The translations under genes were made by a program, and so were the position numbers. This document shows, piece after piece, positions 1-64,000 of a stretch of 64,000 nt of DNA. The DNA is taken from assembly GCF_000716605.1 (NCBI RefSeq), contig NZ_JNXE01000001.1, forward strand, positions 640,416 to 704,415, read 5' to 3'. Each line of letters begins with the position of its first letter. The first letter of the stretch is position 1. Source of the stretch: Streptomyces sp. NRRL F-525. GTDB lineage: Bacteria > Actinomycetota > Actinomycetes > Streptomycetales > Streptomycetaceae. Under the pieces are notes generated by a model. That model was not told where the DNA came from. It saw only the letters and a program-made list of their open reading frames with translations, and did not search any database.

Positions 1-102
1 CGGCACGGCACGGGCCGGTGGTGCCAGCTCGGCCAGATTGGTCAACACCCTGGCGACATTCCGAGGGCGCAGGTAGATGTCGTAGCTGTAGATCAGTCCC
101 AT
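1..102 (-). CDS. N-terminal fragment of unrecognised actinobacterial protein
   Basis: Only the first 34 codons of this minus-strand gene lie in the window, and the rest runs off the left edge. The peptide starts MGLIYSYDIYLRPRNVAR and reads like coding sequence. A good ribosome binding site, GGGGGAAAC, stands just before the ATG at 102..100. The gene diverges from the leucine-rich repeat gene, and the two share the 122-bp space 103-224. I cannot assign a function from 34 residues; the evidence is the start, the ribosome binding site and the codon-like composition. Confidence 0.6.
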   Translation of the reverse strand, partial: MGLIYSYDIYLRPRNVARVLTNLAELAPPARAVP

Positions 103-224
103 GTTTCCCCCTGCCCTAGATCGAACCGGACCTTCTCACGTCCCGCCCCTTGAGCGCTGGTCGTTTTTGGCTCGCACCCTTACCCGCGTACGGCTGTCAG
201 ACCCGGCCTCTACAGTTCCGAGCC

Positions 225-2189
225 ATGACTGCGAACAACGACGGCAGCGGTGCCGGTGCCTCCCGGCTGGGCGAACTGCGCGAGTTACTGGCCACGGGGA
301 AGCCGGTCAAGGTGCGTCGGGCCATGGGGGAACTCGTCGCGATCCCGGACGACGGAACGGCACTTGCCGTGGCCGCCCGGTTCGCGGACACCGCCGCGCT
401 CTCCTCCGAGGTGCTGCTGAAGCTGTGGCCGCAGGCGTCCGACCCGGACGGTTTCTGCGCCGCCCTGCTCGCCCCCGCCCTCGCCCGCGAGAACCGGACC
501 TCGATACGGCTGCGCGGGATGACGTCGCTGACCGGACTGCGCCACCTCACGCTGCTGCGCGGTCTGCACATCGAGCGCTGCAAGGAGATCACCGACCTGA
601 CCGAGGTCGGCGCGCTCACCGGCCTCACGGACCTCGACCTCAACGGGTGCTCGGGCGTTGAAGATCTGACCCCGATCGCCCGTCTCGTCGGGTTGACCCG
701 GCTCAACCTGCACCGCTGCCGGGCCGTGGAGAACACCGCGCCACTGCTGTCCCTGGGGAACCTGCGGGAACTGGACCTGAGCATGACCGGGGTGCGGTCC
801 GCCGACGGTTTCGGTACGGCCTTTCCCGCGCTGGAGACACTGACCCTGCGTGGCTGCCGTTCCTTCAGGGACGCCTCGCAGCTGTCCGGGCTGAGCCGGC
901 TCACCCACCTCGACCTGGGCTGGACCGGCATCCGTGACCTGACCGGCCTGCGTGACGTCCCCGCCGTGACCCACCTGGACCTGCGCAGCTGCGGCCGCCT
1001 GAACGACCTGGCCGGTATCGACGCGCTGCCCGGCCTGACCGAACTGATCCTGGAGGACTGCCCCCGTCTCCAGACCCTCCACGGACTAGGCTCCCACTCC
1101 CGGCTCACCCGGCTGGAGATCAAAGGCTGTCCCCAACTGGCCGACGTCAGCGCGCTGTTCGCACTCACCCGGCTGACCAGACTGATCGTCGAAGGAGCCG
1201 AGCGGCTCACCTCCCTGCGCGGCCTGGAGACACTCGGCTTCCTGAAGTCGCTCTGGCTCGCCGGCTGCCCAGCGCTGCACGACTTCGCCGCGCTGACTCA
1301 GTTGTCCGCACTCGACGAACTCGGCCTGGAGGGACTCGGTCAGCTGCCCGACCTCACGCCGTTCGCCGCTGTCCCCGGTCTCACGTCCCTGCATGTGATC
1401 CGCTGCGACGGTCTGGTCACCCTGGAAGGCCTGGAACACCAGGACGAGTTGGCCGACCTGGTCGTCTACCAATGCCGTAACGTGCGCCGCCCCGGCGAAC
1501 TCGGTGTCTTGCCCGCCCTGCGCAGGGTGCGGCTGAACAACTGCCCTTCACTGACCGGTCTCGACGGCCTCGGCGATGTCCCCGCACTGCGCGAACTGCA
1601 CGTCGCCTACTGTGAGTTGCTCGTGGATCCCGGCGGCCTCGCCGGTGCTCCGGTGGAGGACGTGGTCTTCGCCCGGATGCCGAACCTGGGATCGCTGCAC
1701 GCCCTGGAGAACTGCCCCGACCTGCGCCGACTGGAACTGATCAGATGCCCGCGCGTGGAGAACATCCCGGCCGGGCCGGTCACCGAGCTCAACATCGACG
1801 AACTCGACTGGCGGGACCTCTCACCCCTGGCCGGTCACAAGAACCTCCGCCACCTCTGGCTCGATCTGCCGGAGCTGGAGGACATCGGCGCCCTGCTCGC
1901 CGTACCCGACCTCATCACCCTTCATATCGGCGGATGTGACTCCCTCAAGGAGAAGGACCTCGCCCCGCTGCTCGACCTGCCGTCCTTGCGGCAGGTCACG
2001 CTGCCCTACGGTCTCTGCCAAGGGGGATACCCGGCCCGCTACCTGTCGCTGGTGCAGCCTCTCCGCAGCGGCGCACCGGAGGCCCCCAGGACCCAGCCGT
2101 CGCCCCAGTGGTCGGTCTCATGGTGTACGGCCTGCTCGGGATGGCACCCAGGCGGTTCCGGACTGCGCTTGCACTGCCCGGCGGCATGA
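225..2189 (+). CDS. Leucine-rich repeat protein
   Basis: This 654-residue protein begins with about 90 residues of non-repeat sequence. About twenty leucine-rich repeats of roughly 22-25 residues follow, for example LTGLTDLDLNGCSGVEDLTP and LPGLTELILEDCPRLQTLHG, and they run to about residue 620. Many repeats carry a Cys after the Leu-rich strand (NGC, LRGC, EDC, KGC, NNC). No signal peptide or membrane segment is visible, so a cytoplasmic protein-interaction role is likely, but the partner is unknown. The last 40 residues are Ser/Pro/Trp-rich and unlike the repeats, which could be a natural tail or an end altered by a frameshift. I chose ATG 225 (MTANNDGSGAG) over the upstream in-frame ATG at 150, because residues before 225 look non-coding. 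Confidence 0.8.
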   Translation: MTANNDGSGAGASRLGELRELLATGKPVKVRRAMGELVAIPDDGTALAVAARFADTAALSSEVLLKLWPQASDPDGFCAALLAPALARENRTSIRLRGMTSLTGLRHLTLLRGLHIERCKEITDLTEVGALTGLTDLDLNGCSGVEDLTPIARLVGLTRLNLHRCRAVENTAPLLSLGNLRELDLSMTGVRSADGFGTAFPALETLTLRGCRSFRDASQLSGLSRLTHLDLGWTGIRDLTGLRDVPAVTHLDLRSCGRLNDLAGIDALPGLTELILEDCPRLQTLHGLGSHSRLTRLEIKGCPQLADVSALFALTRLTRLIVEGAERLTSLRGLETLGFLKSLWLAGCPALHDFAALTQLSALDELGLEGLGQLPDLTPFAAVPGLTSLHVIRCDGLVTLEGLEHQDELADLVVYQCRNVRRPGELGVLPALRRVRLNNCPSLTGLDGLGDVPALRELHVAYCELLVDPGGLAGAPVEDVVFARMPNLGSLHALENCPDLRRLELIRCPRVENIPAGPVTELNIDELDWRDLSPLAGHKNLRHLWLDLPELEDIGALLAVPDLITLHIGGCDSLKEKDLAPLLDLPSLRQVTLPYGLCQGGYPARYLSLVQPLRSGAPEAPRTQPSPQWSVSWCTACSGWHPGGSGLRLHCPAA

Positions 2190-2247
2190 CCGACGGCTGG
2201 CTGACCGGCTGCTCCGCGATACGTCGATCCCCTCATCGGCGGCCACC

Positions 2248-2661
2248 TCAGGAGAAGTCCGCCGCGGTGATGCCGTCGGGATGCCCGGACGGCCACTGCA
2301 CCAACTCGATCCGGTAGCCGTCCGGGTCGGTGAGCCATGAGGTCTTCGGGCCGTCAGGGCCGCCCGGAAACTGGAGGGGCTCCGGCGCCAGACCGGCTTC
2401 GGTCAGTGTCTTGACCGTGTCCGTCAGCGTGTCCACCTGGATTGCGAGGTGGTCGAAACCGCTGCCCACGTCGACGCGTCCGTCGGCGGGACGGTGGACC
2501 AGTTCGAGCGAGGCCGCCGGTTCGCCGGGGAATTTGAGGATCACGAGGCGAGCCCCGTCGCCGATGTCGACCTTGCCCAACTCGACGTAGCCCAGGGCGG
2601 TGTAGAAGGCGAGCGAGCGGTCCAGGTCGGTGACGCGGTAGGAGACGAAGAGCGTCTTCAC
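2248..2661 (-). CDS. VOC (glyoxalase/bleomycin-resistance fold) protein
   Basis: A 137-residue vicinal-oxygen-chelate domain. The start VKTLFVSYRVTDLDRSLAFY and the end DPDGYRIELVQWP show the two beta-alpha-beta-beta-beta halves, with HLAIQV at the start of the second half and the Glu in YRIEL in the place of a metal ligand. Proteins of this size are glyoxalase-like isomerases, dioxygenases or binding proteins, and I cannot tell which. The GTG start at 2661..2659 overlaps the stop of the upstream DHFR-like gene as GTGA, so the two are translationally coupled. Confidence 0.85.
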   Translation of the reverse strand: MKTLFVSYRVTDLDRSLAFYTALGYVELGKVDIGDGARLVILKFPGEPAASLELVHRPADGRVDVGSGFDHLAIQVDTLTDTVKTLTEAGLAPEPLQFPGGPDGPKTSWLTDPDGYRIELVQWPSGHPDGITAADFS

Positions 2662-3242
2662 GCGGCACCCCCGGGTCGGCGCACCTGGTAGCGCAGGTGC
2701 GTGACGTCTCGGTCCTCGAGCCGTCGGACGAGGTCGAGTTCGATGTGATCGCCGCCCAGGTGCTCGAAGAGCCGTCGGCCGTCCCCGAGGAGGACCGGCA
2801 CCAGGTGGATCTCCATCTCGTCCAACTGCCCGGCCCGGAGGAGCGCTTGGGCCGCCCCCGCCCCGTGGACCATGACCGGCCGGTCGCCGGCGGCGGCGCG
2901 AGCCTGACGGGCGCAGTCCTCGGCATCCGTGACGAAACGCGCGTGGCCGGGCGGCACGTCCCCGTCGTCCACGTGGTGGGTGAGGACGAGGATCGGCACA
3001 CCGTCGTGATGGTCGCCCTGCCAGCGCCCGGCGAGTTCGAAGGTCCGCCGGCCGGAGATCAACGCGCCGGTCGCCAGCGCCTCGCGGTAGACCTGGCCGC
3101 TGGGACCGTCGTTCTTCCGGTCGTCCAGCCAGTTGAACAGCCGTCCGCCGTCCCGTCCGAGCTCCTGCCCCGGCCGATCGTCCGGACCGGCGACAAAGCC
3201 GTCGAGCGACATCGACATGTACAGCCGAATCGGATTGATCAT
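2658..3242 (-). CDS. Dihydrofolate reductase-like (RibD C-terminal) oxidoreductase
   Basis: A 194-residue protein of the RibD C-terminal/DHFR-like family, which reduces small molecules with NADPH. It starts MINPIRLYMSMSLDGFVAGP, the usual family opening, and continues with ALATGALISGRRTFELAG and PVMVHGAGAAQALLRAGQLDEMEIHLVPVL cut into strands typical of the fold. The ATG at 3242 is preceded by a GGAGGAGAG stretch. The frame is open further upstream but that part is Arg-rich and looks non-coding. The gene ends inside the start codon of the VOC gene (GTGA overlap), forming a two-gene unit. The substrate is unknown; many such pairs in actinomycetes are uncharacterised. Confidence 0.85.
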   Translation of the reverse strand: MINPIRLYMSMSLDGFVAGPDDRPGQELGRDGGRLFNWLDDRKNDGPSGQVYREALATGALISGRRTFELAGRWQGDHHDGVPILVLTHHVDDGDVPPGHARFVTDAEDCARQARAAAGDRPVMVHGAGAAQALLRAGQLDEMEIHLVPVLLGDGRRLFEHLGGDHIELDLVRRLEDRDVTHLRYQVRRPGGAA

Positions 3243-3446
3243 CCTGGCCTGCCTCTCTCCTCCATGACACCGGACCCGCCGCCTCCTGATCCACCGACGG
3301 GGCGCACATGTCACGAGGAAGACTTCAGGCAACCGGCAGAGTCATCGGTGTGACGCGCCGACGGCGAGGACACGCGGTAGCCGTTGGCCATCGCGACCAG
3401 TCCCTTGGTGCCGTCCGCCCGCGCATCGCTCACACCTGCCCGTTCG

Positions 3447-6194
3447 TCACCTGTCACCCAGCCGGGCCCCGACCAGCCCTTCGCGGAAGGCGATGGTCGC
3501 CGCCTCGGTGCGTGTCGTCGCGCTCAGCTTCGTCAGGATGTGGGAGACGTGTACGCCCGCCGTACTCGGCGAGATGTGCAGGCGGGCGGCGATCTGCCGG
3601 TTGCTCAGGCCTTCGGTGATCAACTGGAGCACCTCGAGCTCGCGTTCCGTGAGGCCGTCCTGGGTGGGGCGCGGGCGCAGGAGCTGGTTGATCTGGCGGG
3701 TGAGCGGTGTGGCGCGCAGGTCATCGGCCAGCCGGGCGGCCTCCCTGAGGCGGGCCGTCGCGCCGGGGCGGTCGCCCGCGGCCAGCAGGGCGCGCGCGGC
3801 GTGGAACAGGCACAGCGCCAGTTCGTACGGCTGCCGCAGCTCACGCCAGGAGGCCACCGCCTGGTCCCAGCCGGCGTCCTCGATCAGCGCCCGGAGCATG
3901 GTCTGCCAGGCTCGGTCGAGTGTCCCGTCCAGGCTGAACTCGGCGTCGATCGTGGCCAGTTGGACCTGCCGGGCCGCCACCCGCTGCCGTAGTTCCGTGT
4001 CGGCGCGTGCGGACAGCCGCGCCCGTTGCACCAGGGCGCCGGCGACCAGGACCGGCCGGGCGTCGCTGCTGTAGATCCGGGTGAGCGCGGGGTCGGTCAG
4101 TGCCCGGTCCAGGAGCAGGTCGGCCCGTTCCGGGTCGCCCTGGGCCACGGCGAGCAGGCACAGCAGCTGATGGCGGAAGAACAGGCTTCCGGCGTCGGGG
4201 TGCTCCATGGCTGCCGCGGCCTCGGCCGCCGTCGTCAAGTCACCGCGCAGCAGCGACAGATGGCCGACCAGGGCGCGCAGGCCCCGCCGTGACTGCGGTG
4301 GTGTGTCCGCCTGGAGGCTCTCTTCCAGTACGGCGGTTGCCTCGTCCCACCGCCCGGCCAGGATCAGGGCGCTTCCCGCGTAGCGGGCGAGCTCGGCTCC
4401 CCGGCTGCGCGCAAGACCGTAGCGGCGGGCGAGGCGGATCCCCGCACCGGCGACCTCGATGGTGCGCTGGTGGTCGCCCGCTCTGGTGTGGAGCATGGCC
4501 TCGTACATGGGCACGGTCATCAACAGGTCGTTGCTGTCGAGCCGTTCGGCGAGCGCGCGGGCCTCGGCGAGCATGCCGAGGTCGTCGGTCATGGATCCGA
4601 CGCCCAGCAACCCGCGGACGGTGACCATGGCGTCGCCGGTGGCCCGTCCGATCGCGAGCGCCTCCTCGAACGACGCACGGGCCCGGTCCACATCAGGAAG
4701 AACGCCCATCGCCAGTACGCCGAGCAGCCGACCCCGATGCGCGCTGCCGGGCGGAAGCAGCTCCAGGGCGTGTTCCCAGTCGGAGCTGCCGCTGGTGTCC
4801 AGCCGGTGCCGCAGCCTGCCCCGGTGTTCGAGGAGCAGGGCGGCCCGCTCGGGCTCGCGCCGCTCGTCCACCGCCACCAGCCCGGCGGTGGCGTACTCGA
4901 CGCCGCGAGCGTAGTCGCCGCTGAGCATGCAGGCCTCGGCGGCGTCGGTCAGCACGCCGATCCGGTCGGCGCCCAGCGGGACTTCCGGATCCCACAGGTC
5001 GAGGACCATGCCGAGCAGCCGGACCTGTTCGGCGTAGGCGTACGACGTGCGTGCCTGTCCGGCGGCCAGGTAGGCGGCTGACAGCGCCAGGCCACGATCC
5101 CCGGCCGCGTGGGCATGCGCGGCCAGCTCCGCCGGGGCGTCGCCGTCGCGCAGGGCCTCGGCGTAGCGAGCGTGCAGGCGCGCACGCTCGCCGGGCAGCA
5201 GGTCGTCGTAGACCGCGTCCCGGATCAGGGCGTGGCGAAAGGCGTAGCCGTCGCCTGCCGTGACCAGCAGGCTGCGGTCGACGAGTTCACGCAGGAGGGT
5301 GTCCAGCTCGGCCCCGTCCTGCCCCGCCACCTCGGCCAGCAGGCGGTGGCCGACCCGCCCGCCCGCCACGGAGGCCAGGCTCAGCAGCTCGCGAGCCGGG
5401 CTCCGCAGCGACCGCGGGCCGTCCAGCAGCAGATCGCGTACGTCGTCCGGGGTCCGTTCGCCGGCGCGGGCGAGCGCCTCGACGAACAGCGGGTTGCCGT
5501 CGCTGCGTCGATGGACGCGGCCCACGGTCGCCGGATCCGGTTCGGTGCCGAGGATGGCGGTCAGCTGGCGGCCCACGTCCCGTTCGTCGAGGTGGCCGAG
5601 GCGCAGGCGGGTGGTGCCCGGTCGGCGGGCGAGCTCCGACAGCAGCGGTCCAACTTCGGGCGGCCGGTGGGTGATGACGAGGAGTACCCCGGGCCGGGTC
5701 AGGTTCCTGGCGAGGAAGCCGAGCAGTTCGCAGGTGGCCGTGTCCGCCCAATGCAGGTCCTCGACCGAGACGACGAGCGGCCGGTCGGCGGCCACCCGTT
5801 CGACCAGCGTCAGCACCTCCTCGTACAGTCGATGCCTGCCGCCCTCCAAGTCGTCGCCCGGCGCGCCGAGTTCGGGGAACCAGCGGGCCAGCCGGGGGTA
5901 GGGGCCGGGCGTCACGCCCTCGACCCGGATCAGGGAGCGCAGGACGGTCACGAACGGCGCGTACGGCACGGAGTCACGCCCCAGTTCCGCGCAGACGCCC
6001 CCGACCACCCGCACCCCCGGGTCCAGCGACCGCGTGAACTCGGCGAGCAGGCGTGACTTTCCGATCCCGGCCTCCCCGGCGACCAGCGCCACGGCCGGAC
6101 CCTGCTCGACAGCCGTGTCCAGAGCCGCAGTCAGCCTCGCCAACTCCTCGCTCCGGCCGACCAACACCGGACTGACCACGCGCTGCGCCACCAC
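3447..6194 (-). CDS. LAL-type LuxR-family transcriptional regulator with AAA/NTPase domain
   Basis: A 915-residue regulator of the large ATP-binding LuxR (LAL) type. Near the N terminus is a Walker A, VAGEAGIGKSRLL, and then a Walker B-like segment, LVVSVEDLHWAD. A long helical, TPR-like middle follows. The last 65 residues form a LuxR helix-turn-helix (LTERELEVLQLITEGLSNRQ and the recognition helix region STAGVHVSHILTKL). The family binds ATP and an inducer and activates nearby genes. The frame opens at 6263, but I place the start at the GTG codons 6194/6191 (VVAQRVVSPVLVGRSEEL), because VGRSEEL is the normal beginning of these proteins. It diverges from the Eis-like gene, with an inverted repeat between them. 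Confidence 0.88.
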   Translation of the reverse strand: MVAQRVVSPVLVGRSEELARLTAALDTAVEQGPAVALVAGEAGIGKSRLLAEFTRSLDPGVRVVGGVCAELGRDSVPYAPFVTVLRSLIRVEGVTPGPYPRLARWFPELGAPGDDLEGGRHRLYEEVLTLVERVAADRPLVVSVEDLHWADTATCELLGFLARNLTRPGVLLVITHRPPEVGPLLSELARRPGTTRLRLGHLDERDVGRQLTAILGTEPDPATVGRVHRRSDGNPLFVEALARAGERTPDDVRDLLLDGPRSLRSPARELLSLASVAGGRVGHRLLAEVAGQDGAELDTLLRELVDRSLLVTAGDGYAFRHALIRDAVYDDLLPGERARLHARYAEALRDGDAPAELAAHAHAAGDRGLALSAAYLAAGQARTSYAYAEQVRLLGMVLDLWDPEVPLGADRIGVLTDAAEACMLSGDYARGVEYATAGLVAVDERREPERAALLLEHRGRLRHRLDTSGSSDWEHALELLPPGSAHRGRLLGVLAMGVLPDVDRARASFEEALAIGRATGDAMVTVRGLLGVGSMTDDLGMLAEARALAERLDSNDLLMTVPMYEAMLHTRAGDHQRTIEVAGAGIRLARRYGLARSRGAELARYAGSALILAGRWDEATAVLEESLQADTPPQSRRGLRALVGHLSLLRGDLTTAAEAAAAMEHPDAGSLFFRHQLLCLLAVAQGDPERADLLLDRALTDPALTRIYSSDARPVLVAGALVQRARLSARADTELRQRVAARQVQLATIDAEFSLDGTLDRAWQTMLRALIEDAGWDQAVASWRELRQPYELALCLFHAARALLAAGDRPGATARLREAARLADDLRATPLTRQINQLLRPRPTQDGLTERELEVLQLITEGLSNRQIAARLHISPSTAGVHVSHILTKLSATTRTEAATIAFREGLVGARLGDR

Positions 6195-6205
6195 GCCGCC
6201 AGCAT

Positions 6206-6244
6206 ATAAACAGGGAGATCGCTCGATGTGCCGCAGCTGTTTAT
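6206..6244. promoter_or_regulatory. Candidate operator: perfect 8-bp inverted repeat between divergent genes
   Basis: ATAAACAG at 6206-6213 and its exact reverse complement CTGTTTAT at 6237-6244 lie between the LAL regulator start (6194) and the acetyltransferase start (6262). The half-site centres are 31 bp apart, about three helical turns. A/T-rich arms stand out in this GC-rich DNA. The sequence shows the repeat; its use by the LAL regulator or another dimer is inference. Confidence 0.4.
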
Positions 6245-6261
6245 CCGGCCACGCTCGACGC

Positions 6262-7485
6262 ATGACGACGACCTACCCGTTGCGGACCATCGCCGCCCAC
6301 GAACTCGACGCGTGGGCCCGCATGGTCACCACGACCTACGGCCAGGACTGGCAGGAGGGCGGCCTGCGGAACGCCGCCGCCTCACTCGAACCCGACCGCA
6401 CGATCGCCGCCCACGACGGCCACGAGATCGTCGGTGGGGCGTCGATCTACGGCCGCGTCATGACGGTCCCCGGCGGGACCGCGCCCGTCGCCGGCATCAC
6501 GCTGGTCGCGGTCCTGCCCACCCACCGCCGGCGCGGCATCCTCACCGCGATGATGCGCGAGCAGCTCACCGGCCTGCACGACACGGGCGGCGAACCGGTC
6601 GCCGCGCTCAACGCCGCCGAAGCCACGATCTACGGCCGCTTCGGCTACGGCATCGCCAGCCACGTCGCCGAGATCCGCGGCGACAAGAGGTCCATGGCCC
6701 TGCGCCCCGGCACGGACCTCGGCGACGGGACGATCCGCCTGCTCGGCCGCGAGGAGGCCCGGCCACTCCTTGAGAAGGTCTACGAATCCGTGCGCGGCAC
6801 CGCCGTCGGATGGGTCGACCGCACGGAGAAGTTCTGGGAGGCCCGGCTCGCCGACGCCGAACGCGCACGCGACGGAGGCACGGCACTGCGCTTCGCCGTC
6901 CATCTGGAGCCCGGCGGCGCGGCCACCGGCTACACCGTCTACCGCTCCAGGCCGGGGACGGTGCGGGTCATTGAGGTCGCGGCCACCACCCGGCCGTCCT
7001 ACGCCGCCCTGTGGCGCTTCCTCATCGACCTCGACGCGCACGACGGCCTCGTCTACGACGGTGCCGTGGACGAACCGCTGAAGCATCTGCTGACCGACCC
7101 GCGCGCGGCCCGCGCCACCGTGACCGACAACCTCTGGGTCCGCCTGGTGGACGTCGACCGGGCGCTGACAGCACGCCGGTACGCGACCCCGCTGGATCTG
7201 GTCCTGGAGGTCCAGGACACGTTCTGCCCCTGGAACGCCGGACGCCACCGCCTGTCGGCCGACGGCGACTCCGTGACCTGTGAACTCACGCGCGCCCGGG
7301 CCGACTTGAGAGTGACCACCACCGAACTGGGCGCGGCCTACCTGGGCGGCACCACCCTGTCGTCGCTGGCGGCGGCGGGCCGCGTCGAGGAACTGCGGCC
7401 GGGCGCGGTCACCGCCGCCTCGCTCGCCTTCCGCGGCGAGCGCGCACCGTTCCACCCCTCGGGCTGGGCCTTCCCCGCCTTTTGA
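6262..7485 (+). CDS. Eis-like GNAT acetyltransferase with SCP2-type C-terminal domain
   Basis: This 407-residue protein fits the Eis family (enhanced intracellular survival), acetyltransferases that modify amines, including aminoglycosides in mycobacteria. The acetyl-CoA site is visible as VLPTHRRRGILTAMM. The motif IYGRFGYG holds the tyrosine used as general acid in Eis, and the protein ends in Phe (GWAFPAF), matching the C-terminal carboxylate that Eis uses as base. The second half (YTVYRSRPGTVRVIEVAATT and the LDLVLEVQDTFCPWNAGRHR region) matches the second GNAT and SCP2-like domains. ATG 6262 was chosen because it gives the normal family N terminus; the upstream frame overlaps the divergent regulator. 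The substrate is not predictable here. Confidence 0.88.
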   Translation: MTTTYPLRTIAAHELDAWARMVTTTYGQDWQEGGLRNAAASLEPDRTIAAHDGHEIVGGASIYGRVMTVPGGTAPVAGITLVAVLPTHRRRGILTAMMREQLTGLHDTGGEPVAALNAAEATIYGRFGYGIASHVAEIRGDKRSMALRPGTDLGDGTIRLLGREEARPLLEKVYESVRGTAVGWVDRTEKFWEARLADAERARDGGTALRFAVHLEPGGAATGYTVYRSRPGTVRVIEVAATTRPSYAALWRFLIDLDAHDGLVYDGAVDEPLKHLLTDPRAARATVTDNLWVRLVDVDRALTARRYATPLDLVLEVQDTFCPWNAGRHRLSADGDSVTCELTRARADLRVTTTELGAAYLGGTTLSSLAAAGRVEELRPGAVTAASLAFRGERAPFHPSGWAFPAF

Positions 7486-7540
7486 ACGCTGTCCGGTCGA
7501 GGTCACCACGCCACGTAGCCCGCACACGAAGGAGAACCAC

Positions 7541-8530
7541 ATGGACACCCACCGGCTCGGCCGCACCGACTTCGAGGTCACTCAACTGGGCTTCGGAGGC
7601 GGCCCGTTGGGCGGCCTGTTCGAACCACTGGACGACGCCACCGCCGCCCAGGCCCTCGACGCCGCCTGGGAGTCGGGCATCCGCTACTACGACACCTCGC
7701 CGCACTACGGCATCGGCCACTCCGAACGCCGTATCGGAGAGCTGCTGCGCGGCAAGCCCCGGGCCGAGTTCACCCTGTCCACCAAGGTCGGGCGGCTGCT
7801 CGTACCGCAGGACCCGCAGGGGCGGATGGACGAGTCCTTCGCCGTCCCGGCCACCCACCGCCGGGTATGGGACTTCACCCGCGACGGCATCCGGCGCAGC
7901 GTCGAGGACTCCCTCGTCCGACTCGGCCTCGACCGGATCGACGTCCTCTATCTGCACGACGCCGAGCGGCACTTCGAGGAGGCGTTGCGGCACGGCTACC
8001 CCGCGCTAGCCGAACTCCGCGCCGAGGGCGTGGTCGGGGCGATCGGCGCGGGCATGTACCACCCCGGCCAACTCACCCGCCTGGTACGGGAGGCCGACCC
8101 CGACGTGGTGATGCTCTCGGGTCGCCACACCCTGCTGGACCACAGTGCCCTGGACGAGTTGCTGCCGGCCTGCACCGAGCACGGGGTGTCGGTGGTCGCC
8201 GCCTCCGTCTTCAACTCCGGCCTCCTGGCCACCGATCGGCCGACCGCGGGGGCGCGGTACGACTACGGCGAAGCCGGTCCCGAACTGCTGGCGCGGGTCC
8301 ACCGGATCGCCGACGTCTGCGAGGCGCACGGCGTGACGGTCCCGCAGGCCGCGATGGCCTTTCCGCTGCTGCACCCTGCCGTCGCCTGCATCGCGGTGGG
8401 CATGCGCACCGAGCAGGAGGTACGGCGCGACATCGCCGCGTTCGCCGCACCCGTCCCACCGGAGCTCTGGACCGATCTGCGGGGCGAGGGGCTGCTGGAC
8501 GAACGCGCGTTGCTGCCTGCGGCAGGGTGA
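7541..8530 (+). CDS. Aldo/keto reductase
   Basis: A 329-residue TIM-barrel oxidoreductase of the aldo/keto reductase superfamily, closest in pattern to the D-threo-aldose/L-fucose/galactose dehydrogenase type (YYDTSPHYGIGHSERRIG). The catalytic tetrad is readable: Asp51, Tyr56, Lys82 and His139. The C-terminal half carries the NAD(P)-binding loop (AVGMRTEQEV). The start has a good ribosome binding site, GAAGGAGAA, 5 nt before ATG. It lies 55 bp after the acetyltransferase on the same strand and 101 bp before an MmyB-type regulator that may control it. Such enzymes oxidise sugars or reduce aldehydes; the real substrate is not shown. Confidence 0.9.
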   Translation: MDTHRLGRTDFEVTQLGFGGGPLGGLFEPLDDATAAQALDAAWESGIRYYDTSPHYGIGHSERRIGELLRGKPRAEFTLSTKVGRLLVPQDPQGRMDESFAVPATHRRVWDFTRDGIRRSVEDSLVRLGLDRIDVLYLHDAERHFEEALRHGYPALAELRAEGVVGAIGAGMYHPGQLTRLVREADPDVVMLSGRHTLLDHSALDELLPACTEHGVSVVAASVFNSGLLATDRPTAGARYDYGEAGPELLARVHRIADVCEAHGVTVPQAAMAFPLLHPAVACIAVGMRTEQEVRRDIAAFAAPVPPELWTDLRGEGLLDERALLPAAG

Positions 8531-8631
8531 CTCGCCCCCGGCGCACGCTTTCCCATCTGTCCCGGCGCCGTTCGTAGCCTGCCCTTGTCAGGGGCAGGCT
8601 GTCCCGCGTCCCGGTGCCGGATACTCGGGGC

Positions 8632-9561
8632 ATGAACAAGAAGCCGCGGTTGGGGGAGTTCCTCAGGACCCGCCGAGCCCAGTTGCAGCCGGCGGATGTG
8701 GGGCTCCCGGATTTCGGGGAGCGCCGTCGGGTGCCCGGTCTGCGCCGCGACGAACTGGCCCAGCTCGCCGGGGTTGGCCTCTCCTACTACACGCGGCTGG
8801 AACAGGGCAGTTCGCTCAACGCGTCCCCCGAGGTACTGGAGGCGCTGGCCCGTGCCCTCGGCCTCGACGAGGTGGAGCGCGCCCATCTGCACGATCTGGC
8901 CAGCGCGCCACGCCGTACGACCACCCGGCGCAGGCCCGCGCCGGAGCGGATCGGCGACGCGACACGGCAGTTGGTCGACGCGCTCGGCGACACGCCCGCG
9001 CTCGTGCTCGGCCGCCGTAGCGACGTACTGGCCTGGAACCGCACCGGACACGCCCTGTTCGCCGGGCACTTGGACCCGCGGATCTCCGAACAGCCCGATC
9101 TGCGCCCGAACATGGCACGGCTGGTCTTTCTGGACGCGCACACCCGGGACCTGTTCGTGGACTGGCCGAAGAAGGCCAGGAACGTCGTCGGCAAGCTCCG
9201 GCTCGCCGCCGGTAGGCACCCCGACGATCCCCGGCTGGCCTCGCTCATCGGTGAACTGACCATGAAGAGCCCGGAGTTCGCCACGATGTGGGCCGAGCAC
9301 GGGGTGAGGAAGTGGGCCCTCGCGGAGTACCGCATGCACCACCCGGTCGTCGGCCGCATGGAACTCAACCTGCAGTCCCTGAACGTCCCCCAGGAAGAGG
9401 GGCAGCGCATCGTCGTGGCCACGGCGGGCGCCGACACCGCCTCCGCCGCGGCGCTCTCCCTCCTCGCCCGGCTCGACACCCCGACCGTGCCGAGCACCGA
9501 CCCCGCCGAAGTCACCGAAACCGCGGAGCGCGGGCCCACGGCCACCAACAGCCCTCGCTGA
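8632..9561 (+). CDS. XRE-family regulator with MmyB-like ligand-binding domain
   Basis: A 309-residue transcription factor. Residues 5-75 hold a Cro/C1-type helix-turn-helix (FLRTRRAQLQPADVGLP, then RRVPGLRRDELAQLAGVGLS and YYTRLEQG). From about residue 100 onward it carries the PAS-like MmyB ligand-binding region (LVLGRRSDVLAWNRTGHALF). In actinomycetes this family usually sits next to an oxidoreductase and represses or activates it in response to a small, often fatty-acid-like, ligand. Here the likely target is the aldo/keto reductase just upstream. ATG 8632 (MNKKPRLGEFLRTRR) is preferred to the in-frame ATG at 8614. Confidence 0.9.
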   Translation: MNKKPRLGEFLRTRRAQLQPADVGLPDFGERRRVPGLRRDELAQLAGVGLSYYTRLEQGSSLNASPEVLEALARALGLDEVERAHLHDLASAPRRTTTRRRPAPERIGDATRQLVDALGDTPALVLGRRSDVLAWNRTGHALFAGHLDPRISEQPDLRPNMARLVFLDAHTRDLFVDWPKKARNVVGKLRLAAGRHPDDPRLASLIGELTMKSPEFATMWAEHGVRKWALAEYRMHHPVVGRMELNLQSLNVPQEEGQRIVVATAGADTASAAALSLLARLDTPTVPSTDPAEVTETAERGPTATNSPR

Positions 9562-9706
9562 AACCGACTTCGAGAGCATCCTGACCGGCGACCGGGCCTC
9601 TGGTAGGCGCCCCAACTCCCGCCGCATATCTCCCCGTTGCTGACCTCACCGCACCTACCCCTAGGCCGCGCCATGTCCGCGCGCGCCGGAACGGACGAGA
9701 AACCCC

Positions 9707-10684
9707 ATGAGCAAGAAGTTTTCAGGAGCAGCCCTGACGGTCACGGCCGTCGTGATCGGAACCTTCGGGTTCGCCTCGGTACCGGCCGCAGCGACCCCAT
9801 CCGGCGGGGCGGCGGCCCAAGTCGCCCATGTCGCCGCGCACTTCGACCTGGCCAAGGGACAGACACCGGAGAACGGCGTGCTGGAACCCGATGGCAGTCT
9901 CGACGTGACCTTCTCGGTGGCCCGGCAGGTCGCCCGGGTCGGTACCGACGGCAGGACGCACATCCTGGCCACCATGCCGCTGCCCGCCGACGGCGGGGTC
10001 AACACGCCCGTCCTGCACTTCGCGCCCACGATGGGCATCGTCCGGGCCGACGACGGAACCCTCTACTTCCTTTACGCGACCGGCACTTCGGACCTGACCG
10101 GAGTGTGGCGGCTGCGGCCGCACGGGACCCCGGAACGCATCGCCGCCCTGCCCGCCGACGGCCTGCCCAACGGCATGGCCCTCGACCGGCGCACCGGCAG
10201 GCTCTACATCGCCGACTCCGTACGGGGCACCATCTGGACCGTCCCCGTCACCGGCGGAACCCCGACCGCCTGGCTCAGTGCCCCCGAACTCGCCTACTCC
10301 GCCATCGCGGGTGCCAACGGCGTGAAGGTCCACAACGGCGCTCTGTGGGTGTCCGACACGGACGACGGCACCATCCTGCGCGTTCCCCTCCTGCCGGGCG
10401 GCCGCCCGGGGCAACTCCAGGTCAGGGCAACCGGTTTGACCACCGTCGACGACTTCACGTTCACCGGCGCCGGGGACGAGATACTCGCCGCCCTCAACCA
10501 CACCAACACCGTCGTCCGTATCCGCCCCGACGGGCACCGGACCACCGTCCTGACCGCGGCGGACGGTCTGCAGAACCCCACGGCGATCGAAGTACGCGGC
10601 ACCACCGTCTACGTGCTGAACGCCGCCTACGTCACGGCCGAGGACCCCAATGTCCTGGTCGCCGGTCTGCGCGACCTCCGCTGA
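9707..10684 (+). CDS. Secreted SMP-30/gluconolactonase-like beta-propeller protein
   Basis: A 325-residue protein with a clear Sec signal peptide (MSKKFSGAALTVTAVVIGTF, cleavage after VPAAA). The mature part shows six-bladed propeller repeats such as LPNGMALDRRTGRLYIADS and GVKVHNGALWVSDTDDGTIL, as in SMP-30/gluconolactonase and strictosidine-synthase-like proteins. These often bind Ca2+ and hydrolyse lactones or esters, though many secreted versions have no known activity. It ends 23 bp before a metallo-hydrolase gene, so the three genes 9707-13082 may be one operon. Function beyond the fold is inference. Confidence 0.82.
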   Translation: MSKKFSGAALTVTAVVIGTFGFASVPAAATPSGGAAAQVAHVAAHFDLAKGQTPENGVLEPDGSLDVTFSVARQVARVGTDGRTHILATMPLPADGGVNTPVLHFAPTMGIVRADDGTLYFLYATGTSDLTGVWRLRPHGTPERIAALPADGLPNGMALDRRTGRLYIADSVRGTIWTVPVTGGTPTAWLSAPELAYSAIAGANGVKVHNGALWVSDTDDGTILRVPLLPGGRPGQLQVRATGLTTVDDFTFTGAGDEILAALNHTNTVVRIRPDGHRTTVLTAADGLQNPTAIEVRGTTVYVLNAAYVTAEDPNVLVAGLRDLR

Positions 10685-10707
10685 ACACTCCCGGGAAAGG
10701 ACAGCGT

Positions 10708-11610
10708 GTGGATTCCTTCAGCCTCGGTGACGTCGAGGTGACGCGCGTGGTGGAGTTCGAGACCCCCACCCGCCCGCCGGCGGCCATGTTCGGGAACATC
10801 GGCCCCCACGTGTGGGACGACAACCGCTCCTGGCTCGCCCCCGACCACTGGGACCCGGACGCGGGGCTCCTGATGACCCGGATGCAGACGTTCGTCCTGC
10901 GCAGCGGGGGCGCGACGATCCTCGTGGACACCGGCGTCGGCAACGACAAGTCCCGCCCGGCCACACCGGCGTTCGACCATCGCGGCACCGACTTCCTGGC
11001 CCGGCTGGCCGCCGCCGACGTCCTGCCGGAGGACGTCGACCTGGTGGTGAACACCCATCTGCACGCCGACCACGTCGGCTGGAACACCCGCCTGGTGGAA
11101 GGGAATTGGGTCCCGACGTTCCCCAACGCCCGCTACCTGCTCCCGCGCGCCGACCATGACTTCTGGCACCCGGACAGCACCCGAGTCGCTCGGACGGCCG
11201 TGGCCAACGCGAACGTCTTCGACGACAGCGTCGCACCGGTCGTGGAGTCCGGCCAGGCCGTGCTCTGGGAGGACGCCTACGACATCGACGGAGCCCTGCG
11301 TCTGGAGTACGCGCCGGGACACACCCCGGGCTCCTGGGTGCTCACCCTGCGGTCGGGTGGCGAACTGGCCGTGTTCGTCGGTGATGTGCTGCACAACCCG
11401 GTGCAGTTCATCGAGCCGGACGCCAACAGCTGCTTCTGCGAGGACCCGGTCGCGGCGCGCGCGACCCGGCGGCGCATGCTGGAACGGGCCGCCGACCAGG
11501 GCGCGTTGGTCTTCCCGGCGCATCTGCGGGGCGGCTCCGGCGCCCGGTTGCGGCGGACCGGCACGTCGTACACCGTCCAGTCATGGGCCCCGTTCGGGGA
11601 ACGCGTGTGA
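10708..11610 (+). CDS. MBL-fold metallo-hydrolase
   Basis: A 300-residue metallo-beta-lactamase-fold hydrolase. The dinuclear zinc motif is THLHADHVG, the following ligands are the His in APGHTPGSW and the Asp in FVGDVLHNP, and a late His (FPAHLRGG) completes the site. The overall pattern is that of the AttM/lactonase-type and quinoprotein-associated hydrolases. The start is GTG 10708 (VDSFSLGDVEVTRVVEF), with AAAGGA 7 nt upstream; the frame is open back to 9637 but that stretch is antisense-like noise over the propeller gene. Its stop TGA overlaps the GTG start of the carboxylesterase, so the two enzymes are translationally coupled. Confidence 0.88.
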   Translation: MDSFSLGDVEVTRVVEFETPTRPPAAMFGNIGPHVWDDNRSWLAPDHWDPDAGLLMTRMQTFVLRSGGATILVDTGVGNDKSRPATPAFDHRGTDFLARLAAADVLPEDVDLVVNTHLHADHVGWNTRLVEGNWVPTFPNARYLLPRADHDFWHPDSTRVARTAVANANVFDDSVAPVVESGQAVLWEDAYDIDGALRLEYAPGHTPGSWVLTLRSGGELAVFVGDVLHNPVQFIEPDANSCFCEDPVAARATRRRMLERAADQGALVFPAHLRGGSGARLRRTGTSYTVQSWAPFGERV

Positions 11611-13082
11611 GCGGCGCGCCGGTCGTCCGGACGACGTGCGGACCGGTCCGCGGCACCCTCCACTCCGGCGTACGGACCTTCGCGTCGATCCCCTACGCCG
11701 CCCCGGTGACCGGTCCCGCCCGGTTCGCCGCGCCTGCCCCGGCTGCACGGTGGGACGGAGTACGGGACGCGACCGTACCCGGCGGAACAGCGCCCGCCCG
11801 GGCCCGTTCCGGCTTCGGCGGCCTGGACCTGTCCCCGGTCCTCGGCCCCGGCTGGATCCCGGACCCCGGCTACCTCACCGTGACGGTCACCACCCCCGCC
11901 GACTCTTCCGGCGGCCTGCCGGTGCTGGTCTTCGTGCACGGCGGAGGCCTCATCTCGGGCACGGGACAGGCGCCGCTCTACGACGGTTCGTCCTTCGCCC
12001 GCGACGGCATCGTCACCGTCACCCTCAACTACCGCCTGGGGATCGCCGGTTGGCTCGACGTTCCCGGCGCACCGGCCAACCGCGGACTGCTCGACGTCGT
12101 CGCCGCGCTCCGCTGGGTGGCCGAGAACGCGGCGGCCTTCGGCGGCGACCCGGGCAAGGTGACCGTCGCGGGGCAGTCCGCCGGGGCGATGATCGTCGCC
12201 GCACTGCTCGCCAACCCCCAGGCGCGGCGCGAACGGCTCTTCAGCCGGGCGATCAGCCAGAGCGGCAGCGGAACGGCGGCGATCAGCGCGGAACAGGCCG
12301 CCCTGACCACCCGGGCGGTGGCCGAGGCGCTGAACGTGCGGGCAACTCCCGCCGACCTGGGCGCCGTTGACGACCGGCGGCTGACGGAGGCACTCGGCAC
12401 GATCGGCCCGGTCGTCGTCATCCCGGACGGTCCACTCGACACCTCACTCGGCGAGAGCCCGGTGAAATGCGTCATCGACGGCCGGACCCTGGACAGACAG
12501 CCCGCCGACGCGGTGCACGACGGCCACGGCGCGGACGTGGACCTGCTCATCGGCACCAACCGAGAGGAGGCCAACCTCTACACCGTGCCCTCGGGCACCC
12601 CCATGACGGACACCCAGCTCCTCGCCCTCGCCGAACGGCGCCTGACCAACCCCCGGGAACGGCTCACCGCGTACCGTTCCCGTGAACCGGCCGCCCAGCC
12701 CACCGAGTTGGCGAGCCGACTCATCACGGACACCTTCACCCAGGGCAGCCGACTCCTCGCCGACGCCCACGCCCGCCACCGGCGCGCCCCCACCTTCGCC
12801 TACGAGTTCGCCTGGCGCTCACCCGCCTTCGGCGGCACCCTCGGCGCCTGCCACTGCGTGGAACTCCCGTTCGTCTTCCACCGCACCGACCTGCCCGCTC
12901 TCTACGGCGAGACCGCCCTGCTCGGCCCCCACCACCCACCGGCCGACCTGGCGGACCGCACGCATGCGGCCTGGACCGCCTTCATACGGGACGGCGACCC
13001 GGGCTGGACCCGGTACGACCTCGCGGATCGCGCCACCGCCGTCATCGACGAAGAGTGGAGCATGTCGAGACAGACGGGGTGA
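11607..13082 (+). CDS. Type-B carboxylesterase/lipase
   Basis: A 491-residue alpha/beta hydrolase of the type-B carboxylesterase family. The oxyanion-hole segment is FVHGGGLISG. The nucleophile elbow is VTVAGQSAGAM, with Ser in GQSAG. A downstream acid sits near TNREEANL and the catalytic His in GACHCVELPF. These enzymes hydrolyse carboxyl esters of many kinds. I chose GTG 11607 (VSGAPVVRTTCGPVRG), because it forms a GTGA overlap with the MBL-fold gene; the ATG at 11583 is inside that gene's coding end. There is no signal peptide, so it acts in the cytosol, unlike the secreted propeller upstream. Confidence 0.9.
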   Translation: MSGAPVVRTTCGPVRGTLHSGVRTFASIPYAAPVTGPARFAAPAPAARWDGVRDATVPGGTAPARARSGFGGLDLSPVLGPGWIPDPGYLTVTVTTPADSSGGLPVLVFVHGGGLISGTGQAPLYDGSSFARDGIVTVTLNYRLGIAGWLDVPGAPANRGLLDVVAALRWVAENAAAFGGDPGKVTVAGQSAGAMIVAALLANPQARRERLFSRAISQSGSGTAAISAEQAALTTRAVAEALNVRATPADLGAVDDRRLTEALGTIGPVVVIPDGPLDTSLGESPVKCVIDGRTLDRQPADAVHDGHGADVDLLIGTNREEANLYTVPSGTPMTDTQLLALAERRLTNPRERLTAYRSREPAAQPTELASRLITDTFTQGSRLLADAHARHRRAPTFAYEFAWRSPAFGGTLGACHCVELPFVFHRTDLPALYGETALLGPHHPPADLADRTHAAWTAFIRDGDPGWTRYDLADRATAVIDEEWSMSRQTG

Positions 13083-13142
13083 GGAGGATCTCCGGTTTTG
13101 TCCGTATATTGCGGGTTGCACCTCGGACGACCGGAAGGAACC

Positions 13143-13442
13143 ATGATGAACAGCAGGACGATCGGCGGCTGGTGGGCCGCGGCGGTCATGGGCGCATTGA
13201 TGACGGCCTCGCTCGCAGGGGCGGCGGACGCCCAGGTACTCACTCCGTCGGATCCGCCGGCACCTTCGGCGTCGACCGGATCCGCGTGGTACGGGTACAG
13301 CCACCCCGGCAGTACCGATCCCAGCGACCCGTCCGGCAACGACTGGCACTGTGATCCCTCCGGCAACTGGCACAACGACGCCGACGACGCGTCCGGGCAC
13401 GCGGACGGCCGCTGTCGAGCGTGGCAGACCGTCAGCCCGTAA
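13143..13442 (+). CDS. Small secreted protein, unrecognised
   Basis: A 99-residue protein with a signal peptide (IGGWWAAAVMGALMTASLAG, cleavage near ADAQ). The mature part is about 65 residues, rich in Asp, Ser, Pro, Gly, Trp and His, with NDWHCDPSGNWHNDADDASG and only two Cys. It has no family I can name. The start ATG 13143 follows GGAAGGAA directly upstream. It stands alone, 60 bp after the carboxylesterase, and ends at a hairpin shared with the convergent hydantoinase operon. The His/Asp-rich mature segment could bind metal, but that is only a guess from composition. Confidence 0.65.
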   Translation: MMNSRTIGGWWAAAVMGALMTASLAGAADAQVLTPSDPPAPSASTGSAWYGYSHPGSTDPSDPSGNDWHCDPSGNWHNDADDASGHADGRCRAWQTVSP

Positions 13443-13452
13443 GGCTCCCGCC

Positions 13453-13488
13453 CCCGCCGACTGAAGTGTTGCTTGCCGCATCGGCGGG
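13453..13488. terminator. Hairpin between convergent genes
   Basis: CCCGCCGA at 13453-13460 pairs with TCGGCGGG at 13481-13488 across a 20-nt loop, between the stop of the small secreted protein and the stop of the hydantoinase. It could serve as a bidirectional terminator. No U-tract is present, which is common in Streptomyces. Confidence 0.45.
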
Positions 13489-13497
13489 ATCGCGGCG

Positions 13498-14919
13498 TCA
13501 GCAGACCAGGGACCGGCTCAGTGGGCCCGAGCGCAGGTGGCGGCCCCGGGGTTCGGGGTCCGTCAGCCGTCCGTCCGTGACGATCGGACGGCCGCCCACT
13601 ATGACGGTCTCCGGCCAGCCGGTGACGGACATGCCCTCGTATGGCGTGTAGTCCGTGGCCATGTGCAGGCCGGTGCTGCGGACGGTGCGGGTGGCCGTCG
13701 GATTCCAGATCGCCAGGTCCGCGTCCGAGCCGGGTGCGATGACTCCCTTGCGGGGGTAGAGGCCGTTGAGCCGGGCCGGGTTGGCGCACATCAACTCGAC
13801 GAACCGGCCCACCGGCAGACCGCCCTTGACCACCAGTTCGCTGAAGATCACGGGCATGCGCGTCTCAACTCCCGGCAGACCGTTGGGCATTGACCGTACG
13901 TCGTGGCTCACCGACTCCTTCTGTGCCGTGTCGTAGCAGCAGTGGTCGCTGCCGATCGTCGCCACCTGGCCCATGAGGAGTCGTGAGCGCAGCCCGGCGA
14001 CCGTACCGGCGTCCCGCAACGGCGGGCAGCACACGAAGCGTTCGGGGTGCGGGCCCGCGTACGCGGTGTCGTCCAGGACCAGGTGGTGGGCGACCGTCTC
14101 CGTGAACGCCCTCACTCCCCGGCCGCGGGCACGGGCCACCAGGTCGACCGCCTCAGGTGTCGACTGGTGGACGAAGTACACCGGGGCCGACACCGACTCC
14201 GCGATGGCGAGGATCTCGGCGACCGACGCGTTCTCGGCCAACTCCGGCCGTGTACCTGCGTGATGGGACGCGCTGATCGACCCGGCCGCCTCTCCGCGCT
14301 CCTGTGTGTCGGCGATGATGTGGTCGGCCTCGCAGTGGATGACCACCATGCCGCCGAGGTCCCGCAGCGTGGTCATCACGTTGAGGATGGTCTTCTCGTC
14401 GGCCATGGTCTCGCCGCGGTAGGTGGTGAACATCTTCACCGTGACGATGCCGTCGGAGGCCATCGACCGCAGCTGCTCCGGCACGGTGTCGTCCCACTCG
14501 ACCACACACCCGTGCAGCGCGCTGTCGCACAACCCCTGTGCCGCCTTGGCGCGTTGGGCGGCGGCGACGTCGGCCGGGTTCTCGCCGGGGCGCGGGATGG
14601 CGAAGTCCACGATCGTGGTCGTACCGCCGAAGACGGCCGCCGTGGTGGCCTGACGGTAGTCGTCGAGGGAGGTGAAGTCCCCCGAGGTGAAGCCGACATG
14701 GCAGTGCGGGTCCACGCCGCCGGGCAGCACGAGGCGTCCGGTGGCGTCCAACTCGGCGGTGCCGGGGGCCTGTTGGGCGCGGTAAGCGCCCGGCTCCACC
14801 ACCCCGAGCACCTTGCCGCCGCCCACCAGGACGTCCGCGGCTCCCTGCCAGTCGGCGTTGACCACGGTGCCGCCCCGGACGACGAGGTCGACGGGTTGGA
14901 TCGATGAGGGGTGGGACAC
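13498..14919 (-). CDS. Hydantoinase/dihydropyrimidinase-family cyclic amidohydrolase
   Basis: A 473-residue amidohydrolase that opens cyclic ureides such as hydantoins or dihydropyrimidines. Metal ligands are readable: His-x-His in VDPHCHVGF, the lysine that becomes carboxylated in GIVTVKMFTTY, His in VIHCEADH, His in YFVHQST and Asp in IGSDHCCYD. This is the D-hydantoinase arrangement, with the usual length. The GTG start at 14919 (VSHPSSIQPVDLVVRG) has GGAGGT 8 nt upstream. It is the last gene of a nine-gene minus-strand operon, 31 bp after the allophanate-hydrolase-like gene. The operon suggests the ring-opened product feeds amino-acid oxidation, but the natural substrate is not known. Confidence 0.88.
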   Translation of the reverse strand: MSHPSSIQPVDLVVRGGTVVNADWQGAADVLVGGGKVLGVVEPGAYRAQQAPGTAELDATGRLVLPGGVDPHCHVGFTSGDFTSLDDYRQATTAAVFGGTTTIVDFAIPRPGENPADVAAAQRAKAAQGLCDSALHGCVVEWDDTVPEQLRSMASDGIVTVKMFTTYRGETMADEKTILNVMTTLRDLGGMVVIHCEADHIIADTQERGEAAGSISASHHAGTRPELAENASVAEILAIAESVSAPVYFVHQSTPEAVDLVARARGRGVRAFTETVAHHLVLDDTAYAGPHPERFVCCPPLRDAGTVAGLRSRLLMGQVATIGSDHCCYDTAQKESVSHDVRSMPNGLPGVETRMPVIFSELVVKGGLPVGRFVELMCANPARLNGLYPRKGVIAPGSDADLAIWNPTATRTVRSTGLHMATDYTPYEGMSVTGWPETVIVGGRPIVTDGRLTDPEPRGRHLRSGPLSRSLVC

Positions 14920-14950
14920 AACAGACCTCCAGCGAGTGAGCGAGTAGGTG

Positions 14951-15331
14951 TCAGAGAGAGGCGAGGTAGGCGTGCCAGCCGCCGTGGGCGGTGATGTCGA
15001 CGACTCCGGGGGCCGTCAGCGCGGAGGCGCGCATACGCATCGAGAAGGAACCCGAGCCGTCCGCCAGCGCGATCACACCGAGTTCGAGTTCCTCGGGCTC
15101 CTCGGGCAGCAGTCGCTCGCGCAGCACCTCGTAACTGACCTCGTACACCTCGCCGTTGATCGAGGCGCCGCCCTCGGTGACGGGGTGCAGGCCGGGGAAC
15201 TCGTCGCGCACGGAGAAGAATTGGTACGTGGGTGCCGTGCGGGCGGGGCCGAGGAGGCGGGCCTCGCTGAGCGCGTGGTTGAGGGTGCCTCCGGACATGG
15301 CCTGGCCGTTGACGAACATTCTCAGGGTCAT
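14951..15331 (-). CDS. Allophanate-hydrolase C-terminal-like (GGCT-fold) protein
   Basis: A 126-residue protein starting MTLRMFVNGQAMSGGTLNHA and containing GPARTAPTYQFFSVRDEFPG and ASINGEVYEV. The pattern matches the C-terminal domain of allophanate hydrolases (AtzF type), a gamma-glutamylcyclotransferase-like fold, here as a free protein. In AtzF this domain decarboxylates the product of the amidase half; in stand-alone form its role is unclear. It sits between the amine oxidase subunit B (13 bp) and the hydantoinase (31 bp), so the link to cyclic ureide breakdown is contextual. The separate amidase at 30.2 kb is a possible but unproven partner. Confidence 0.7.
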   Translation of the reverse strand: MTLRMFVNGQAMSGGTLNHALSEARLLGPARTAPTYQFFSVRDEFPGLHPVTEGGASINGEVYEVSYEVLRERLLPEEPEELELGVIALADGSGSFSMRMRASALTAPGVVDITAHGGWHAYLASL

Positions 15332-15344
15332 GGGGGAGTGCCTT

Positions 15345-16508
15345 TCAGGGTGATACGGGAGTGGTGGCGTCGTCGTGCAACAGGCGGCCGGGGCCGAGGT
15401 CGTCCACCGGGTCGGCCGGGGGCTCGCCGGCGATCTGGCGGGCCAGCGTGTCGCCCCACACCGGGGCGAGGGTGAAGGCGTAGGTGCCGCCCGCGACGAA
15501 GAAGCCGGGGTGGCCCGGGACTTCGCCGATCACCGGCATCTCGTCCGGGGTCGCGGCGAGCGGTCCGGCCCACATGCGCAGCAGCCGCAGGTCGCCGAGG
15601 AACGGCAGGACGCGCCCGGCCTGGGCGAGATTGCCGGCCATGCTGGGCACGCTGACGGTGCTGCGGCCCTCCATGTCGAGCCGCGCCGCAGGCCAGCCGC
15701 CGCCGATCAGCAGGTTGCCCGCGCTGACCTGCTTGACCGACATGCCCTCGCCGATGTGCTGGACCAGGTGGTGCATGACCGGCGGGACCCGCACGGTCAC
15801 ATGCATCTGGATCGCGACCGGGGACATCCGGATCCCCACCCCGGCCAGTGCGGAGATCCCGGTGATCCACGGCCCGGCCACGTTGACGACCACGGGTGCG
15901 GTCCAACTCCGGTCGCCCGAAAGCACCTTGTAGTCGTCGCCGACTCGCTGGATGCCGGTCACCGGGGTGAAGGCGTGCAGTTCGGCGCCGAGGCGGCGGG
16001 CCGCCGCCAGATAGGCGGGGGTGATCAGGAGTGGGTTGGCGTATCCGTCGAGCGGGCACCAACTGGCTGCGCGTACCCGGTCGGAGAGCAACGGCAGTTC
16101 CTTGCGGGCCTCGTCACCGGTGAGCACCTCGGTGGGGATGCCCGCCCGCCGCTCCCACTCGTGCTTCTCCCTCAGCTCCTCTTCCTGTACGGCGGTTTCG
16201 GCGACCATGAAGCCGCCGCCGCGCCGCAACTCCACGTCCGCGCCGAGCCGTTCCTCGATCTGCGCCCAGTGGTCCGACGCCCGGCGCTGCAGGGGCAGCA
16301 GACGGGCGCTGTCGACCGGGACCTCCTGGCCCGGGCGCCGGGTGTGGATCGCCTGGATGTGGAGGTTGCCCGCAGTGGTGCCGGAGCCCTCGCGGTTGGG
16401 TGCGCCGCGCTCCAACACCACGACGCGATAACCGCGTTCGGCGAGATGGAAGGCGGCACTGGCGCCGAGGATGCCCGCGCCGATGACGATGACGTCGGGC
16501 CGGGTCAC
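15345..16508 (-). CDS. FAD-dependent D-amino-acid/opine oxidase-like subunit B (HcnC/OoxB type)
   Basis: A 387-residue DAO-family flavoprotein. The Rossmann motif is VIVIGAGILGASAAFHLAER, and the C terminus carries the second FAD contact region (MWAGPLAATPDEMPVIGEV, then GTYAFTLAPVWG). It oxidises the C-N bond of an amino acid or opine, passing electrons to the partner subunits. GTG 16508 ([12 protein letters not shown]) follows a strong AGGAGGT and overlaps the stop of subunit A as GTGA; the open frame to 17369 is an antisense artefact. Together with the next two genes it forms a three-part complex like HcnABC, octopine/nopaline oxidase or D-hydroxyproline dehydrogenase. Which amine it takes is not predictable from sequence alone. 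Confidence 0.88.
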   Translation of the reverse strand: MTRPDVIVIGAGILGASAAFHLAERGYRVVVLERGAPNREGSGTTAGNLHIQAIHTRRPGQEVPVDSARLLPLQRRASDHWAQIEERLGADVELRRGGGFMVAETAVQEEELREKHEWERRAGIPTEVLTGDEARKELPLLSDRVRAASWCPLDGYANPLLITPAYLAAARRLGAELHAFTPVTGIQRVGDDYKVLSGDRSWTAPVVVNVAGPWITGISALAGVGIRMSPVAIQMHVTVRVPPVMHHLVQHIGEGMSVKQVSAGNLLIGGGWPAARLDMEGRSTVSVPSMAGNLAQAGRVLPFLGDLRLLRMWAGPLAATPDEMPVIGEVPGHPGFFVAGGTYAFTLAPVWGDTLARQIAGEPPADPVDDLGPGRLLHDDATTPVSP

Positions 16509-17878
16509 GGGACCTCCTGCCCTTCGACCGTCGCGGCCATGGGCAGCGGCCGTATCGGCATCCGGGCCGCGAAGCACTCCGGTCCGCCCTCGCTCCGTCC
16601 GGTCAACGCCGCGACGATGTGGCCGCATTCGCGGCCCTGGCAGGGGCCCATGCCGGCGCGGGTGGCGGCCTTGGTGCCGTGCAGGTCGTTCCAGCCGGTC
16701 GCGGCGGCCTGCCGTATCTCGCCCGCGCTGACGCCCTCGCAGCGGCAGACCTGGGTGGCGTCGGGGATGTCGGCCGTGTTCGGCAACGGGTAGAGGCGGT
16801 CGGCCAGTTCGGCGAAACGGTCCAGGGCGCGGGCCCGGCGACGCAGCCCGGCCACCCGCACCGGCGCGCGTTCGGGTGCGAGGCGCCGGAGGATCGCGTG
16901 GGCGGCCAACTGCCCTCGCACGCCCGCCGCGTGCACCCCCGCGATACCGGCGCAGTCCCCGGCTACATACAAGCCGTCGACCGAGGTCGCGCCGTCCGCG
17001 TCCACGACCGGGAGCTGTTCCGTACCGGTCGGGTCCGGCTCCGTAAGGCAGCCCAGCAATCGGGGTAGTTCGGTGCTGGGGCGGAAGCCGAAGCCCACGC
17101 ACAGCGCGTCGGTCTCCAACTGCCGTACGCTGCCGTCCTCTTGGCCGATGTCCACGGCGGTGACCTGAGTGTCGCCGTGTGCGGCCAGCACGCGGGCGCC
17201 CTGTTCGACGCGGACGCCGTGCCGGGCCAGGGTGAGCAGATAGCGGGCCGCCTCCGCGAGCCGGGCGGGCTGTCGCAGCGCCCCGCCGATCGAGGAAACC
17301 CCGGGCCGGTACGGGTGGTTGAGCTCGACCAGTGCCTCGATCCGGGCGCCCACCTCCAGCAGCGCGCACGCGACCGGCAGCAGGAACGGGCCAGTCCCGG
17401 CCAGCACGACCCGTTGGCCCACGGGAACCCGGTCCATGGTGGCCAGGTGCAGGGCGAACCCGGGGGTGACCACACCCGGCAGCGTCCAGCCCGGGAAGGG
17501 GAGGGTGCGTTCGTAGGCGCCGGTGGCGGCGAGTGTGGCCCGGGTGCTGATGCGGCCGAGGGCGCCCGTGCGGACGTCGGAGGTGAAGAGTGTGCGGCCC
17601 GCGTCCTCGGCGCCCCAGACCAGGGTGCCGGTGCGGATGTCGACCCCGGAGTTCCGTACCTGGTCGATCAGTTCGGTGCCGCGCGGGCGGAAGTCGCCGA
17701 AGGTGGCGGTGAGTTGCTCGGCCCGGCGCTTGTAGTACTGGCCGCCGAGGGTGTCGGACTCGTCGAGCAGGACGACGTTCAGGCCGCCGCGGGCCAGGAC
17801 CAGCGCCGCGTGCAGTCCCGCCGGTCCGCCCCCGATGACCGCGACGTCCGCTTCCGACTCCGTCATGACGTCAGCCAT
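16505..17878 (-). CDS. FAD/NAD(P)-binding oxidoreductase with BFD-like [2Fe-2S] tail, subunit A (HcnB/OoxA type)
   Basis: A 457-residue pyridine-nucleotide-disulphide-oxidoreductase-fold protein. It has an N-terminal FAD motif ([20 protein letters not shown]), a second dinucleotide site ([20 protein letters not shown]), [13 protein letters not shown], and a C-terminal Cys cluster ([14 protein letters not shown] and GPCQGRECG) as in bacterioferritin-associated ferredoxin. Its role is electron transfer between the amine-oxidising subunit and the small ferredoxin subunit. The ATG at 17878 overlaps the ferredoxin gene by 8 bp; a second ATG at 17866 is possible, and neither has a clear ribosome binding site. 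The GTGA overlap with subunit B argues for fixed stoichiometry. Confidence 0.88.
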
Positions 17879-18164
17879 GCGCGGCCGTCGGCAGGGGCTC
17901 GGTGTGGGTGCGGATGTCCATGCCGTCGGTGACGTGCGCGGTGCAACTCCGCGTGCCGGGGCGGCCGTTGATGGTCACCTCGCACTCCAGGCAGACGCCC
18001 ATTCCGCAGAAGGGGCCGCGCAGCTGGCCGTTGACCGGGTTGCGGCGCAGTGGCCAGATGCCGGCCGCGACGAGAGCGGCGGTCACGGACTGGCCCGCCC
18101 AGGCCTGGCCGGGGGTGCCGTCGATGGTCAAGGTGACTGTCTTCGGTGGGGAGTTGGTGCTCAT
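17871..18164 (-). CDS. (2Fe-2S)-binding small subunit (HcnA/OoxC type)
   Basis: A 97-residue ferredoxin-like protein with [12 protein letters not shown] and a later Cys in GTRSCTAHV, the Cys pattern for a plant-type [2Fe-2S] cluster. It matches the third subunit of HcnABC-like dehydrogenases. ATG 18164 gives [16 protein letters not shown], the usual family length. A GTG at 18203 is also possible: it overlaps the stop of the upstream ATPase as GTGA and adds 13 residues, and that arrangement is common in this operon, so the true start is undecided. It links the importer genes to the oxidase genes in the operon. Confidence 0.83.
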
Positions 18165-18199
18165 GGCTGTGCTCACAGAGGTCAAGAGGGGTGGGGGCT

Positions 18200-18955
18200 T
18201 CACAGGACGCGGTCCAGGAACTGGCGGGTGCGTTCGTGTTCCGGCGCGGAGAAGAAGAGGTCCGGGGACTTGTCCTCCACCACCAGGCCGTCGGCGATGA
18301 ACGCCACCCGGTCGGCCGCCGCCCGGGCGAAACCCATCTCATGGCTGACGACGATCATGGTCATGCCCTCCTCACGGAGCCGGACCATGACGTCGAGGAC
18401 CTCGCCGACCATCTCCGGGTCGAGCGCGGAGGTGGGTTCGTCGAAGAGCAGCAGCTCCGGGCGCATCGCCAGGGCGCGGGCGATGGCCACCCGCTGCTGC
18501 TGGCCGCCGGAGAGCTGGGCGGGGTAGGAGCCGGTCTTGTCGGCGAGGCCCACCATGGCCAGCAACTCGCCCGCCGCGAGGCGTGCTTCGGACTTGGAGA
18601 CACCGTTCACGTGCACCGGACCGGACGCCACGTTGTCCAGCGCGGTCATGTTCGGGAACAGGTTGAACTGCTGGAACACCATGCCGGTGCGGCGCCGCTG
18701 GACGGCGATGCGACTCTCCCGCAGGGCGCCCTTCTCGCCGTAGCCGATCCGTTCGCCGCAGATGGTGACGGTGCCCGAGTCGGGGGTCTCCAGGTGGTTG
18801 AGGGTGCGCAGGAACGTGCTCTTGCCGCCGCCCGAAGGGCCCAGGACGAGGACGACTTCGCCTCGCCGGACGGTCAGGTCGATGCCTTTGAGGACTTCAA
18901 CTCCGCCGTATGACTTGCGTACTTGGCGCGCTTCGACGACCGTCTCGGTGTTCAT
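18200..18955 (-). CDS. Polar amino-acid ABC transporter ATP-binding protein (GlnQ type)
   Basis: A 251-residue ABC ATPase. Walker A is GPSGGGKST (residues 39-47), the signature is LSGGQQQR, and Walker B is [31 protein letters not shown] is typical of the glutamine/polar amino-acid subfamily. It powers the importer with the permease at 18952 (ATGA overlap) and the lipoprotein at 19710. The importer is followed directly by the amine oxidase subunits, so the transported compound is probably the substrate of the operon. Confidence 0.94.
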
Positions 18956-19671
18956 CGGGTCTCCAATTCGAGGACCGCGCTCTTCATGCGGCGGCTACTG
19001 CTCGGCCTGGTTTCGTGACCGCGGCCGACCCGGATCTCCAGCCACCGCTGGACCAGTCCCCACAGGGTGGTCATCGCCAGGTAGTACAGGGCGGCTGCCG
19101 TAAGTCCTTCCAGGACACGGAAGTTGGTCTGGACGGCGAACTGCGTGCGGCGCAGCAGCTCTTCGACGGAGATCACCGAGACGAGCGTGGTCGTCTTGAG
19201 CAGCCCGTTGAAGCTGTTGCCGAGCGGCGGGACCATCACCCGCAGCGCCTGCGGCATGACCACCACCCGGAACACCTTCCATGGCGGCATGCCCAGCGCG
19301 CGGGCGGCCTCGGACTGGCCGCGCGGGACCGACATCACCCCGGCGCGGACGATCTCCGAGAGGTACGCCGCCTCGTTGAGGACCAGGCCGGTCAGGGCCG
19401 CGCTGATCACGCCGAGGCGCAGGCCCAGCTGGGGCAACCCCGTGTAGATGATGACCAGTTGGACCAGAAGGGGGGTGCCCCGCATCAGCCACACGTAGAA
19501 GCCCGTGACCGCGCGGACCGGTGCGATACGCGACGCCCGGCCGAGCGCCACGAGTACGGCGAGCGGAAGGGCGAGCGCCATGCTGACCGCGGTCAGCCAG
19601 ATCGTCGTCCAGGCTCCCTGGATGAGCTGGGGGTTGGTGAGGAAGTCGAAGAAGGCATCCCAGGACCACAT
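18952..19671 (-). CDS. Polar amino-acid ABC transporter permease
   Basis: A 239-residue membrane protein of the His/Glu/Gln/Arg/opine family. It has about five membrane segments, for example AWTTIWLTAVSMALALPLAV and VQLVIIYTGLPQLGLRLGVI, and the cytoplasmic coupling motif EAARALGMPPWKVFRVVVMP. It forms the channel, probably as a homodimer because only one permease is present. It overlaps the ATPase start by ATGA. Confidence 0.93.
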   Translation of the reverse strand: MWSWDAFFDFLTNPQLIQGAWTTIWLTAVSMALALPLAVLVALGRASRIAPVRAVTGFYVWLMRGTPLLVQLVIIYTGLPQLGLRLGVISAALTGLVLNEAAYLSEIVRAGVMSVPRGQSEAARALGMPPWKVFRVVVMPQALRVMVPPLGNSFNGLLKTTTLVSVISVEELLRRTQFAVQTNFRVLEGLTAAALYYLAMTTLWGLVQRWLEIRVGRGHETRPSSSRRMKSAVLELETR

Positions 19672-19688
19672 GGCTCTCGCCCTTCGCT

Positions 19689-19726
19689 GGTTACGTGGCG
19701 CTGATCGGGTTACTTGGCGCTGATCG
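19689..19726. repeat. 19-bp tandem duplication spanning the stop codon of the binding-protein gene
   Basis: GGTTACGTGGCGCTGATCG (19689-19707) is followed at once by GGTTACTTGGCGCTGATCG (19708-19726), with one mismatch. The second copy contains the stop codon (19710-19712) of the minus-strand lipoprotein gene, and the first copy lies just outside it. A recent slipped duplication is the simplest explanation. Confidence 0.75.
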
Positions 19727-20585
19727 CGCCGGTGGTCACCTTGAGGTCACCGGTGTAGGCCGTGACGCCGTACTTCTTGTACAAGGTGGCCAAGTACCCG
19801 TTGCTGCGAAGGGTGTTGAGCGCGTCAGCGACCGCGTCGGCGGGCTTCTGCTTGCCGAAACCGAGCGCGAGCGGGGCCGGGTTCATGCCCTTGACCGCAG
19901 TCTCGAAGCGGCCGTCCTTCTGGTAGTAGCTGGTGACCGCCTCGACGATGGCCACGCCCTCGACCTGGCCCGCGGACAGTGCCTGGTAGGCGTCGGCGGT
20001 GGTGGTGAAGGTGCGGACGGTGACCTGCTTCTTGCCGGCCGCCTTCAGTTCCTTGTTGAGCGCGGTGAGGGTGTCGAACTCGTAGCCGGGCGCCTCTACG
20101 GCGATGGTCTTGCCGGAGAGGTCGTCCTCGGAGGTGATCTTCTTCGGGTTGCCCTTGGCGACGGAGATCGAGACGCCCTGGACCTCGTACGGGACGAGCT
20201 TGACGGTCTTGGCGCGCTCCGGTGTGTAGAACATGCCGGTGTCGATCATGTCCCAGCGTCCGGACTGCACGCCGGGGATCTGCGCGTCGAAGGGGATGTT
20301 GACGAACTTCGGCGTGAGACACAGGAGTTTGGCTATCTCGTCGCCGAGGTCCACCCGCATGCCGACGATCTTGTTGGAGGCGTCCAGGTACTGCATGGGC
20401 GGCAGGGTCGCGTTGGTCGAGATCGTCAGCGTGCCCGCCTTGACCAGGTCGGCCTTGACCACCTTGGGCGTGCAGCCGGTCGGGGCCGCGGCGGCCGACG
20501 ACGAGGACGAGTCCTCGCTGCCGCAGGCCGTCACGGTCAGAAGGAGGGCGGCGGCTGAGGAGGCCGCGATGAGAAGTCTGCGCAC
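19710..20585 (-). CDS. Amino-acid ABC transporter substrate-binding lipoprotein
   Basis: A 291-residue solute-binding protein of cluster C (SBP_bac_3). The N terminus is a lipoprotein signal (RRLLIAASSAAALLLTVTAC) with lipobox LTAC. The mature domain shows GTLTISTNATLPPMQYLDAS and VGMRVDLGDEIAKLLCL, then DMIDTGMFYTPERAKTVKLV. It captures the substrate outside the membrane. The GTG start at 20585 has AAGGTGA upstream and lies 8 bp downstream of the DapA-like gene stop; the longer frame to 20705 is overlap noise. The family includes opine, histidine and glutamine binders, so the ligand is open. Confidence 0.92.
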   Translation of the reverse strand: MRRLLIAASSAAALLLTVTACGSEDSSSSSAAAAPTGCTPKVVKADLVKAGTLTISTNATLPPMQYLDASNKIVGMRVDLGDEIAKLLCLTPKFVNIPFDAQIPGVQSGRWDMIDTGMFYTPERAKTVKLVPYEVQGVSISVAKGNPKKITSEDDLSGKTIAVEAPGYEFDTLTALNKELKAAGKKQVTVRTFTTTADAYQALSAGQVEGVAIVEAVTSYYQKDGRFETAVKGMNPAPLALGFGKQKPADAVADALNTLRSNGYLATLYKKYGVTAYTGDLKVTTGAISAK

Positions 20586-20592
20586 GGTCGGT

Positions 20593-21543
20593 TCACCTTT
20601 TTCCGGTGCTGGTGGAACAGGGGTGCAGCCCGGCCTCGTCGAGCGCCTCGGACAGGCCGAGCAGCGCGGACGGGTCCTCCAGGGGGAGCAGCGGGGGGCG
20701 TACATGCCCTCCGGGCTGCCCGAGCAGCCGCATGGCGGCTTTGAGCTGCGAGGTGGGTGAGGCGAACCGTGAGCTGTAGTCGTCGTTGACGAGCAGGTTC
20801 ACAAGACGTTCGTAGCGTGCGGACCATTCCCGGGCGAGGGCCAAGTCGCCTGCCCAGTAGGCCTCGTAGAAGGGGACGGCGAAGGGGGCGCCGAGGGCGC
20901 CGCCGTCGATGTTCCCGGCGCCGCCGAACTCGGCCATGACGGCCATGCCCCGGCGGTGGATGAAACGGCCGAAGACCTGGACCTTCCCGGCCAGGGCGGC
21001 GCAGGTGTCGGCGACCTTCAACTCGTCGCCGGAGCTGTCCTTGACGGCCACCACGGTGTCCAACTCGGCGAGTTTGACGAGGGTGTTGACGCTGATGTCG
21101 ACGGCGGTGCCGCGCGGCCAGTTGTAGACCATGAGCGGCAGGTCGACCGCCCCGGCGAGAGTGGCGTAGAAGGCGTGGATCTCGTCCTGGCTCGGGTGGA
21201 CGTACGGCGGCGGGGTGGTGAGGATGCCGTCCGCGCCGATCGAGCGGGCGTGTTCGCCGTAGCGGGCGGACTCGGCCGCGGTGTACGCGCCGCAGCCGAT
21301 CACCACCGGTATCTGTCCGGAGAGTTCGGCGACCGCGATCTCGGCGACCCGGCGGCGCTCCTCGGGGGTCTGGGAGAACCACTCGCCGGTCGTGCCGTTC
21401 ACCAGGACTCCGTGCACGCCGTGCTCCGCGTACAGCCCGAGCAGTGCGCGCCAGGCGTCCTCGTCGAGGGAGCCGTCGGCGGCGAAGGGGGTGGGTGCGG
21501 CCGGCCAGTAGCCGCGCCAGGGAGCGGCGCCGGAAGTGTTCAT
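20593..21543 (-). CDS. Dihydrodipicolinate synthase-family (DapA-like) lyase/deaminase
   Basis: A 316-residue TIM-barrel class I aldolase. The Schiff-base lysine is Lys168 in VVAVKDSSG, the conserved Tyr is Tyr140 in MVYNWPRG, and the substrate loop NGTTGEW matches the GTTGE motif. Members make or break pyruvate-like C-C bonds or act as dehydratase/deaminases, as in 4-hydroxyproline breakdown (1-pyrroline-4-hydroxy-2-carboxylate deaminase). It is the first gene of the operon, with a LacI-type operator candidate about 75 bp upstream of its ATG. The HcnABC-like oxidase further down makes a hydroxyproline-like route thinkable, but the hydantoinase does not fit it. Confidence 0.88.
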   Translation of the reverse strand: MNTSGAAPWRGYWPAAPTPFAADGSLDEDAWRALLGLYAEHGVHGVLVNGTTGEWFSQTPEERRRVAEIAVAELSGQIPVVIGCGAYTAAESARYGEHARSIGADGILTTPPPYVHPSQDEIHAFYATLAGAVDLPLMVYNWPRGTAVDISVNTLVKLAELDTVVAVKDSSGDELKVADTCAALAGKVQVFGRFIHRRGMAVMAEFGGAGNIDGGALGAPFAVPFYEAYWAGDLALAREWSARYERLVNLLVNDDYSSRFASPTSQLKAAMRLLGQPGGHVRPPLLPLEDPSALLGLSEALDEAGLHPCSTSTGKR

Positions 21544-21615
21544 CGTGTGTGCTCCGATCGAGTGTCCGTCCCGTCAGGACGTCCCGTCGGGACTTCGCCT
21601 TGTGGGACCACTCTG

Positions 21616-21629
21616 TGGGATCGATTGCA
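21616..21629. promoter_or_regulatory. LacI-type operator candidate 1
   Basis: TGGGATCGATTGCA, a near-palindrome centred on CpG as usual for LacI-family operators. It sits 73 bp upstream of the DapA-like start on the minus strand, where it could block the nine-gene operon. A TTGACC hexamer on the minus strand (21663-21658) lies just upstream, but no convincing -10 is seen. The same 14-mer, with one change, is found at 21769. Confidence 0.6.
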
Positions 21630-21768
21630 CAGCACCGTGACACCGGCCAGAGGCGCCGGTCAACCTCGTTCTGGCCGGAAACTGCTGGCGAAACGCATTG
21701 TTTACGCCACTGACTCGACCCCGTCTGACATGATGGCGATCACGGCTCGGCGCACGAGAAGAGTCGTA

Positions 21769-21782
21769 TGGGATCGATTTCA
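21769..21782. promoter_or_regulatory. LacI-type operator candidate 2
   Basis: TGGGATCGATTTCA, 13 of 14 bases as in site 1. It lies just ahead of the LacI gene, 18 bp before the GTG start that I favour, where it could mediate autoregulation. It overlaps the alternative ATG at 21782, which argues against that ATG as the start. Confidence 0.6.
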
Positions 21783-21799
21783 TGATCGGGGGTGGGCCG

Positions 21800-22837
21800 G
21801 TGGCCGTCACCTTGGACCAGGTGGCCGAGGCGGCAGGGGTCTCCAAGAGCACGGCCTCGCGGGTGCTCAGCGGTTCCAGTCGGGTCAGCGCGCAGACGAA
21901 GCGCGCGGTGCAGTCCGCGGCGGAACGCCTCGGTTACCGCCCCAACCGGATCGCCAGCGGGCTGCGCACCCGGCGCAGCAACCTCGTCGGGCTGGTGATA
22001 ACGAACCTGGTGAACGCGTCGTTCCACCGCATCACCGAGGTGCTCCAGCAACGGCTGGACGAACGCGGCTACCAAGTGCTGCTGTGCGTCACCGACTCGG
22101 ACCCGGCGCGCGAACGCCGTTACCTGGACATGCTGTTGGACCATCGCGTCGACGGCCTGATCATCGTGGGCACGGGTGACAACACCTCGACGGTCCGGGA
22201 GGTGAGCGCGGCCGGCATCCCCGTTGTCAACCTGATGCGCACCCCCGACAGCGCCCCCGGCGATTCGGTGATGGCCAGCGACCGGGACGGCGCCGAACTG
22301 GCCGTCCGCCATCTGCTCGACCTCGGGCACCGGAACATCGCCTTCATCGGCGGCCCGCCCCACGTCGACTCCGGGCGTGACCGGTACGCGGGATTCGCCG
22401 CGGCCCTGGCCACCGCAGGACTCGAACCCGATCCCGCCCTGTGCGCGCGGGGTCCCTTCACCGTGCCGTTCGGCGCGGAGGCGGCCATGCGGCTGATGGC
22501 CGCGGACAACCGGCCCACCGCGCTGTACAGCGCCAACCACGAGGCGACGTTCGGGGTGCTCGGAGCCCTGGTGCAGCTCGGGGTCCGGGTGCCGGAGCAG
22601 CTCTCGCTCGTGTGCCACGAGGAAGCCCCTTGGTTTCCCTACTGGCACCCGCCGATCACCGTCGTCGACAACGGAGCCCGCGACCTCGGCGAACTCGCGG
22701 CGGAGCAACTGCTGCGGCGCATCGACAGCCGCCCCGACAACGGCGACCCCGGCGAGGAGGGCGTCGGCCGGCTCATCCGCGTCGGCTCCCGGCTGGTGGT
22801 CCGCGAGTCGACCACGGCTCCGCGTCGGCCGGAGTGA
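21800..22837 (+). CDS. LacI-family transcriptional regulator
   Basis: A 345-residue repressor. The N-terminal helix-turn-helix is LDQVAEAAGVSKSTASRVLS with the hinge helix in PNRIASGLRTRRSN, and the C-terminal sugar-binding-like core follows (VGLVITNLVNASFHRITEVL, IAFIGGPPHVDSGRDRYAGF). I favour GTG 21800 (VAVTLDQVAEAAG), which has GGGGGTGG upstream and begins as LacI proteins do; ATG 21782 is inside the operator candidate. It is divergent from the nine-gene catabolic operon. Matching operator sites at 21616 and 21769 suggest it controls both that operon and itself. The effector is probably the imported compound or a product. Confidence 0.88.
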   Translation: MAVTLDQVAEAAGVSKSTASRVLSGSSRVSAQTKRAVQSAAERLGYRPNRIASGLRTRRSNLVGLVITNLVNASFHRITEVLQQRLDERGYQVLLCVTDSDPARERRYLDMLLDHRVDGLIIVGTGDNTSTVREVSAAGIPVVNLMRTPDSAPGDSVMASDRDGAELAVRHLLDLGHRNIAFIGGPPHVDSGRDRYAGFAAALATAGLEPDPALCARGPFTVPFGAEAAMRLMAADNRPTALYSANHEATFGVLGALVQLGVRVPEQLSLVCHEEAPWFPYWHPPITVVDNGARDLGELAAEQLLRRIDSRPDNGDPGEEGVGRLIRVGSRLVVRESTTAPRRPE

Positions 22838-22838
22838 C

Positions 22839-22863
22839 GGCCGGCTCCTGGTGTCAGCCGGCC
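22839..22863 (+). terminator. Hairpin terminator after LacI gene
   Basis: GGCCGGCT (22839-22846) pairs perfectly with AGCCGGCC (22856-22863) over a 9-nt loop, starting two bases after the LacI stop codon. It lies between convergent genes, so it may stop transcription from both sides. No U-tract follows. Confidence 0.6.
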
Positions 22864-22927
22864 TGTCGGCGCCTGCGGTACTGCCCGGCAACGGCCATTG
22901 CCATCACGGCTGTTGGGCGACTCCCGG

Positions 22928-23947
22928 TCACGACGGCAGGGGTGTGTCGTCCGGCGGCCGGGCCGTGTCGCGCAGTGCGTGGAGGAGGGCGGCGGCCGCG
23001 GGGATGCGCAGGGTGTCCGGCCAGAGCAGGGCGAAGACGCGGCGGACCGGCCAGTCGGTGAGGGGGCGGGCGACGACCCGGGGGTCGAAGTGGGCCGTCA
23101 CGCCGAGTTCGTTCATGACCGCGAGGCCGATGCGGTTGGCGACCAGGCTGTGCAGGGTCAGTTGGTCGTCGGCGGTGGCGGCGATACTGGGTGTGAAACC
23201 GGCGTCGCGGCACGCGGCCAGGAAGCGGGTACGGCCGCTCTCCAGCACCCAGCGTTCGCCCGCGAGGTCGGCCAACGACACCGTGGGTGACGCGGCGGCC
23301 GGATGGTCGGCCGGGAGCAGGACGCAGCGGCGGTCGGTCAGCAGGGGGACGCGGCGCAGGCGGGGGTCCACGGCGACGGACGGGTCACCCGTGCTGTCGG
23401 GGGTGCCGGCGCTGTCACGTGAGCCGGTGCTGTCACGTGCGCTGGTGCCGTCACGTGTGCCGCCCGAACTCCCGGACGGATCCGTGTCGTTGAAGTCCAG
23501 GTCGCACATCACCGCGAGCTCGACCGCACCCTCCAGCAACAGCCCGTGCGAGACGCGGCACTCGGCCTGAGTGACCGTGACCTCCAGTTCCGGACGCGTC
23601 CGGCGGAGCGTGCCGAGGGCGCGGGGGACCAGGCTGACGCAGCTGCTCTGCATCGCGGACAGGCGGATCCGGCCGGCCTCGGGGGCGGTGAGCGCGGCCA
23701 GTTCGTCCTCGGCGGTGCGCAGCGCTGCCAGCACCGTGCCCGCGTGGCGGGCCAACGCCCTGCCCTCCGGGGTGAGTTGAACGCCCCGCCCGCGACGGGT
23801 GACCAAGGGGGCGCCGACCGACCGCTCCAGCATCCGCATCTGATAGCTGATCGCGGGCTGCGTGTAGCCGAGGGCGTCGGCCGCGGCCGTGTAGGTGCCG
23901 GTGCGGGCGACCTCGGCCAGGACCTGCAACTGTCGGGGGTCGTACAT
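22928..23947 (-). CDS. LysR-family transcriptional regulator with low-complexity insert
   Basis: A 339-residue LysR-type regulator. The winged helix-turn-helix is at residues 1-60 (YDPRQLQVLAEVARTGTYTA, LGYTQPAISYQMRMLERSV). An effector-binding domain follows (RIRLSAMQSSCVSLVPRALG). About residues 175-215 are a Ser/Thr/Asp/Gly-rich linker (SGGTRDGTSARDSTG) that breaks the effector domain and comes from a short DNA repeat; it is not usual for the family. ATG 23947 (MYDPRQLQVL) is the standard start; the open frame to 24337 is antisense noise. The gene diverges from the second ABC importer, with a perfect dyad between them. Confidence 0.88.
   Translation of the reverse strand: MYDPRQLQVLAEVARTGTYTAAADALGYTQPAISYQMRMLERSVGAPLVTRRGRGVQLTPEGRALARHAGTVLAALRTAEDELAALTAPEAGRIRLSAMQSSCVSLVPRALGTLRRTRPELEVTVTQAECRVSHGLLLEGAVELAVMCDLDFNDTDPSGSSGGTRDGTSARDSTGSRDSAGTPDSTGDPSVAVDPRLRRVPLLTDRRCVLLPADHPAAASPTVSLADLAGERWVLESGRTRFLAACRDAGFTPSIAATADDQLTLHSLVANRIGLAVMNELGVTAHFDPRVVARPLTDWPVRRVFALLWPDTLRIPAAAALLHALRDTARPPDDTPLPS
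23398..23460. repeat. Short tandem repeat inside the LysR gene
   Basis: Three to four imperfect units related to GCTGTCACGTGNGC and GGTG, about 18-21 bp each, lie in this stretch. They encode the Ser/Thr/Asp/Gly-rich segment (DSTGSRDSAGTPDSTG) of the LysR protein. The repeat keeps the reading frame. Confidence 0.55.
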
Positions 23948-23955
23948 CGGGCAAG

Positions 23956-23972
23956 CATAAAGAGCCTTTATG
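23956..23972. promoter_or_regulatory. Perfect inverted repeat, LysR-box candidate
   Basis: CATAAAGAGCCTTTATG is a perfect dyad: 7-bp arms around a 3-bp centre. It contains the T-N11-A core of LysR boxes. It lies 9 bp upstream of the LysR start and 58 bp upstream of the divergent ABC operon, so it fits autoregulation plus control of the importer. Its A/T content stands out in this region. Confidence 0.65.
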
Positions 23973-24029
23973 AATTCTGGGTGACATTCGAATTGGACGC
24001 CCGCGAGCGGTGCCGACGATGCTGATCGC

Positions 24030-24770
24030 GTGCCGGAAGTTCTCGTACGTATCGAAAAAGTGAACAAGCACTTCGGGGAAAACCATGTGCTGCGCGACAT
24101 CGACCTCGATATCCACACCGGCGAGGTCGTCGTCCTGCTCGGCGCGTCCGGTTCCGGGAAGTCGACGCTGTGCCGGTGCGTCAACCGGCTGGAGACCGTC
24201 GACTCCGGACTGATCAGCCTGGCGGGCGTTCCCCTGCCCGACGAGGGAGGCGAACTCGCGCGGCTGCGGGCCCGGGTGGGGATGGTCTTCCAGTCGTTCA
24301 ACCTCTTCGGGCATCTCAGCGTGCTCGACAACATCACCCTCGCCCCGGTCCGCGTGCGCGGGCTGTCCCGTCAGGAGGCCGTCGAGCGCGCCCGGCAACT
24401 CCTCGACCGGGTCGGACTCGCCGACAAGGCGGACGCCCGGCCCGCGCAGTTGTCCGGCGGGCAGCAGCAACGGGTCGCCATCGCACGGGCGTTGGCGATG
24501 GATCCGCAGGTACTCCTCTTCGACGAACCCACCTCGGCACTGGACCCGGAAACGGTCGGCGAGGTGCTCGACGTCATGGCCGCACTGGCGGCCGACGGGA
24601 TGACCATGCTCGTCGTCACTCACGAGATGGGGTTCGCGCGACGGGTCGCCGACCGGATCGTCTTCCTCGACGAGGGCCGCGTCCACGAGATCGCCACCCC
24701 TGACGAATTCTTCGACGCGCCCCGCACCGAACGGGCCCGTGAATTCCTGTCGAAGGTCCTCAGCCACTGA
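24030..24770 (+). CDS. Polar amino-acid ABC transporter ATP-binding protein (GlnQ type)
   Basis: A 246-residue ABC ATPase. Walker A is GASGSGKST (residues 38-46), the signature is LSGGQQQR, and Walker B is [12 protein letters not shown]. It also has MVFQSFNLFGHLSVLDNI. It starts at GTG 24030 (VPEVLVRIEKVNKHFGEN). It is the first gene of the second importer: ATPase, lipoprotein and two permeases, ending at 27382. It is a paralogue, not a copy, of the ATPase at 18200: motifs are shared but the flanks differ. A repeat array follows its stop codon. Confidence 0.94.
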   Translation: MPEVLVRIEKVNKHFGENHVLRDIDLDIHTGEVVVLLGASGSGKSTLCRCVNRLETVDSGLISLAGVPLPDEGGELARLRARVGMVFQSFNLFGHLSVLDNITLAPVRVRGLSRQEAVERARQLLDRVGLADKADARPAQLSGGQQQRVAIARALAMDPQVLLFDEPTSALDPETVGEVLDVMAALAADGMTMLVVTHEMGFARRVADRIVFLDEGRVHEIATPDEFFDAPRTERAREFLSKVLSH

Positions 24771-24870
24771 AGCAGTTGAAGCCACGGAAGCAGCAGAGGC
24801 CACGGAGGCAGCAGAAGCCACGGAGGCAGCAGAAGCAGTTCAAGCCACTGAGGCCGCCGAAGCCACTGAG
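24760..24870. repeat. 18-bp minisatellite between ATPase and binding-protein genes
   Basis: Three neighbouring 18-bp units related to GAAGCCACGGAGGCAGCA (24778-24795, 24796-24813, 24814-24831) are flanked by degenerate copies. In one frame it would encode repeated EATEAA, and that frame is open into the lipoprotein gene, but the lipoprotein signal begins at 24955. It is followed by three CGTATTCG copies at 24890, 24905 and 24921. Confidence 0.75.
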
Positions 24871-24889
24871 ACCGGCAGCCGCCGCACCC

Positions 24890-24928
24890 CGTATTCGCTG
24901 CACTCGTATTCGCCGTACCCCGTATTCG
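24890..24928. repeat. Three direct CGTATTCG repeats in leader of binding-protein gene
   Basis: CGTATTCG occurs at 24890, 24905 and 24921, spaced 15-16 bp, directly upstream of the lipoprotein start at 24955. The spacing is regular. Possible roles are an internal regulatory site or an RNA element, both unproven. Confidence 0.5.
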
Positions 24929-24954
24929 CGCAACGACGAAAGGGATTCCGCCCG

Positions 24955-25911
24955 ATGAGACTGTCCCGGCCCCGCCGTGCCCTCGGTGCCGCCTCCGCCA
25001 CGGCCGCGCTCGCCCTGACCCTCACCGCCTGCGGCGGGTCCACGACCCTGCCGGCCGCCTCCGGTTCGTCCGGTTCCGCCGCCGCGGACGCCTCGAAGAC
25101 CTACGACGAGATCCTCGCTGCCGCCCCGGTCGCGTCCGCGGATCAGATACCGGCCGGCAGCCTCATGGCGAAGATCAAGAAGCGCGGGACGCTGATCGTC
25201 GGCGGCACCGACACCTCCGCGCTCTTCTCGCTCAAGGACCCCGTGACCGGCAAACTCACCGGATTCGACGCGGGGTTGGCCGCGATGCTCGCGAAGTACA
25301 TCACCGGGAAGACCAGCACCAAGCTGGTCCAGGTCAGCGTAGCCACCCGTGAGCAACTGCTCCGGAACGGAACCGTCGACACGGTGTTCGCCACGTACTC
25401 GATCACCCCGGAGCGGGCCAAGAAGGTCGACTTCGCCGGGCCGTACTACTCCTCCGGCGACGCGATCCTCGTCAAGAAGGCCAACACCGCCATCACGTCG
25501 GTCGACGACCTCAATGGCAAGACCGTGTGCACGCAGAGCGGTTCGACGGCGGCCAACGACATCAAGGACTTCGCCCCGAAGTCGAAGGTGATCCTCTTCG
25601 ACGGCAACAGCCAGTGCGTACAGGCCGTCAAGCAAGGCCGGGCCGACGCCTACGTGATCGACCAGGCGATCCTCGTCGGCACGCAGTACCGCGACCCGTC
25701 GGTCAAGGTGGTCGGACAGCCTTTCACCACCGACCCGTACGGCATCGGTACGCCGAAGGCCGACCCGGAGATGAAGAAGTTCGTCGACGCCTGGCTGAAG
25801 AAGATCGAGGCCAGTGGAGCGTGGGCGAAGCTGTGGAAGGCGACCCTGGGCACCGCCGTCACCGGTACCGCGCCCAAGCCGCCGGTGATCGGCTCGGTCG
25901 AGGGCAGCTGA
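24955..25911 (+). CDS. Amino-acid ABC transporter substrate-binding lipoprotein
   Basis: A 318-residue solute-binding lipoprotein. The signal is RALGAASATAALALTLTAC with lipobox LTAC, followed by a Ser/Ala-rich tether. The SBP_bac_3 core shows KKRGTLIVGGTDTSALFSLK, LTGFDAGLAAMLAKYITG, TYSITPERAKKVDFAGPYY and KTVCTQSGSTAANDI. This is the glutamate/aspartate/polar amino-acid type. ATG 24955 is chosen for the lipoprotein signal; the frame is open back to 24739 through a repeat, but that extension would bury the signal. The gene ends 9 bp before the first permease. Confidence 0.92.
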   Translation: MRLSRPRRALGAASATAALALTLTACGGSTTLPAASGSSGSAAADASKTYDEILAAAPVASADQIPAGSLMAKIKKRGTLIVGGTDTSALFSLKDPVTGKLTGFDAGLAAMLAKYITGKTSTKLVQVSVATREQLLRNGTVDTVFATYSITPERAKKVDFAGPYYSSGDAILVKKANTAITSVDDLNGKTVCTQSGSTAANDIKDFAPKSKVILFDGNSQCVQAVKQGRADAYVIDQAILVGTQYRDPSVKVVGQPFTTDPYGIGTPKADPEMKKFVDAWLKKIEASGAWAKLWKATLGTAVTGTAPKPPVIGSVEGS

Positions 25912-25919
25912 CCGGCCTC

Positions 25920-26567
25920 ATGTTCTCCCATGTCGACGCCATCGCCGGGCAGTTGGGGCGAGGGCTATTGCTGACGCTCGCCATGACCGTGCTCGCCTTC
26001 ACGGGCGCTGTCGCAGTGGGCCTCGTGGTCGCCGTGCTGCGGATCTGCCCGGTGGCACCGCTGCGGGCGTTCGGCGCGGGCTATGTCACGGTCTTCCGCA
26101 ACATCCCGCTCCTCGTCCTGCTCGTGCTGTTCGTGTTCGGGCTGCCCGATCTCGGGCTGCTGTACCCGCTGTTCGCCACCGTGACCACGGCGATGGCTCT
26201 GTACTGGGCCGCGTTCGTGTGCGAGGTCGTGCGCTCCGGGGTGCGGGCCGTACCGCGCGGCCAGGCCGAGGCCGCCCGGGCGCTCGGACTCGGCTTCGGG
26301 CAGTGCCTGCGCCATGTGATCCTGCCGCAGGCGGTGCGCCCGATGGTGCAGCCACTGGGCAGCATCTTCATCGGCTGCGCCCTGAGCACCTCACTGGCGG
26401 CGGCGGTCGGGGTCGCCGAACTCACCGGCCAGGCCGAGTTCCTGACACTCCGTTACGACCAGCCGCTCACCAGCTTCGCCCTCACCACGGTCGTCTACGT
26501 CGCCCTCACCCTCACGTCCGGCCTCGTCGCCGGGCACGTGGAACGGAAGCTGGCGGTGGTCCGATGA
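25920..26567 (+). CDS. Amino-acid ABC transporter permease (first)
   Basis: A 215-residue membrane protein with about five membrane segments (GLLLTLAMTVLAFTGAVAVG, NIPLLVLLVLFVFGLPDLG) and the coupling loop EAARALGLGFGQCLRHVILP. The start is ATG 25920 (MFSHVDAIAGQLGRGL). Its stop overlaps the start of the second permease as ATGA, so the channel is likely a heterodimer, unlike the first importer. Confidence 0.92.
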   Translation: MFSHVDAIAGQLGRGLLLTLAMTVLAFTGAVAVGLVVAVLRICPVAPLRAFGAGYVTVFRNIPLLVLLVLFVFGLPDLGLLYPLFATVTTAMALYWAAFVCEVVRSGVRAVPRGQAEAARALGLGFGQCLRHVILPQAVRPMVQPLGSIFIGCALSTSLAAAVGVAELTGQAEFLTLRYDQPLTSFALTTVVYVALTLTSGLVAGHVERKLAVVR

Positions 26568-27382
26568 AGCCGGTCACGACAGCGCGCCGCGACGACATCC
26601 ACCTCCTCTTCGATCCGCCGGGACCGCGGGCCCGGCGCCGGATCAGGATCGCTACGGCCGCCTCCCTGACCGCGTTCGCCGCGCTACTCGCCTTCGCCGT
26701 ACGGCAGTTCGCCGCGCACGGACAGTTCGACGCCGACCAGTGGCGGATGTTCGGCGAATGGCCCATCATCCGTTTCCTGCTCTCCGGGCTGGGCCAGACC
26801 CTGCTGGTCACCGCGGTCGCCGCCGCGCTCGCCTTCCCGCTGGGCGGCCTCGTGGCGCTCGGCCGGCTGGCCCGCAACCGGCCGACACGCGCGCTCGCCC
26901 GGACGTACGTCGAACTGTTCCGGTCTGTTCCGCTGCTGCTCCTGCTGTACGTGTTCCTGTTCGGGCTGCCCGGAGTCGGCCTGACGTTCCCCGTGTTCTG
27001 GCAGCTGGTGATCCCCATCGTGCTGGGCAACGCGGCCGTCGTCGCCGAGATCTTCCGGGCGGGGGTGCTGAGCCTGCCGCGCGGACAGACGGAGGCCGCG
27101 TACAGCCTCGGTATGACACACCGTCAGGCCATGGTGTGCGTGGTCGTACCGCAGGCGCTGCGGGCCGTGAGCCCGGCCCTGGTCGGCCAGTTGGTCCGGC
27201 TGCTCAAGGACTCGACGCTGGGCTATGTCGTCAGCTACCTCGAACTGCTCCACCAGGCAAAGGTGTTGGGCGAGTACTACCACGCCGTGCTCTCCACCTA
27301 TCTGGTCGCGGCGGCCTGCTTCATCGCCGTCAACTCCGCGCTGTCCGGGGCCGCTTCGTGGCTGGAAGCGCGGCGCGCCTGA
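26564..27382 (+). CDS. Amino-acid ABC transporter permease (second)
   Basis: A 272-residue permease, longer than its partner because of a 60-residue N terminus with one extra membrane segment (ATAASLTAFAALLAFAVRQF). The coupling loop is EAAYSLGMTHRQAMVCVVVP, and the channel motif is SVPLLLLLYVFLFGLPGVGL. The start ATG 26564 overlaps the stop of the first permease (ATGA). It completes the importer. Confidence 0.92.
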   Translation: MKPVTTARRDDIHLLFDPPGPRARRRIRIATAASLTAFAALLAFAVRQFAAHGQFDADQWRMFGEWPIIRFLLSGLGQTLLVTAVAAALAFPLGGLVALGRLARNRPTRALARTYVELFRSVPLLLLLYVFLFGLPGVGLTFPVFWQLVIPIVLGNAAVVAEIFRAGVLSLPRGQTEAAYSLGMTHRQAMVCVVVPQALRAVSPALVGQLVRLLKDSTLGYVVSYLELLHQAKVLGEYYHAVLSTYLVAAACFIAVNSALSGAASWLEARRA

Positions 27383-27402
27383 CACCGGCGTACGAGAAGA
27401 AC

Positions 27403-27450
27403 CGTAAGCAACGCGAGACGTAAGCAACGCCAGACGTAAGCAACGCGAGA
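27403..27450. repeat. Three 16-bp direct tandem repeats before the glutaminase gene
   Basis: CGTAAGCAACGCGAGA occurs three times in a row (27403-27418, 27419-27434 with one change, 27435-27450). The array fills most of the gap between the permease and the glutaminase start at 27466. It may be a protein-binding iteron array or a simple slippage product. Confidence 0.8.
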
Positions 27451-27465
27451 GAGGAGCGAACCGGC

Positions 27466-28272
27466 ATGTGCCGCCTGCTCGGCGTGGTCACCCGCGCCCC
27501 CCTGCCGCTCGACACCGCCCTGGACGGCCTGGCCGGGCCGTTCACCGAGCTGAGCCTCGAGCACCGTGACGGCTGGGGCATCGCCGCGGGGCAGGGGAAC
27601 GGGTCAAGTCTCCAGGTCGTCAAGGGAATTGAGCCCGCCGCCGCGGCCGACTCCTGGAGGCGGACCCTCACCGGCACGGTCACCGACGCCGCGCTGCTGC
27701 ACCTGCGGCTGGCGAGCCCGGGGCTGCCGGTCGTCCCCGGCAACACCCACCCGTTCACGGCCGGCACCGCGGCCTTCGCGCACAACGGGTACTTCACCCC
27801 GTACGACGCCCTCGACGGACTGATCGCGCCGGAACTGCTGGCCGGGGCGGCCGGGAGCACCGACTCCGAGCGGTACTTCCTGCGCGTGCTGACCCTGCTG
27901 CGGGAGACGGGTCCCGCCGACGCGCTCGCCCGGGCCGCGGCGGACGTCCGGGAGCGGGCCGCCGCCTACGCCAGCCTCAACTGCCTGCTGCTCACCGAGG
28001 ACGCGCTGTACGCGTACGCCGACGAGGACCCGGAGTCCGAGGTCAGCAGGCGGCGCGGCCCCGACTTCTTCCGGCTGCGCTACCGGGTCGACGCGGACCG
28101 GGTGGTCGTAGCCTCCAGCGGGATCCCGCAGCCCGACGACCGCTGGACGGTGCTGCCGTACCGCGAGGTCCTGGAGATCCGCCGGGCCGGCCTGCGCGTC
28201 ACGACCATGCGGGCGGCCCCTCACGGCGGTCCGGAACCCTCGACTACGCTGGCACATGTCAACCGTCGCTGA
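27466..28272 (+). CDS. Class-II (Ntn) glutamine amidotransferase, YafJ/EgtC-like
   Basis: A 268-residue Ntn hydrolase. The N-terminal nucleophile is Cys2 (MCRLLGVVTR), and HRDGWGIAAG and THPFTAGTAAFAHNGYF carry the glutaminase pocket signature. No synthase domain is attached, so it acts alone or with an unknown partner. YafJ and EgtC share this form; EgtC removes gamma-glutamyl in ergothioneine synthesis, but no other ergothioneine genes are near. Here it sits between an amino-acid importer and amide-related genes, which suggests hydrolysis of a gamma-glutamyl or other amide. ATG 27466 has AGAGGAG just upstream. Confidence 0.85.
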   Translation: MCRLLGVVTRAPLPLDTALDGLAGPFTELSLEHRDGWGIAAGQGNGSSLQVVKGIEPAAAADSWRRTLTGTVTDAALLHLRLASPGLPVVPGNTHPFTAGTAAFAHNGYFTPYDALDGLIAPELLAGAAGSTDSERYFLRVLTLLRETGPADALARAAADVRERAAAYASLNCLLLTEDALYAYADEDPESEVSRRRGPDFFRLRYRVDADRVVVASSGIPQPDDRWTVLPYREVLEIRRAGLRVTTMRAAPHGGPEPSTTLAHVNRR

Positions 28273-28294
28273 CCTATGAAGGGGGCGATCCCGG

Positions 28295-28648
28295 GTGCCC
28301 GCAGACCTGGCGTTCGACGCGCTCGCCGACCCCGTACGCCGCCAGATCCTGGGCGTGCTGGCCGAGCGCGAGGAGTGCACCGTGGGGGAACTGGCGGAGC
28401 GGATCACCAGCATCGGCCGTACCGGAGTCTCCAGCCACCTGCGTGTCCTGCGCGCCGCCGGTCTGGTGACCGAGCGGAAGGCGGGCCGGTTCCGGCACTA
28501 CTCGATCGATCCGGCCGGGCCCGCGCGTGACGTCATCGCGACGCTGCAGGCCTTGTTCCAGGGGGCGCTCGCCGATGCCGGGCGCGCCGCCACCGCGACG
28601 GAGGCCGCGGCCACCGACCCGGACGTCCAGGACAGCCGGTCCGCCTGA
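28295..28648 (+). CDS. ArsR-family transcriptional regulator
   Basis: A 117-residue winged-helix regulator (LAFDALADPVRRQILGVLAE, ISSHLRVLR-like segment TGVSSHLRVLRAAGLVTERK, GRFRHYSI). It lacks the ELCVC metal site of metal sensors, so it likely responds to something else or to a partner. The GTG start at 28295 has AAGGGGG upstream. It ends 12 bp before the SRPBCC/periplasmic-binding fusion gene. Together these could regulate the amidase downstream, whose promoter carries a dyad of the ArsR kind; that link is inference. Confidence 0.87.
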   Translation: MPADLAFDALADPVRRQILGVLAEREECTVGELAERITSIGRTGVSSHLRVLRAAGLVTERKAGRFRHYSIDPAGPARDVIATLQALFQGALADAGRAATATEAAATDPDVQDSRSA

Positions 28649-28660
28649 TGGGGTGACGTG

Positions 28661-30121
28661 ATGGCCGCACTCCTGCTGCCCGCCGAGGAATGGACCGACG
28701 CATCGCCGGCCGCGACGTTCGGCCTGTTCGGCGCGGGCACGGGTGCGGGCTGGGTCTTCGACGCCGTGTGCGACCGGGTCGCGGCGGGGGCGGTGGTGCG
28801 GATGGGCGCTCCGCTCGGCGGCCCGGTCTCCGACATGGTGGAGATCATCGGGCGCATCACCGAGGTACGGCTCCCGTCGCCGACACGCGGCCACGCGGGA
28901 CCGGGCGGCCGTATCGAGATCGTGCACGATCAGCCCTGGCGGGGCCGCATCAAGCTGCGGTTCGACGCCGACCGGGGCGGGACGCGGGTCCGGCTGTTCG
29001 CCGAACTCGACGAGGCCGGCTTGGAGTGGCTGATGCGCCGCCGCGGCCTGCCGGCCGGTCGCGGGTCCGCGCCGAATCCGAACGCGCGGATCGGTCTGCT
29101 GAACAGCAAGTCGGGCCTGGGGAGCATGTTCGGGGCCGCGAGCGACCACATGGCCATGCTCGCCGTCGAGGAGATCAACGCGGAGGGCGGGGTGCGCGGC
29201 CGCCCGGTGGAGCTGGTGGTCGGGGACGACGCCTCGGACCCGGCGGTCGGCGTCGCCGAGGCGTGGCGGCTGGTCCGGGCCGGCTGCCGGACGATCCTGG
29301 TCGCCACCACCTCCGCCACCTACTTCGCGGTCTCACGGGCCCTCGCCGGAACCGAAGTGCTCCTGATCCAGCCCCACATGAACGAGGGCGGCGGCACCGG
29401 CCCGCTGCGCGTCCAGCTCGGCGAGCACCACGAGGACCAACTGGCGGCGGCGGTACGGCCGTTGATGCGGGCGGCCGGCGGAAAGCGCTGGTTCCTGGCC
29501 GGCAACGACTACTGCTGGCCGCGCAGCACGCACGCGGCCGCCCGCCGGATCCTGCCGCGATCGGGCGCACGGGTGGTGGGGGAGCGGTACGCCGCCCTGG
29601 GCACCCGCGACTTCACCCAGGTCATCGACGCGGTGACGGCTTCGGGCGCGGACATCGTGCTCTCCACTTTCGTGGGCGCGGACGCCGCGGCCTTCGAGCG
29701 GCAGTGCCACGCGGCCGGCCTGCGCGAGCAGTGCCTCACCCTCGCGCCGGCCATGGACGAATCCACCCTGGAGCACGTCGGAGCCGCCGCGGCGCCCGGC
29801 CTGTACGCCGTCTCCGGCTACGTCGAGCAACTCGCGTCGCCCGGCAACGCCGTACTCCTGCACCGCTACCGGGAGGCATACGGCCGCTGGGCCCCGCCGC
29901 TGTCGACCCTGAGCGAGTCGGTCTTCGAGGCGGCGCACATCTGGTGGTCCGCCGCGCGCCGGGTCGGCGCGGACGAACCACGCCTGATCGCCGAGGCGAT
30001 GCGCCCCGGCAGGTTCCAACTCCCGCGCGGAACCGTCACGTTGGACGACGGTGGCCGGGTCACCCAGGACCTCTTCGTCACCGAGGCGACCGCCACCGGA
30101 CTGCGACCGGTCTCGCTGTAA
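28661..30121 (+). CDS. SRPBCC-like domain fused to AmiC/branched-chain-type ligand-binding domain; no signal peptide
   Basis: A 486-residue protein in two parts. Residues 1-130 look like an SRPBCC/polyketide-cyclase-type fold (GRIEIVHDQPWRGRIKLRFD and GTRVRLFAELDEAGLEWLMR). From about residue 143 comes a type I periplasmic-binding-protein domain like AmiC/urea- or amide-binding proteins (ARIGLLNSKSGLGSMFG, MLAVEEINAEGGVRGRPVEL, GNDYCWPRSTHAAARRIL). It has no signal peptide or lipobox, so it works in the cytosol, as AmiC does when it senses amides and controls amidase in Pseudomonas. It lies between an ArsR gene and an amidase gene. ATG 28661 was preferred to GTG 28658 for its distance to GGGGTGA. 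Confidence 0.75.
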   Translation: MAALLLPAEEWTDASPAATFGLFGAGTGAGWVFDAVCDRVAAGAVVRMGAPLGGPVSDMVEIIGRITEVRLPSPTRGHAGPGGRIEIVHDQPWRGRIKLRFDADRGGTRVRLFAELDEAGLEWLMRRRGLPAGRGSAPNPNARIGLLNSKSGLGSMFGAASDHMAMLAVEEINAEGGVRGRPVELVVGDDASDPAVGVAEAWRLVRAGCRTILVATTSATYFAVSRALAGTEVLLIQPHMNEGGGTGPLRVQLGEHHEDQLAAAVRPLMRAAGGKRWFLAGNDYCWPRSTHAAARRILPRSGARVVGERYAALGTRDFTQVIDAVTASGADIVLSTFVGADAAAFERQCHAAGLREQCLTLAPAMDESTLEHVGAAAAPGLYAVSGYVEQLASPGNAVLLHRYREAYGRWAPPLSTLSESVFEAAHIWWSAARRVGADEPRLIAEAMRPGRFQLPRGTVTLDDGGRVTQDLFVTEATATGLRPVSL

Positions 30122-30148
30122 CCCCGCCGAACCGGTTAACCGCGAAGT

Positions 30149-30170
30149 TACGTCAATAAGTATTGACCTA
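30149..30170. promoter_or_regulatory. Dyad operator candidate overlapping the amidase -35
   Basis: GTCAATA-AG-TATTGAC (30152-30167) is a perfect 7-bp inverted repeat; with the next bases it extends to 10-bp arms with one mismatched pair. It covers the -35 hexamer TTGACC of the amidase promoter, so a bound protein would block RNA polymerase. The TCAATA/TATTGA halves resemble ArsR-family sites. The ArsR gene 1.5 kb upstream is the natural candidate. Confidence 0.6.
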
Positions 30171-30190
30171 TTGGCGCGATGTTCTAGGTT
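30163..30190 (+). promoter_or_regulatory. Amidase promoter, TTGACC-16-TAGGTT
   Basis: TTGACC (30163-30168) and TAGGTT (30185-30190), 16 bp apart, match the vegetative Streptomyces consensus TTGACN-16/18-TAGRRT. Transcription should begin near 30196-30198. That is after the ATG at 30192 and before the TTG at 30222, which decides the amidase start. Confidence 0.75.
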
Positions 30191-30221
30191 GATGACTGTC
30201 CAGCCGAAAAGGAGTCGTCCC

Positions 30222-31745
30222 TTGTCATCACTCCCCGCACCCGACGCCACCCGCCTCGCGGCGATCGCCGAGCACTTCCACTTCGGCCTGTCCGCCGAGG
30301 AGTTGGCGGAGTTCGCGCCCGCGGTGGCAGGCTCCCTCGCCGCCTCGGACGCGGTCGAGCGACTCTACGAACGCACGGCTCCCACCGCCCCGGACCGCGC
30401 TTGGACGTCACCCGCTCCGGACGAGAACCCGCTCGGCGCCTGGTACGTGAAGACCTCGGTCACCGAGTCCACCGAGGGCCAACTGGCCGGTCGTACGGTC
30501 GCGGTGAAGGACAACATCGCCGTCGCGGGCGTACCGATGATGAACGGTTCGCGCACGGTCGAGGGCTTCGTCCCGCGCCAAGACGCCACCGTAGTACGGC
30601 GGTTGCTCGACGCGGGCGCGACGATCGCGGGCAAGTCCGTGTGCGAGGACCTGTGTTTCTCCGGTGCCAGTTTCACCTCGCACCCGGCGCCGGTGCGCAA
30701 CCCGTGGGACGAGAGCCGGAACACGGGAGGTTCGTCCAGCGGCAGTGCCGCGCTCGTGGCGACCGGGGAGGTCGACCTCGCCCTCGGCGGTGACCAGGGC
30801 GGCTCGATCCGGATGCCGGCCGCGTTCTGCGGCATCGTCGGGCACAAACCCACCCACGGCCTGGTGCCCTACACCGGCGCCTTCCCCATCGAGCGGACCC
30901 TCGACCACGTGGGCCCGATGACCCGCACCGTCACCGACGCGGCCACGATGCTCGGCGTACTGGCCGGCCCCGACGGCTTCGACCCCCGCCAGCCCGACGC
31001 GATCGCCTCGGTGGACTACCTGGCCGCCCTCGCCGAACCCGCCTCTGGCCTGCGCGTCGGAGTCGTCACGGAGGGCTTCGGCACGCCGGTGTCGGATCCC
31101 GGCGTCGACGAGGCCGTCCACGCCGCGATCGACGTCCTGGCCTCGGCCGGACTCACCGTGGAGAAGGTGTCGATCCCCTGGCACCTGGACGCCCTCCACG
31201 TGTGGAACGTGATCGCGACCGAGGGCGCCGCGTATCAGATGCTCGACGGCAACGCCTACGGCATGAACGCCGACGACTTCTACGACCCGGAGCTGATCGC
31301 CCACTACGCGCAGGGACGCGTCGACCGCGGCGCCACCCTCTCCAGGACCGTCAAACTCGTCGGCCTGTCCGGCCGTTACACCTTCGAGGCCGGGGGCGGT
31401 AAGTACTACGGCATGGCCCGCCGCCTCCTGCCCCAGGTCCGCGCGGCCTACGACGCGGCACTGGACCGGTACGACGTCCTGGTCATGCCCACGGTCCCCT
31501 ACACGGCCAAGGAGCTCCCACCGGCCGACGTCTCCCTGGCCGACTACCTCCACCTCGCCCTGTCGATGGTCGGCAACACCGCACCCTTCGACGCGACCGG
31601 CCACCCCTCATGCAGCGTCCCCACCGACCTGGTCGACGGCCTCCCGGCGGGCCTGATGATCACCGGCAGGCGCTTCGACGACACCACCGTGCTGCGCGTC
31701 GCGCACACCTATGAACGGGCGGTGGGTGGGTTCCCCGCACCCTAG
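30222..31745 (+). CDS. Amidase-signature-family amidase (Rhodococcus enantioselective type)
   Basis: A 507-residue amidase that hydrolyses carboxamides to acid and ammonia. The Ser-cisSer-Lys triad falls at Lys96 (VAVKDNIA), Ser171 (TGGSSSGSAA) and Ser195 (GGDQGGSIRMPA) when counted from TTG 30222. As I recall, the Rhodococcus N-771 amidase uses the same numbers, which supports this start. The TTG has AAAAGGAG 7 nt upstream, and the promoter places transcription after the earlier ATG at 30192. The helical N-terminal domain (LAAIAEHFHFGLSAEELAEF) is typical of that type. No nitrile hydratase is beside it. Its TAG stop lies in the outer end of the IS701-like inverted repeat. Confidence 0.9.
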   Translation: MSSLPAPDATRLAAIAEHFHFGLSAEELAEFAPAVAGSLAASDAVERLYERTAPTAPDRAWTSPAPDENPLGAWYVKTSVTESTEGQLAGRTVAVKDNIAVAGVPMMNGSRTVEGFVPRQDATVVRRLLDAGATIAGKSVCEDLCFSGASFTSHPAPVRNPWDESRNTGGSSSGSAALVATGEVDLALGGDQGGSIRMPAAFCGIVGHKPTHGLVPYTGAFPIERTLDHVGPMTRTVTDAATMLGVLAGPDGFDPRQPDAIASVDYLAALAEPASGLRVGVVTEGFGTPVSDPGVDEAVHAAIDVLASAGLTVEKVSIPWHLDALHVWNVIATEGAAYQMLDGNAYGMNADDFYDPELIAHYAQGRVDRGATLSRTVKLVGLSGRYTFEAGGGKYYGMARRLLPQVRAAYDAALDRYDVLVMPTVPYTAKELPPADVSLADYLHLALSMVGNTAPFDATGHPSCSVPTDLVDGLPAGLMITGRRFDDTTVLRVAHTYERAVGGFPAP

Positions 31746-31769
31746 TACTCCAGCTGTAGATCGTGATCT
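31743..31769 (+). repeat. Left terminal inverted repeat of IS701-like element
   Basis: 27 bp beginning TAGTACTCCAGCTG. Its outermost TAG is the stop codon of the amidase. It pairs with 33243-33269 in 25 of 27 positions. Confidence 0.85.
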
Positions 31770-31785
31770 CCCTGTCAGTCAGGCC

Positions 31786-32220
31786 CTACTCGTTCCCGCC
31801 GTGCCCGAATGGCCACCCGATGACGCCTTCCGCTTGGACGTTGCGCATGGACGCTCCCTCGAACCGGGCACCGGTGACGTCGGTCAGCCCGAGCGGGGGC
31901 GCGCCCGTAATCACACTTCCGAACCTGGCGTCGGTCAGATCGGTGTCGCGCAGGTCAGCACCCCGTAGATCGCATCCGGCCAGGCTGACCTCGCGCAGTG
32001 AAGCCCCGCGCAGATCAGCCTCGCTGAAGTCACAGAACTTGAACCAACACCCGTCCAGGGTGGCGTGGCGTAGATCGACCCCGATGAACGAGCAGCGGGT
32101 GAACCACAGCCGCGACGTGCGAGCGGAAGCCAGACTCTGGCCGGTGAAGTCCTCACCGTTCACGGCGGCATAGCTGTGGAGCGCGGCGAGTCGTTGTCTC
32201 GCGGTCAGTGGCGTGGTCAT
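31786..32220 (-). CDS. Pentapeptide-repeat protein (passenger in IS701-like element)
   Basis: A 144-residue protein whose middle holds about 13 A(D/N)LXX-type pentapeptide repeats (FIGVDLRHATLDGCWFKFCD, FSEADLRGASLREVSLAGCD, LRGADLRDTDLTDARFGS). These fold into a right-handed beta-helix; some members mimic DNA and protect gyrase, but short ones without a known target are common. The start is ATG 32220 (MTTPLTARQRLAALHSYAAV). It lies 16 bp inside the left inverted repeat and is divergent from the transposase relic. A passenger gene in such a small element is uncommon. The function is unknown. Confidence 0.82.
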   Translation of the reverse strand: MTTPLTARQRLAALHSYAAVNGEDFTGQSLASARTSRLWFTRCSFIGVDLRHATLDGCWFKFCDFSEADLRGASLREVSLAGCDLRGADLRDTDLTDARFGSVITGAPPLGLTDVTGARFEGASMRNVQAEGVIGWPFGHGGNE

Positions 32221-32361
32221 GTGCGCCAGCGTGTCAGCCGGGTCGGTGGCCGTCGCCCGGATTTCCGGCAGTTCGCCGTCCGCCGGCTGATCGCACAGGT
32301 CCGGGCTGGTGCGGGATCGGCCACCGGTGATCATCGGTGTGTGAAGACAGAAGATCAGACG

Positions 32362-33242
32362 ATGACCGCAGGTCACAGCATGGATCCCGTCCGTTGGCGG
32401 GAGGCGTTCGAGGTGGCCACGGGGCGTATCGCGGGCCGGTTCGCCTGGGTCGAACCCCGGCGGCGGGCCGGGGATACGAATCCACATGGCATGCGGCATC
32501 TGCTGTGCCGGGCGGCCTGGGACGCCGATGCCGTCCGCGACGACGTGCGCGAGTACGTCGTGGAGCATCTGCACGACGAGGTCGCGGTGGTGGTCGTGGA
32601 CGAGGCCGGGGATGTGAAGAAGCACCCGCACTGTCGGGGTCCAGCGCCAGTACGCTCCTGGATCTCTGGCCTCAACCGCTGCCGGGCGGCCGGACTCGGC
32701 GAGGCCACCGACTTCGCGGCCAAGCCGGAGCTGGCCCGCGTGATGATCGTGCGGTTTCTGGACGCCGGACACCGTGTCGACTGGGTGACCGGCGACGAGG
32801 TCTATGGCAGCAACCCGAAACCGCGGTCCGCTCTGGAGGAACGCGGCATGGGCTACGTGCTCGCCGTGGCCTGATCGGCCGAAGTGGCCACCGGAGGAGG
32901 CAAGTTCCGTGCGGATGCCCTGGCTGCCATTCCGCCCAGCTGGTGCCGCTGAACACCCTGGCAAGGATCGCCGGTTCCAGGTGGCGAGTGGACGAAACCT
33001 TCCAGACCGGGAAGGGCCTGGCCGGGCTCGACGAGCACCAGGTCCGCCGCTACCCCTCCTGGAGCCGCTGGGGCACCCTCGCCATGCTCGCCCACGCCTT
33101 CCTCGCCGTCGTCCGAGCCGACGAGCATGCCCGCCGGCCGGGCGATCTGGCCCACCGGCTCGGCTGGTCCGACTGGCGACGCCGCCACCAGGCACGGTCA
33201 CGGACCAGCCGTTACCTACGACAAGCCGCATCCCAGACATGA
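32362..33242 (+). pseudogene. IS701-family transposase relic (internal deletions, frameshift)
   Basis: Fragments of an IS701-type transposase appear in order but in two frames. The first runs from ATG 32362 to a stop at 32874 (RWREAFEVATGRIAGRFAWV, CRAAWDADAVRDDVREYVVE, GDEVYGSNPKPRSALEERGM). The second covers about 32940-33242 in another frame (LNTLARIAGSRWRVDETFQT, GLAGLDEHQVRRYPSWSRWG). Parts expected between RRRA and PHGMRHLL, after DEAGDVKK, and between the two fragments (after about 32930) are missing. It is about half the usual length and cannot be active. It ends at the right inverted repeat. Confidence 0.85.
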
Positions 33243-33269
33243 AGATCACGATCTACGGCTGGAGTACGA
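33243..33269 (-). repeat. Right terminal inverted repeat of IS701-like element
   Basis: 27 bp starting AGATCACGATCTACGG on the plus strand; the reverse complement equals the left repeat except at two positions. It begins one base after the stop of the transposase relic and ends 18 bp before the end of the MFS gene. Confidence 0.85.
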
Positions 33270-33287
33270 GGCGCAGTGGTCATGTGG

Positions 33288-34619
33288 TCAGCATCGCCGA
33301 AACGGCCGCCGGCGTGACCACATCCGCTTCGCCCCCGAGCCCTGCGGCAGCAAGCCCTCCGCCCGGTCGTGGCGAGAACCGGCACTGTCCATCTGCCTCC
33401 AGGCCGGGAAGATCAGCGGGCACAGCGTGGCGAGCAGATACACACCGCCGACCGTCAGCAGCGTGGAGGGTGGGCCGACCGAATCCACGAGGAAGCCCGC
33501 AGCGAGTCCGCCCAGCGGAGTGATCAGTTGGACCGAGGCTGTTGTCGCACTCAGTACGCGGCTGCGCAGTTCCTCAGGCACCGTCTCGTACATCACCGTG
33601 GCCATGATGGGGTTGAGCACCCCGCAGGCGAGACCCTCGACCGCCATGGTCACGGCCAGCGGCGCGAAGGTGTCGGTGCAGGCGGCCACCACGAAGCGCG
33701 GCAGGCCCACGACGAGGAACGCGATCGTGAACACGGGCCAGCGCCGGAAGTGGCTGCCCACCGCCCCGTAGGCCAGTGCTCCCGTGAGTGCGCAGATCCC
33801 GAACGTCGCGTTCAGCAGGCCGAGATCGATGGAACCGGCGAGCTCCTCACGGGCATGCACAGGGAGGAGTACGGCGCTCCATCCCTGGTCGAGGCCCCTG
33901 GTGACCAGCGTCATCAGGCACAGGCCCAGCAGCAACGGCGTGGCCGCCACGAAGCGGTACCCTTCCGCGAGTTCATGGCGGTAGATAGCCAACGACACTG
34001 GTTCCGCCCGGCGTTGGGCCTGTGCCTCGGGCAGGCCGCGGACCCCGAGCGCGAACAGCGGCGCGGACACGGCGAAGGTCGCGGCATCCACCAACAGGAC
34101 GTTCTCGGCACCGAGTACGGCGATCAGCACACCCCCGAGCGCGGACCCGGTCAGCCCCGCGCAGCGGGCCGCGCCGTCGTACAAGCCGGCAGCCCTGGTC
34201 AGCGGCATTCCGGCGCGTTCGGCGAGCGTGGGCAACAGCACGCCGCGGGCGGTTTCCCCCGGCGTGCGGCACAGCCCTGTCATCGCCATCAGCACGCACA
34301 GCATCCAGAACCGCAGGATGCCGGCGAAGTGCAGCAGCGGGATCGCCGCGACCGTGAGCCCGCAGGCGAGGTCTGAGGCGACACTCACCCGCCGTCGCCC
34401 GACCCGGTCGATGACCGGACCGCCGACGAGCGCTGCGAGCACCACGGGCAGCAGGGTGCAGAACGCGACGATCCCGGCCTTGGCGGCACTGCCCGTGCTC
34501 TGCAGCACGAACCACGGCACACCCATGTACGTGAGGCAATTCCCGGTGATCGAAAGGAGGTTGGCGGCAAGGACCGTGGTCAGAGGACGGCGATCACCCG
34601 CCAAGAAATCTTCGGGCAC
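33288..34619 (-). CDS. MFS transporter (exporter-like)
   Basis: A 443-residue membrane protein with about 12 hydrophobic segments, such as VLAANLLSITGNCLTYMGVP, AGIVAFCTLLPVVLAALVGG and AVSAPLFALGVRG. The loop DRVGRRRVSVASD matches the MFS motif between helices 2 and 3. The set is similar to MFS_3/EntS-like exporters of siderophores and peptides. It starts with MPEDFLAGDRRPLTTVLAAN, and its last 25 residues are Arg-rich and close to the IS701-like right end (33269), so the natural C terminus may have been altered. It is 5 kb from the NRPS on the other strand, so a link to its product is only a possibility. Confidence 0.88.
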   Translation of the reverse strand: MPEDFLAGDRRPLTTVLAANLLSITGNCLTYMGVPWFVLQSTGSAAKAGIVAFCTLLPVVLAALVGGPVIDRVGRRRVSVASDLACGLTVAAIPLLHFAGILRFWMLCVLMAMTGLCRTPGETARGVLLPTLAERAGMPLTRAAGLYDGAARCAGLTGSALGGVLIAVLGAENVLLVDAATFAVSAPLFALGVRGLPEAQAQRRAEPVSLAIYRHELAEGYRFVAATPLLLGLCLMTLVTRGLDQGWSAVLLPVHAREELAGSIDLGLLNATFGICALTGALAYGAVGSHFRRWPVFTIAFLVVGLPRFVVAACTDTFAPLAVTMAVEGLACGVLNPIMATVMYETVPEELRSRVLSATTASVQLITPLGGLAAGFLVDSVGPPSTLLTVGGVYLLATLCPLIFPAWRQMDSAGSRHDRAEGLLPQGSGAKRMWSRRRPFRRC

Positions 34620-34644
34620 TGCGGTGGTCTCCCATACAGGGAAG

Positions 34645-34680
34645 CGCCCACCGCGAACGAAGCAGGTCAGCCGGTGGGCG
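34645..34680. promoter_or_regulatory. 9-bp hairpin upstream of the MFS gene
   Basis: CGCCCACCG (34645-34653) pairs with CGGTGGGCG (34672-34680) across 18 nt. On the minus strand it lies 25 bp upstream of the MFS start, so it could act as an attenuator or a terminator of the SUKH gene transcript. Confidence 0.45.
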
Positions 34681-34681
34681 A

Positions 34682-34762
34682 GGCGAAGTGTTCAGCGTCT
34701 GGCGCGCACGGCGAGGCGCACCGCGATGCGGTGTTCACAAGCAGCGCCTCCAACACTTCGCC
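34682..34762. repeat. Perfect 11-bp inverted repeat enclosing 59 bp
   Basis: GGCGAAGTGTT (34682-34692) and AACACTTCGCC (34752-34762) are exact reverse complements. The pair is directly next to the 9-bp hairpin, and both lie in the 177-bp gap between the SUKH gene stop and the MFS start. The enclosed bases do not encode anything I recognise. Confidence 0.6.
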
Positions 34763-34796
34763 GGGATGACCACCCGGCACTTCCACACATTGTCCC

Positions 34797-36770
34797 CTAG
34801 GGCCGCTTACCTGCTTCCGGCCCGTTGCCCCCCGTCCGCTCGCCCTCCGCCGGGTGCATGGCGGCCGGCTGCAGGCGGACCGTCATGTACGTCTCGCCCT
34901 GCCTTGGCGGGCGGGTCCAGGAGCGGGAAGTGAAGGTGTGCAGCCGCCCGTTCACGATGGCGTGACGCGGCAGGGACGCACCGAACTCCTCGGCCACCAC
35001 CTCCAGCAGCGGTCGTTCTGCTCGGGCGATGTCCTCCAGGTCGTCGAAGAACCGGCTCGGGTCCAGCGCCCGCGGTATGTCCCCGCTCCGCCGGATCTCT
35101 CCGTCCGCGTACGTGAACGCGTACTGCTCGGCACCGTCCCGTGCCACCGAGAGGTGGAAGAACGGCTTCCCGTGCGGTGCCCTCAAGCCGCTCCACACCA
35201 CCACCGCGCGGGTGCCCGTGCCGGCGGTCGCGGCGGGGGAGACGAAGCGCTGCGGGGTGAACGGGGCGGGCTCGCCGTCGAAGGCGAAGCTCCAGCCGGT
35301 GCCGGTCCGGCCGACCGCCATGAGTGCCCTGTCGTCGTAGGACGAGAACTCACTCCGGTTGTACCGCGATCTCTGGAGCGTCTCCCGGAAGGTCATGGGT
35401 TCGTTCAGTACGGTGCCGTCCTTGTCCGCGTCCTCGTCCGTGAGGCGGCCGGGCAACTCCTTCGGCTCGGTATCTTCGACCAGGACGAACCGGTACGACG
35501 TGCGGTTCTTGCCCCAGTACGGCTCCGCGAGCCACGCCAGGCCGGCCGGATCGAGACCGGCCGTCGGGCTCGGTGCCTCGCCGCGCTGCCCGCCTCTCGG
35601 CGTCGACAGCAGCTCGCGGCCCCGCTCCGGGGTCAGCAGCGGTCCGAGCAACGGGTCGGCCACCCACCCCAGCGGCGCCAGATGGTCCGGGCCCAGCGGC
35701 TGCCACAGGGGAAGAGCGTTCATCAGCGTTCGCCATGCCCCGTCGGTGTCTCCCCACCGCGCCAACTCCCGCGCCCGCTCGACCGCTTCGCCGTACGGCC
35801 CGGCCGCCGTGTACCGGTACGTGCCGTCCCTCACCTGATCCAGCGTCGCGAAGGCCAGTGACACCAGGTCGTCGTCGGCGCCCGGCAGATGGAACATCAG
35901 CGTGGAGTCGTCCCGGTACGACTGCCTCGCGTGCTCGGCGACCAGCGGCGGCAGCAGATCGGGCGCGTACCGAGGGTCCGTCACCAGGCCGTCGTAGTAC
36001 ACCATGTAGGTCTGCCCGAGCAGTCGGCGTGTCTGGTCCCCCAGCCCGGCGGCCCGCGCCCTGCTGTACCCCTTGGCCTCGTCCAGCGCCTTCACGGCCT
36101 CCTCCCAGCCGCCGCGCAGCGCCTCCAGCCGGGCCTCCTCCACCTGGGCGTCCAGCTTTCGCGTCGTGTCGTTGGCGAACACCGGCCCACCGTCGCTCCG
36201 GCGCGCCTGAAGGCTGTGGAACTCGCGGTGCATGTCCCGCATGAACGCGGTGAAGTCGGCGTGCCGCGCGGGTGCCTCGGCCCGCCAGCTCGACCACGTG
36301 TACACGGCCCACTCGCCGTGCTCGTCCACGTCCTCGGGATCGAGGAGGACGTGCGTGATGTCGGACTCGACGTCGAGCTGCAGCCCGCGCCGCCAGAGGT
36401 CCGCCTCCCGCCGCTCCTCGGGTCCCGCGTCCTCGTCCAGGTACTCCTCGAAGATGTCCGCGAGCCCTGACTCGTTGTTGTGCCAGTGCGCGTCCTCGGC
36501 CCCCGCCAGCAGCCGTACGAATCCGCCCGCGTGCCGCCACCCGTCGCTGACCTTGAGGAACTCCCGGTACGACGGGGGCACTTGCCGGCCGAGGCGCTCC
36601 TCCATGGCCGCGATCCGCTCCTCCGACGCGGCCGGGAACCCCAGCCAGCGCGCCCGTCGCGCGGCCTCGTCGAGCTCACCCCGCGCCTCGCCGTCCGGGA
36701 GGGAATCCGCCCACTCCCCGCTCCACTTGAGCAGGAAGGACCGCCAGTCGAATGTCGTGGAATCCGTCAT
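34797..36770 (-). CDS. SUKH (SMI1/KNR4)-family large protein
   Basis: A 657-residue cytosolic protein. Residues about 30-165 form an SMI1/KNR4 (SUKH) domain (ARWLGFPAASEERIAAMEER, RQVPPSYREFLKVSDGWR, VYTWSSWRAE). The rest is helical and then mixed alpha/beta with no family I can name (WSFAFDGEPAPFTPQRF, YAFTYADGEIRRSGDIPRAL near the end). SUKH proteins often act as immunity proteins to contact-dependent nuclease toxins, but long multi-domain ones in Streptomyces are mostly uncharacterised, and no toxin gene is next to it here. ATG 36770 (MTDSTTFDWRSFLLKWSGEW) is chosen over the open frame to 36800. It diverges from the first response regulator. Confidence 0.8.
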   Translation of the reverse strand: MTDSTTFDWRSFLLKWSGEWADSLPDGEARGELDEAARRARWLGFPAASEERIAAMEERLGRQVPPSYREFLKVSDGWRHAGGFVRLLAGAEDAHWHNNESGLADIFEEYLDEDAGPEERREADLWRRGLQLDVESDITHVLLDPEDVDEHGEWAVYTWSSWRAEAPARHADFTAFMRDMHREFHSLQARRSDGGPVFANDTTRKLDAQVEEARLEALRGGWEEAVKALDEAKGYSRARAAGLGDQTRRLLGQTYMVYYDGLVTDPRYAPDLLPPLVAEHARQSYRDDSTLMFHLPGADDDLVSLAFATLDQVRDGTYRYTAAGPYGEAVERARELARWGDTDGAWRTLMNALPLWQPLGPDHLAPLGWVADPLLGPLLTPERGRELLSTPRGGQRGEAPSPTAGLDPAGLAWLAEPYWGKNRTSYRFVLVEDTEPKELPGRLTDEDADKDGTVLNEPMTFRETLQRSRYNRSEFSSYDDRALMAVGRTGTGWSFAFDGEPAPFTPQRFVSPAATAGTGTRAVVVWSGLRAPHGKPFFHLSVARDGAEQYAFTYADGEIRRSGDIPRALDPSRFFDDLEDIARAERPLLEVVAEEFGASLPRHAIVNGRLHTFTSRSWTRPPRQGETYMTVRLQPAAMHPAEGERTGGNGPEAGKRP

Positions 36771-36899
36771 ACGCCCGATGCTGCCACCCGCCACTGACAA
36801 CGCCCCGCTGCCGCCGTGACGGGGGAAGCCGGCGCGTCGATGTCACCGCGGGAAACCCCTGTTACCTCTAAGTGACCTTCCTGCTGCCACAGTTGGGGT

Positions 36900-37553
36900 A
36901 TGCGCGTACTGATCGTGGAGGACCACAAGGATCTCGCGGAGAGCGTCGCGAGGGGGCTGCGTCGGCATGCCATGGAGGTCGAGCTCGCGCACGACGGCGA
37001 GCAGGGGCTGAGCCGGGCGTCGAGCGGGGCCTACGACGTCGTCGTCCTGGACCGTGACCTGCCGCTCGTGCACGGTGACGAGATCTGCCGTGCGCTCGTC
37101 CGGCAGGGCAGCCCGTCCCGCGTGCTGATGCTCACCGCGGCCGGGACCCTCGCCGACCGCGTCGACGGCCTCGACCTCGGCGCCGACGACTACCTGGCCA
37201 AGCCCTTCTCCTTCGCCGAACTCATCGCCCGTGTCCAGGCGTTGGACAGACGCGATCAGCCCGCCGTGCCCCCCGTCCTCGTCCGCGGCGACATCGAACT
37301 CGACCCCGCCCGCCGCACCGCGCTCCGCGGCGGACGCAAGCTGGACCTCTCGCCGAAGGAGATGGCCGTCCTGGAGGTGCTGCTCGCCGCCGGCGGTGCC
37401 GTCGTATCCGCCGAGGAACTGCTGGAACGGGCCTGGGACCGGGACGCCGACCCGTTCAGCAACACCGTCAAGGTCACCGTCAGCCGGCTGCGCCGCAAGC
37501 TCGGCGACCCGGCGGTCATCGAGACGCTCCCGCACGTCGGTTACCGGATCTGA
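36900..37553 (+). CDS. OmpR-family response regulator (first of two)
   Basis: A 217-residue regulator with an N-terminal receiver (phospho-acceptor Asp51 in VVVLDRDLP, Lys in YLAKPFSF) and a C-terminal winged helix (LSPKEMAVLEVLLAAGGAVV, KVTVSRLRRKLGDPAVIETL). It resembles CutR/CseB-type regulators. No kinase is directly beside it; the only one is after the second regulator at 37687, with which it shares the VVVLDRDLP core and length. Two paralogues with one kinase suggest cross-regulation or recent duplication. The gene is divergent from the SUKH gene. Confidence 0.92.
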   Translation: MRVLIVEDHKDLAESVARGLRRHAMEVELAHDGEQGLSRASSGAYDVVVLDRDLPLVHGDEICRALVRQGSPSRVLMLTAAGTLADRVDGLDLGADDYLAKPFSFAELIARVQALDRRDQPAVPPVLVRGDIELDPARRTALRGGRKLDLSPKEMAVLEVLLAAGGAVVSAEELLERAWDRDADPFSNTVKVTVSRLRRKLGDPAVIETLPHVGYRI

Positions 37554-37621
37554 TGGGCGCGACCGCGGGTCGGCCCTTGTTGCCAGGCGGGTGACGGTAC
37601 GCCAGCCTGTGAGGGGAGTAA

Positions 37622-37638
37622 CCCGGGTGTGACCCGGG
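37622..37638. promoter_or_regulatory. CCCGGGT-GTG-ACCCGGG dyad upstream of second response regulator
   Basis: A perfect 7-bp inverted repeat with a 3-bp centre in the 133-bp gap between the two regulator genes. It lies 49 bp before the ATG at 37687 and could be an operator or a hairpin. Nothing else shows which. Confidence 0.45.
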
Positions 37639-37686
37639 GCGGGGGAGCCTGGGGTCCGTGACGCGTTGTGTCTCGTAGGGGGAGCG

Positions 37687-38340
37687 ATGAGGGTACTGGT
37701 GGTTGAGGACCATACGGAACTCGCGGACTCGATCACCAGAGTGTTCCGCCGCGAGGGCCTCGCCGTGGACACCGCCTACGACGGCAGGACCGCGCTCGAC
37801 CTCGCCATCGACGTCGACTACGACGTGGTCGTCCTCGACCGCGACCTCCCCGACGTCCACGGCGACGAGGTGTGCGCCGAACTCACCGCCGAGAGCGTCC
37901 GCACCAAGGTGCTCATGCTCACCGCCTCCGCCTCCATCGCCGACCGGGTCGAAGGCCTCGGCCTCGGCGCCGACGACTACCTCCCCAAGCCCTTCGCCTG
38001 GGCCGAACTCCTCGCCCGCACCCGCGCCCTCGGCCGCCGCGCCCACCCCGTACGGGAGCCCGTCCTCGCCCGCGGCTCCCTCCTCCTCGACCCCGCCCGC
38101 CGCACCGCCAGCCACGCCGGCACCCAACTCCCCCTCACCGCCAAGGAGTTCGGCGTACTCGCCTACCTGCTCGGCGCCGAGGGACGGACCGTCCCGGCCG
38201 ACGAACTGCTCGCCAAGGTGTGGGACGAGGTCACCGACCCCGGCACCACCACCGTCAAGGCCACGGTCAACCGGCTCCGGACCAAACTCGTCGACCGCTC
38301 CGTGATCCAGACCGTGCCCGGAGAGGGCTACCGGATCTGA
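37687..38340 (+). CDS. OmpR-family response regulator (second of two)
   Basis: A 217-residue receiver/winged-helix regulator (Asp51 in VVVLDRDLP; YLPKPFAWAELLART; LTAKEFGVLAYLLGAEGRTV; KATVNRLRTKLVDRSVIQTV). The start ATG 37687 has AGGGGGAG just upstream. It stops 1 bp before the sensor kinase ATG, so it is the cognate regulator. The output domain resembles that of the first regulator at 36900. Confidence 0.94.
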   Translation: MRVLVVEDHTELADSITRVFRREGLAVDTAYDGRTALDLAIDVDYDVVVLDRDLPDVHGDEVCAELTAESVRTKVLMLTASASIADRVEGLGLGADDYLPKPFAWAELLARTRALGRRAHPVREPVLARGSLLLDPARRTASHAGTQLPLTAKEFGVLAYLLGAEGRTVPADELLAKVWDEVTDPGTTTVKATVNRLRTKLVDRSVIQTVPGEGYRI

Positions 38341-38341
38341 C

Positions 38342-39670
38342 ATGGCGACAACCCTCTTGTCCCAAGCCCGAGTTCGCGCCCACACCTGGCTGAGCGGCCC
38401 CGGCGCCGCCCGGGTACGGGCCCTGGTCCGCCTCCTCACACCCCGCCGGGTCCGGGTCCGCTTCGCCATGCTCTTCGGGCTGCTGTTCATCGCCTCCGGC
38501 GCGGTCCTGCTCGGCATCACCTATCTGCTCGTCAACCGCCCCACCCACAACGTCGTCACCGCCGTACACGACGAAGGGGTACCGGGAAGCGGTTCGTCAC
38601 CGGGGACCGTCATCCGGCCCGGCCCGGGCTCCGGGTCCCCGCAGGACCTCACCGTGTGGCTCAACGACCAACTGCGCAGGCAGACCGAGCATCTGCACGA
38701 CGCCCAGATGCACGACCTCCTCGTGCAGTCCGGCACCGCCCTCGCCATCATGGCCGCGATCTCCATCGTGCTCAGCTGGCTCCTGGCCCGGCGGGTGCTC
38801 CGGCCCATGCGCACCCTCAACGCCGGTATCGCCCGGATCTCCGCCAGCAACGTGCACGAGCGCCTCGCCGTCGCGGGCCCCCGCGACGAGATCAGCGAAC
38901 TCGCCGACAGCATCGACGGACTCCTCGCCAGGCTCGAGGCCGCCCTGGAGTCCCACAAGCGCTTCGTCGCCAACGCCGCCCACGAACTGCGCACCCCGCT
39001 CACGGTGGAACGCGCCCTCCTGGAGGAGTCCCTCCTCGACCGCGACGCCACCGCCGAGTCGTTCCGCGAGAACTTCGAGCGCCTGCTGCGGATCAGCACC
39101 CACCAGGGCGCCCTGCTGGAATCCCTCCTCACCCTGGCCGTCAGCGAACGGGGCGTGGAGCGGACCGAGCCCGTCGACCTGGCCGAGATCAACGAGTCCG
39201 TGCTGCTCACCCAACTCCCCGAGACCCTGCGGCACGGCGTACGGATCGAGGACCGCACCGAACCGGCGCCGGTAGCCGGCGACACCGCCCTCCTGGAGCG
39301 CCTGGTCGCCAACCTCGTGCACAACGCGGCCTACTACAACGTTCCCGACGGGACCGTGGACATCACCGTGCGGCGCCACGACCGACGTGCCGTCCTCACG
39401 GTCTCCAACACCGGCCCCGAGGTCCCCAAGGACCGGGTCGACCAGCTCTTCGAACCCTTCCAGCGCATGTGCCGCACCGCCGGCGACGGCCACCACGGCC
39501 TCGGCCTGTCGATCGTCCGCGCCATCGCCGCCGCCCACGACGCCACCCTCACCGCCCACGCCAGGCCGGGCGGTGGACTCGTCGTCGAGGTCTCCTTCCC
39601 CCTCCTTGTCAAGGCCGGGGAGCGATATGAAGGTTGGTCACAGCCGCGCGCGGCGACCGCGTCCAAGTGA
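38342..39670 (+). CDS. Two-component sensor histidine kinase
   Basis: A 442-residue membrane kinase. Membrane segments lie at residues 41-64 (FAMLFGLLFIASGAVLLGIT) and 131-149 (GTALAIMAAISIVLSWLLA), with a short 65-residue outer loop. Then come HAMP (RRVLRPMRTLNAGIARIS), the phospho-acceptor His214 in AHELRTPLTVERALL, and the ATP domain (LVANLVHNAAYYNVPDGTV, then GDGHHGLGLSIVRAIAAAHD). It signals to the regulator at 37687. The signal is not evident, and the small loop suggests a membrane or cell-envelope cue. It ends 219 bp before the NRPS, on the same strand. Confidence 0.94.
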   Translation: MATTLLSQARVRAHTWLSGPGAARVRALVRLLTPRRVRVRFAMLFGLLFIASGAVLLGITYLLVNRPTHNVVTAVHDEGVPGSGSSPGTVIRPGPGSGSPQDLTVWLNDQLRRQTEHLHDAQMHDLLVQSGTALAIMAAISIVLSWLLARRVLRPMRTLNAGIARISASNVHERLAVAGPRDEISELADSIDGLLARLEAALESHKRFVANAAHELRTPLTVERALLEESLLDRDATAESFRENFERLLRISTHQGALLESLLTLAVSERGVERTEPVDLAEINESVLLTQLPETLRHGVRIEDRTEPAPVAGDTALLERLVANLVHNAAYYNVPDGTVDITVRRHDRRAVLTVSNTGPEVPKDRVDQLFEPFQRMCRTAGDGHHGLGLSIVRAIAAAHDATLTAHARPGGGLVVEVSFPLLVKAGERYEGWSQPRAATASK

Positions 39671-39718
39671 CCAGAACGGCGGGTTGGACGACACCCTCCG
39701 ATAGGTATTGTTCTGATT

Positions 39719-39732
39719 GACCGGCCCCGGTC
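39719..39732 (+). terminator. Short GC hairpin after the kinase gene
   Basis: GACCGG-CC-CCGGTC forms a 6-bp stem in the 219-bp gap between the kinase and the NRPS. It is weak as a terminator. The rest of the gap shows no clear promoter; a TAGGTA at 39702 and the TAGGGG before the NRPS start lack a matching -35. Confidence 0.3.
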
Positions 39733-39889
39733 GTGAACGGGCTTCGACGACGTTTCACCGGGCTTTCCGGTCCACGGGTGGGGATTCCCAGGAGCTTCCC
39801 GAGCGGAAGCTCTTTGCCTTGCGTTTCCTGCGAAATGGCGCATTGGGCAGCTGCATGCCCATGGAGAGGGATAGGGGTTAGTCCTAGAT

Positions 39890-42800
39890 ATGAGCGAACG
39901 AACCGGTGGCAGCTTTTCCCTGTCCGACAGCCAGGAGGGAATCTGGCACGCACAGCGCCTCGGAGGCCCTCACGCGCTCTACACCGTCGGGCAGGCCGTC
40001 GAGATCACGGGCGCCCTCGACGTGCCCGCCTTCGAGGCCGCGCTGCGCCGGACGGCCGAGGAGACCGAGATCCTGGGCATGCGATTCACCGAGGACACGG
40101 ACGGCGGGGCACGGGAGCGCGCCGTGCCGCACGCCGCCCGGCGATGGTCGCTGCGCATCGAGGAGCCGGCCGGGGATGCCGCCGGCGACCCGCGTGCATG
40201 GATGGAAACCCGGATGCGCGAGGAACTCGCCGGGGTCGAAGATCCGCGCGGGGAGCAACTCTTCTCGTTCGTGCTCTTCCGTCTGTATTCCCATCGGTAC
40301 TGCTGGTTCCAGGGCTATAACCACCTGCTGCTCGACGGATACGCCTGCACACTGATGGCTCGCCGGGTCGCCGAGGTGTATTCGGCCCTCGTCGGAGGCG
40401 GACCACACCCGCAGGTCGAATTCGTCTCGTTGAGTAAGGCACTTGCCGAGGAAGCGAGTTACCGGAACTCGACCGAATTCACCGACGGCCGACGGTATCT
40501 GCACGACCGATTCTCGGACCGGCCGGAATTGGCCGAGGTCCCGCGCCTTTCCGGAGTCTCCGGCTTTCTCCAGGACACCGATGCCGGAGCGGTGCTGCGC
40601 GAGACCGGCAGCCTCGCACCCGCGGCGACCGACGCGCTGCGCGCCGCGGCGGACAGCGTCGGCCTGCGCACGTCGCGGCTGCTCGCCGCCGCCACCGGCG
40701 CCTTCGTGAGCGGCATGGCCGGCTCGGCCGAGGCGCTCCTCAGCCTGCCCGTGACCGGGCGCGTGAGCGAGACGGACCTGCGGGCCCGCGTCACCCGGGC
40801 GAACATGCTGCCCCTACGGTTCCCGGTCCCGGCCGGCGCGAGCCTCCTCGACCTCGCCCGGACCGCCGACGGTGCCGTCGCTGAACTGCTCCGCCACCAG
40901 CGGTACCGCGGCGAACGGCTGCGCCGGGAACTCGGCTGGCCGGAGGGCGACCGCTGGCACTTCGGGCCGTACCTCAACATCCTTCCGCGGACCGGGGAGT
41001 TGGCTTTCGGCGACTGCCGTGGCGTGGCACGGGACGTTTCGACCCGACTGGTCGAGGACTTCGGGGTGCTGATCGACCGGACGGGCTCGAAGATCGAGAT
41101 CACCGTCGAGGCGAACGCGGCGCTCTACGACCGGGCATGGGTGCGGGCGGTCCAGCGGTCGCTGGTCGGATTCGTCGCACGGGCGGTGGAGGACCCGACG
41201 GCTCCGCTGCGGCGGATCGGAGTGATGGGGGACGACGAACGTGCCCTGGTGATCAGTGGGTGGGGCGGTGCGGCGCGGGGTGTGGACGCGTCGACGGTGG
41301 TGGAGCGGTTCCGTGGGTGGGCGGCGCGGACGCCGGAGGCAGCGGCGTTGTGGTTCCGGCAACAGGCCTTGTCCTACGGCGAGTTGGATGCGCGGTCGGA
41401 TGCGTTGGCCCGTGGGCTGATTGCCCGTGGTGTGGGTCGTGAGTCGCGGGTGGGGCTGTGCTTGCCGCGTGGGGCCGAGATGGTCGTGGCCATGTTGGCG
41501 GTGTGGAAGGCCGGTGGCGCGTACGTCCCGTTGGATCCGGAGTATCCGGCGGAGCGGCTGGGGTTCATGGTGGCCGACAGCGGTGTGGAGTTGGTGCTGG
41601 TCGCGGAGGAGACCGTAGACCGGTTGTCGGCGGACGTGGAGACGGTTCTGCTGGGCGAGTTGGGGACTGGCTCAGGTGTCTTGCCGGAGGTTGTCGGTGG
41701 CCAACTGGCCTACGTCATCTATACGTCGGGGTCGACTGGTCGTCCGAAGGGTGTGGCGGTGGCGCATGCCTCCGTGGTGAATCTGGCGTCGGCGATGGGT
41801 CCTGTTCTCGGCGTGAAGTCTGGTGTGACTGCGTTGCAGTTCGCGTCGTTCAGCTTCGATGCGGCGGTGCTGGACGTGGCGGTGACGCTGGCCGCTGGGG
41901 GCACGTTGGCGATCGCTTCGTCCGAGGAGCGGCAGGACCCGGCTGCTCTCGCCGCGATGGTCGAGGCGGCCGGTGTGGTTACGGCGAGTGTGGTGCCGTC
42001 GTTGCTGGGGGCCTTGGAGCCGAAGTCGGTTGCCGGGGTGGGGAATTGGGTGCTTGGGGCGGAGCGTCTGGAGGCTGGTCTCGCGGCCCGGTGGCGTGCG
42101 GGTGCCCGGGTGTGGAACACGTACGGGCCCACCGAGGCCACCGTCATCACCACCGCCGTTCTGCTGGACGAGGGCATCACGGGTGAGGATGCTCCGCCTG
42201 CGATCGGCCGCCCGCTGCCCAACATCCGTACCTACGTGCTGGATGCGTTCCTGCGGCCTGTTCCGGTGGGTGTGGCGGGGGAGCTGTACATCGCGGGAGA
42301 CGGTCTGGCTCGTGGATATATCGGTCGTGCGGGTCTGACGGCGGAGCGGTTCGTGGCGTGCCCGTTCGGTGATGGCGGGCGGATGTATCGCAGCGGGGAT
42401 CTGGCACGCTGGACTTCGGACGGGCAGCTGGAGTTCGTGGGGCGTGCGGACGCGCAGGTGAAGATCCGTGGATTCCGGGTGGAGTTGGGCGAGGTCGAGG
42501 CTGTTCTTGCCGCGCACCCGCAGGTCGGACGGGCCGTGGTGGTGGTCCGGGACGGTCGGCTGGTCGGATACGTCGTCGGGAACGCGGACGGCGAGGACGT
42601 ACGGGAGTTCGCGGCCACCCGGCTGCCGGAGTACATGGTGCCGTCAGCCGTCGTAGTCCTGGATGCCTTCCCGCTCACCGTCAACGGCAAGGTCGATCGG
42701 GTCGCGCTGCCGGTGCCGGAGGCTGCGTCCGGTGCCGGTCGGGCTGCGGCGTCGCCCGCCGAGGAGGCGTTCTGCGCCCTGTTCGCCGAGGTGTTGGGGC

Positions 42801-45800
42801 TGGAGGAGGTCGGGGTCGGGGACAGCTTCTTCGCGCTGGGCGGCGACTCGATCACGGCGATGCTGCTGGTGTCGCGTTCTCGCCGCGAGGGCCTGGTCGT
42901 CGGCGCCCGCCAGGTGCACGAGTTGCGGACACCGGCGCAACTGGCCGCGGTGGCAACGCCGGTTGACGGCGTGGCGGACGGCGCGCGCTCGGCGGACTCC
43001 GCTGTTGGTGAGGTGCCGCTGACGCAGGTGATGCGTGAGGTGCTGGAGCGGGTTGGTGCCGAGGGCGTTCGCGCGGTCGTGCAGTCGATGGTGGTGGAGG
43101 CGCCGGCGGGGCTGGACGAGGTGGCGCTGCGGGACGCGGTGGCGGTCCTGATGGATCGTCATGATGCGTTGCGAGCGCGGTTGGTGGCCGAGTCCGATGT
43201 GTTGGTGGTGCCCGGGGTGGGTGCGGTGGATGTGTCCGGGCTGGTGGCTCGGGTGAATGTGGTCGGGGTTGATCCGGCTGCGGTGGTGGAGGAGCAAGTC
43301 GAGGCGGCGGTGGGGCGGTTGGATCCTGCGGCCGGGGTGATGGTTCAGGTGGTGTGGCTGGACGCGGGGCCGGATGTGCCGGGCCGGCTGGTCGTGGTGG
43401 CCAACCACCTGGTCGTCGACGCGGTGTCCTGGCAGGTGCTCCTGCCGGATCTGTGGTCCGCGTATGAGGCCAGCGTCGAGGGACGTGCCGTGGAGTTGGA
43501 TCCGGTTCCGGTGTCGTTCCGGGCGTGGGCGCGGGAGTTGGCGGTGGAGGCCGGTCGTCCGGAGCGGGTGGCCGAACTAGCGGCGTGGCAGGCGGTGTTG
43601 GACGGTCCGCAGGCGTTGCTCACGGATGTGCCGCTGGATCCGCTGGTGGATGTGGGTGAGACGGTTCGGGAGGTGGCGGTTTCCGTTCCGGCAGACGTGA
43701 CGTCCGCGCTGTTGGCGGCGGTGCCGTCGGCGTTCCATGCCGGTGTGGACGAGGTGCTGTTGGCCGGTCTGGCGGGGGCGGTTGGTGAGTGGGCCGCCGG
43801 TGTGGACGGCGGGTTCGTGGTGGATGTCGAGGGGCACGGCCGGGTGTCGCTGTCCGAGGGGACGGATCTGTCCCGGACGGTGGGGTGGTTCACCGCCTCG
43901 CATCCGGTGCGGCTGGCTGCCGACGCGGGTGCCGATGGTGGTGTGTCGGTGCTCGGGGTGAAGGAGCGGGTGCGGGCGGTGCCCGGGGACGGGCTCGGCT
44001 ACGGGCTGTTGCGGTACGTCAATCCGGAGACGGCTGGGGAGTTGGCGGGGTTCCCGTCGGCTCAGGTCGGCTTCAACTACCTCGGGCGTGTGGGGACCGG
44101 CTTCGGGGCCGGGAGCGCGCCCGATGCCCCCGTGATGCACGCCCTGGAACTGCTCTGCTCGGTACGGGAGTTGGCGGACGGTCCGGTGCTGGAGCTGCGG
44201 TTGGCTTACCCGGAGCGGTTGTTGGGGGCTGAGCGGGCGCGAGGGCTGGTGGAGGCGTGGGCGGGCACGCTTGCCGGCCTGGTCGCGGATGTCCGGGCGG
44301 GGGCGGGCGGCTACTCGCCGTCGGATTTCCCGCTGGTGGCGTTGGACCAGGCTGGGGTGGAGGAGGTCGAGGCGGCGGTTCCGGGGCTGGTGGACGTTCT
44401 TCCGGTCGCTCCGCTTCAGGAGGGTCTGCTGTTCCACTCCCTCTTCGACGAAGACGGTGTGGATGTCTATGTCGAGCAGTTGGTGTTGACGCTCAACGGT
44501 GAGGTGGACGCGGGTCGGTTGCGGGCGTCGTGGCAGGCGTTGGTTGATCGGCATGCGGCGTTGCGGGCCGGGTTCGTTCAGGTCCGGGGTGCTGACGGTC
44601 CTGTTCAGGTGGTGGTTGACCGAGCCGAACTGCCGTGGCGCGAGGTCGACTTGAGGGGTCTGGGTGAGGATGCCGCGGATCGGGTGGGTGCTGAGGAGCG
44701 GTCGGCGCGGTTCGATCTAGCGGCGCCTCCGTTGCTGCGGGTGGCGTTGGTGCGCGTTGGTCACCGTCGCTATCAGATGGTGGTGACGCTTCATCACCTG
44801 CTGCTGGATGGTTGGTCGCTCCCGTTGGTGATGCGGGAGTTGTGGGCGATCTACGCGGCCGGTGGCCGGGCGGGTGGCCTTGGTGTGCCGGTGTCGTCGC
44901 GGCCGTACTGGGCGTGGTTGGCCGGTCGGGATACGTCGGCGGCGTTGGAGGCCTGGCAGGACGAGTTGGCGCCGGTTGAGGAACCGACGCTCGTCGCGCC
45001 CACCGAGCCGAGTGCGACGGCGTCCGTCGTCCTGGACCGGGTGACGGATCGCGCGAGTGTCGAACTGGTGCGTGACCTGGACCGAGTCGCCCGTGGTGCC
45101 GGCGTGACGCTCAACACCGTGGTGCAGCTGGCCTGGGGGATGGTGCTGGGGCAGTTGACGGGTCGTCGTGAGGTGGTCTTCGGGGCGACGGTGGCCGGTC
45201 GTCCGGCGGAGCTTCCGGGGATGGAGGCGATGCTCGGCCTGTTCATCAACACCCTGCCGGTACGCGTTGACCTGGACGCGGCTCATTCGGTGCGCGAGGC
45301 CCTTCAGGCGCTTCAGGCACGGCAGTCGGCGTTGCTCGACCACCAGCATGTCGGCCTGAGCGAGGTGCAGCGGGCCGCCGGTCCCGGCGCGACCTTCGAC
45401 ACTCTGCTGGCCTTTGAGAACTACCCGGGTGACCTGGACGCCCAGCCCCTCGGCGACGGTCTCACCGTCACGTCCACCGAGCTCCGCGAGTCGACCAACT
45501 TCGCGCTGGCGCTGGGGGTTACCCCGGACGACGGCCTCGCGATCCGCCTCGACTACCGCGCCGACGTGTTCAGGCGCCGGAGCGCGCTGCGGATGGCTCG
45601 GCGCCTGGTTCGGGTGCTGGAGCAGATGGCGGCCGATCCGCGACTGCGGCTCAGCGAGATCGAGTTGCTGGACGAGTCCGAGCGGGCCGCGGTGGTGGAG
45701 GGGTGGAACGCCACCGCGCGGGATGTGGACGCGTCGACGGTGGTGGAGCGGTTCCGTGGGTGGACGGTGCGGACGCCGGACGCGCCGGCGCTGTGGTTCC

Positions 45801-48800
45801 GGCAACAGGCTTTGTCCTACGGCGAGTTGGATGCGCGGTCGGATGCGCTGGCTCGTGGCTTGGTCGCCCGTGGTGTGGGGCGAGAGTCGCGGGTGGGGCT
45901 GTGCTTGCCGCGTGGAGCCGAGATGGTCGTGGCGCTGCTGGCGGTGTGGAAGGCCGGTGGGGCGTACGTCCCGTTGGATCCGGAGTATCCGGCGGAGCGG
46001 CTGGCGTTCATGGTGGCCGACAGCGGTGCCGAGTTGGTGCTGGTGGCGGAGGAGACCGTAGACCGGGTGTCGGCGGACGTAGAGACGTTGCTGCTGGGCG
46101 AGTTGGGGGCCGACTCGGGCGACCTGCCGGAGGTTGTCGGTGGCCAACTGGCCTACGTCATCTATACGTCGGGGTCGACGGGGCGTCCGAAGGGTGTGGC
46201 GGTCGCGCATGCCTCCGTGGCGAATCTGGCGTCGGCCATGCGTCCCGTTCTCGGTGCGGACCTCGGCGTGACGGCGTTGCAGTTCGCGTCGTTCAGCTTC
46301 GACGCGGCGGTGCTGGATGTGGCGGTCACGTTGGCAGCCGGGGGCGCGTTGGCGATTGCCTCGGCAAGTGAGCGGCAGGACACGTCCGGGTTGGCGGCCA
46401 TGGTCGAGGCGGCCGGGGTCGAGGTGGCGAGTGTGGTGCCGTCGTTGCTGGGGGTGCTGGAGCCGGATTCGGTTGCGGGGGTGGGGAATTGGGTGCTGGG
46501 CGCGGAACGGCTTGAGGCCGGTCTGGCGGCGAAGTGGCGTGCGGGTGCCCGGGTTTGGAACACCTATGGCCCGACGGAGGCGACCGTCATCACCACCGCC
46601 GTCCTGTTGGAGGAGGGCATCACCGGTGAGGACGCGCCGCCGGCGATCGGCCGTCCGCTGCCCAATGTGCGTACGTACGTCCTGGACGCGTTCCTCCGGC
46701 CCGTGCCCGAGGGCGTCACGGGTGACCTCTACGTTGCCGGATCCGGCCTGGCTCGCGGTTATATCAACCGGTCTGACCTGACGGCGGAGCGGTTTGTGGC
46801 CTGCCCGTTCGGTGATGGCGAGCGGGTGTATCGGACGGGGGACCTGGCTCGCTGGACCGCCGACGGGCAGCTGGAGTTCGTTGGGCGTGCGGATGCACAG
46901 GTGAAGATCCGCGGGTTCCGGGTCGAACTCGGCGAGGTCGAGACTGTGTTGGCCGCCCATCCGCAGGTTGGGCGGGCCGTGGTGGTGGCTCTTGATGGTC
47001 GGCTGGTCGGGTATGTCCTCGGTGACGTGGAGGCCGAGGCGCTGCGGGAGTTCGCCGCCACGCGGCTGCCGGAGTACATGGTTCCGTCGGCCGTCGTCGT
47101 CCTCGATGCGTTCCCGCTGACCGTCAACGGGAAGATCGACCGGGCCGCCCTGCCTGCCCTCGACCTTGCGTCCGCCGATACGCGCGCTCCGTCGACCGAG
47201 GCCGAGGAGGCGTTCTGCGCCTTGTTCGGCGAGGTGTTGGGGCTGGAGGGGGTCGGGGTCGGGGACAGCTTCTTCGCGCTGGGTGGCGACTCGATCATGT
47301 CGATGCAGCTCGCGTCCCGGGCCCGTGCGGCGGGTTGGACTGTGTCGCCCCGGCAGATCTTCGAGGAGAAGACGCCCGAGCGGCTGGCGCAGGTGGCCGT
47401 TGCCTCCTCCGGCACGGGCAGCGTACGGCGCTCGGACACCGGTGTCGGTGAGGTGCCGTTGACCCCGGTGATGCGGGAACTGCTGGATCGGGTCGGCCCT
47501 GAGCGGGCCGGCCGGATCGTCCAGCCGGGTGTGCTGACGGTGCCCCCGGGGCTGGATCGCGAGGTGCTTGTTGCGGCCGTGCGCGCGGTGATGAACCGTC
47601 ATGAGGTGTTGCGGGCGCGGCTGGTGGCGGAGTCCGGGGTGTTGGTGGTGCCGGAAAACCCCGCGGTGCCGGTTGACGAGCTGGTGGCTCGGGTGGATGT
47701 GGTCGGGGTTGATCCGGCTTCGGTGGTGGAGGAGCAAGTCGAGGCGGCGGTAGGGCGGTTGGATCCTGCGGCCGGGGTGATGGTTCAGGTGGTGTGGCTG
47801 GACGCGGGGCCGGATGTGCCGGGCCGACTGGTCGTGGTGGCCAACCACCTGGTCGTAGACACCGTCTCGTGGCAGATTCTGCTGCCCGATCTTGAGCGGG
47901 CCCTCACGATGCTCGTTGAGGGACGCGCCGTGGAGTTGGATGCGGTTCCGGTGTCGTTCGGGGCGTGGGCGCGGGAGTTGGCGGTGGAGGCGGGTCGGCC
48001 TGAGCGGGTGGCCGAGTTGGCGGCGTGGCGGGCGGTGGTGGACGGTCCGCAGGTGTCGCTCACCGACGCACCGTTGAATCCGCTGGTGGATGTGGGCGCG
48101 TCGGTTCGGGAGGTGGCGGTTTCCGTTTCGGCGGAGGTGACGTCTGCGCTGTTGACGGTGGTGCCGTCGGCGTTCCACGTCGGGGTGGACGAGGTGTTGC
48201 TGGCTGGTCTTGCGGGGGCGGTTGGTGAGTGGGCCGGTGTGGGCGGCGGGTTCCTGGTGGATGTTGAGGGGCATGGCCGCGAGCCGTTGTCGGGCGTCCC
48301 TGATCTGTCGCGGACGGTGGGGTGGTTCACGTCTTCGCGTCCGGTGAGGTTGAGCGCGGGCGTGGGCGCCGATGGCGGTGGTGGTGTGTCGGTGCTCGGG
48401 GTGAAGGAGCAGGTGCGGGCGGTGCCCGGGGACGGCCTCGGCTACGGGCTGTTGCGGTACGTCAATCCGGACACGGCTGAGGAGTTGGCGGGGCTGCCGT
48501 CGGCGCAGGTCGGCTTCAACTACCTCGGGCGCGTGGGCTCTGCTGAGGGTTTCGGTGCCGGGGGCACGTCCGATGCCCCGGTGATGCATGCGGTGGAACT
48601 GCTCTGCTCGGTAAGGGAGTTGGCGGACGGCCCGGTGCTGGAGCTGCGGTTGGCGTACGCGGAACGGCTCTTGAGCGCTGACCGGGCGCGGGAGTTGGTC
48701 GAGGCGTGGGTTGATGCGCTGACGGGTCTGGTCGCGGATGTTCGGGCGGGGGCGGGTGGTCACTCGCCGTCGGACTTCCCCTTGGTGGCGCTGGAACAGG

Positions 48801-51800
48801 CCGGGGTGGAGGAGATCGAGGCGGCGGTTCCGGGGCTGGTGGACGCTCTTCCCGTCGCTCCGCTTCAGGAGGGCCTGCTGTTCCACTCCCTGTTTGACCA
48901 AGACGGTGTGGATGTCTATGTCGAGCAGTTTGTTCTGGCGCTCGACGGTGAGGTGGACGGGGGCCGGTTGCGGGCGTCGTGGCAGGCGTTGGTTGATCGG
49001 CATGCGGCGTTGCGAGCCGGGTTCGTGCAGATCGGGGGCGCGGCGGGACCCGTACAGGTGGTGGTTGACCGAGTCGAACTGCCGTGGCGCGAGGTCGACT
49101 TGACGGACTTGGGCGAGGACGCCGCGGATCAGGTGGGTGTTGAGGAGCGGTCGGCGCGGTTCGATCTCGCGGCGCCTCCGTTGCTGCGGGTGGCGTTGGT
49201 GCGCGTCGGCCATCGCCGTTTCCAGATGGTGGTGACGCTCCATCACCTTCTCCTCGATGGTTGGTCGCTTCCCCTGGTGATGCGGGAGTTGTGGGCGATC
49301 TATGCAGCCGGCGGCCGGGCGGGTGGGCTCGGTGCGCCCGTGTCGTCGCGGCCGTACTGGGCATGGTTGGCCGGTCGGGATACGTCGGCGGCGCTGGAGG
49401 CCTGGCGGGACGAGTTGGCGCCGGTCGAGGAACCGACGCTCGTCGCGCCCACTGTCGCCGGGACGGACGCCGTGTTGGCCCGGTCGCTGACGGTCGAGGC
49501 GCGGGAGGGGCTGGTCGAGGGTCTGGAGCGGGTTGCCCGTGGTGCAGGCGTGACGCTCAACACCGTGGTGCAGCTGGCCTGGGGGCTCGTGCTCGGGCAG
49601 TTGACCGGGCGTCGTGAGGTGGTCTTCGGGGCGACGGTGGCCGGTCGTCCGGCGGAGCTTCCGGGGATGGAGGCGATGCTCGGTCTGTTCATCAACACCT
49701 TGCCGGTACGCGTCGACCTGGATGGGGCCCGGTCGGTGGGCGAGGCGCTTGAGGCGCTTCAGGCACGGCAGTCGGCGTTGCTCGACCACCAGCATGTCGG
49801 CCTGAGCGAGGTGCAGCGGGCCGCCGGCCCCGGCGCGACCTTCGACACCCTGCTGGCCTTCGAGAACTACCCGGGCGATCCGGCGGCGCAGCCGGCAGCG
49901 GCGGGCCTGACGATCTCAGGCGTCGCGTCGCGCGAGTCGACGAGCTTCGCGCTGGCGCTGGGCGTCAGGCCCGAGGAAGGGCTGACGCTACGGCTGGACT
50001 ATCGCCCGGACGCCTTCGCCGGCGGCGCGGCCCGGACCCTGATCGATCGCATGGTGCGCGCGTTGGAACGGATCGCGGCGGACCCGGCGGCCCGGCTCGC
50101 CGAGCTTGAGCTGCTGGACGAGTCCGAGCGGGTCGCGGTGGTGGAGGAGTGGAACGCCACCGCCCGGCCGACGGAGCCCGGCACGGTCCTGGAGCGGTTC
50201 CGACGATGGGCCGTGGAAACTCCGCATGCGACGGCGGTGCGGTCCGGCGAACAGTCGCTGTCCTACGCGGAGTTGGACGCGCGCTCCGACGCTCTCGCCC
50301 GGGGTTTGGTGGCGCGGGGTGTGGGGCGTGAGTCCCGGGTGGGGCTGTGCCTGCCGCGCGGAACGGAGATGGTGACCGCGGTCCTGGCGGTGTGGAAGGC
50401 CGGTGGCGCGTACGTCCCGCTGGACCCGGATTACCCGTCCGAGCGGCTGGAGTTCATGGTCGGGGACAGTGACGCCGAGCTGGTCCTGGTCGCGGAGGAG
50501 ACAGCGGACCGGCTGTCGGCCGGGGTGGACACCGTCCTGCCCGCGGAACTGGAGACCGAGTTCGGCGAGGGGCCGGACAGCGCCGTGGATCCGGGCCAAC
50601 TGGCCTACGTCATCTATACGTCGGGGTCGACGGGGCGCCCGAAGGGTGTGGCGGTGGAGCACGCCTCCGTGGCCAACCTTGCCTCGGCGATGGGTCCCGT
50701 TCTCTCGTTCAGTTTCGATGCGGCGGTGCTGGATGTGGCGGTGACGTTGGCGGCGGGGGGCACGTTGGCGATCGCCTCGTCCGAGGAGCGGCAGGACGGT
50801 GCTGCCCTCGCCGCGATGATCGACTTCAACGGCGTCGACAGCGCGAGTGTGGTGGGTGCGGAGCGGCTGGAGGCTGGTCTCGCGGCCCGGTGGCGTGCGG
50901 GCGCCCGGGTGTGGAACACGTACGGGCCCACCGAGGCGACCGTCATCACCACCGCCGTTCTGCTGGACGAGGGCATCACGGGTGAGGATGCTCCGCCCGC
51001 GATCGGCCGCCCGCTGCCCAACGTCCGTACGTACGTGTTGGATGCGTTTCTGCGGCCTGTTCCGGTGGGTGTGGCGGGGGAGTTGTACATCGCGGGAGAC
51101 GGTCTGGCCCGCGGCTACATCGGCCGCTCCGACCTGACAGCGGAGCGGTTCGTGGCCTGTCCTTTCGGTGACGGCACGGGGCGGATGTATCGCACCGGCG
51201 ACTTGGCACGCTGGACTTCGGGCGGGCAGTTGGAGTTCGTGGGGCGTGCGGACGCGCAGGTGAAGATCCGCGGGTTCCGGGTCGAACTCGGCGAGGTCGA
51301 GGCGGTGTTGGCCGCACACGCACAGGTTGAGCGCGCTGTGGTGGTCGCACGTGAAGGTCGGCTGATCGGATACGTCGTCGGGGGTGCGGACGCCGAGGCG
51401 CTGCGGGCCTTCGCCGCTACCCGGCTGCCGGAGTACATGGTCCCGTCGGCAGTCGTCGTACTCGACACGTTCCCGCTCACCGTCAACGGCAAGATCGACC
51501 GGTCCGCGCTGCCCGAGCCCGACCTCGCGTCTGTTGCCACCCGTGTGCCTGCGACGCCCGCCGAGGAGGCGTTCTGCGCTCTGTTCGCCCAGGTGTTGGG
51601 CCTGGTGGAGGTCGGGGTCGGGGACGGGTTCTTCGAGTTGGGCGGCGATTCGATCATGTCGATGCAGCTCGCGTCGCGTGCTCGTCGTTCGGGTTGGGTG
51701 GTGACGCCTCGCCAGATCTTCGAGGAGAAGACCCCGGAGCGGCTGGCGTTGGTGGCGGCCGTGACCGAGGACGCGTCCGCGGTCGCCGGGGACACGGGTG

Positions 51801-54800
51801 TCGGTGAGGTGCCGTTGACCCCGGTGATGCGCGAACTGCTGGACCGGGTCGGCCCCGAGGCCGTAGGGCAGATCGTCCAGCCAGGGGTCATGGCGGCGCC
51901 GGCGGGACTGGACCTTGAGGTGCTTGTCGCCGCCGTGCGCGCGGTGATCGACCGTCATGAGGTGTTGCGGGCTCAATTGGCGCTGGAGTCCGGGGTGTTG
52001 GTGGTGCCCGAGGCGAGCGCGATGGATGTGGCCGGGCTGGTGGCTCGGGTGGATGTGGCCGGGGGTGATCCGGCTGCCGTAGTAGGGGAGCAAGTCGGGG
52101 CGGCGGTGGGGCGGTTGGATCCTGCGGCCGGGGTGATGGTTCAGGTGGTGTGGCTGGATGCGGGGCCGGATGTGCCGGGCCGACTGGTCGTGGTGGCCAA
52201 CCACCTTGTCGTAGACACCGTCTCGTGGCAGATCCTGCTGCCTGACCTGGAGCAGGCGAGCAAGGCGTTGGCTGAGGGACGGCCCGTGGAGCTGGAGTCC
52301 GTCCCGGTGTCGTTCCGGGCGTGGGCGCGGGAGTTGGCGGTGGAGGCCGGCCGTCCGGAGCGGGTGGCCGAGTTGGCGGCGTGGCGGGCGGTGGTGGACG
52401 GTCCGCAGATGTCGCTCACGGACGCGCCGTTGAATCCGCTGGTGGATGTGGGCGCGACGGTTCGCGAGGCGGCGGTGACCGTCCCAGTGGAGGTGACGTC
52501 TGCGCTGTTGGCGGCGGTGCCGTCGGCGTTCCATGCCGGGGTGGACGAGGTGCTGTTGGCCGGTCTGGCTGGGGCGGTTGGTGAATGGGCCGTGGGCGTG
52601 GGCGAGTTCCTGGTGGATGTCGAGGGGCATGGCCGTGAGCCGTTGACGGGCATCCCTGATCTGTCGCGGACGGTGGGGTGGTTCACGTCCTCGCGTCCGG
52701 TGCGGTTGAGCGCTGGCGGCGGTGTCGGCGCCGATGGTGGTCTGTCGGTGCTCGGCGTGAAGGAACAGGTGCGGGCGGTGCCGGGGGACGGGCTCGGCTA
52801 CGGGTTGCTGCGCTGGTTGAACCCGGAGACGGCCGGGGAGTTGGCGGGGCTGCCGTCGGCGCAGATCGGCTTCAACTACCTCGGTCGCGTGGGGACCGGC
52901 GAGGGTTTCGGGGCGGGAGGTGCGCCGGAGGCCGCGGTGATGCACGCGATCGAACTGCTCGGATCGGTACGGGAGTTGGCGGACGGCCCCGTGCTGGAGC
53001 TGCGGTTGGCGTACCCGGAACGGTTGCTGGAGGCCGACCGGGCACGCGCACTGCTGGAGGCATGGGCGGAGGCGCTGTCAGGACTGGTGGAGCAGGTCCG
53101 CGACGGGGCCGGCGGCCACAGCCCCTCTGACTTCCCGTTGGTTTCCCTGTCTCAGGGAGGTGTGGAGGAGCTGGAGTCGGCGGTGCCCGCGCTGGAGGAC
53201 GTGTGGCCGTTGTCTCCGCTTCAGGAGGGGCTGCTCTTCCACTCGTCGTTCGATGACGAGGGCGGGGCGGATGTGTACGCGGGTCAGCGTGCCCTTGCTC
53301 TGGACGGGCTTTTGGATGTCGGTCGGTTGCGGGCGTCGTGGGATGTGGTGGTGGGGCGGCATGCGATTTTGCGTGCGGGGTTCCATCGACTGGCCTCGGG
53401 TGAGGCGGTTCAGGCTGTCGCGCGGGAGGTGGAACTGCCGTGGCGCGAGGCCGACTTGAGCGGTCTGGCGGAGGTTGATGCGGAGGTTGCGGCGGCTCGG
53501 TTGTCCGGGGAGGAGTTGTCGGTCGGCTTTGATCTCGGGCGGGGTCCGCTGCTGCGGTTGCTGCTGCTTCGACTTGGCGAGCGGCGTCACCGTCTAGTAC
53601 TGACGACCCATCACATCGTCCTCGACGGCTGGTCGTTGCCGATTCTGCTGAACGAACTGCAGACGGTGTACCGGGCGGGCGGCGGCGCCCAGGCGCTGCC
53701 CGCGGTGCGGTCGTACCGGGATTACCTGTCGTGGCTCAGCCGACAGGACCGGGACGCGGCGAGGGCTGCCTGGCGGGAGGAGTTGGCGGGTGCGGAGGAA
53801 CCGACGCTGGTCGCTCCGGTCGATCAGGCCCGACTGCCGATGCGGCCCGAGGCGGTACGTGTCGAGTGCGGCGCCGAACTGACCCAGGCGCTGAACGACG
53901 TGGCCCGCCGAGGCGGCGTGACGATGGCGACGGTGGTGCAGGGCGCTTGGGCTCTGGTGCTGGCTCGGCTTGCGGGGCGGCGGGATGTGGTGTTCGGGAC
54001 GACGGTTGCTGGGCGGCCGGCGGATCTGCCGGGTGCGGAGTCGCTGATCGGGCTGTTCATCAACACGCTTCCGGTGCGAGTCGAGACGGATGGCAGGGAG
54101 TCCGTACTCGAGATGCTGGACCGGCTGCAGCGCCGCCAACTCGGCGTGATGGGTCACCAGCATCTCGGGCTGGCGGAGATCAAGCAGGTCGCCGGACCGG
54201 GAGCGGAGTTCGACACGCTCGTCGTCTACGAGAACTATCCGCGGTCCGCCGAGGCGCTGCCGGACGACCCCGACGCCCTTGTCATTTGGCCGGGTGGCCG
54301 GACGCGGGACGCCAGTCACTATCCGTTGGGGTTGATCGTCGCGCCGGGTGAGCGGATGGAGTTGCAGCTGGATCATCGGCCGGATCTGTTCGACCGGGCG
54401 CGGGCGGATGAGGTGTTGGCGGCGCTGGTGCGGGTGTTGGAGCAGTTCGCGGCGGATCCGGAGATGCCTCTGGGCCGTGTCGGGTTGCTGGACGCCGAAC
54501 GGCTGGACCGTCTGACGCGGGACTGGCAGGACGTCTCTGCTGAGGTACCGATGGGGACGTTGCCGGAGCTGCTCGCGGAGCAGGTGCGGCGGACGCCGGA
54601 CGCGTCGGCTCTTGAGTCGGGTGAACGCAGGCTGAGCTATGTGGAGTTGGAGGCTGAGGCGGGTCGGCTGGCGCGGTATCTGATTGCTGCGGGTGTGGGT
54701 CCGGAGCGGCGGGTCGCGGTGGTGGCCGAGCGGTCGGTGGGCACGGTGGTGGCGCTGCTGGCCGTCTCGATGGCGGGCGGGGCCTTCGTACCGTTGGACC

Positions 54801-55213
54801 CCGGTCATCCCGCCGAGCGTCTGGCCTTGGTGCTGGCGGATGCGGATCCGGTCGTGGTGCTGTGCACGAAGTCGGGCCGTGCCGTGTTGCCTGAGGCCGA
54901 CCTGCGCCGGGCGATCGCCTTGGACGATCCGGAGGCGGCCGCCGCTGTGGCTGGTCATGCGCCGGGTCGGATCGAGGACGCGGAGCGCATCGCGCCGTTG
55001 AGGGTGGCGAATGCGGCGTATGTGATCCACACCTCGGGTTCAACTGGTCGGCCCAAGGGGGTCGTTGTCTCGCACGCAGGGTTGGCGAACCTGGCGTGGG
55101 CGCAGATCGACCGGTTCGCGGTGCACGGCGACGCATGTGACGGTTCCGCCTGGGGTGTTGGCGGTGGAGGAGGTGCTGCCGTCGTGGTTGGAGACGTTGG
55201 TGGTGGCGGGTGA
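39890..55213 (+). CDS. Non-ribosomal peptide synthetase, modules 1-3 and the start of module 4 (frame breaks in A4)
   Basis: The open frame codes 5107 residues. The order is: starter-type C1 (39890-41270; motif NHLLLDG at Asn144), A1 (41280-42710), T1 (Ser987 in GGDSITA), E1 (43000-44310); C2 (44310-45720), A2 (45720-47150), T2 (Ser2468), E2 (47440-48760); C3 (48760-50160), A3 (50180-51510), T3 (Ser3921), E3 (51780-53110); C4 (53120-54560) and the first half of A4 (54560-55130). C domains activate peptide bonds, A domains load amino acids, T domains carry them, and E domains turn L into D. C2-C4 keep HHxxxDG. E1-E3 have NHLVVDA or NHLVVDT with EGHGR and TVGWFT intact. A3 is shortened. After A4 core motif [10 protein letters not shown] the frame is lost at about 55130 and the last 28 residues are not domain-like. 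There is no thioesterase and no MbtH gene in view. Confidence 0.88.
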
Positions 55214-58200
55214 GGCGTGCCCGCCGGGGTTGGTGGACCGGTGGTCGGCCGGCCGACGGATGGTCAATGCGTATGGCCCGACCGAGGTGACCGTGTGCGC
55301 GGCGATGAGTCTGCCCCTCACCCCCGGAGCCGGGTCCAGGACGGGCGCGGGCGACACCGACGGCGTGCCGATCGGGCGGCCGACGGCGAACATGCGGGCC
55401 TATGTCCTCGACCAGTTCCTCCAGCCGGTACCGGTCGGTGTGGCGGGCGAGTTGTATGTGTCCGGGCCCGGTCTGGCACGCGGTTACTCCGGGCGCCCGG
55501 ACCTGACGGCCGAGCGGTTCGTGGCCGATCCGTTCGATGCCGGGGCGCGCATGTACCGCACCGGCGACCTCGTGCGCTGGCTTCCTGAGGGTCAACTGAC
55601 GTTCGTGGGGCGTGCGGACGAGCAGGTGAAGATCCGCGGCTTCCGTATCGAACTGGGCGAGGTGGAAGCCGTCCTCGACGACCATCCGGAAGTCGCGCAG
55701 GCCGTCGTGACGGTGCGGGACGGCAGGCTCGTCGCCCATGTCGTGGGCGGAGTGGAAGCAGGTGCATTGCGGGAGTTCGTCGCTGCACGCCTGCCGGAGT
55801 ACATGGTCCCGGCGGCGGTGGTGGTGCTCGACGCGTTCCCGCTGACGGTGAACGGCAAGGTGGACCGATCTGCCCTGCCCGCCCCGGAGTTCGGTGGTTC
55901 GGCGTCGGAGCGGCAGCCGGGCACGGCGGCCGAGGAGGCGCTGTGCGCACTGTTCTCGGAAGTGCTGGGCCTGGAGGCGGGCGCGATCGGCGTCGGTGAC
56001 AGCTTCTTCGAGTTGGGCGGCGATTCGATCATGTCGATGCAACTCGCGTCGCGTGCTCGCCGGACCGGTTGGGTGGTGACGCCTCGTCAGATCTTCGAGG
56101 AGAAGACCCCGGAGCGGCTGGCACTGGTCGCGTCGGTGACCGTGGACGCGTCTACGGACGTTGGCGATACGGGTGTTGGTGAGGTGCCGTGGACGCCGTT
56201 GATGAAGTCGATGGGCGCGGACGCGCTGCGGCCCGGCTTCGCCCAGTGGACGGTGATCGGAGCACCGGCCGGCCTCGGCATGGACGTACTGGCGTCAGGC
56301 GTGGAAGCCCTACTGCGGACGCACGGGATGTTGCGGGCCCGGGCTGCGGACGACCAGGTGTTGGTGGTTCCGGAGACCGGTGAGATTGACGCTTCTGGGC
56401 TGGTGGCCCGGGTGGACGTCGTAGGCCTTGCTGAGGGCGAGTTGGATCAGCTGGCGGTGGATGCGGGTCGGCAGGCGGTCGGGCGGTTGGATCCTGCGGT
56501 CGGTGTGATGGTGCAGGTGGTGTGGGTCGATGCCGGGCCGGACCGGGTTGGTCGGATTGCGCTGGCCGCTCATCACCTGGCGGTCGACGGGGTGTCGTGG
56601 CGGGTACTCGTGCCCGACCTGCAGGCGGCATGCGAGGCAGCGGGCGCAGGCGGGCGGCCGGACCTCGCACCGGCGCCGACCTCCTTCCGCGCTTGGGCGG
56701 AGGGTCTACGGCGGGATGCGCAGAGTCCGGCGCGGGTGGGCGAGTTGGAGGCCTGGGTCGATATGGCCGCCGGGCCAACCGGTACCGGGGATCCGCTGGT
56801 GGGTCACCGTGCGCTGGACCCGGTGGCCGACACGGTCGCGACATTGCGCCACCGTTCTTGGTCGGTTCCGGTGGGTGAGGCTGCGGTGCTCGTCGGTGAG
56901 GTGCCGGGAGTCTTCCACTGCGGGTTGCACGAGGTGTTGCTGGCGACGCTGGCCGGTGCGATGGCGGGCCGGCGCCCGGGTTCAGGGACCGGCGGGTTCC
57001 TGGTGGAGGTCGAGGGGCATGGGCGTGAGCCGTTGTCGGAGGGCATGGATCTGTCGCGGACGGTGGGCTGGTTCACCGCCGCCTATCCGGTACGGCTGGA
57101 CGCCTCAGGTGTGGATCTGGCGGAGGCTACGGCCGGTGGTGCGGCGGCGGGTGTGCTGGTGAAGCGGGTGAAGGAGCAGGTGCAGGCGGTGCCCGGGGAC
57201 GGGCTGGGCTACGGCCTGTTGCGTCACCTGAACCTGGAGACGGGGCCGGTGTTGGAGGGTCTGCCGGTGCCGCAGATCGGGTTCAACTACCTGGGCCGGT
57301 TCGCGACCGCCGGTGCTGAGCCGGGCGAGGTCGAGCCCTGGCAGACGGCCGGGGACACGGTCGTAGGAGGTGCTGCTGATCCGGGCATGCCGGTGCTGCA
57401 TGCGCTGGATGCGGGTGCCGTGGTCGCGGACACCGCGAGCGGCCCGGAGTTGACCCTCACCCTGAGCTGGCCCGGCGCGCTGCTGGACGAGACCGACGTA
57501 GACGAACTGGGCCTGGCCTGGCTCGAGTTGCTCTCCGGGCTCGCCGCGCATACCGCCGACCCCTCGGCCGGTGGACACACACCCTCCGACTTCGCGCTGG
57601 TTTCCCTCTCTCAGGAGGGTGTGGAGGAGCTGGAGTCGGCGGTGTCCGGGCTGGAGGACGTGTGGCCGCTGTCGCCGCTCCAGGAAGGGCTGTTGTTCCA
57701 CGCGTCTCTCGACGAGGGGGGTGGGGCGGATGTGTATGCGGGGCAGCGTGCGCTTGCTCTGGACGGGCTTTTGGATGTCGGTCGGTTGCGGGCGTCGTGG
57801 GATGTGGTGGTGGGGCGGCATGCGATTTTGCGTGCGGGGTTCCATCGGTTGGCGTCGGGTGAGGCGGTTCAGGTCGTTGCGCGGGAGGTGGAACTGCCTT
57901 GGCGTGAGGGCGACTTGAGTGGCCTGTCCGAGGCTGAGGCGGCTCGGTTGTCCGAGGACGAGCTGTCGGTCGGCTTTGATCTCGGGCGGGGTCCGTTGCT
58001 GCGGCTGTTGCTGCTTCGACTCGGCGAGCGGCGGCACCGGCTGGTGATGACGTCGCATCACAGCGTCGTCGACGGCTGGTCGTTGTCCGTGCTGATCGAC
58101 GAACTGTCGGCGGCCTACGCCGCGGGCGGAGACGCTGGGGCGCTGCCTGCGGTCAGGTCGTACCGGGACTATCTCGCTTGGCTGGGTCGTCAGGACCGGG

Positions 58201-61200
58201 AGGCGGCGCGGGCTGCGTGGCGGGAGGAGTTGGCGGGTGCGGAGGAACCGACGCTGGTCGCTCCGGTGGATCCGGCGCGGGCGCCGTTGCGGCCCGAGGC
58301 GGTGCGCGCCGAGTGCAGCGCCGAACTGACGCGGGCGTTGGAGGAGTTGACGCGGGAGCGCGGGTTCACCATGGCGACGGTGGTGCAGGGTGCGTGGGCT
58401 GTGGTGTTGGCTCGGTTGTCGGGGCGGCGGGATGTGGTGTTCGGGACGACGGTTGCTGGGCGGCCGGCGGATCTGCCGGGTGCGGAGTCGTTGATCGGGT
58501 TGTTCATCAACACCCTGCCGGTACGGGCTGAGTTGGCCGGTGGTCTGTCGGTGTCGGGACTGTTGTCCGAACTCCAGGCCCGGCAGGTGAGCTTGATGGG
58601 GCATCAGTACCTCGGGCTGGCGGAGATCAAGCAACTCGCCGGACCGGGCGCCGAGTTCGACACGCTCGTCGTCTACGAGAACTATCCGCACTCTGCCGCG
58701 GCCACGCCGGACGGTCCCGACGCCCTCACCATTCGGCCGGGTGGCATCCCCCATGACGCCAGTCACTATCCGTTGGGGTTGATCGTCGCGCCGGGTGAGC
58801 GGATGGAGTTGCAGCTGGATCATCGGCCGGATCTGTTCGACCGGGCACGGGCGGATGAGGTGTTGGCGGCGCTGGTGCGGGTGTTGGAGCGGTTCGCGGC
58901 GGACCCGGAGATGCCTCTCGGTCGCCTCGGGTTGTTGGACGGGGAACGGTTGGACCGTCTGACGCGGGACTGGCAGGACGTGTCCCCCGAGGTGCCTTCC
59001 GGGACGCTGCCGGAGCTGCTTGCCGCGCAGGTGCGGCGGACGCCGGATGCGTCGGCTCTTGAGTCGGGTGAACGCGCCCTGAGCTATGTGGAGTTGGAGG
59101 CTGAGGCGGGTCGGCTGGCGCGGTATCTGATTGCGTCGGGGGTGGGTCCGGAGCGGCGGGTCGCGGTGGTGGCCGAGCGGTCGGTGGGCACGGTGGTGGC
59201 GCTGTTGGCCGTCTCGATGGCGGGCGGGGCGTTCGTACCGCTGGACCCCGCGCACCCCGCGGACCGGCTCGCCCTGGTGCTGGAGGACGCCGACCCGGTC
59301 GCGGTGCTGTGCACGCAGGCCACTTGGTCGGCGCTGCCGGAAGGAGCCCTCGGGCAGGTGATCGTCGTGGACGATCCGGAGACCGTGGCGGATGTGGCGA
59401 GCCATGCGCCGGGTCGGGTGGTGGACGCGGAGCGCATCGTGCCGTTGAGGGTGGCGAATGCGGCGTATGTGATCCACACCTCTGGTTCGACGGGGCGGCC
59501 CAAGGGGGTCGTTGTCTCGCATGCGGGGTTGGCGAAGGCGACGCATGTGACGGTTCCGCCTGGGGTGTTGGCGGTGGAGGAGGTGCTGCCGTCGTGGTTG
59601 GAGACGTTGGTGGTGGCGGGTGAGGCGTGCCCGCCTGGGTTGGTGGACCGGTGGTCGGCCGGCCGGCGGATGGTCAATGCGTATGGCCCGACCGAGGTGA
59701 CGGTCTGCGCGGCGATGAGCCTGCCCCTGAACCCCGGAGACGGATCCGCGGGAAGCGTTCCGATCGGCCGTCCCCTGCGCAACGCGCGGACATTCGTGCT
59801 CGACGAATTCCTCCAGCCGGTGCCGGTCGGTGTGGCAGGCGAGTTGTACGTGTCCGGGCCCGGTCTGGCACGCGGTTACTCCGGGCGTCCGGACCTGACG
59901 GCCGAGCGGTTCGTCGCAGCCCCCTTCGGTGAAGGCGAGCGGATGTACCGCACCGGCGACCTGATCCGCTGGACTGCCGAGGGCCAACTGGAGTTCGTGG
60001 GGCGCGCGGACGAGCAGGTGAAGATCCGCGGCTTCCGTATCGAACTCGGCGAGGTGGAAGGGGCGTTGGAGGCCCACCCCCAGGTCGACCACGCCGTCGT
60101 GATGGTCCGCGAGAGTCGCCTGGTGGGCTACGTCGTCGGCCACGAGGTGGATGCCGACGCTCTGCGGGTCTTCGCCTCCTCGCGGCTGCCGGAGTACATG
60201 GTGCCGGCGGCGGTGGTGGTGCTCGACGCGTTCCCGTTCACGGTGAACGGCAAGGTGGACCGGGCTGCTCTTCCTGACCCGGAGTTCGGTGGTTCGAGCT
60301 CGGCACGGCGGCCTGGCACGGCGGCCGAGGAGGCGCTGTGCGCACTGTTCGCCGAGGTGTTGGGCCTGGAGGCGGGCGCGATCGGGGTCGGCGACAGCTT
60401 CTTCGAGTTGGGCGGCGATTCGATCATGTCGATGCAACTCGCGTCGCGTGCTCGCCGGACCGGTTGGGTGGTGACGCCTCGGCAGATTTTCGAGGAGAAG
60501 ACCCCGGAGCGGCTGGCGTTGGTGGCGGCCGTGACCGTGGACGCGTCTGCGGGCGCCGGGGATACGGGAGTTGGCGAGGTTCCATGGACGCCGTTGATGA
60601 GGTCGATGGGTACGGACGTGCTGCGGCCCGGTTTTGCCCAGTGGACGGTGATCGGTGCACCGGCCGGCCTCGGCGTGGACGTGCTCAAGACGGGCGTGAG
60701 CGCGCTGGTGGAAGCGCACGGGATGTTGCGGGCCCGGGCCGGGAGCGACCAGGTGTTGGTGGTTCCGGAGGCGGGTGAGATCGACGCGTCCGGGCTGGTG
60801 GCCCGGGTGGACGCCGTAGGAGCTGCTGAGGGCGAGTTGGACCGGCTCGCCGTGGATGCTGCCCGGCAGGCGGTGACAAGGCTGGATCCTGCGGCCGGGG
60901 TGATGGTGCAGGTGGTGTGGGTCGATGCCGGGCCGGACCGGGTCGGTCGGATTGCGCTGGCCGCTCATCACCTGGCGGTCGACGGGGTGTCGTGGCGGGT
61001 ACTCGTGCCCGACCTGCGGGCCGCGTGCGAGGCGGCGGCTGCTGGAGGGACGCCGGAGTTGGAGCCGGCGGGGACCTCGTTCCGCGCCTGGGCGGAGGGG
61101 CTGCGGCGGGTGGCGCAAGGGCCCGCGCGGATGGGCGAGTTGGAGGCCTGGGTCGACATGGTCGCCGGGACGGCCCCTGACGGGGAGCCGTTGATCGGCC

Positions 61201-62069
61201 GCCGACCGCTGGACCCGGCCGTCGACACGACGTCCACCCTGCGCCTGCTCTCCTGGTCGCTCCCGGCGGACGAGGCAGCGGTGCTCGTCGGCGAGACACC
61301 GCGGGTGTTCCACTGCGGGCTGCATGAACTGCTGTTGGCCACGCTGGCCGGTGCGGTGACACGTCGGCTCCCGGGCTCAGGGAGGGGCGGGTTCCTGGTC
61401 GAGGTCGAGGGCCATGGTCGCGAGGCGTTGTCGGAGGGGATGGATCTGTCGCGGACGGTGGGCTGGTTCACCGCCGCCTATCCGGTACGGCTGGACGCCT
61501 CGGGTCTCGACCTTGCCGAAGCCGCCGCCGGTGGTGCGGCGGCCGGTGCGCTGGTGAAGCGGGTGAAGGAGCAGGTGCAGGCGGTGCCCGGGGACGGGCT
61601 CGGTCACGGTCTGCTGCGTCATCTGAACCCGGAGTCGGGGCCGGTGTTGGAGGCCCTGCCGGTACCGCAGATCGGGTTCAACTACCTGGGCCGGTTCGCG
61701 ACCGCCGGTGCCGAGCCGGGCCCGGTCGAGCCCTGGCAGACGGCGGGAGACGCGGCCGTAGGAGGCGCTGCGGACCCGGGCATGCGGGTGCTGCACGCGC
61801 TCGCCGCCGGTGCCGTGGTCGCGGACACCGCGAGCGGGCCCGAGCTGACGCTCACCCTGAGCTGGCCCGGCGCACTGCTGGACGAGACCGACGTAGACGA
61901 ACTGGGCCTGGCCTGGCTCGAGTTGCTCTCCGGGCTCGCCGCGCACACCGCCGGTCCTCAGGCCGGCGGACACACCCCCTCCGACTTCTCACTCCTCGAT
62001 CTCGACCAGGACGAAGTCGACGACCTCGAAGCCATAGCTGCCGAACTCGACGAAGGACGGTTCCTGTGA
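55065..62069 (+). CDS. NRPS continuation in second frame: rest of A4, T4-E4, module 5 (C5-A5-T5-E5)
   Basis: This frame carries the continuation of the synthetase. Homology begins at 55128 ([20 protein letters not shown]), so the first 21 residues are not meaningful and no true start is likely; a frameshift joins it to the gene before. Order: second half of A4 (55128-55880), T4 (Ser321), E4 (56170-57560, HHLAVDG motif), C5 (57590-59000, HHSVVDGWS), A5 (59000-60280), T5 (Ser1786), E5 (60560-61970). A5 has [10 protein letters not shown] and then ATHVTVPP with the expected middle missing. The C-terminal tail ([20 protein letters not shown]) resembles a short donor docking segment. It ends with GTGA overlap into the next gene, so they are coupled. 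Confidence 0.8.
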
Positions 62070-64000
62070 AGCCCCCGACGCGCCCCTCGACGACCTCCTC
62101 GACGCCCGCCAAGGGAGCCGCTCTCGCGGAGGTCTGGCCGCTCTCGCCCCTCCAGCAGGGGATGCTCTTCCACTCCTCGTACGACGACGAAGGGCCGGAC
62201 GTCTACGGACTCCAGTGCGTCCTCGGCGTGGACGGACCCCTGGACACCGAGCTCTTCCGCGCGTGCTGGGAGGCGCTGATCGAGCGCCATGCCGTCCTGC
62301 GCGCCAGTTTCCAGCGACGCAGGTCAGGCGAGGCGGTGCAGCTGATCTCGCGGAGCGTTGTGCTCCCGTGGCGCGACGTCGACCTGTCGGACCTCGACGA
62401 CGACGAGGCCCTGGCCCGGTTCGAGTGGCTGGCCCGCGAAGAGCGGGAGGAGCGGATGAACCCCGCCTCCCCGCCCCTGCTCCGGCTGGTGCTGGCCCGG
62501 CTCGGGGAAGGCCGCCACCGCCTCGTCGTGACGACCCATCACATCCTCCTGGACGGCTGGTCGATGCCGGTGCTCCTCGACGAGCTGGAGGCGGTGTACA
62601 CGGCGGGCGGAGACATCCGGGTACTGCCCCCGGTCACCTCCTACCGCGACTACCTGTCGTGGCTCGGCCGCCAGGACCGCGAGGCAGCCCGCGCCGCGTG
62701 GCGGGAGGAACTGGCCGGGACGGACGAACCGACCCTGGTCGCACCCCAGGCGGCAGGCGGGGCCGAGGTCTCCGTACTGCCGCGGGACCTCGTCCTGGAC
62801 CTTCCCGAGGAGACCACCACGCGGCTGAGGGAGCTGGCCCGCGGCCGGAACCTCACGCTGAACACGGTCGTGCAGGGCGCCTGGGCGCTGGTCCTGTCCC
62901 GGTTGACCGGACGGAACGACGTGGTGTTCGGCGCGACGGTGTCGGGCCGGCCGGCGGATCTGCCGGGCGCCGAGTCCATGGTCGGCCTGATGATCAACAC
63001 CCTGCCGGTACGGGTACCGCTGGCCGGCGCGCAGCCGGTACTGGACATGCTCGCGGACCTCCAGGCGCGGCAGTCGTCACTGATGCCGCATCAGCATCTG
63101 GGCCTGAGCGAGGTGCAGGGGCTGGCCGGACCGGGAGCGACGTTCGACACCCTCGTGGTCTACGAGAACTACCCGACCCCGCCCGACGGGGCACCCGCAC
63201 CCGGCGCGATCTCCTTCACCCGCATGGATGCCCACGAGGCCACCAACTTCCCGCTGACCGTCGGCGTCGTCCCCGACCACAGCCTCCGCATCGTGATGAC
63301 CCATCGGCCGGACCTCTTCGACGAGGAGGCGGCGGCCCGCGTCGCCGGATGGCTGATACGGGTGCTGGAACAGATCGCGGCCGAGCCGACGCTACGCGTG
63401 GCCGACATCGATCTCCTCGACGGGCCCGAGCGATCCGTAGTCGTGGACGAGTGGAACGCCACGGCACGGGACGGGGCTCCCGCCACGGTGTTGGAACGGT
63501 TCCGAGGTTGGGCCGTCGGTACGCCCGACACGGCGGCATTGTGGTTCAGCGACCGACCGCTGTCCTACGGCGAGTTGGACGCACGGTCGGACGCGTGGGC
63601 GCGGGGGTTGACCGCGCGGGGCGTGGGTCGTGAGTCGCGGGTGGGTCTGTGTCTGCCGCGTGGGGCCGAGATGGTCGTGGCCATGTTGGCAGTGTGGAAG
63701 GCGGGCGGTGCGTACGTCCCGCTGGATCCGGAGTATCCGTCCGACCGGTTGCTGTTCATGGTCGCCGACAGCGGCGCTGAGTTGGTGCTGGTCGTAGAGG
63801 AGACCGTAGAGCGGTTGTCCGCTGACGTGGAGACGGTCCTGGTGGGCGAGTTGGGGACCGACTCCGGTGAGCTGCCGGACGTCACCTCGGATCAACTGGC
63901 GTACGTCATCTATACGTCGGGGTCGACGGGGCGCCCGAAGGGTGTGGCGGTGGAGCACGCCTCCGTGGCCAACCTTGCCTCGGCGATGGGTCCCGTTCTC
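62066..64000 (+). CDS. Non-ribosomal peptide synthetase, module 6 (C and part of A), cut by window end
   Basis: 645 codons from a GTG at 62066 ([20 protein letters not shown]) that overlaps the previous stop as GTGA. The frame is open to the end of the window. It starts with an acceptor-like short N terminus and a C domain ([29 protein letters not shown], then [10 protein letters not shown]). An A domain follows from about 63480 ([40 protein letters not shown]). This A domain starts as A1-A3 do, not as A4-A5. The window cuts it after LASAMGPVL, so its specificity core, carrier domain and any release domain lie beyond. Confidence 0.85.

Follow-up and report, generated by a model that had tools for sequence, protein, structure and literature searches.

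A Streptomyces NRPS line with consecutive epimerisation domains is predicted to make a D-rich, arylglycine-type peptide

The NRPS line studied here probably makes an N-acylated, all-aromatic octapeptide composed of D-Dpg3, D-Tyr2, D-Dpg and L-Dpg2 (Dpg, 3,5-dihydroxyphenylglycine), which would be cross-linked by a P450 while still on the line. Such a product would be akin to vancomycin-type and feglymycin-type antibiotics. The line begins in a window of 64,000 nucleotides of Streptomyces sp. NRRL F-525 (bases 640416-704415 of contig C1; draft genome of 10.9 Mb in 241 contigs), and the end of the window coincides with the end of contig C1. Among the matches listed, the closest protein relatives of the window genes were from Streptomyces.

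The original prediction placed an epimerisation (E) domain with characteristic motifs after each of T1-T5, and this was confirmed by motifs, the TIGR01720 model, solved chains and a profile scan. E1-E5 each followed a T domain and carried EGHGR, TVGWFT, GYGLLR (GHGLLR in E5) and NYLGR, and they scored 89.9-133.3 bits with TIGR01720 (curated cut-off, 74.2). EGHGR-type DNA occurred five times in the window, always on the + strand (43829, 48266, 52622, 57012 and 61407); five occurrences were reached in 0 of 100 shuffles, with a maximum of 2. E1 matched the solved E-domain chains of PvdL, tyrocidine synthetases, bacitracin synthase 3 and gramicidin S synthase 1. A further E domain on contig C7 (E6, 140.9 bits) was the top of the genome's seven TIGR01720 matches, and the sole match apart from E1-E6 lay on contig C20. 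The domain calls gave five real E domains rather than C domains or degenerate regions, and E motifs together with a TIGR01720 score above the cut-off were found in all C-A-T-E (CATE) modules, 5/5 in the window and 6/6 in the inferred line.

The HHxxxD motif reads NHxxxD in E1-E3 and HHxxxD in E4-E6, and all six domains retain its second His and Asp, EGHGR and NYLG. The second His of the C-domain motif seems essential according to passages of PMC1894796. Among 213 E domains in a set of 241 proteins (236 best matches from two homolog lists plus 5 own), 137 carried HHxxxD, 45 NH, 11 DH and 11 other first residues, and 9 had no motif. In DSM 11171, which produces feglymycin, the motif was readable in five of six E domains and was NH or DH in all five, never HH; one of the six has DGHGP in place of EGHGR. 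NHxxxD in E1-E3 is therefore not necessarily decay, and a reading of these domains as decayed was dropped.

The features of the window are listed in Table 1. The profile scan gave C-A-T-E three times, C with the first part of A4, the rest of A4 with T and E, C-A5-T-E, and C-A6 cut at the contig end, and Pfam agreed on the kinds of domain present in every NRPS segment. The first domain on contig C7 is an incomplete A domain with T and E domains after it, which we infer to be the remainder of module 6 (L022:1-2592); the contig then encodes a 3162-aa protein with the order C7-A7-T7-C8-A8-T8-C9-A9*-TE (profile scan). The line spanning contigs C1 and C7 would read CATE six times, CAT twice, X, decayed A and TE. 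The contigs were joined because both ends break in an A domain, the end bases copy A3 and the ortholog genes are listed on contigs of matching length. The last 99 bases of contig C1 are an exact copy of window 50606-50704 and the first 93 bases of contig C7 of window 50762-50854, both inside A3, and both ortholog genes lie on contigs of equal size per strain (800476 in NPDC096057, 328874 in NPDC055025). About 31 profile positions of A6 are absent from both contig ends, which weakens this presumed join. Every complete module had been predicted to be C-A-T-E; this was true within the window, but in the inferred line it applies to six of eight modules, modules 7 and 8 being C-A-T.

Table 1. Features of the NRPS locus in the window (positions of the window).
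Feature	Position	Strand	Remarks
Two response regulators and histidine kinase	36900..39670	+	directly upstream of NRPS; best family names VanR-O, VanR-O, VanS-O
NRPS first open frame, 5107 aa	39890..55213	+	C1-A1-T1-E1-C2-A2-T2-E2-C3-A3-T3-E3-C4-A4(first part); ended by frame change inside A4
C1 domain, probable starter type	39914..41245	+	solved relatives include CDA synthetase I, EntF
A1	41291..42721	+	code DALSVGTVI(K), read as Dpg
E1	42995..44359	+	motifs, TIGR01720, solved-chain matches, profile scan
C2 domain, D-donor type	44387..45688	+	after E1; 559 v 321 bits
A2	45734..47164	+	code DALSVGTVI(K), read as Dpg
E2	47435..48808	+	motifs, TIGR01720, profile scan
C3 domain, D-donor type	48836..50134	+	after E2; 558 v 306 bits
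A3	50183..51523	+	code DALS-GTVI(K), one position missing, read as Dpg; in two pieces
E3	51791..53164	+	motifs, TIGR01720, profile scan
C4 domain, D-donor type	53189..54502	+	after E3; 584 v 348 bits
A4	54584..55889	+	two frames; partial code ....VAAVC; ~80 profile positions in neither frame
NRPS continuation, other frame, 2334 aa	55065..62069	+	A4(rest)-T4-E4-C5-A5-T5-E5; TTG start probably not real
E4	56166..57623	+	motifs, TIGR01720, profile scan
C5 domain, D-donor type	57651..58949	+	after E4; 569 v 339 bits
A5	59031..60281	+	partial code ....VAAVC; 64 residues shorter than ortholog
E5	60561..62018	+	motifs, TIGR01720, profile scan
Start of module 6	62066..64000	+	C6 and beginning of A6; truncated at end of contig C1
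C6 domain, D-donor type	62123..63436	+	after E5; 588 v 319 bits

The condensation (C) domains were sorted with a classifier trained without close relatives, which was correct for 44/44 held-out domains after an E and 134/150 after a T, the other 16 being assigned to the D type. The six C domains that follow an E domain (C2-C7) all scored as D-donor type, with margins of 230-269 bits. C8 comes after a module that has no E; it scored as L-donor type with a margin of 442 bits and contains LPFDRPRP, an instance of the L-type motif LPxDxxRP (PMC1894796). Passages of the same paper place all glycopeptide C domains in the D-donor group even with an L donor; because of this grouping and the 16 D-type calls after a T, the class alone is not proof, yet C8 came out as L-type. 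The C1 domain fitted both trained classes poorly (69 v 84 bits). We take the C1 domain of CDA synthetase to be a starter C domain and the CDA and EntF relatives to be starter types; the C1 domain here is probably a starter-type condensation domain, and its resemblance to the CDA synthetase and EntF C domains suggests that the peptide is probably N-acylated. No gene for an acyl-cap donor was identified. A siderophore line was considered and dropped, as the EntF and MxcG matches fit a starter C domain and no DHB genes were seen among the genes annotated here.

The codes of the A domains were read at positions assumed from GrsA numbering, the final K is likewise assumed, and the substrate names are presumptive apart from the feglymycin comparison. 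DALSVGTVI was also found in A7 and A8 and, with missing positions, in A6, and A4 and A5 carry the Tyr-like code DASTVAAVC(K) in the intact orthologs. Six modules bear, whole or partial, the Dpg-type code that was seen five times in the DSM 11171 NRPS proteins P0145 and P0139, always with E (DALS[VM]GTVI in 5 modules, E in 5/5). Under this presumed code assignment, no clear Hpg or Trp code was found among the A domains of the inferred line. DSM 11171 produces feglymycin (PMC5133696), for which passages of PMC12416467 give (R)-Hpg:(S)-Hpg:(R)-Dpg as 1:3:5. If these figures are counts, the five (R)-Dpg would match the five E-bearing Dpg-code modules; the one (R)-Hpg would fit A1 of P0145 (E, DALSIGAVI), the expected D-Hpg module judging by position, two of the three (S)-Hpg would correspond to modules lacking E (DALHLGL[LF]C), and the third would belong to a further protein. 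On the basis of strain and module pattern, P0139 and P0145 would be parts of the feglymycin synthetase. Some of our Dpg calls could be Hpg, because the cluster has an Hmo-HpgT-like fusion and DALSIGAVI is a near code. The predicted residue order is acyl-D-Dpg-D-Dpg-D-Dpg-D-Tyr-D-Tyr-D-Dpg-L-Dpg-L-Dpg, in which residue identities and chirality are putative, as are the number and place of the cross-links, the cap and the export.

Genes for Dpg supply were found at 28.5-32.5 kb of contig C7, with scores of 651 bits for DpgA (cut-off 425), 762 for DpgC (530) and 466 for DpgD (400). They are preceded by the Hmo-HpgT-like fusion gene, with which Hpg may also be made, and a 209-aa frame at the expected DpgB position matched no NCBIfam model. 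The stretch between the NRPS and the Dpg genes contains an MbtH gene and a MacAB-like transporter. The VanR-like and VanS-like genes upstream of the NRPS, all below the curated Van cut-offs, are probably cluster regulators; the solved chain 7lz9 is presumably VanR of S. coelicolor. Passages of PMC7148328 link two-component systems with glycopeptide clusters and also describe response regulators from the clusters for kistamicin and feglymycin.

The tail of the line resembles that of a glycopeptide line. C9 is a glycopeptide-type X domain with 4tx2/4tx3 (peptide synthetase module 7, 3.9e-107) and 6m7l_B as its best solved matches, and HRIGADD, which aligns with HRIAADD, replaces HHxxxDG. The P450 gene after TE matched 7ttb, 6m7l_A, Oxy proteins and OxyB best, and its translation contains PRDD and a cysteine-bearing heme loop. 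We take 4tx2 to be the teicoplanin X domain, 7tt* and 6m7l to be kistamicin chains and 3o1a/3oo3 to be OxyE. HRIGADD is kept in seven of the eight near orthologs of the tail; the eighth, P0015, is without an HRxxxDD stretch and has a 361-residue spacer. According to PMC6565677, glycopeptide X domains have no activity of their own and serve to recruit Oxy enzymes, with PxDD as the P450 contact to X; the PRDD of this P450 fits such a contact.

The interval from X to TE comprises 353 residues, partly a decayed A domain (4e-20 to AMP-binding, best over the first ~100 positions), and no T. An HRxxxD[DE] C domain was present in 21 proteins (own included), of which 18 had 351-449 residues before TE, 2 had 26-28 (X-TE) and 1 was cut off; the order X, decayed A, TE was thus present in 18 of the 20 that reach a TE. 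This suggests that X arose as the C domain of a module that lost T and whose A decayed, and with this order a phylogeny could test how the P450-recruiting X domain originated. A search with the tail DNA (decayed A-TE-P450) matched 23 of 392 genus genomes, own included. The best other genome (G393) was 67-73% identical, and therefore this genus sample contained no close ortholog; the near orthologs were taken from the protein database, each list being the best 120 matches.

The mechanism that we propose builds on what was observed, namely the domain order per contig, motifs, C classes, Dpg genes, X and P450 homology and the five-CATE protein of the orthologs. The starter C1 domain would add the acyl cap to residue 1. 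Dpg would be made by DpgA, DpgC and DpgD and loaded by modules 1-3 and 6-8, and modules 4-5 would load tyrosine or a close relative. The E domains of modules 1-6 would turn residues 1-6 to D ahead of each next bond, the D-donor domains C2-C7 would form the bonds after the epimerised residues, and residues 7-8 would stay L since modules 7 and 8 have no E. After module 8, the inactive C-like X domain would recruit the neighbouring Oxy-type P450 to join aromatic side chains on the still-bound peptide; TE would free the product and the MacAB-like exporter remove it. At least five consecutive D residues had been foreseen; with E6 on contig C7, residues 1-6 are all predicted to be D, an unusually long unbroken run, and protease resistance of the peptide is plausible. 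The presence of E does not always match chirality, since kistamicin module 4 has none though position 4 was D in every GPA characterised up to that time (PMC6565677). Dpg racemises easily (PMC5133696).

A linear, uncross-linked Dpg-rich peptide like feglymycin, with the X domain and P450 as relics, is an unlikely product. The Dpg code is common to DSM 11171, P0015 is an ortholog without the HRxxxDD stretch, and S. ortus, which has the ortholog P0014, possesses an NRPS/T3PKS/terpene region 73% similar to feglymycin in passages of PMC10272871, perhaps the region of that ortholog. The X domain nevertheless matches solved X domains well and keeps HRIGADD in most near orthologs, and the P450 is present with both PRDD and its heme loop. 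P0139 and P0145, presumed feglymycin synthetase proteins, share 49% and 58% identity with the module 1 stretch of this line, and the likeness extends to Dpg-type codes with E and to NH/DH variants of the E domain. In P0139, however, E domains occur in every other module, whereas this line carries them in six modules in succession and also has an X domain and a P450. The feglymycin residue order is here assumed; neither alternating D/L modules nor a linear 13-mer was found for this line. Feglymycin is a linear tridecapeptide (PMC7148328).

A long all-D, helical or channel-forming peptide, as originally suggested, is very improbable. Six D residues are predicted, but the line would make eight residues only, the last two predicted to be L, and the arylglycine and tyrosine codes, Dpg genes, glycopeptide X domain and Oxy-type P450 point instead to a short cross-linked aromatic peptide.

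That the five-E series is an artefact of repeat assembly can practically be dismissed: although the assembly is a draft with A3-A5 gapped or split and contig ends that duplicate A3, the E domains differ from one another in sequence and five orthologs have the same five-CATE protein. These orthologs (P0126-P0130) are single proteins of 7542-7565 aa with five unbroken CATE modules and 88-95% identity over residues 1-1500, and P0126 is encoded on an 11.9 Mb contig. Modules 1-3 of these proteins carry DALSVGTVI, except that module 1 of P0127 has DALSAGTVI, and modules 4-5 carry DASTVAAVC. Both NRPS frames of the window align to P0126 at 95-96% identity, and A3 is 32 residues shorter than in the ortholog. 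The gaps and frame change in A3-A5 are probably assembly errors in repeats, with real damage conceivable; an artefact thus remains likely for these gaps, not for the E series.

We file the line as a variant of arylglycine NRPS lines that would work like a glycopeptide line. X after the last T with HHxxxDG lost, an Oxy-type P450 with the X-contact motif and Dpg supply genes are shared with GPA lines. In GPA lines X is directly followed by TE and the product has seven residues (nine in some type V), and the line was not filed as a GPA because of its X-TE interval and its eight complete modules. Type V GPAs (corbomycin, GP6738, kistamicin) are alike in being aromatic peptides with Dpg, an X domain and Oxy P450s, but have 7 or 9 residues including Trp and Hpg, against eight modules, a predicted six-D run and a decayed A between X and TE here. 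Corbomycin contains Tyr-Tyr-Dpg-Dpg (PMC7567792), as is predicted for this line, and kistamicin has two P450s (PMC6565677) against one in the stretches examined here. The same plan was found in Streptomyces fumanus JCM 4477 (NZ_BNBI01000007.1) as CATE seven times, CAT three times, X, decayed A and TE. This cluster has ten modules, two P450 genes downstream, and one code each that we take to be Val-like and Tyr-like. No described product with this architecture was found in the available passages of openly licensed PMC papers. We tentatively propose, at slightly under even confidence, a new structural class beside types I-V. Its members would be N-acylated, cross-linked peptides of eight to ten residues, mainly Dpg and Tyr, of which six or seven in succession are D; the decayed A would be a fossil, and X would once have been the C domain of a terminal module now lost. 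The product predicted for this line would widen the cross-linked arylglycine antibiotics to include peptides whose D residues form an unbroken stretch, a stereochemical feature that goes without mention in the passages on glycopeptides.

The uninterrupted E series does stand out, as had been claimed. An E-domain match was found in 224 of the 297 genomes of the family sample (own included), the screen scoring at most 12 candidates per genome, so that the count may be too low in a few of the genomes credited with fewer than 5. Runs were counted over 427 matches in 58/58 genomes with at least 5 E matches, own excluded, with E domains spaced 4.0-5.4 kb; runs break at longer modules and contig ends hide them. 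The threshold was 1e-10 for the screen and part of the run count and 1e-15 for the other part. The longest run was 4 in 4 genomes, 3 in 27, 2 in 18 and 1 in 9, and a run of at least five occurred in none of these 58 E-rich genomes. In a separate set of eight named genomes chosen for close E domains (nine contig stretches rechecked), S. fumanus had runs of 7 and 4, and S. varsoviensis, S. sp. G44 and S. cyaneochromogenes had runs of 4 (5 in the last if a 5.7 kb step is allowed); runs of 4 are therefore not exceptional. Eleven of the 241 proteins had a run of at least four. Seven of them have a run of five, and each of these carries DALS[VA]GTV in at least 3 modules; the remaining four have a run of four, P0131 with this code and the other three with different codes. 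From the counts in genomes and proteins, the run is rare generally and typical of this arylglycine group.

The decayed A domain on contig C7, the inferred continuation of the NRPS line, is flanked by the X domain (the last C domain of the tail protein, with HRIGADD in place of HHxxxDG) on one side and by the TE on the other. An equivalent spacer between X and TE was found in 18 of the 21 examined proteins with an HRxxxD[DE] C domain. The HRxxxDD stretch was missing from the last C domain of P0015 (Streptomyces sp. NBC_01261), a near ortholog of the tail protein, and was kept in the other near orthologs. The homologous cluster of S. fumanus JCM 4477 (loci L026 and L104-L107) carried seven CATE modules in a row, with two P450 genes downstream.

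Coordinates of the decayed A domain and of genes upstream of the NRPS
Feature	Location	Strand	Source
Decayed A domain	L022:10381-11451 (C7)		
Pentapeptide-repeat frame	window 31786-33249	-	Pfam
MFS transporter, adjoining the pentapeptide-repeat frame	window 33288-34619	-	
667-aa frame, SMI1/KNR4 (SUKH) domain	window 34797-36800	-	Pfam
Two tandem VanR-like response regulators, then single VanS-like kinase, immediately upstream of NRPS	window 36900-39670		

The NRPS (window 40000-62000) was strongly skewed in base composition, GC skew lying between +0.13 and +0.27 and AT skew between -0.32 and -0.16, and antisense open frames of great length were present within it (e.g., 1692 aa at 44717-49795). 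Together, the skews and long antisense frames probably reflect codon bias.

Further NRPS clusters were observed on contigs C20, C31, and C8 of the same genome. The genome-wide analysis with the curated E-domain model TIGR01720 showed a single match outside the NRPS line, on C20.
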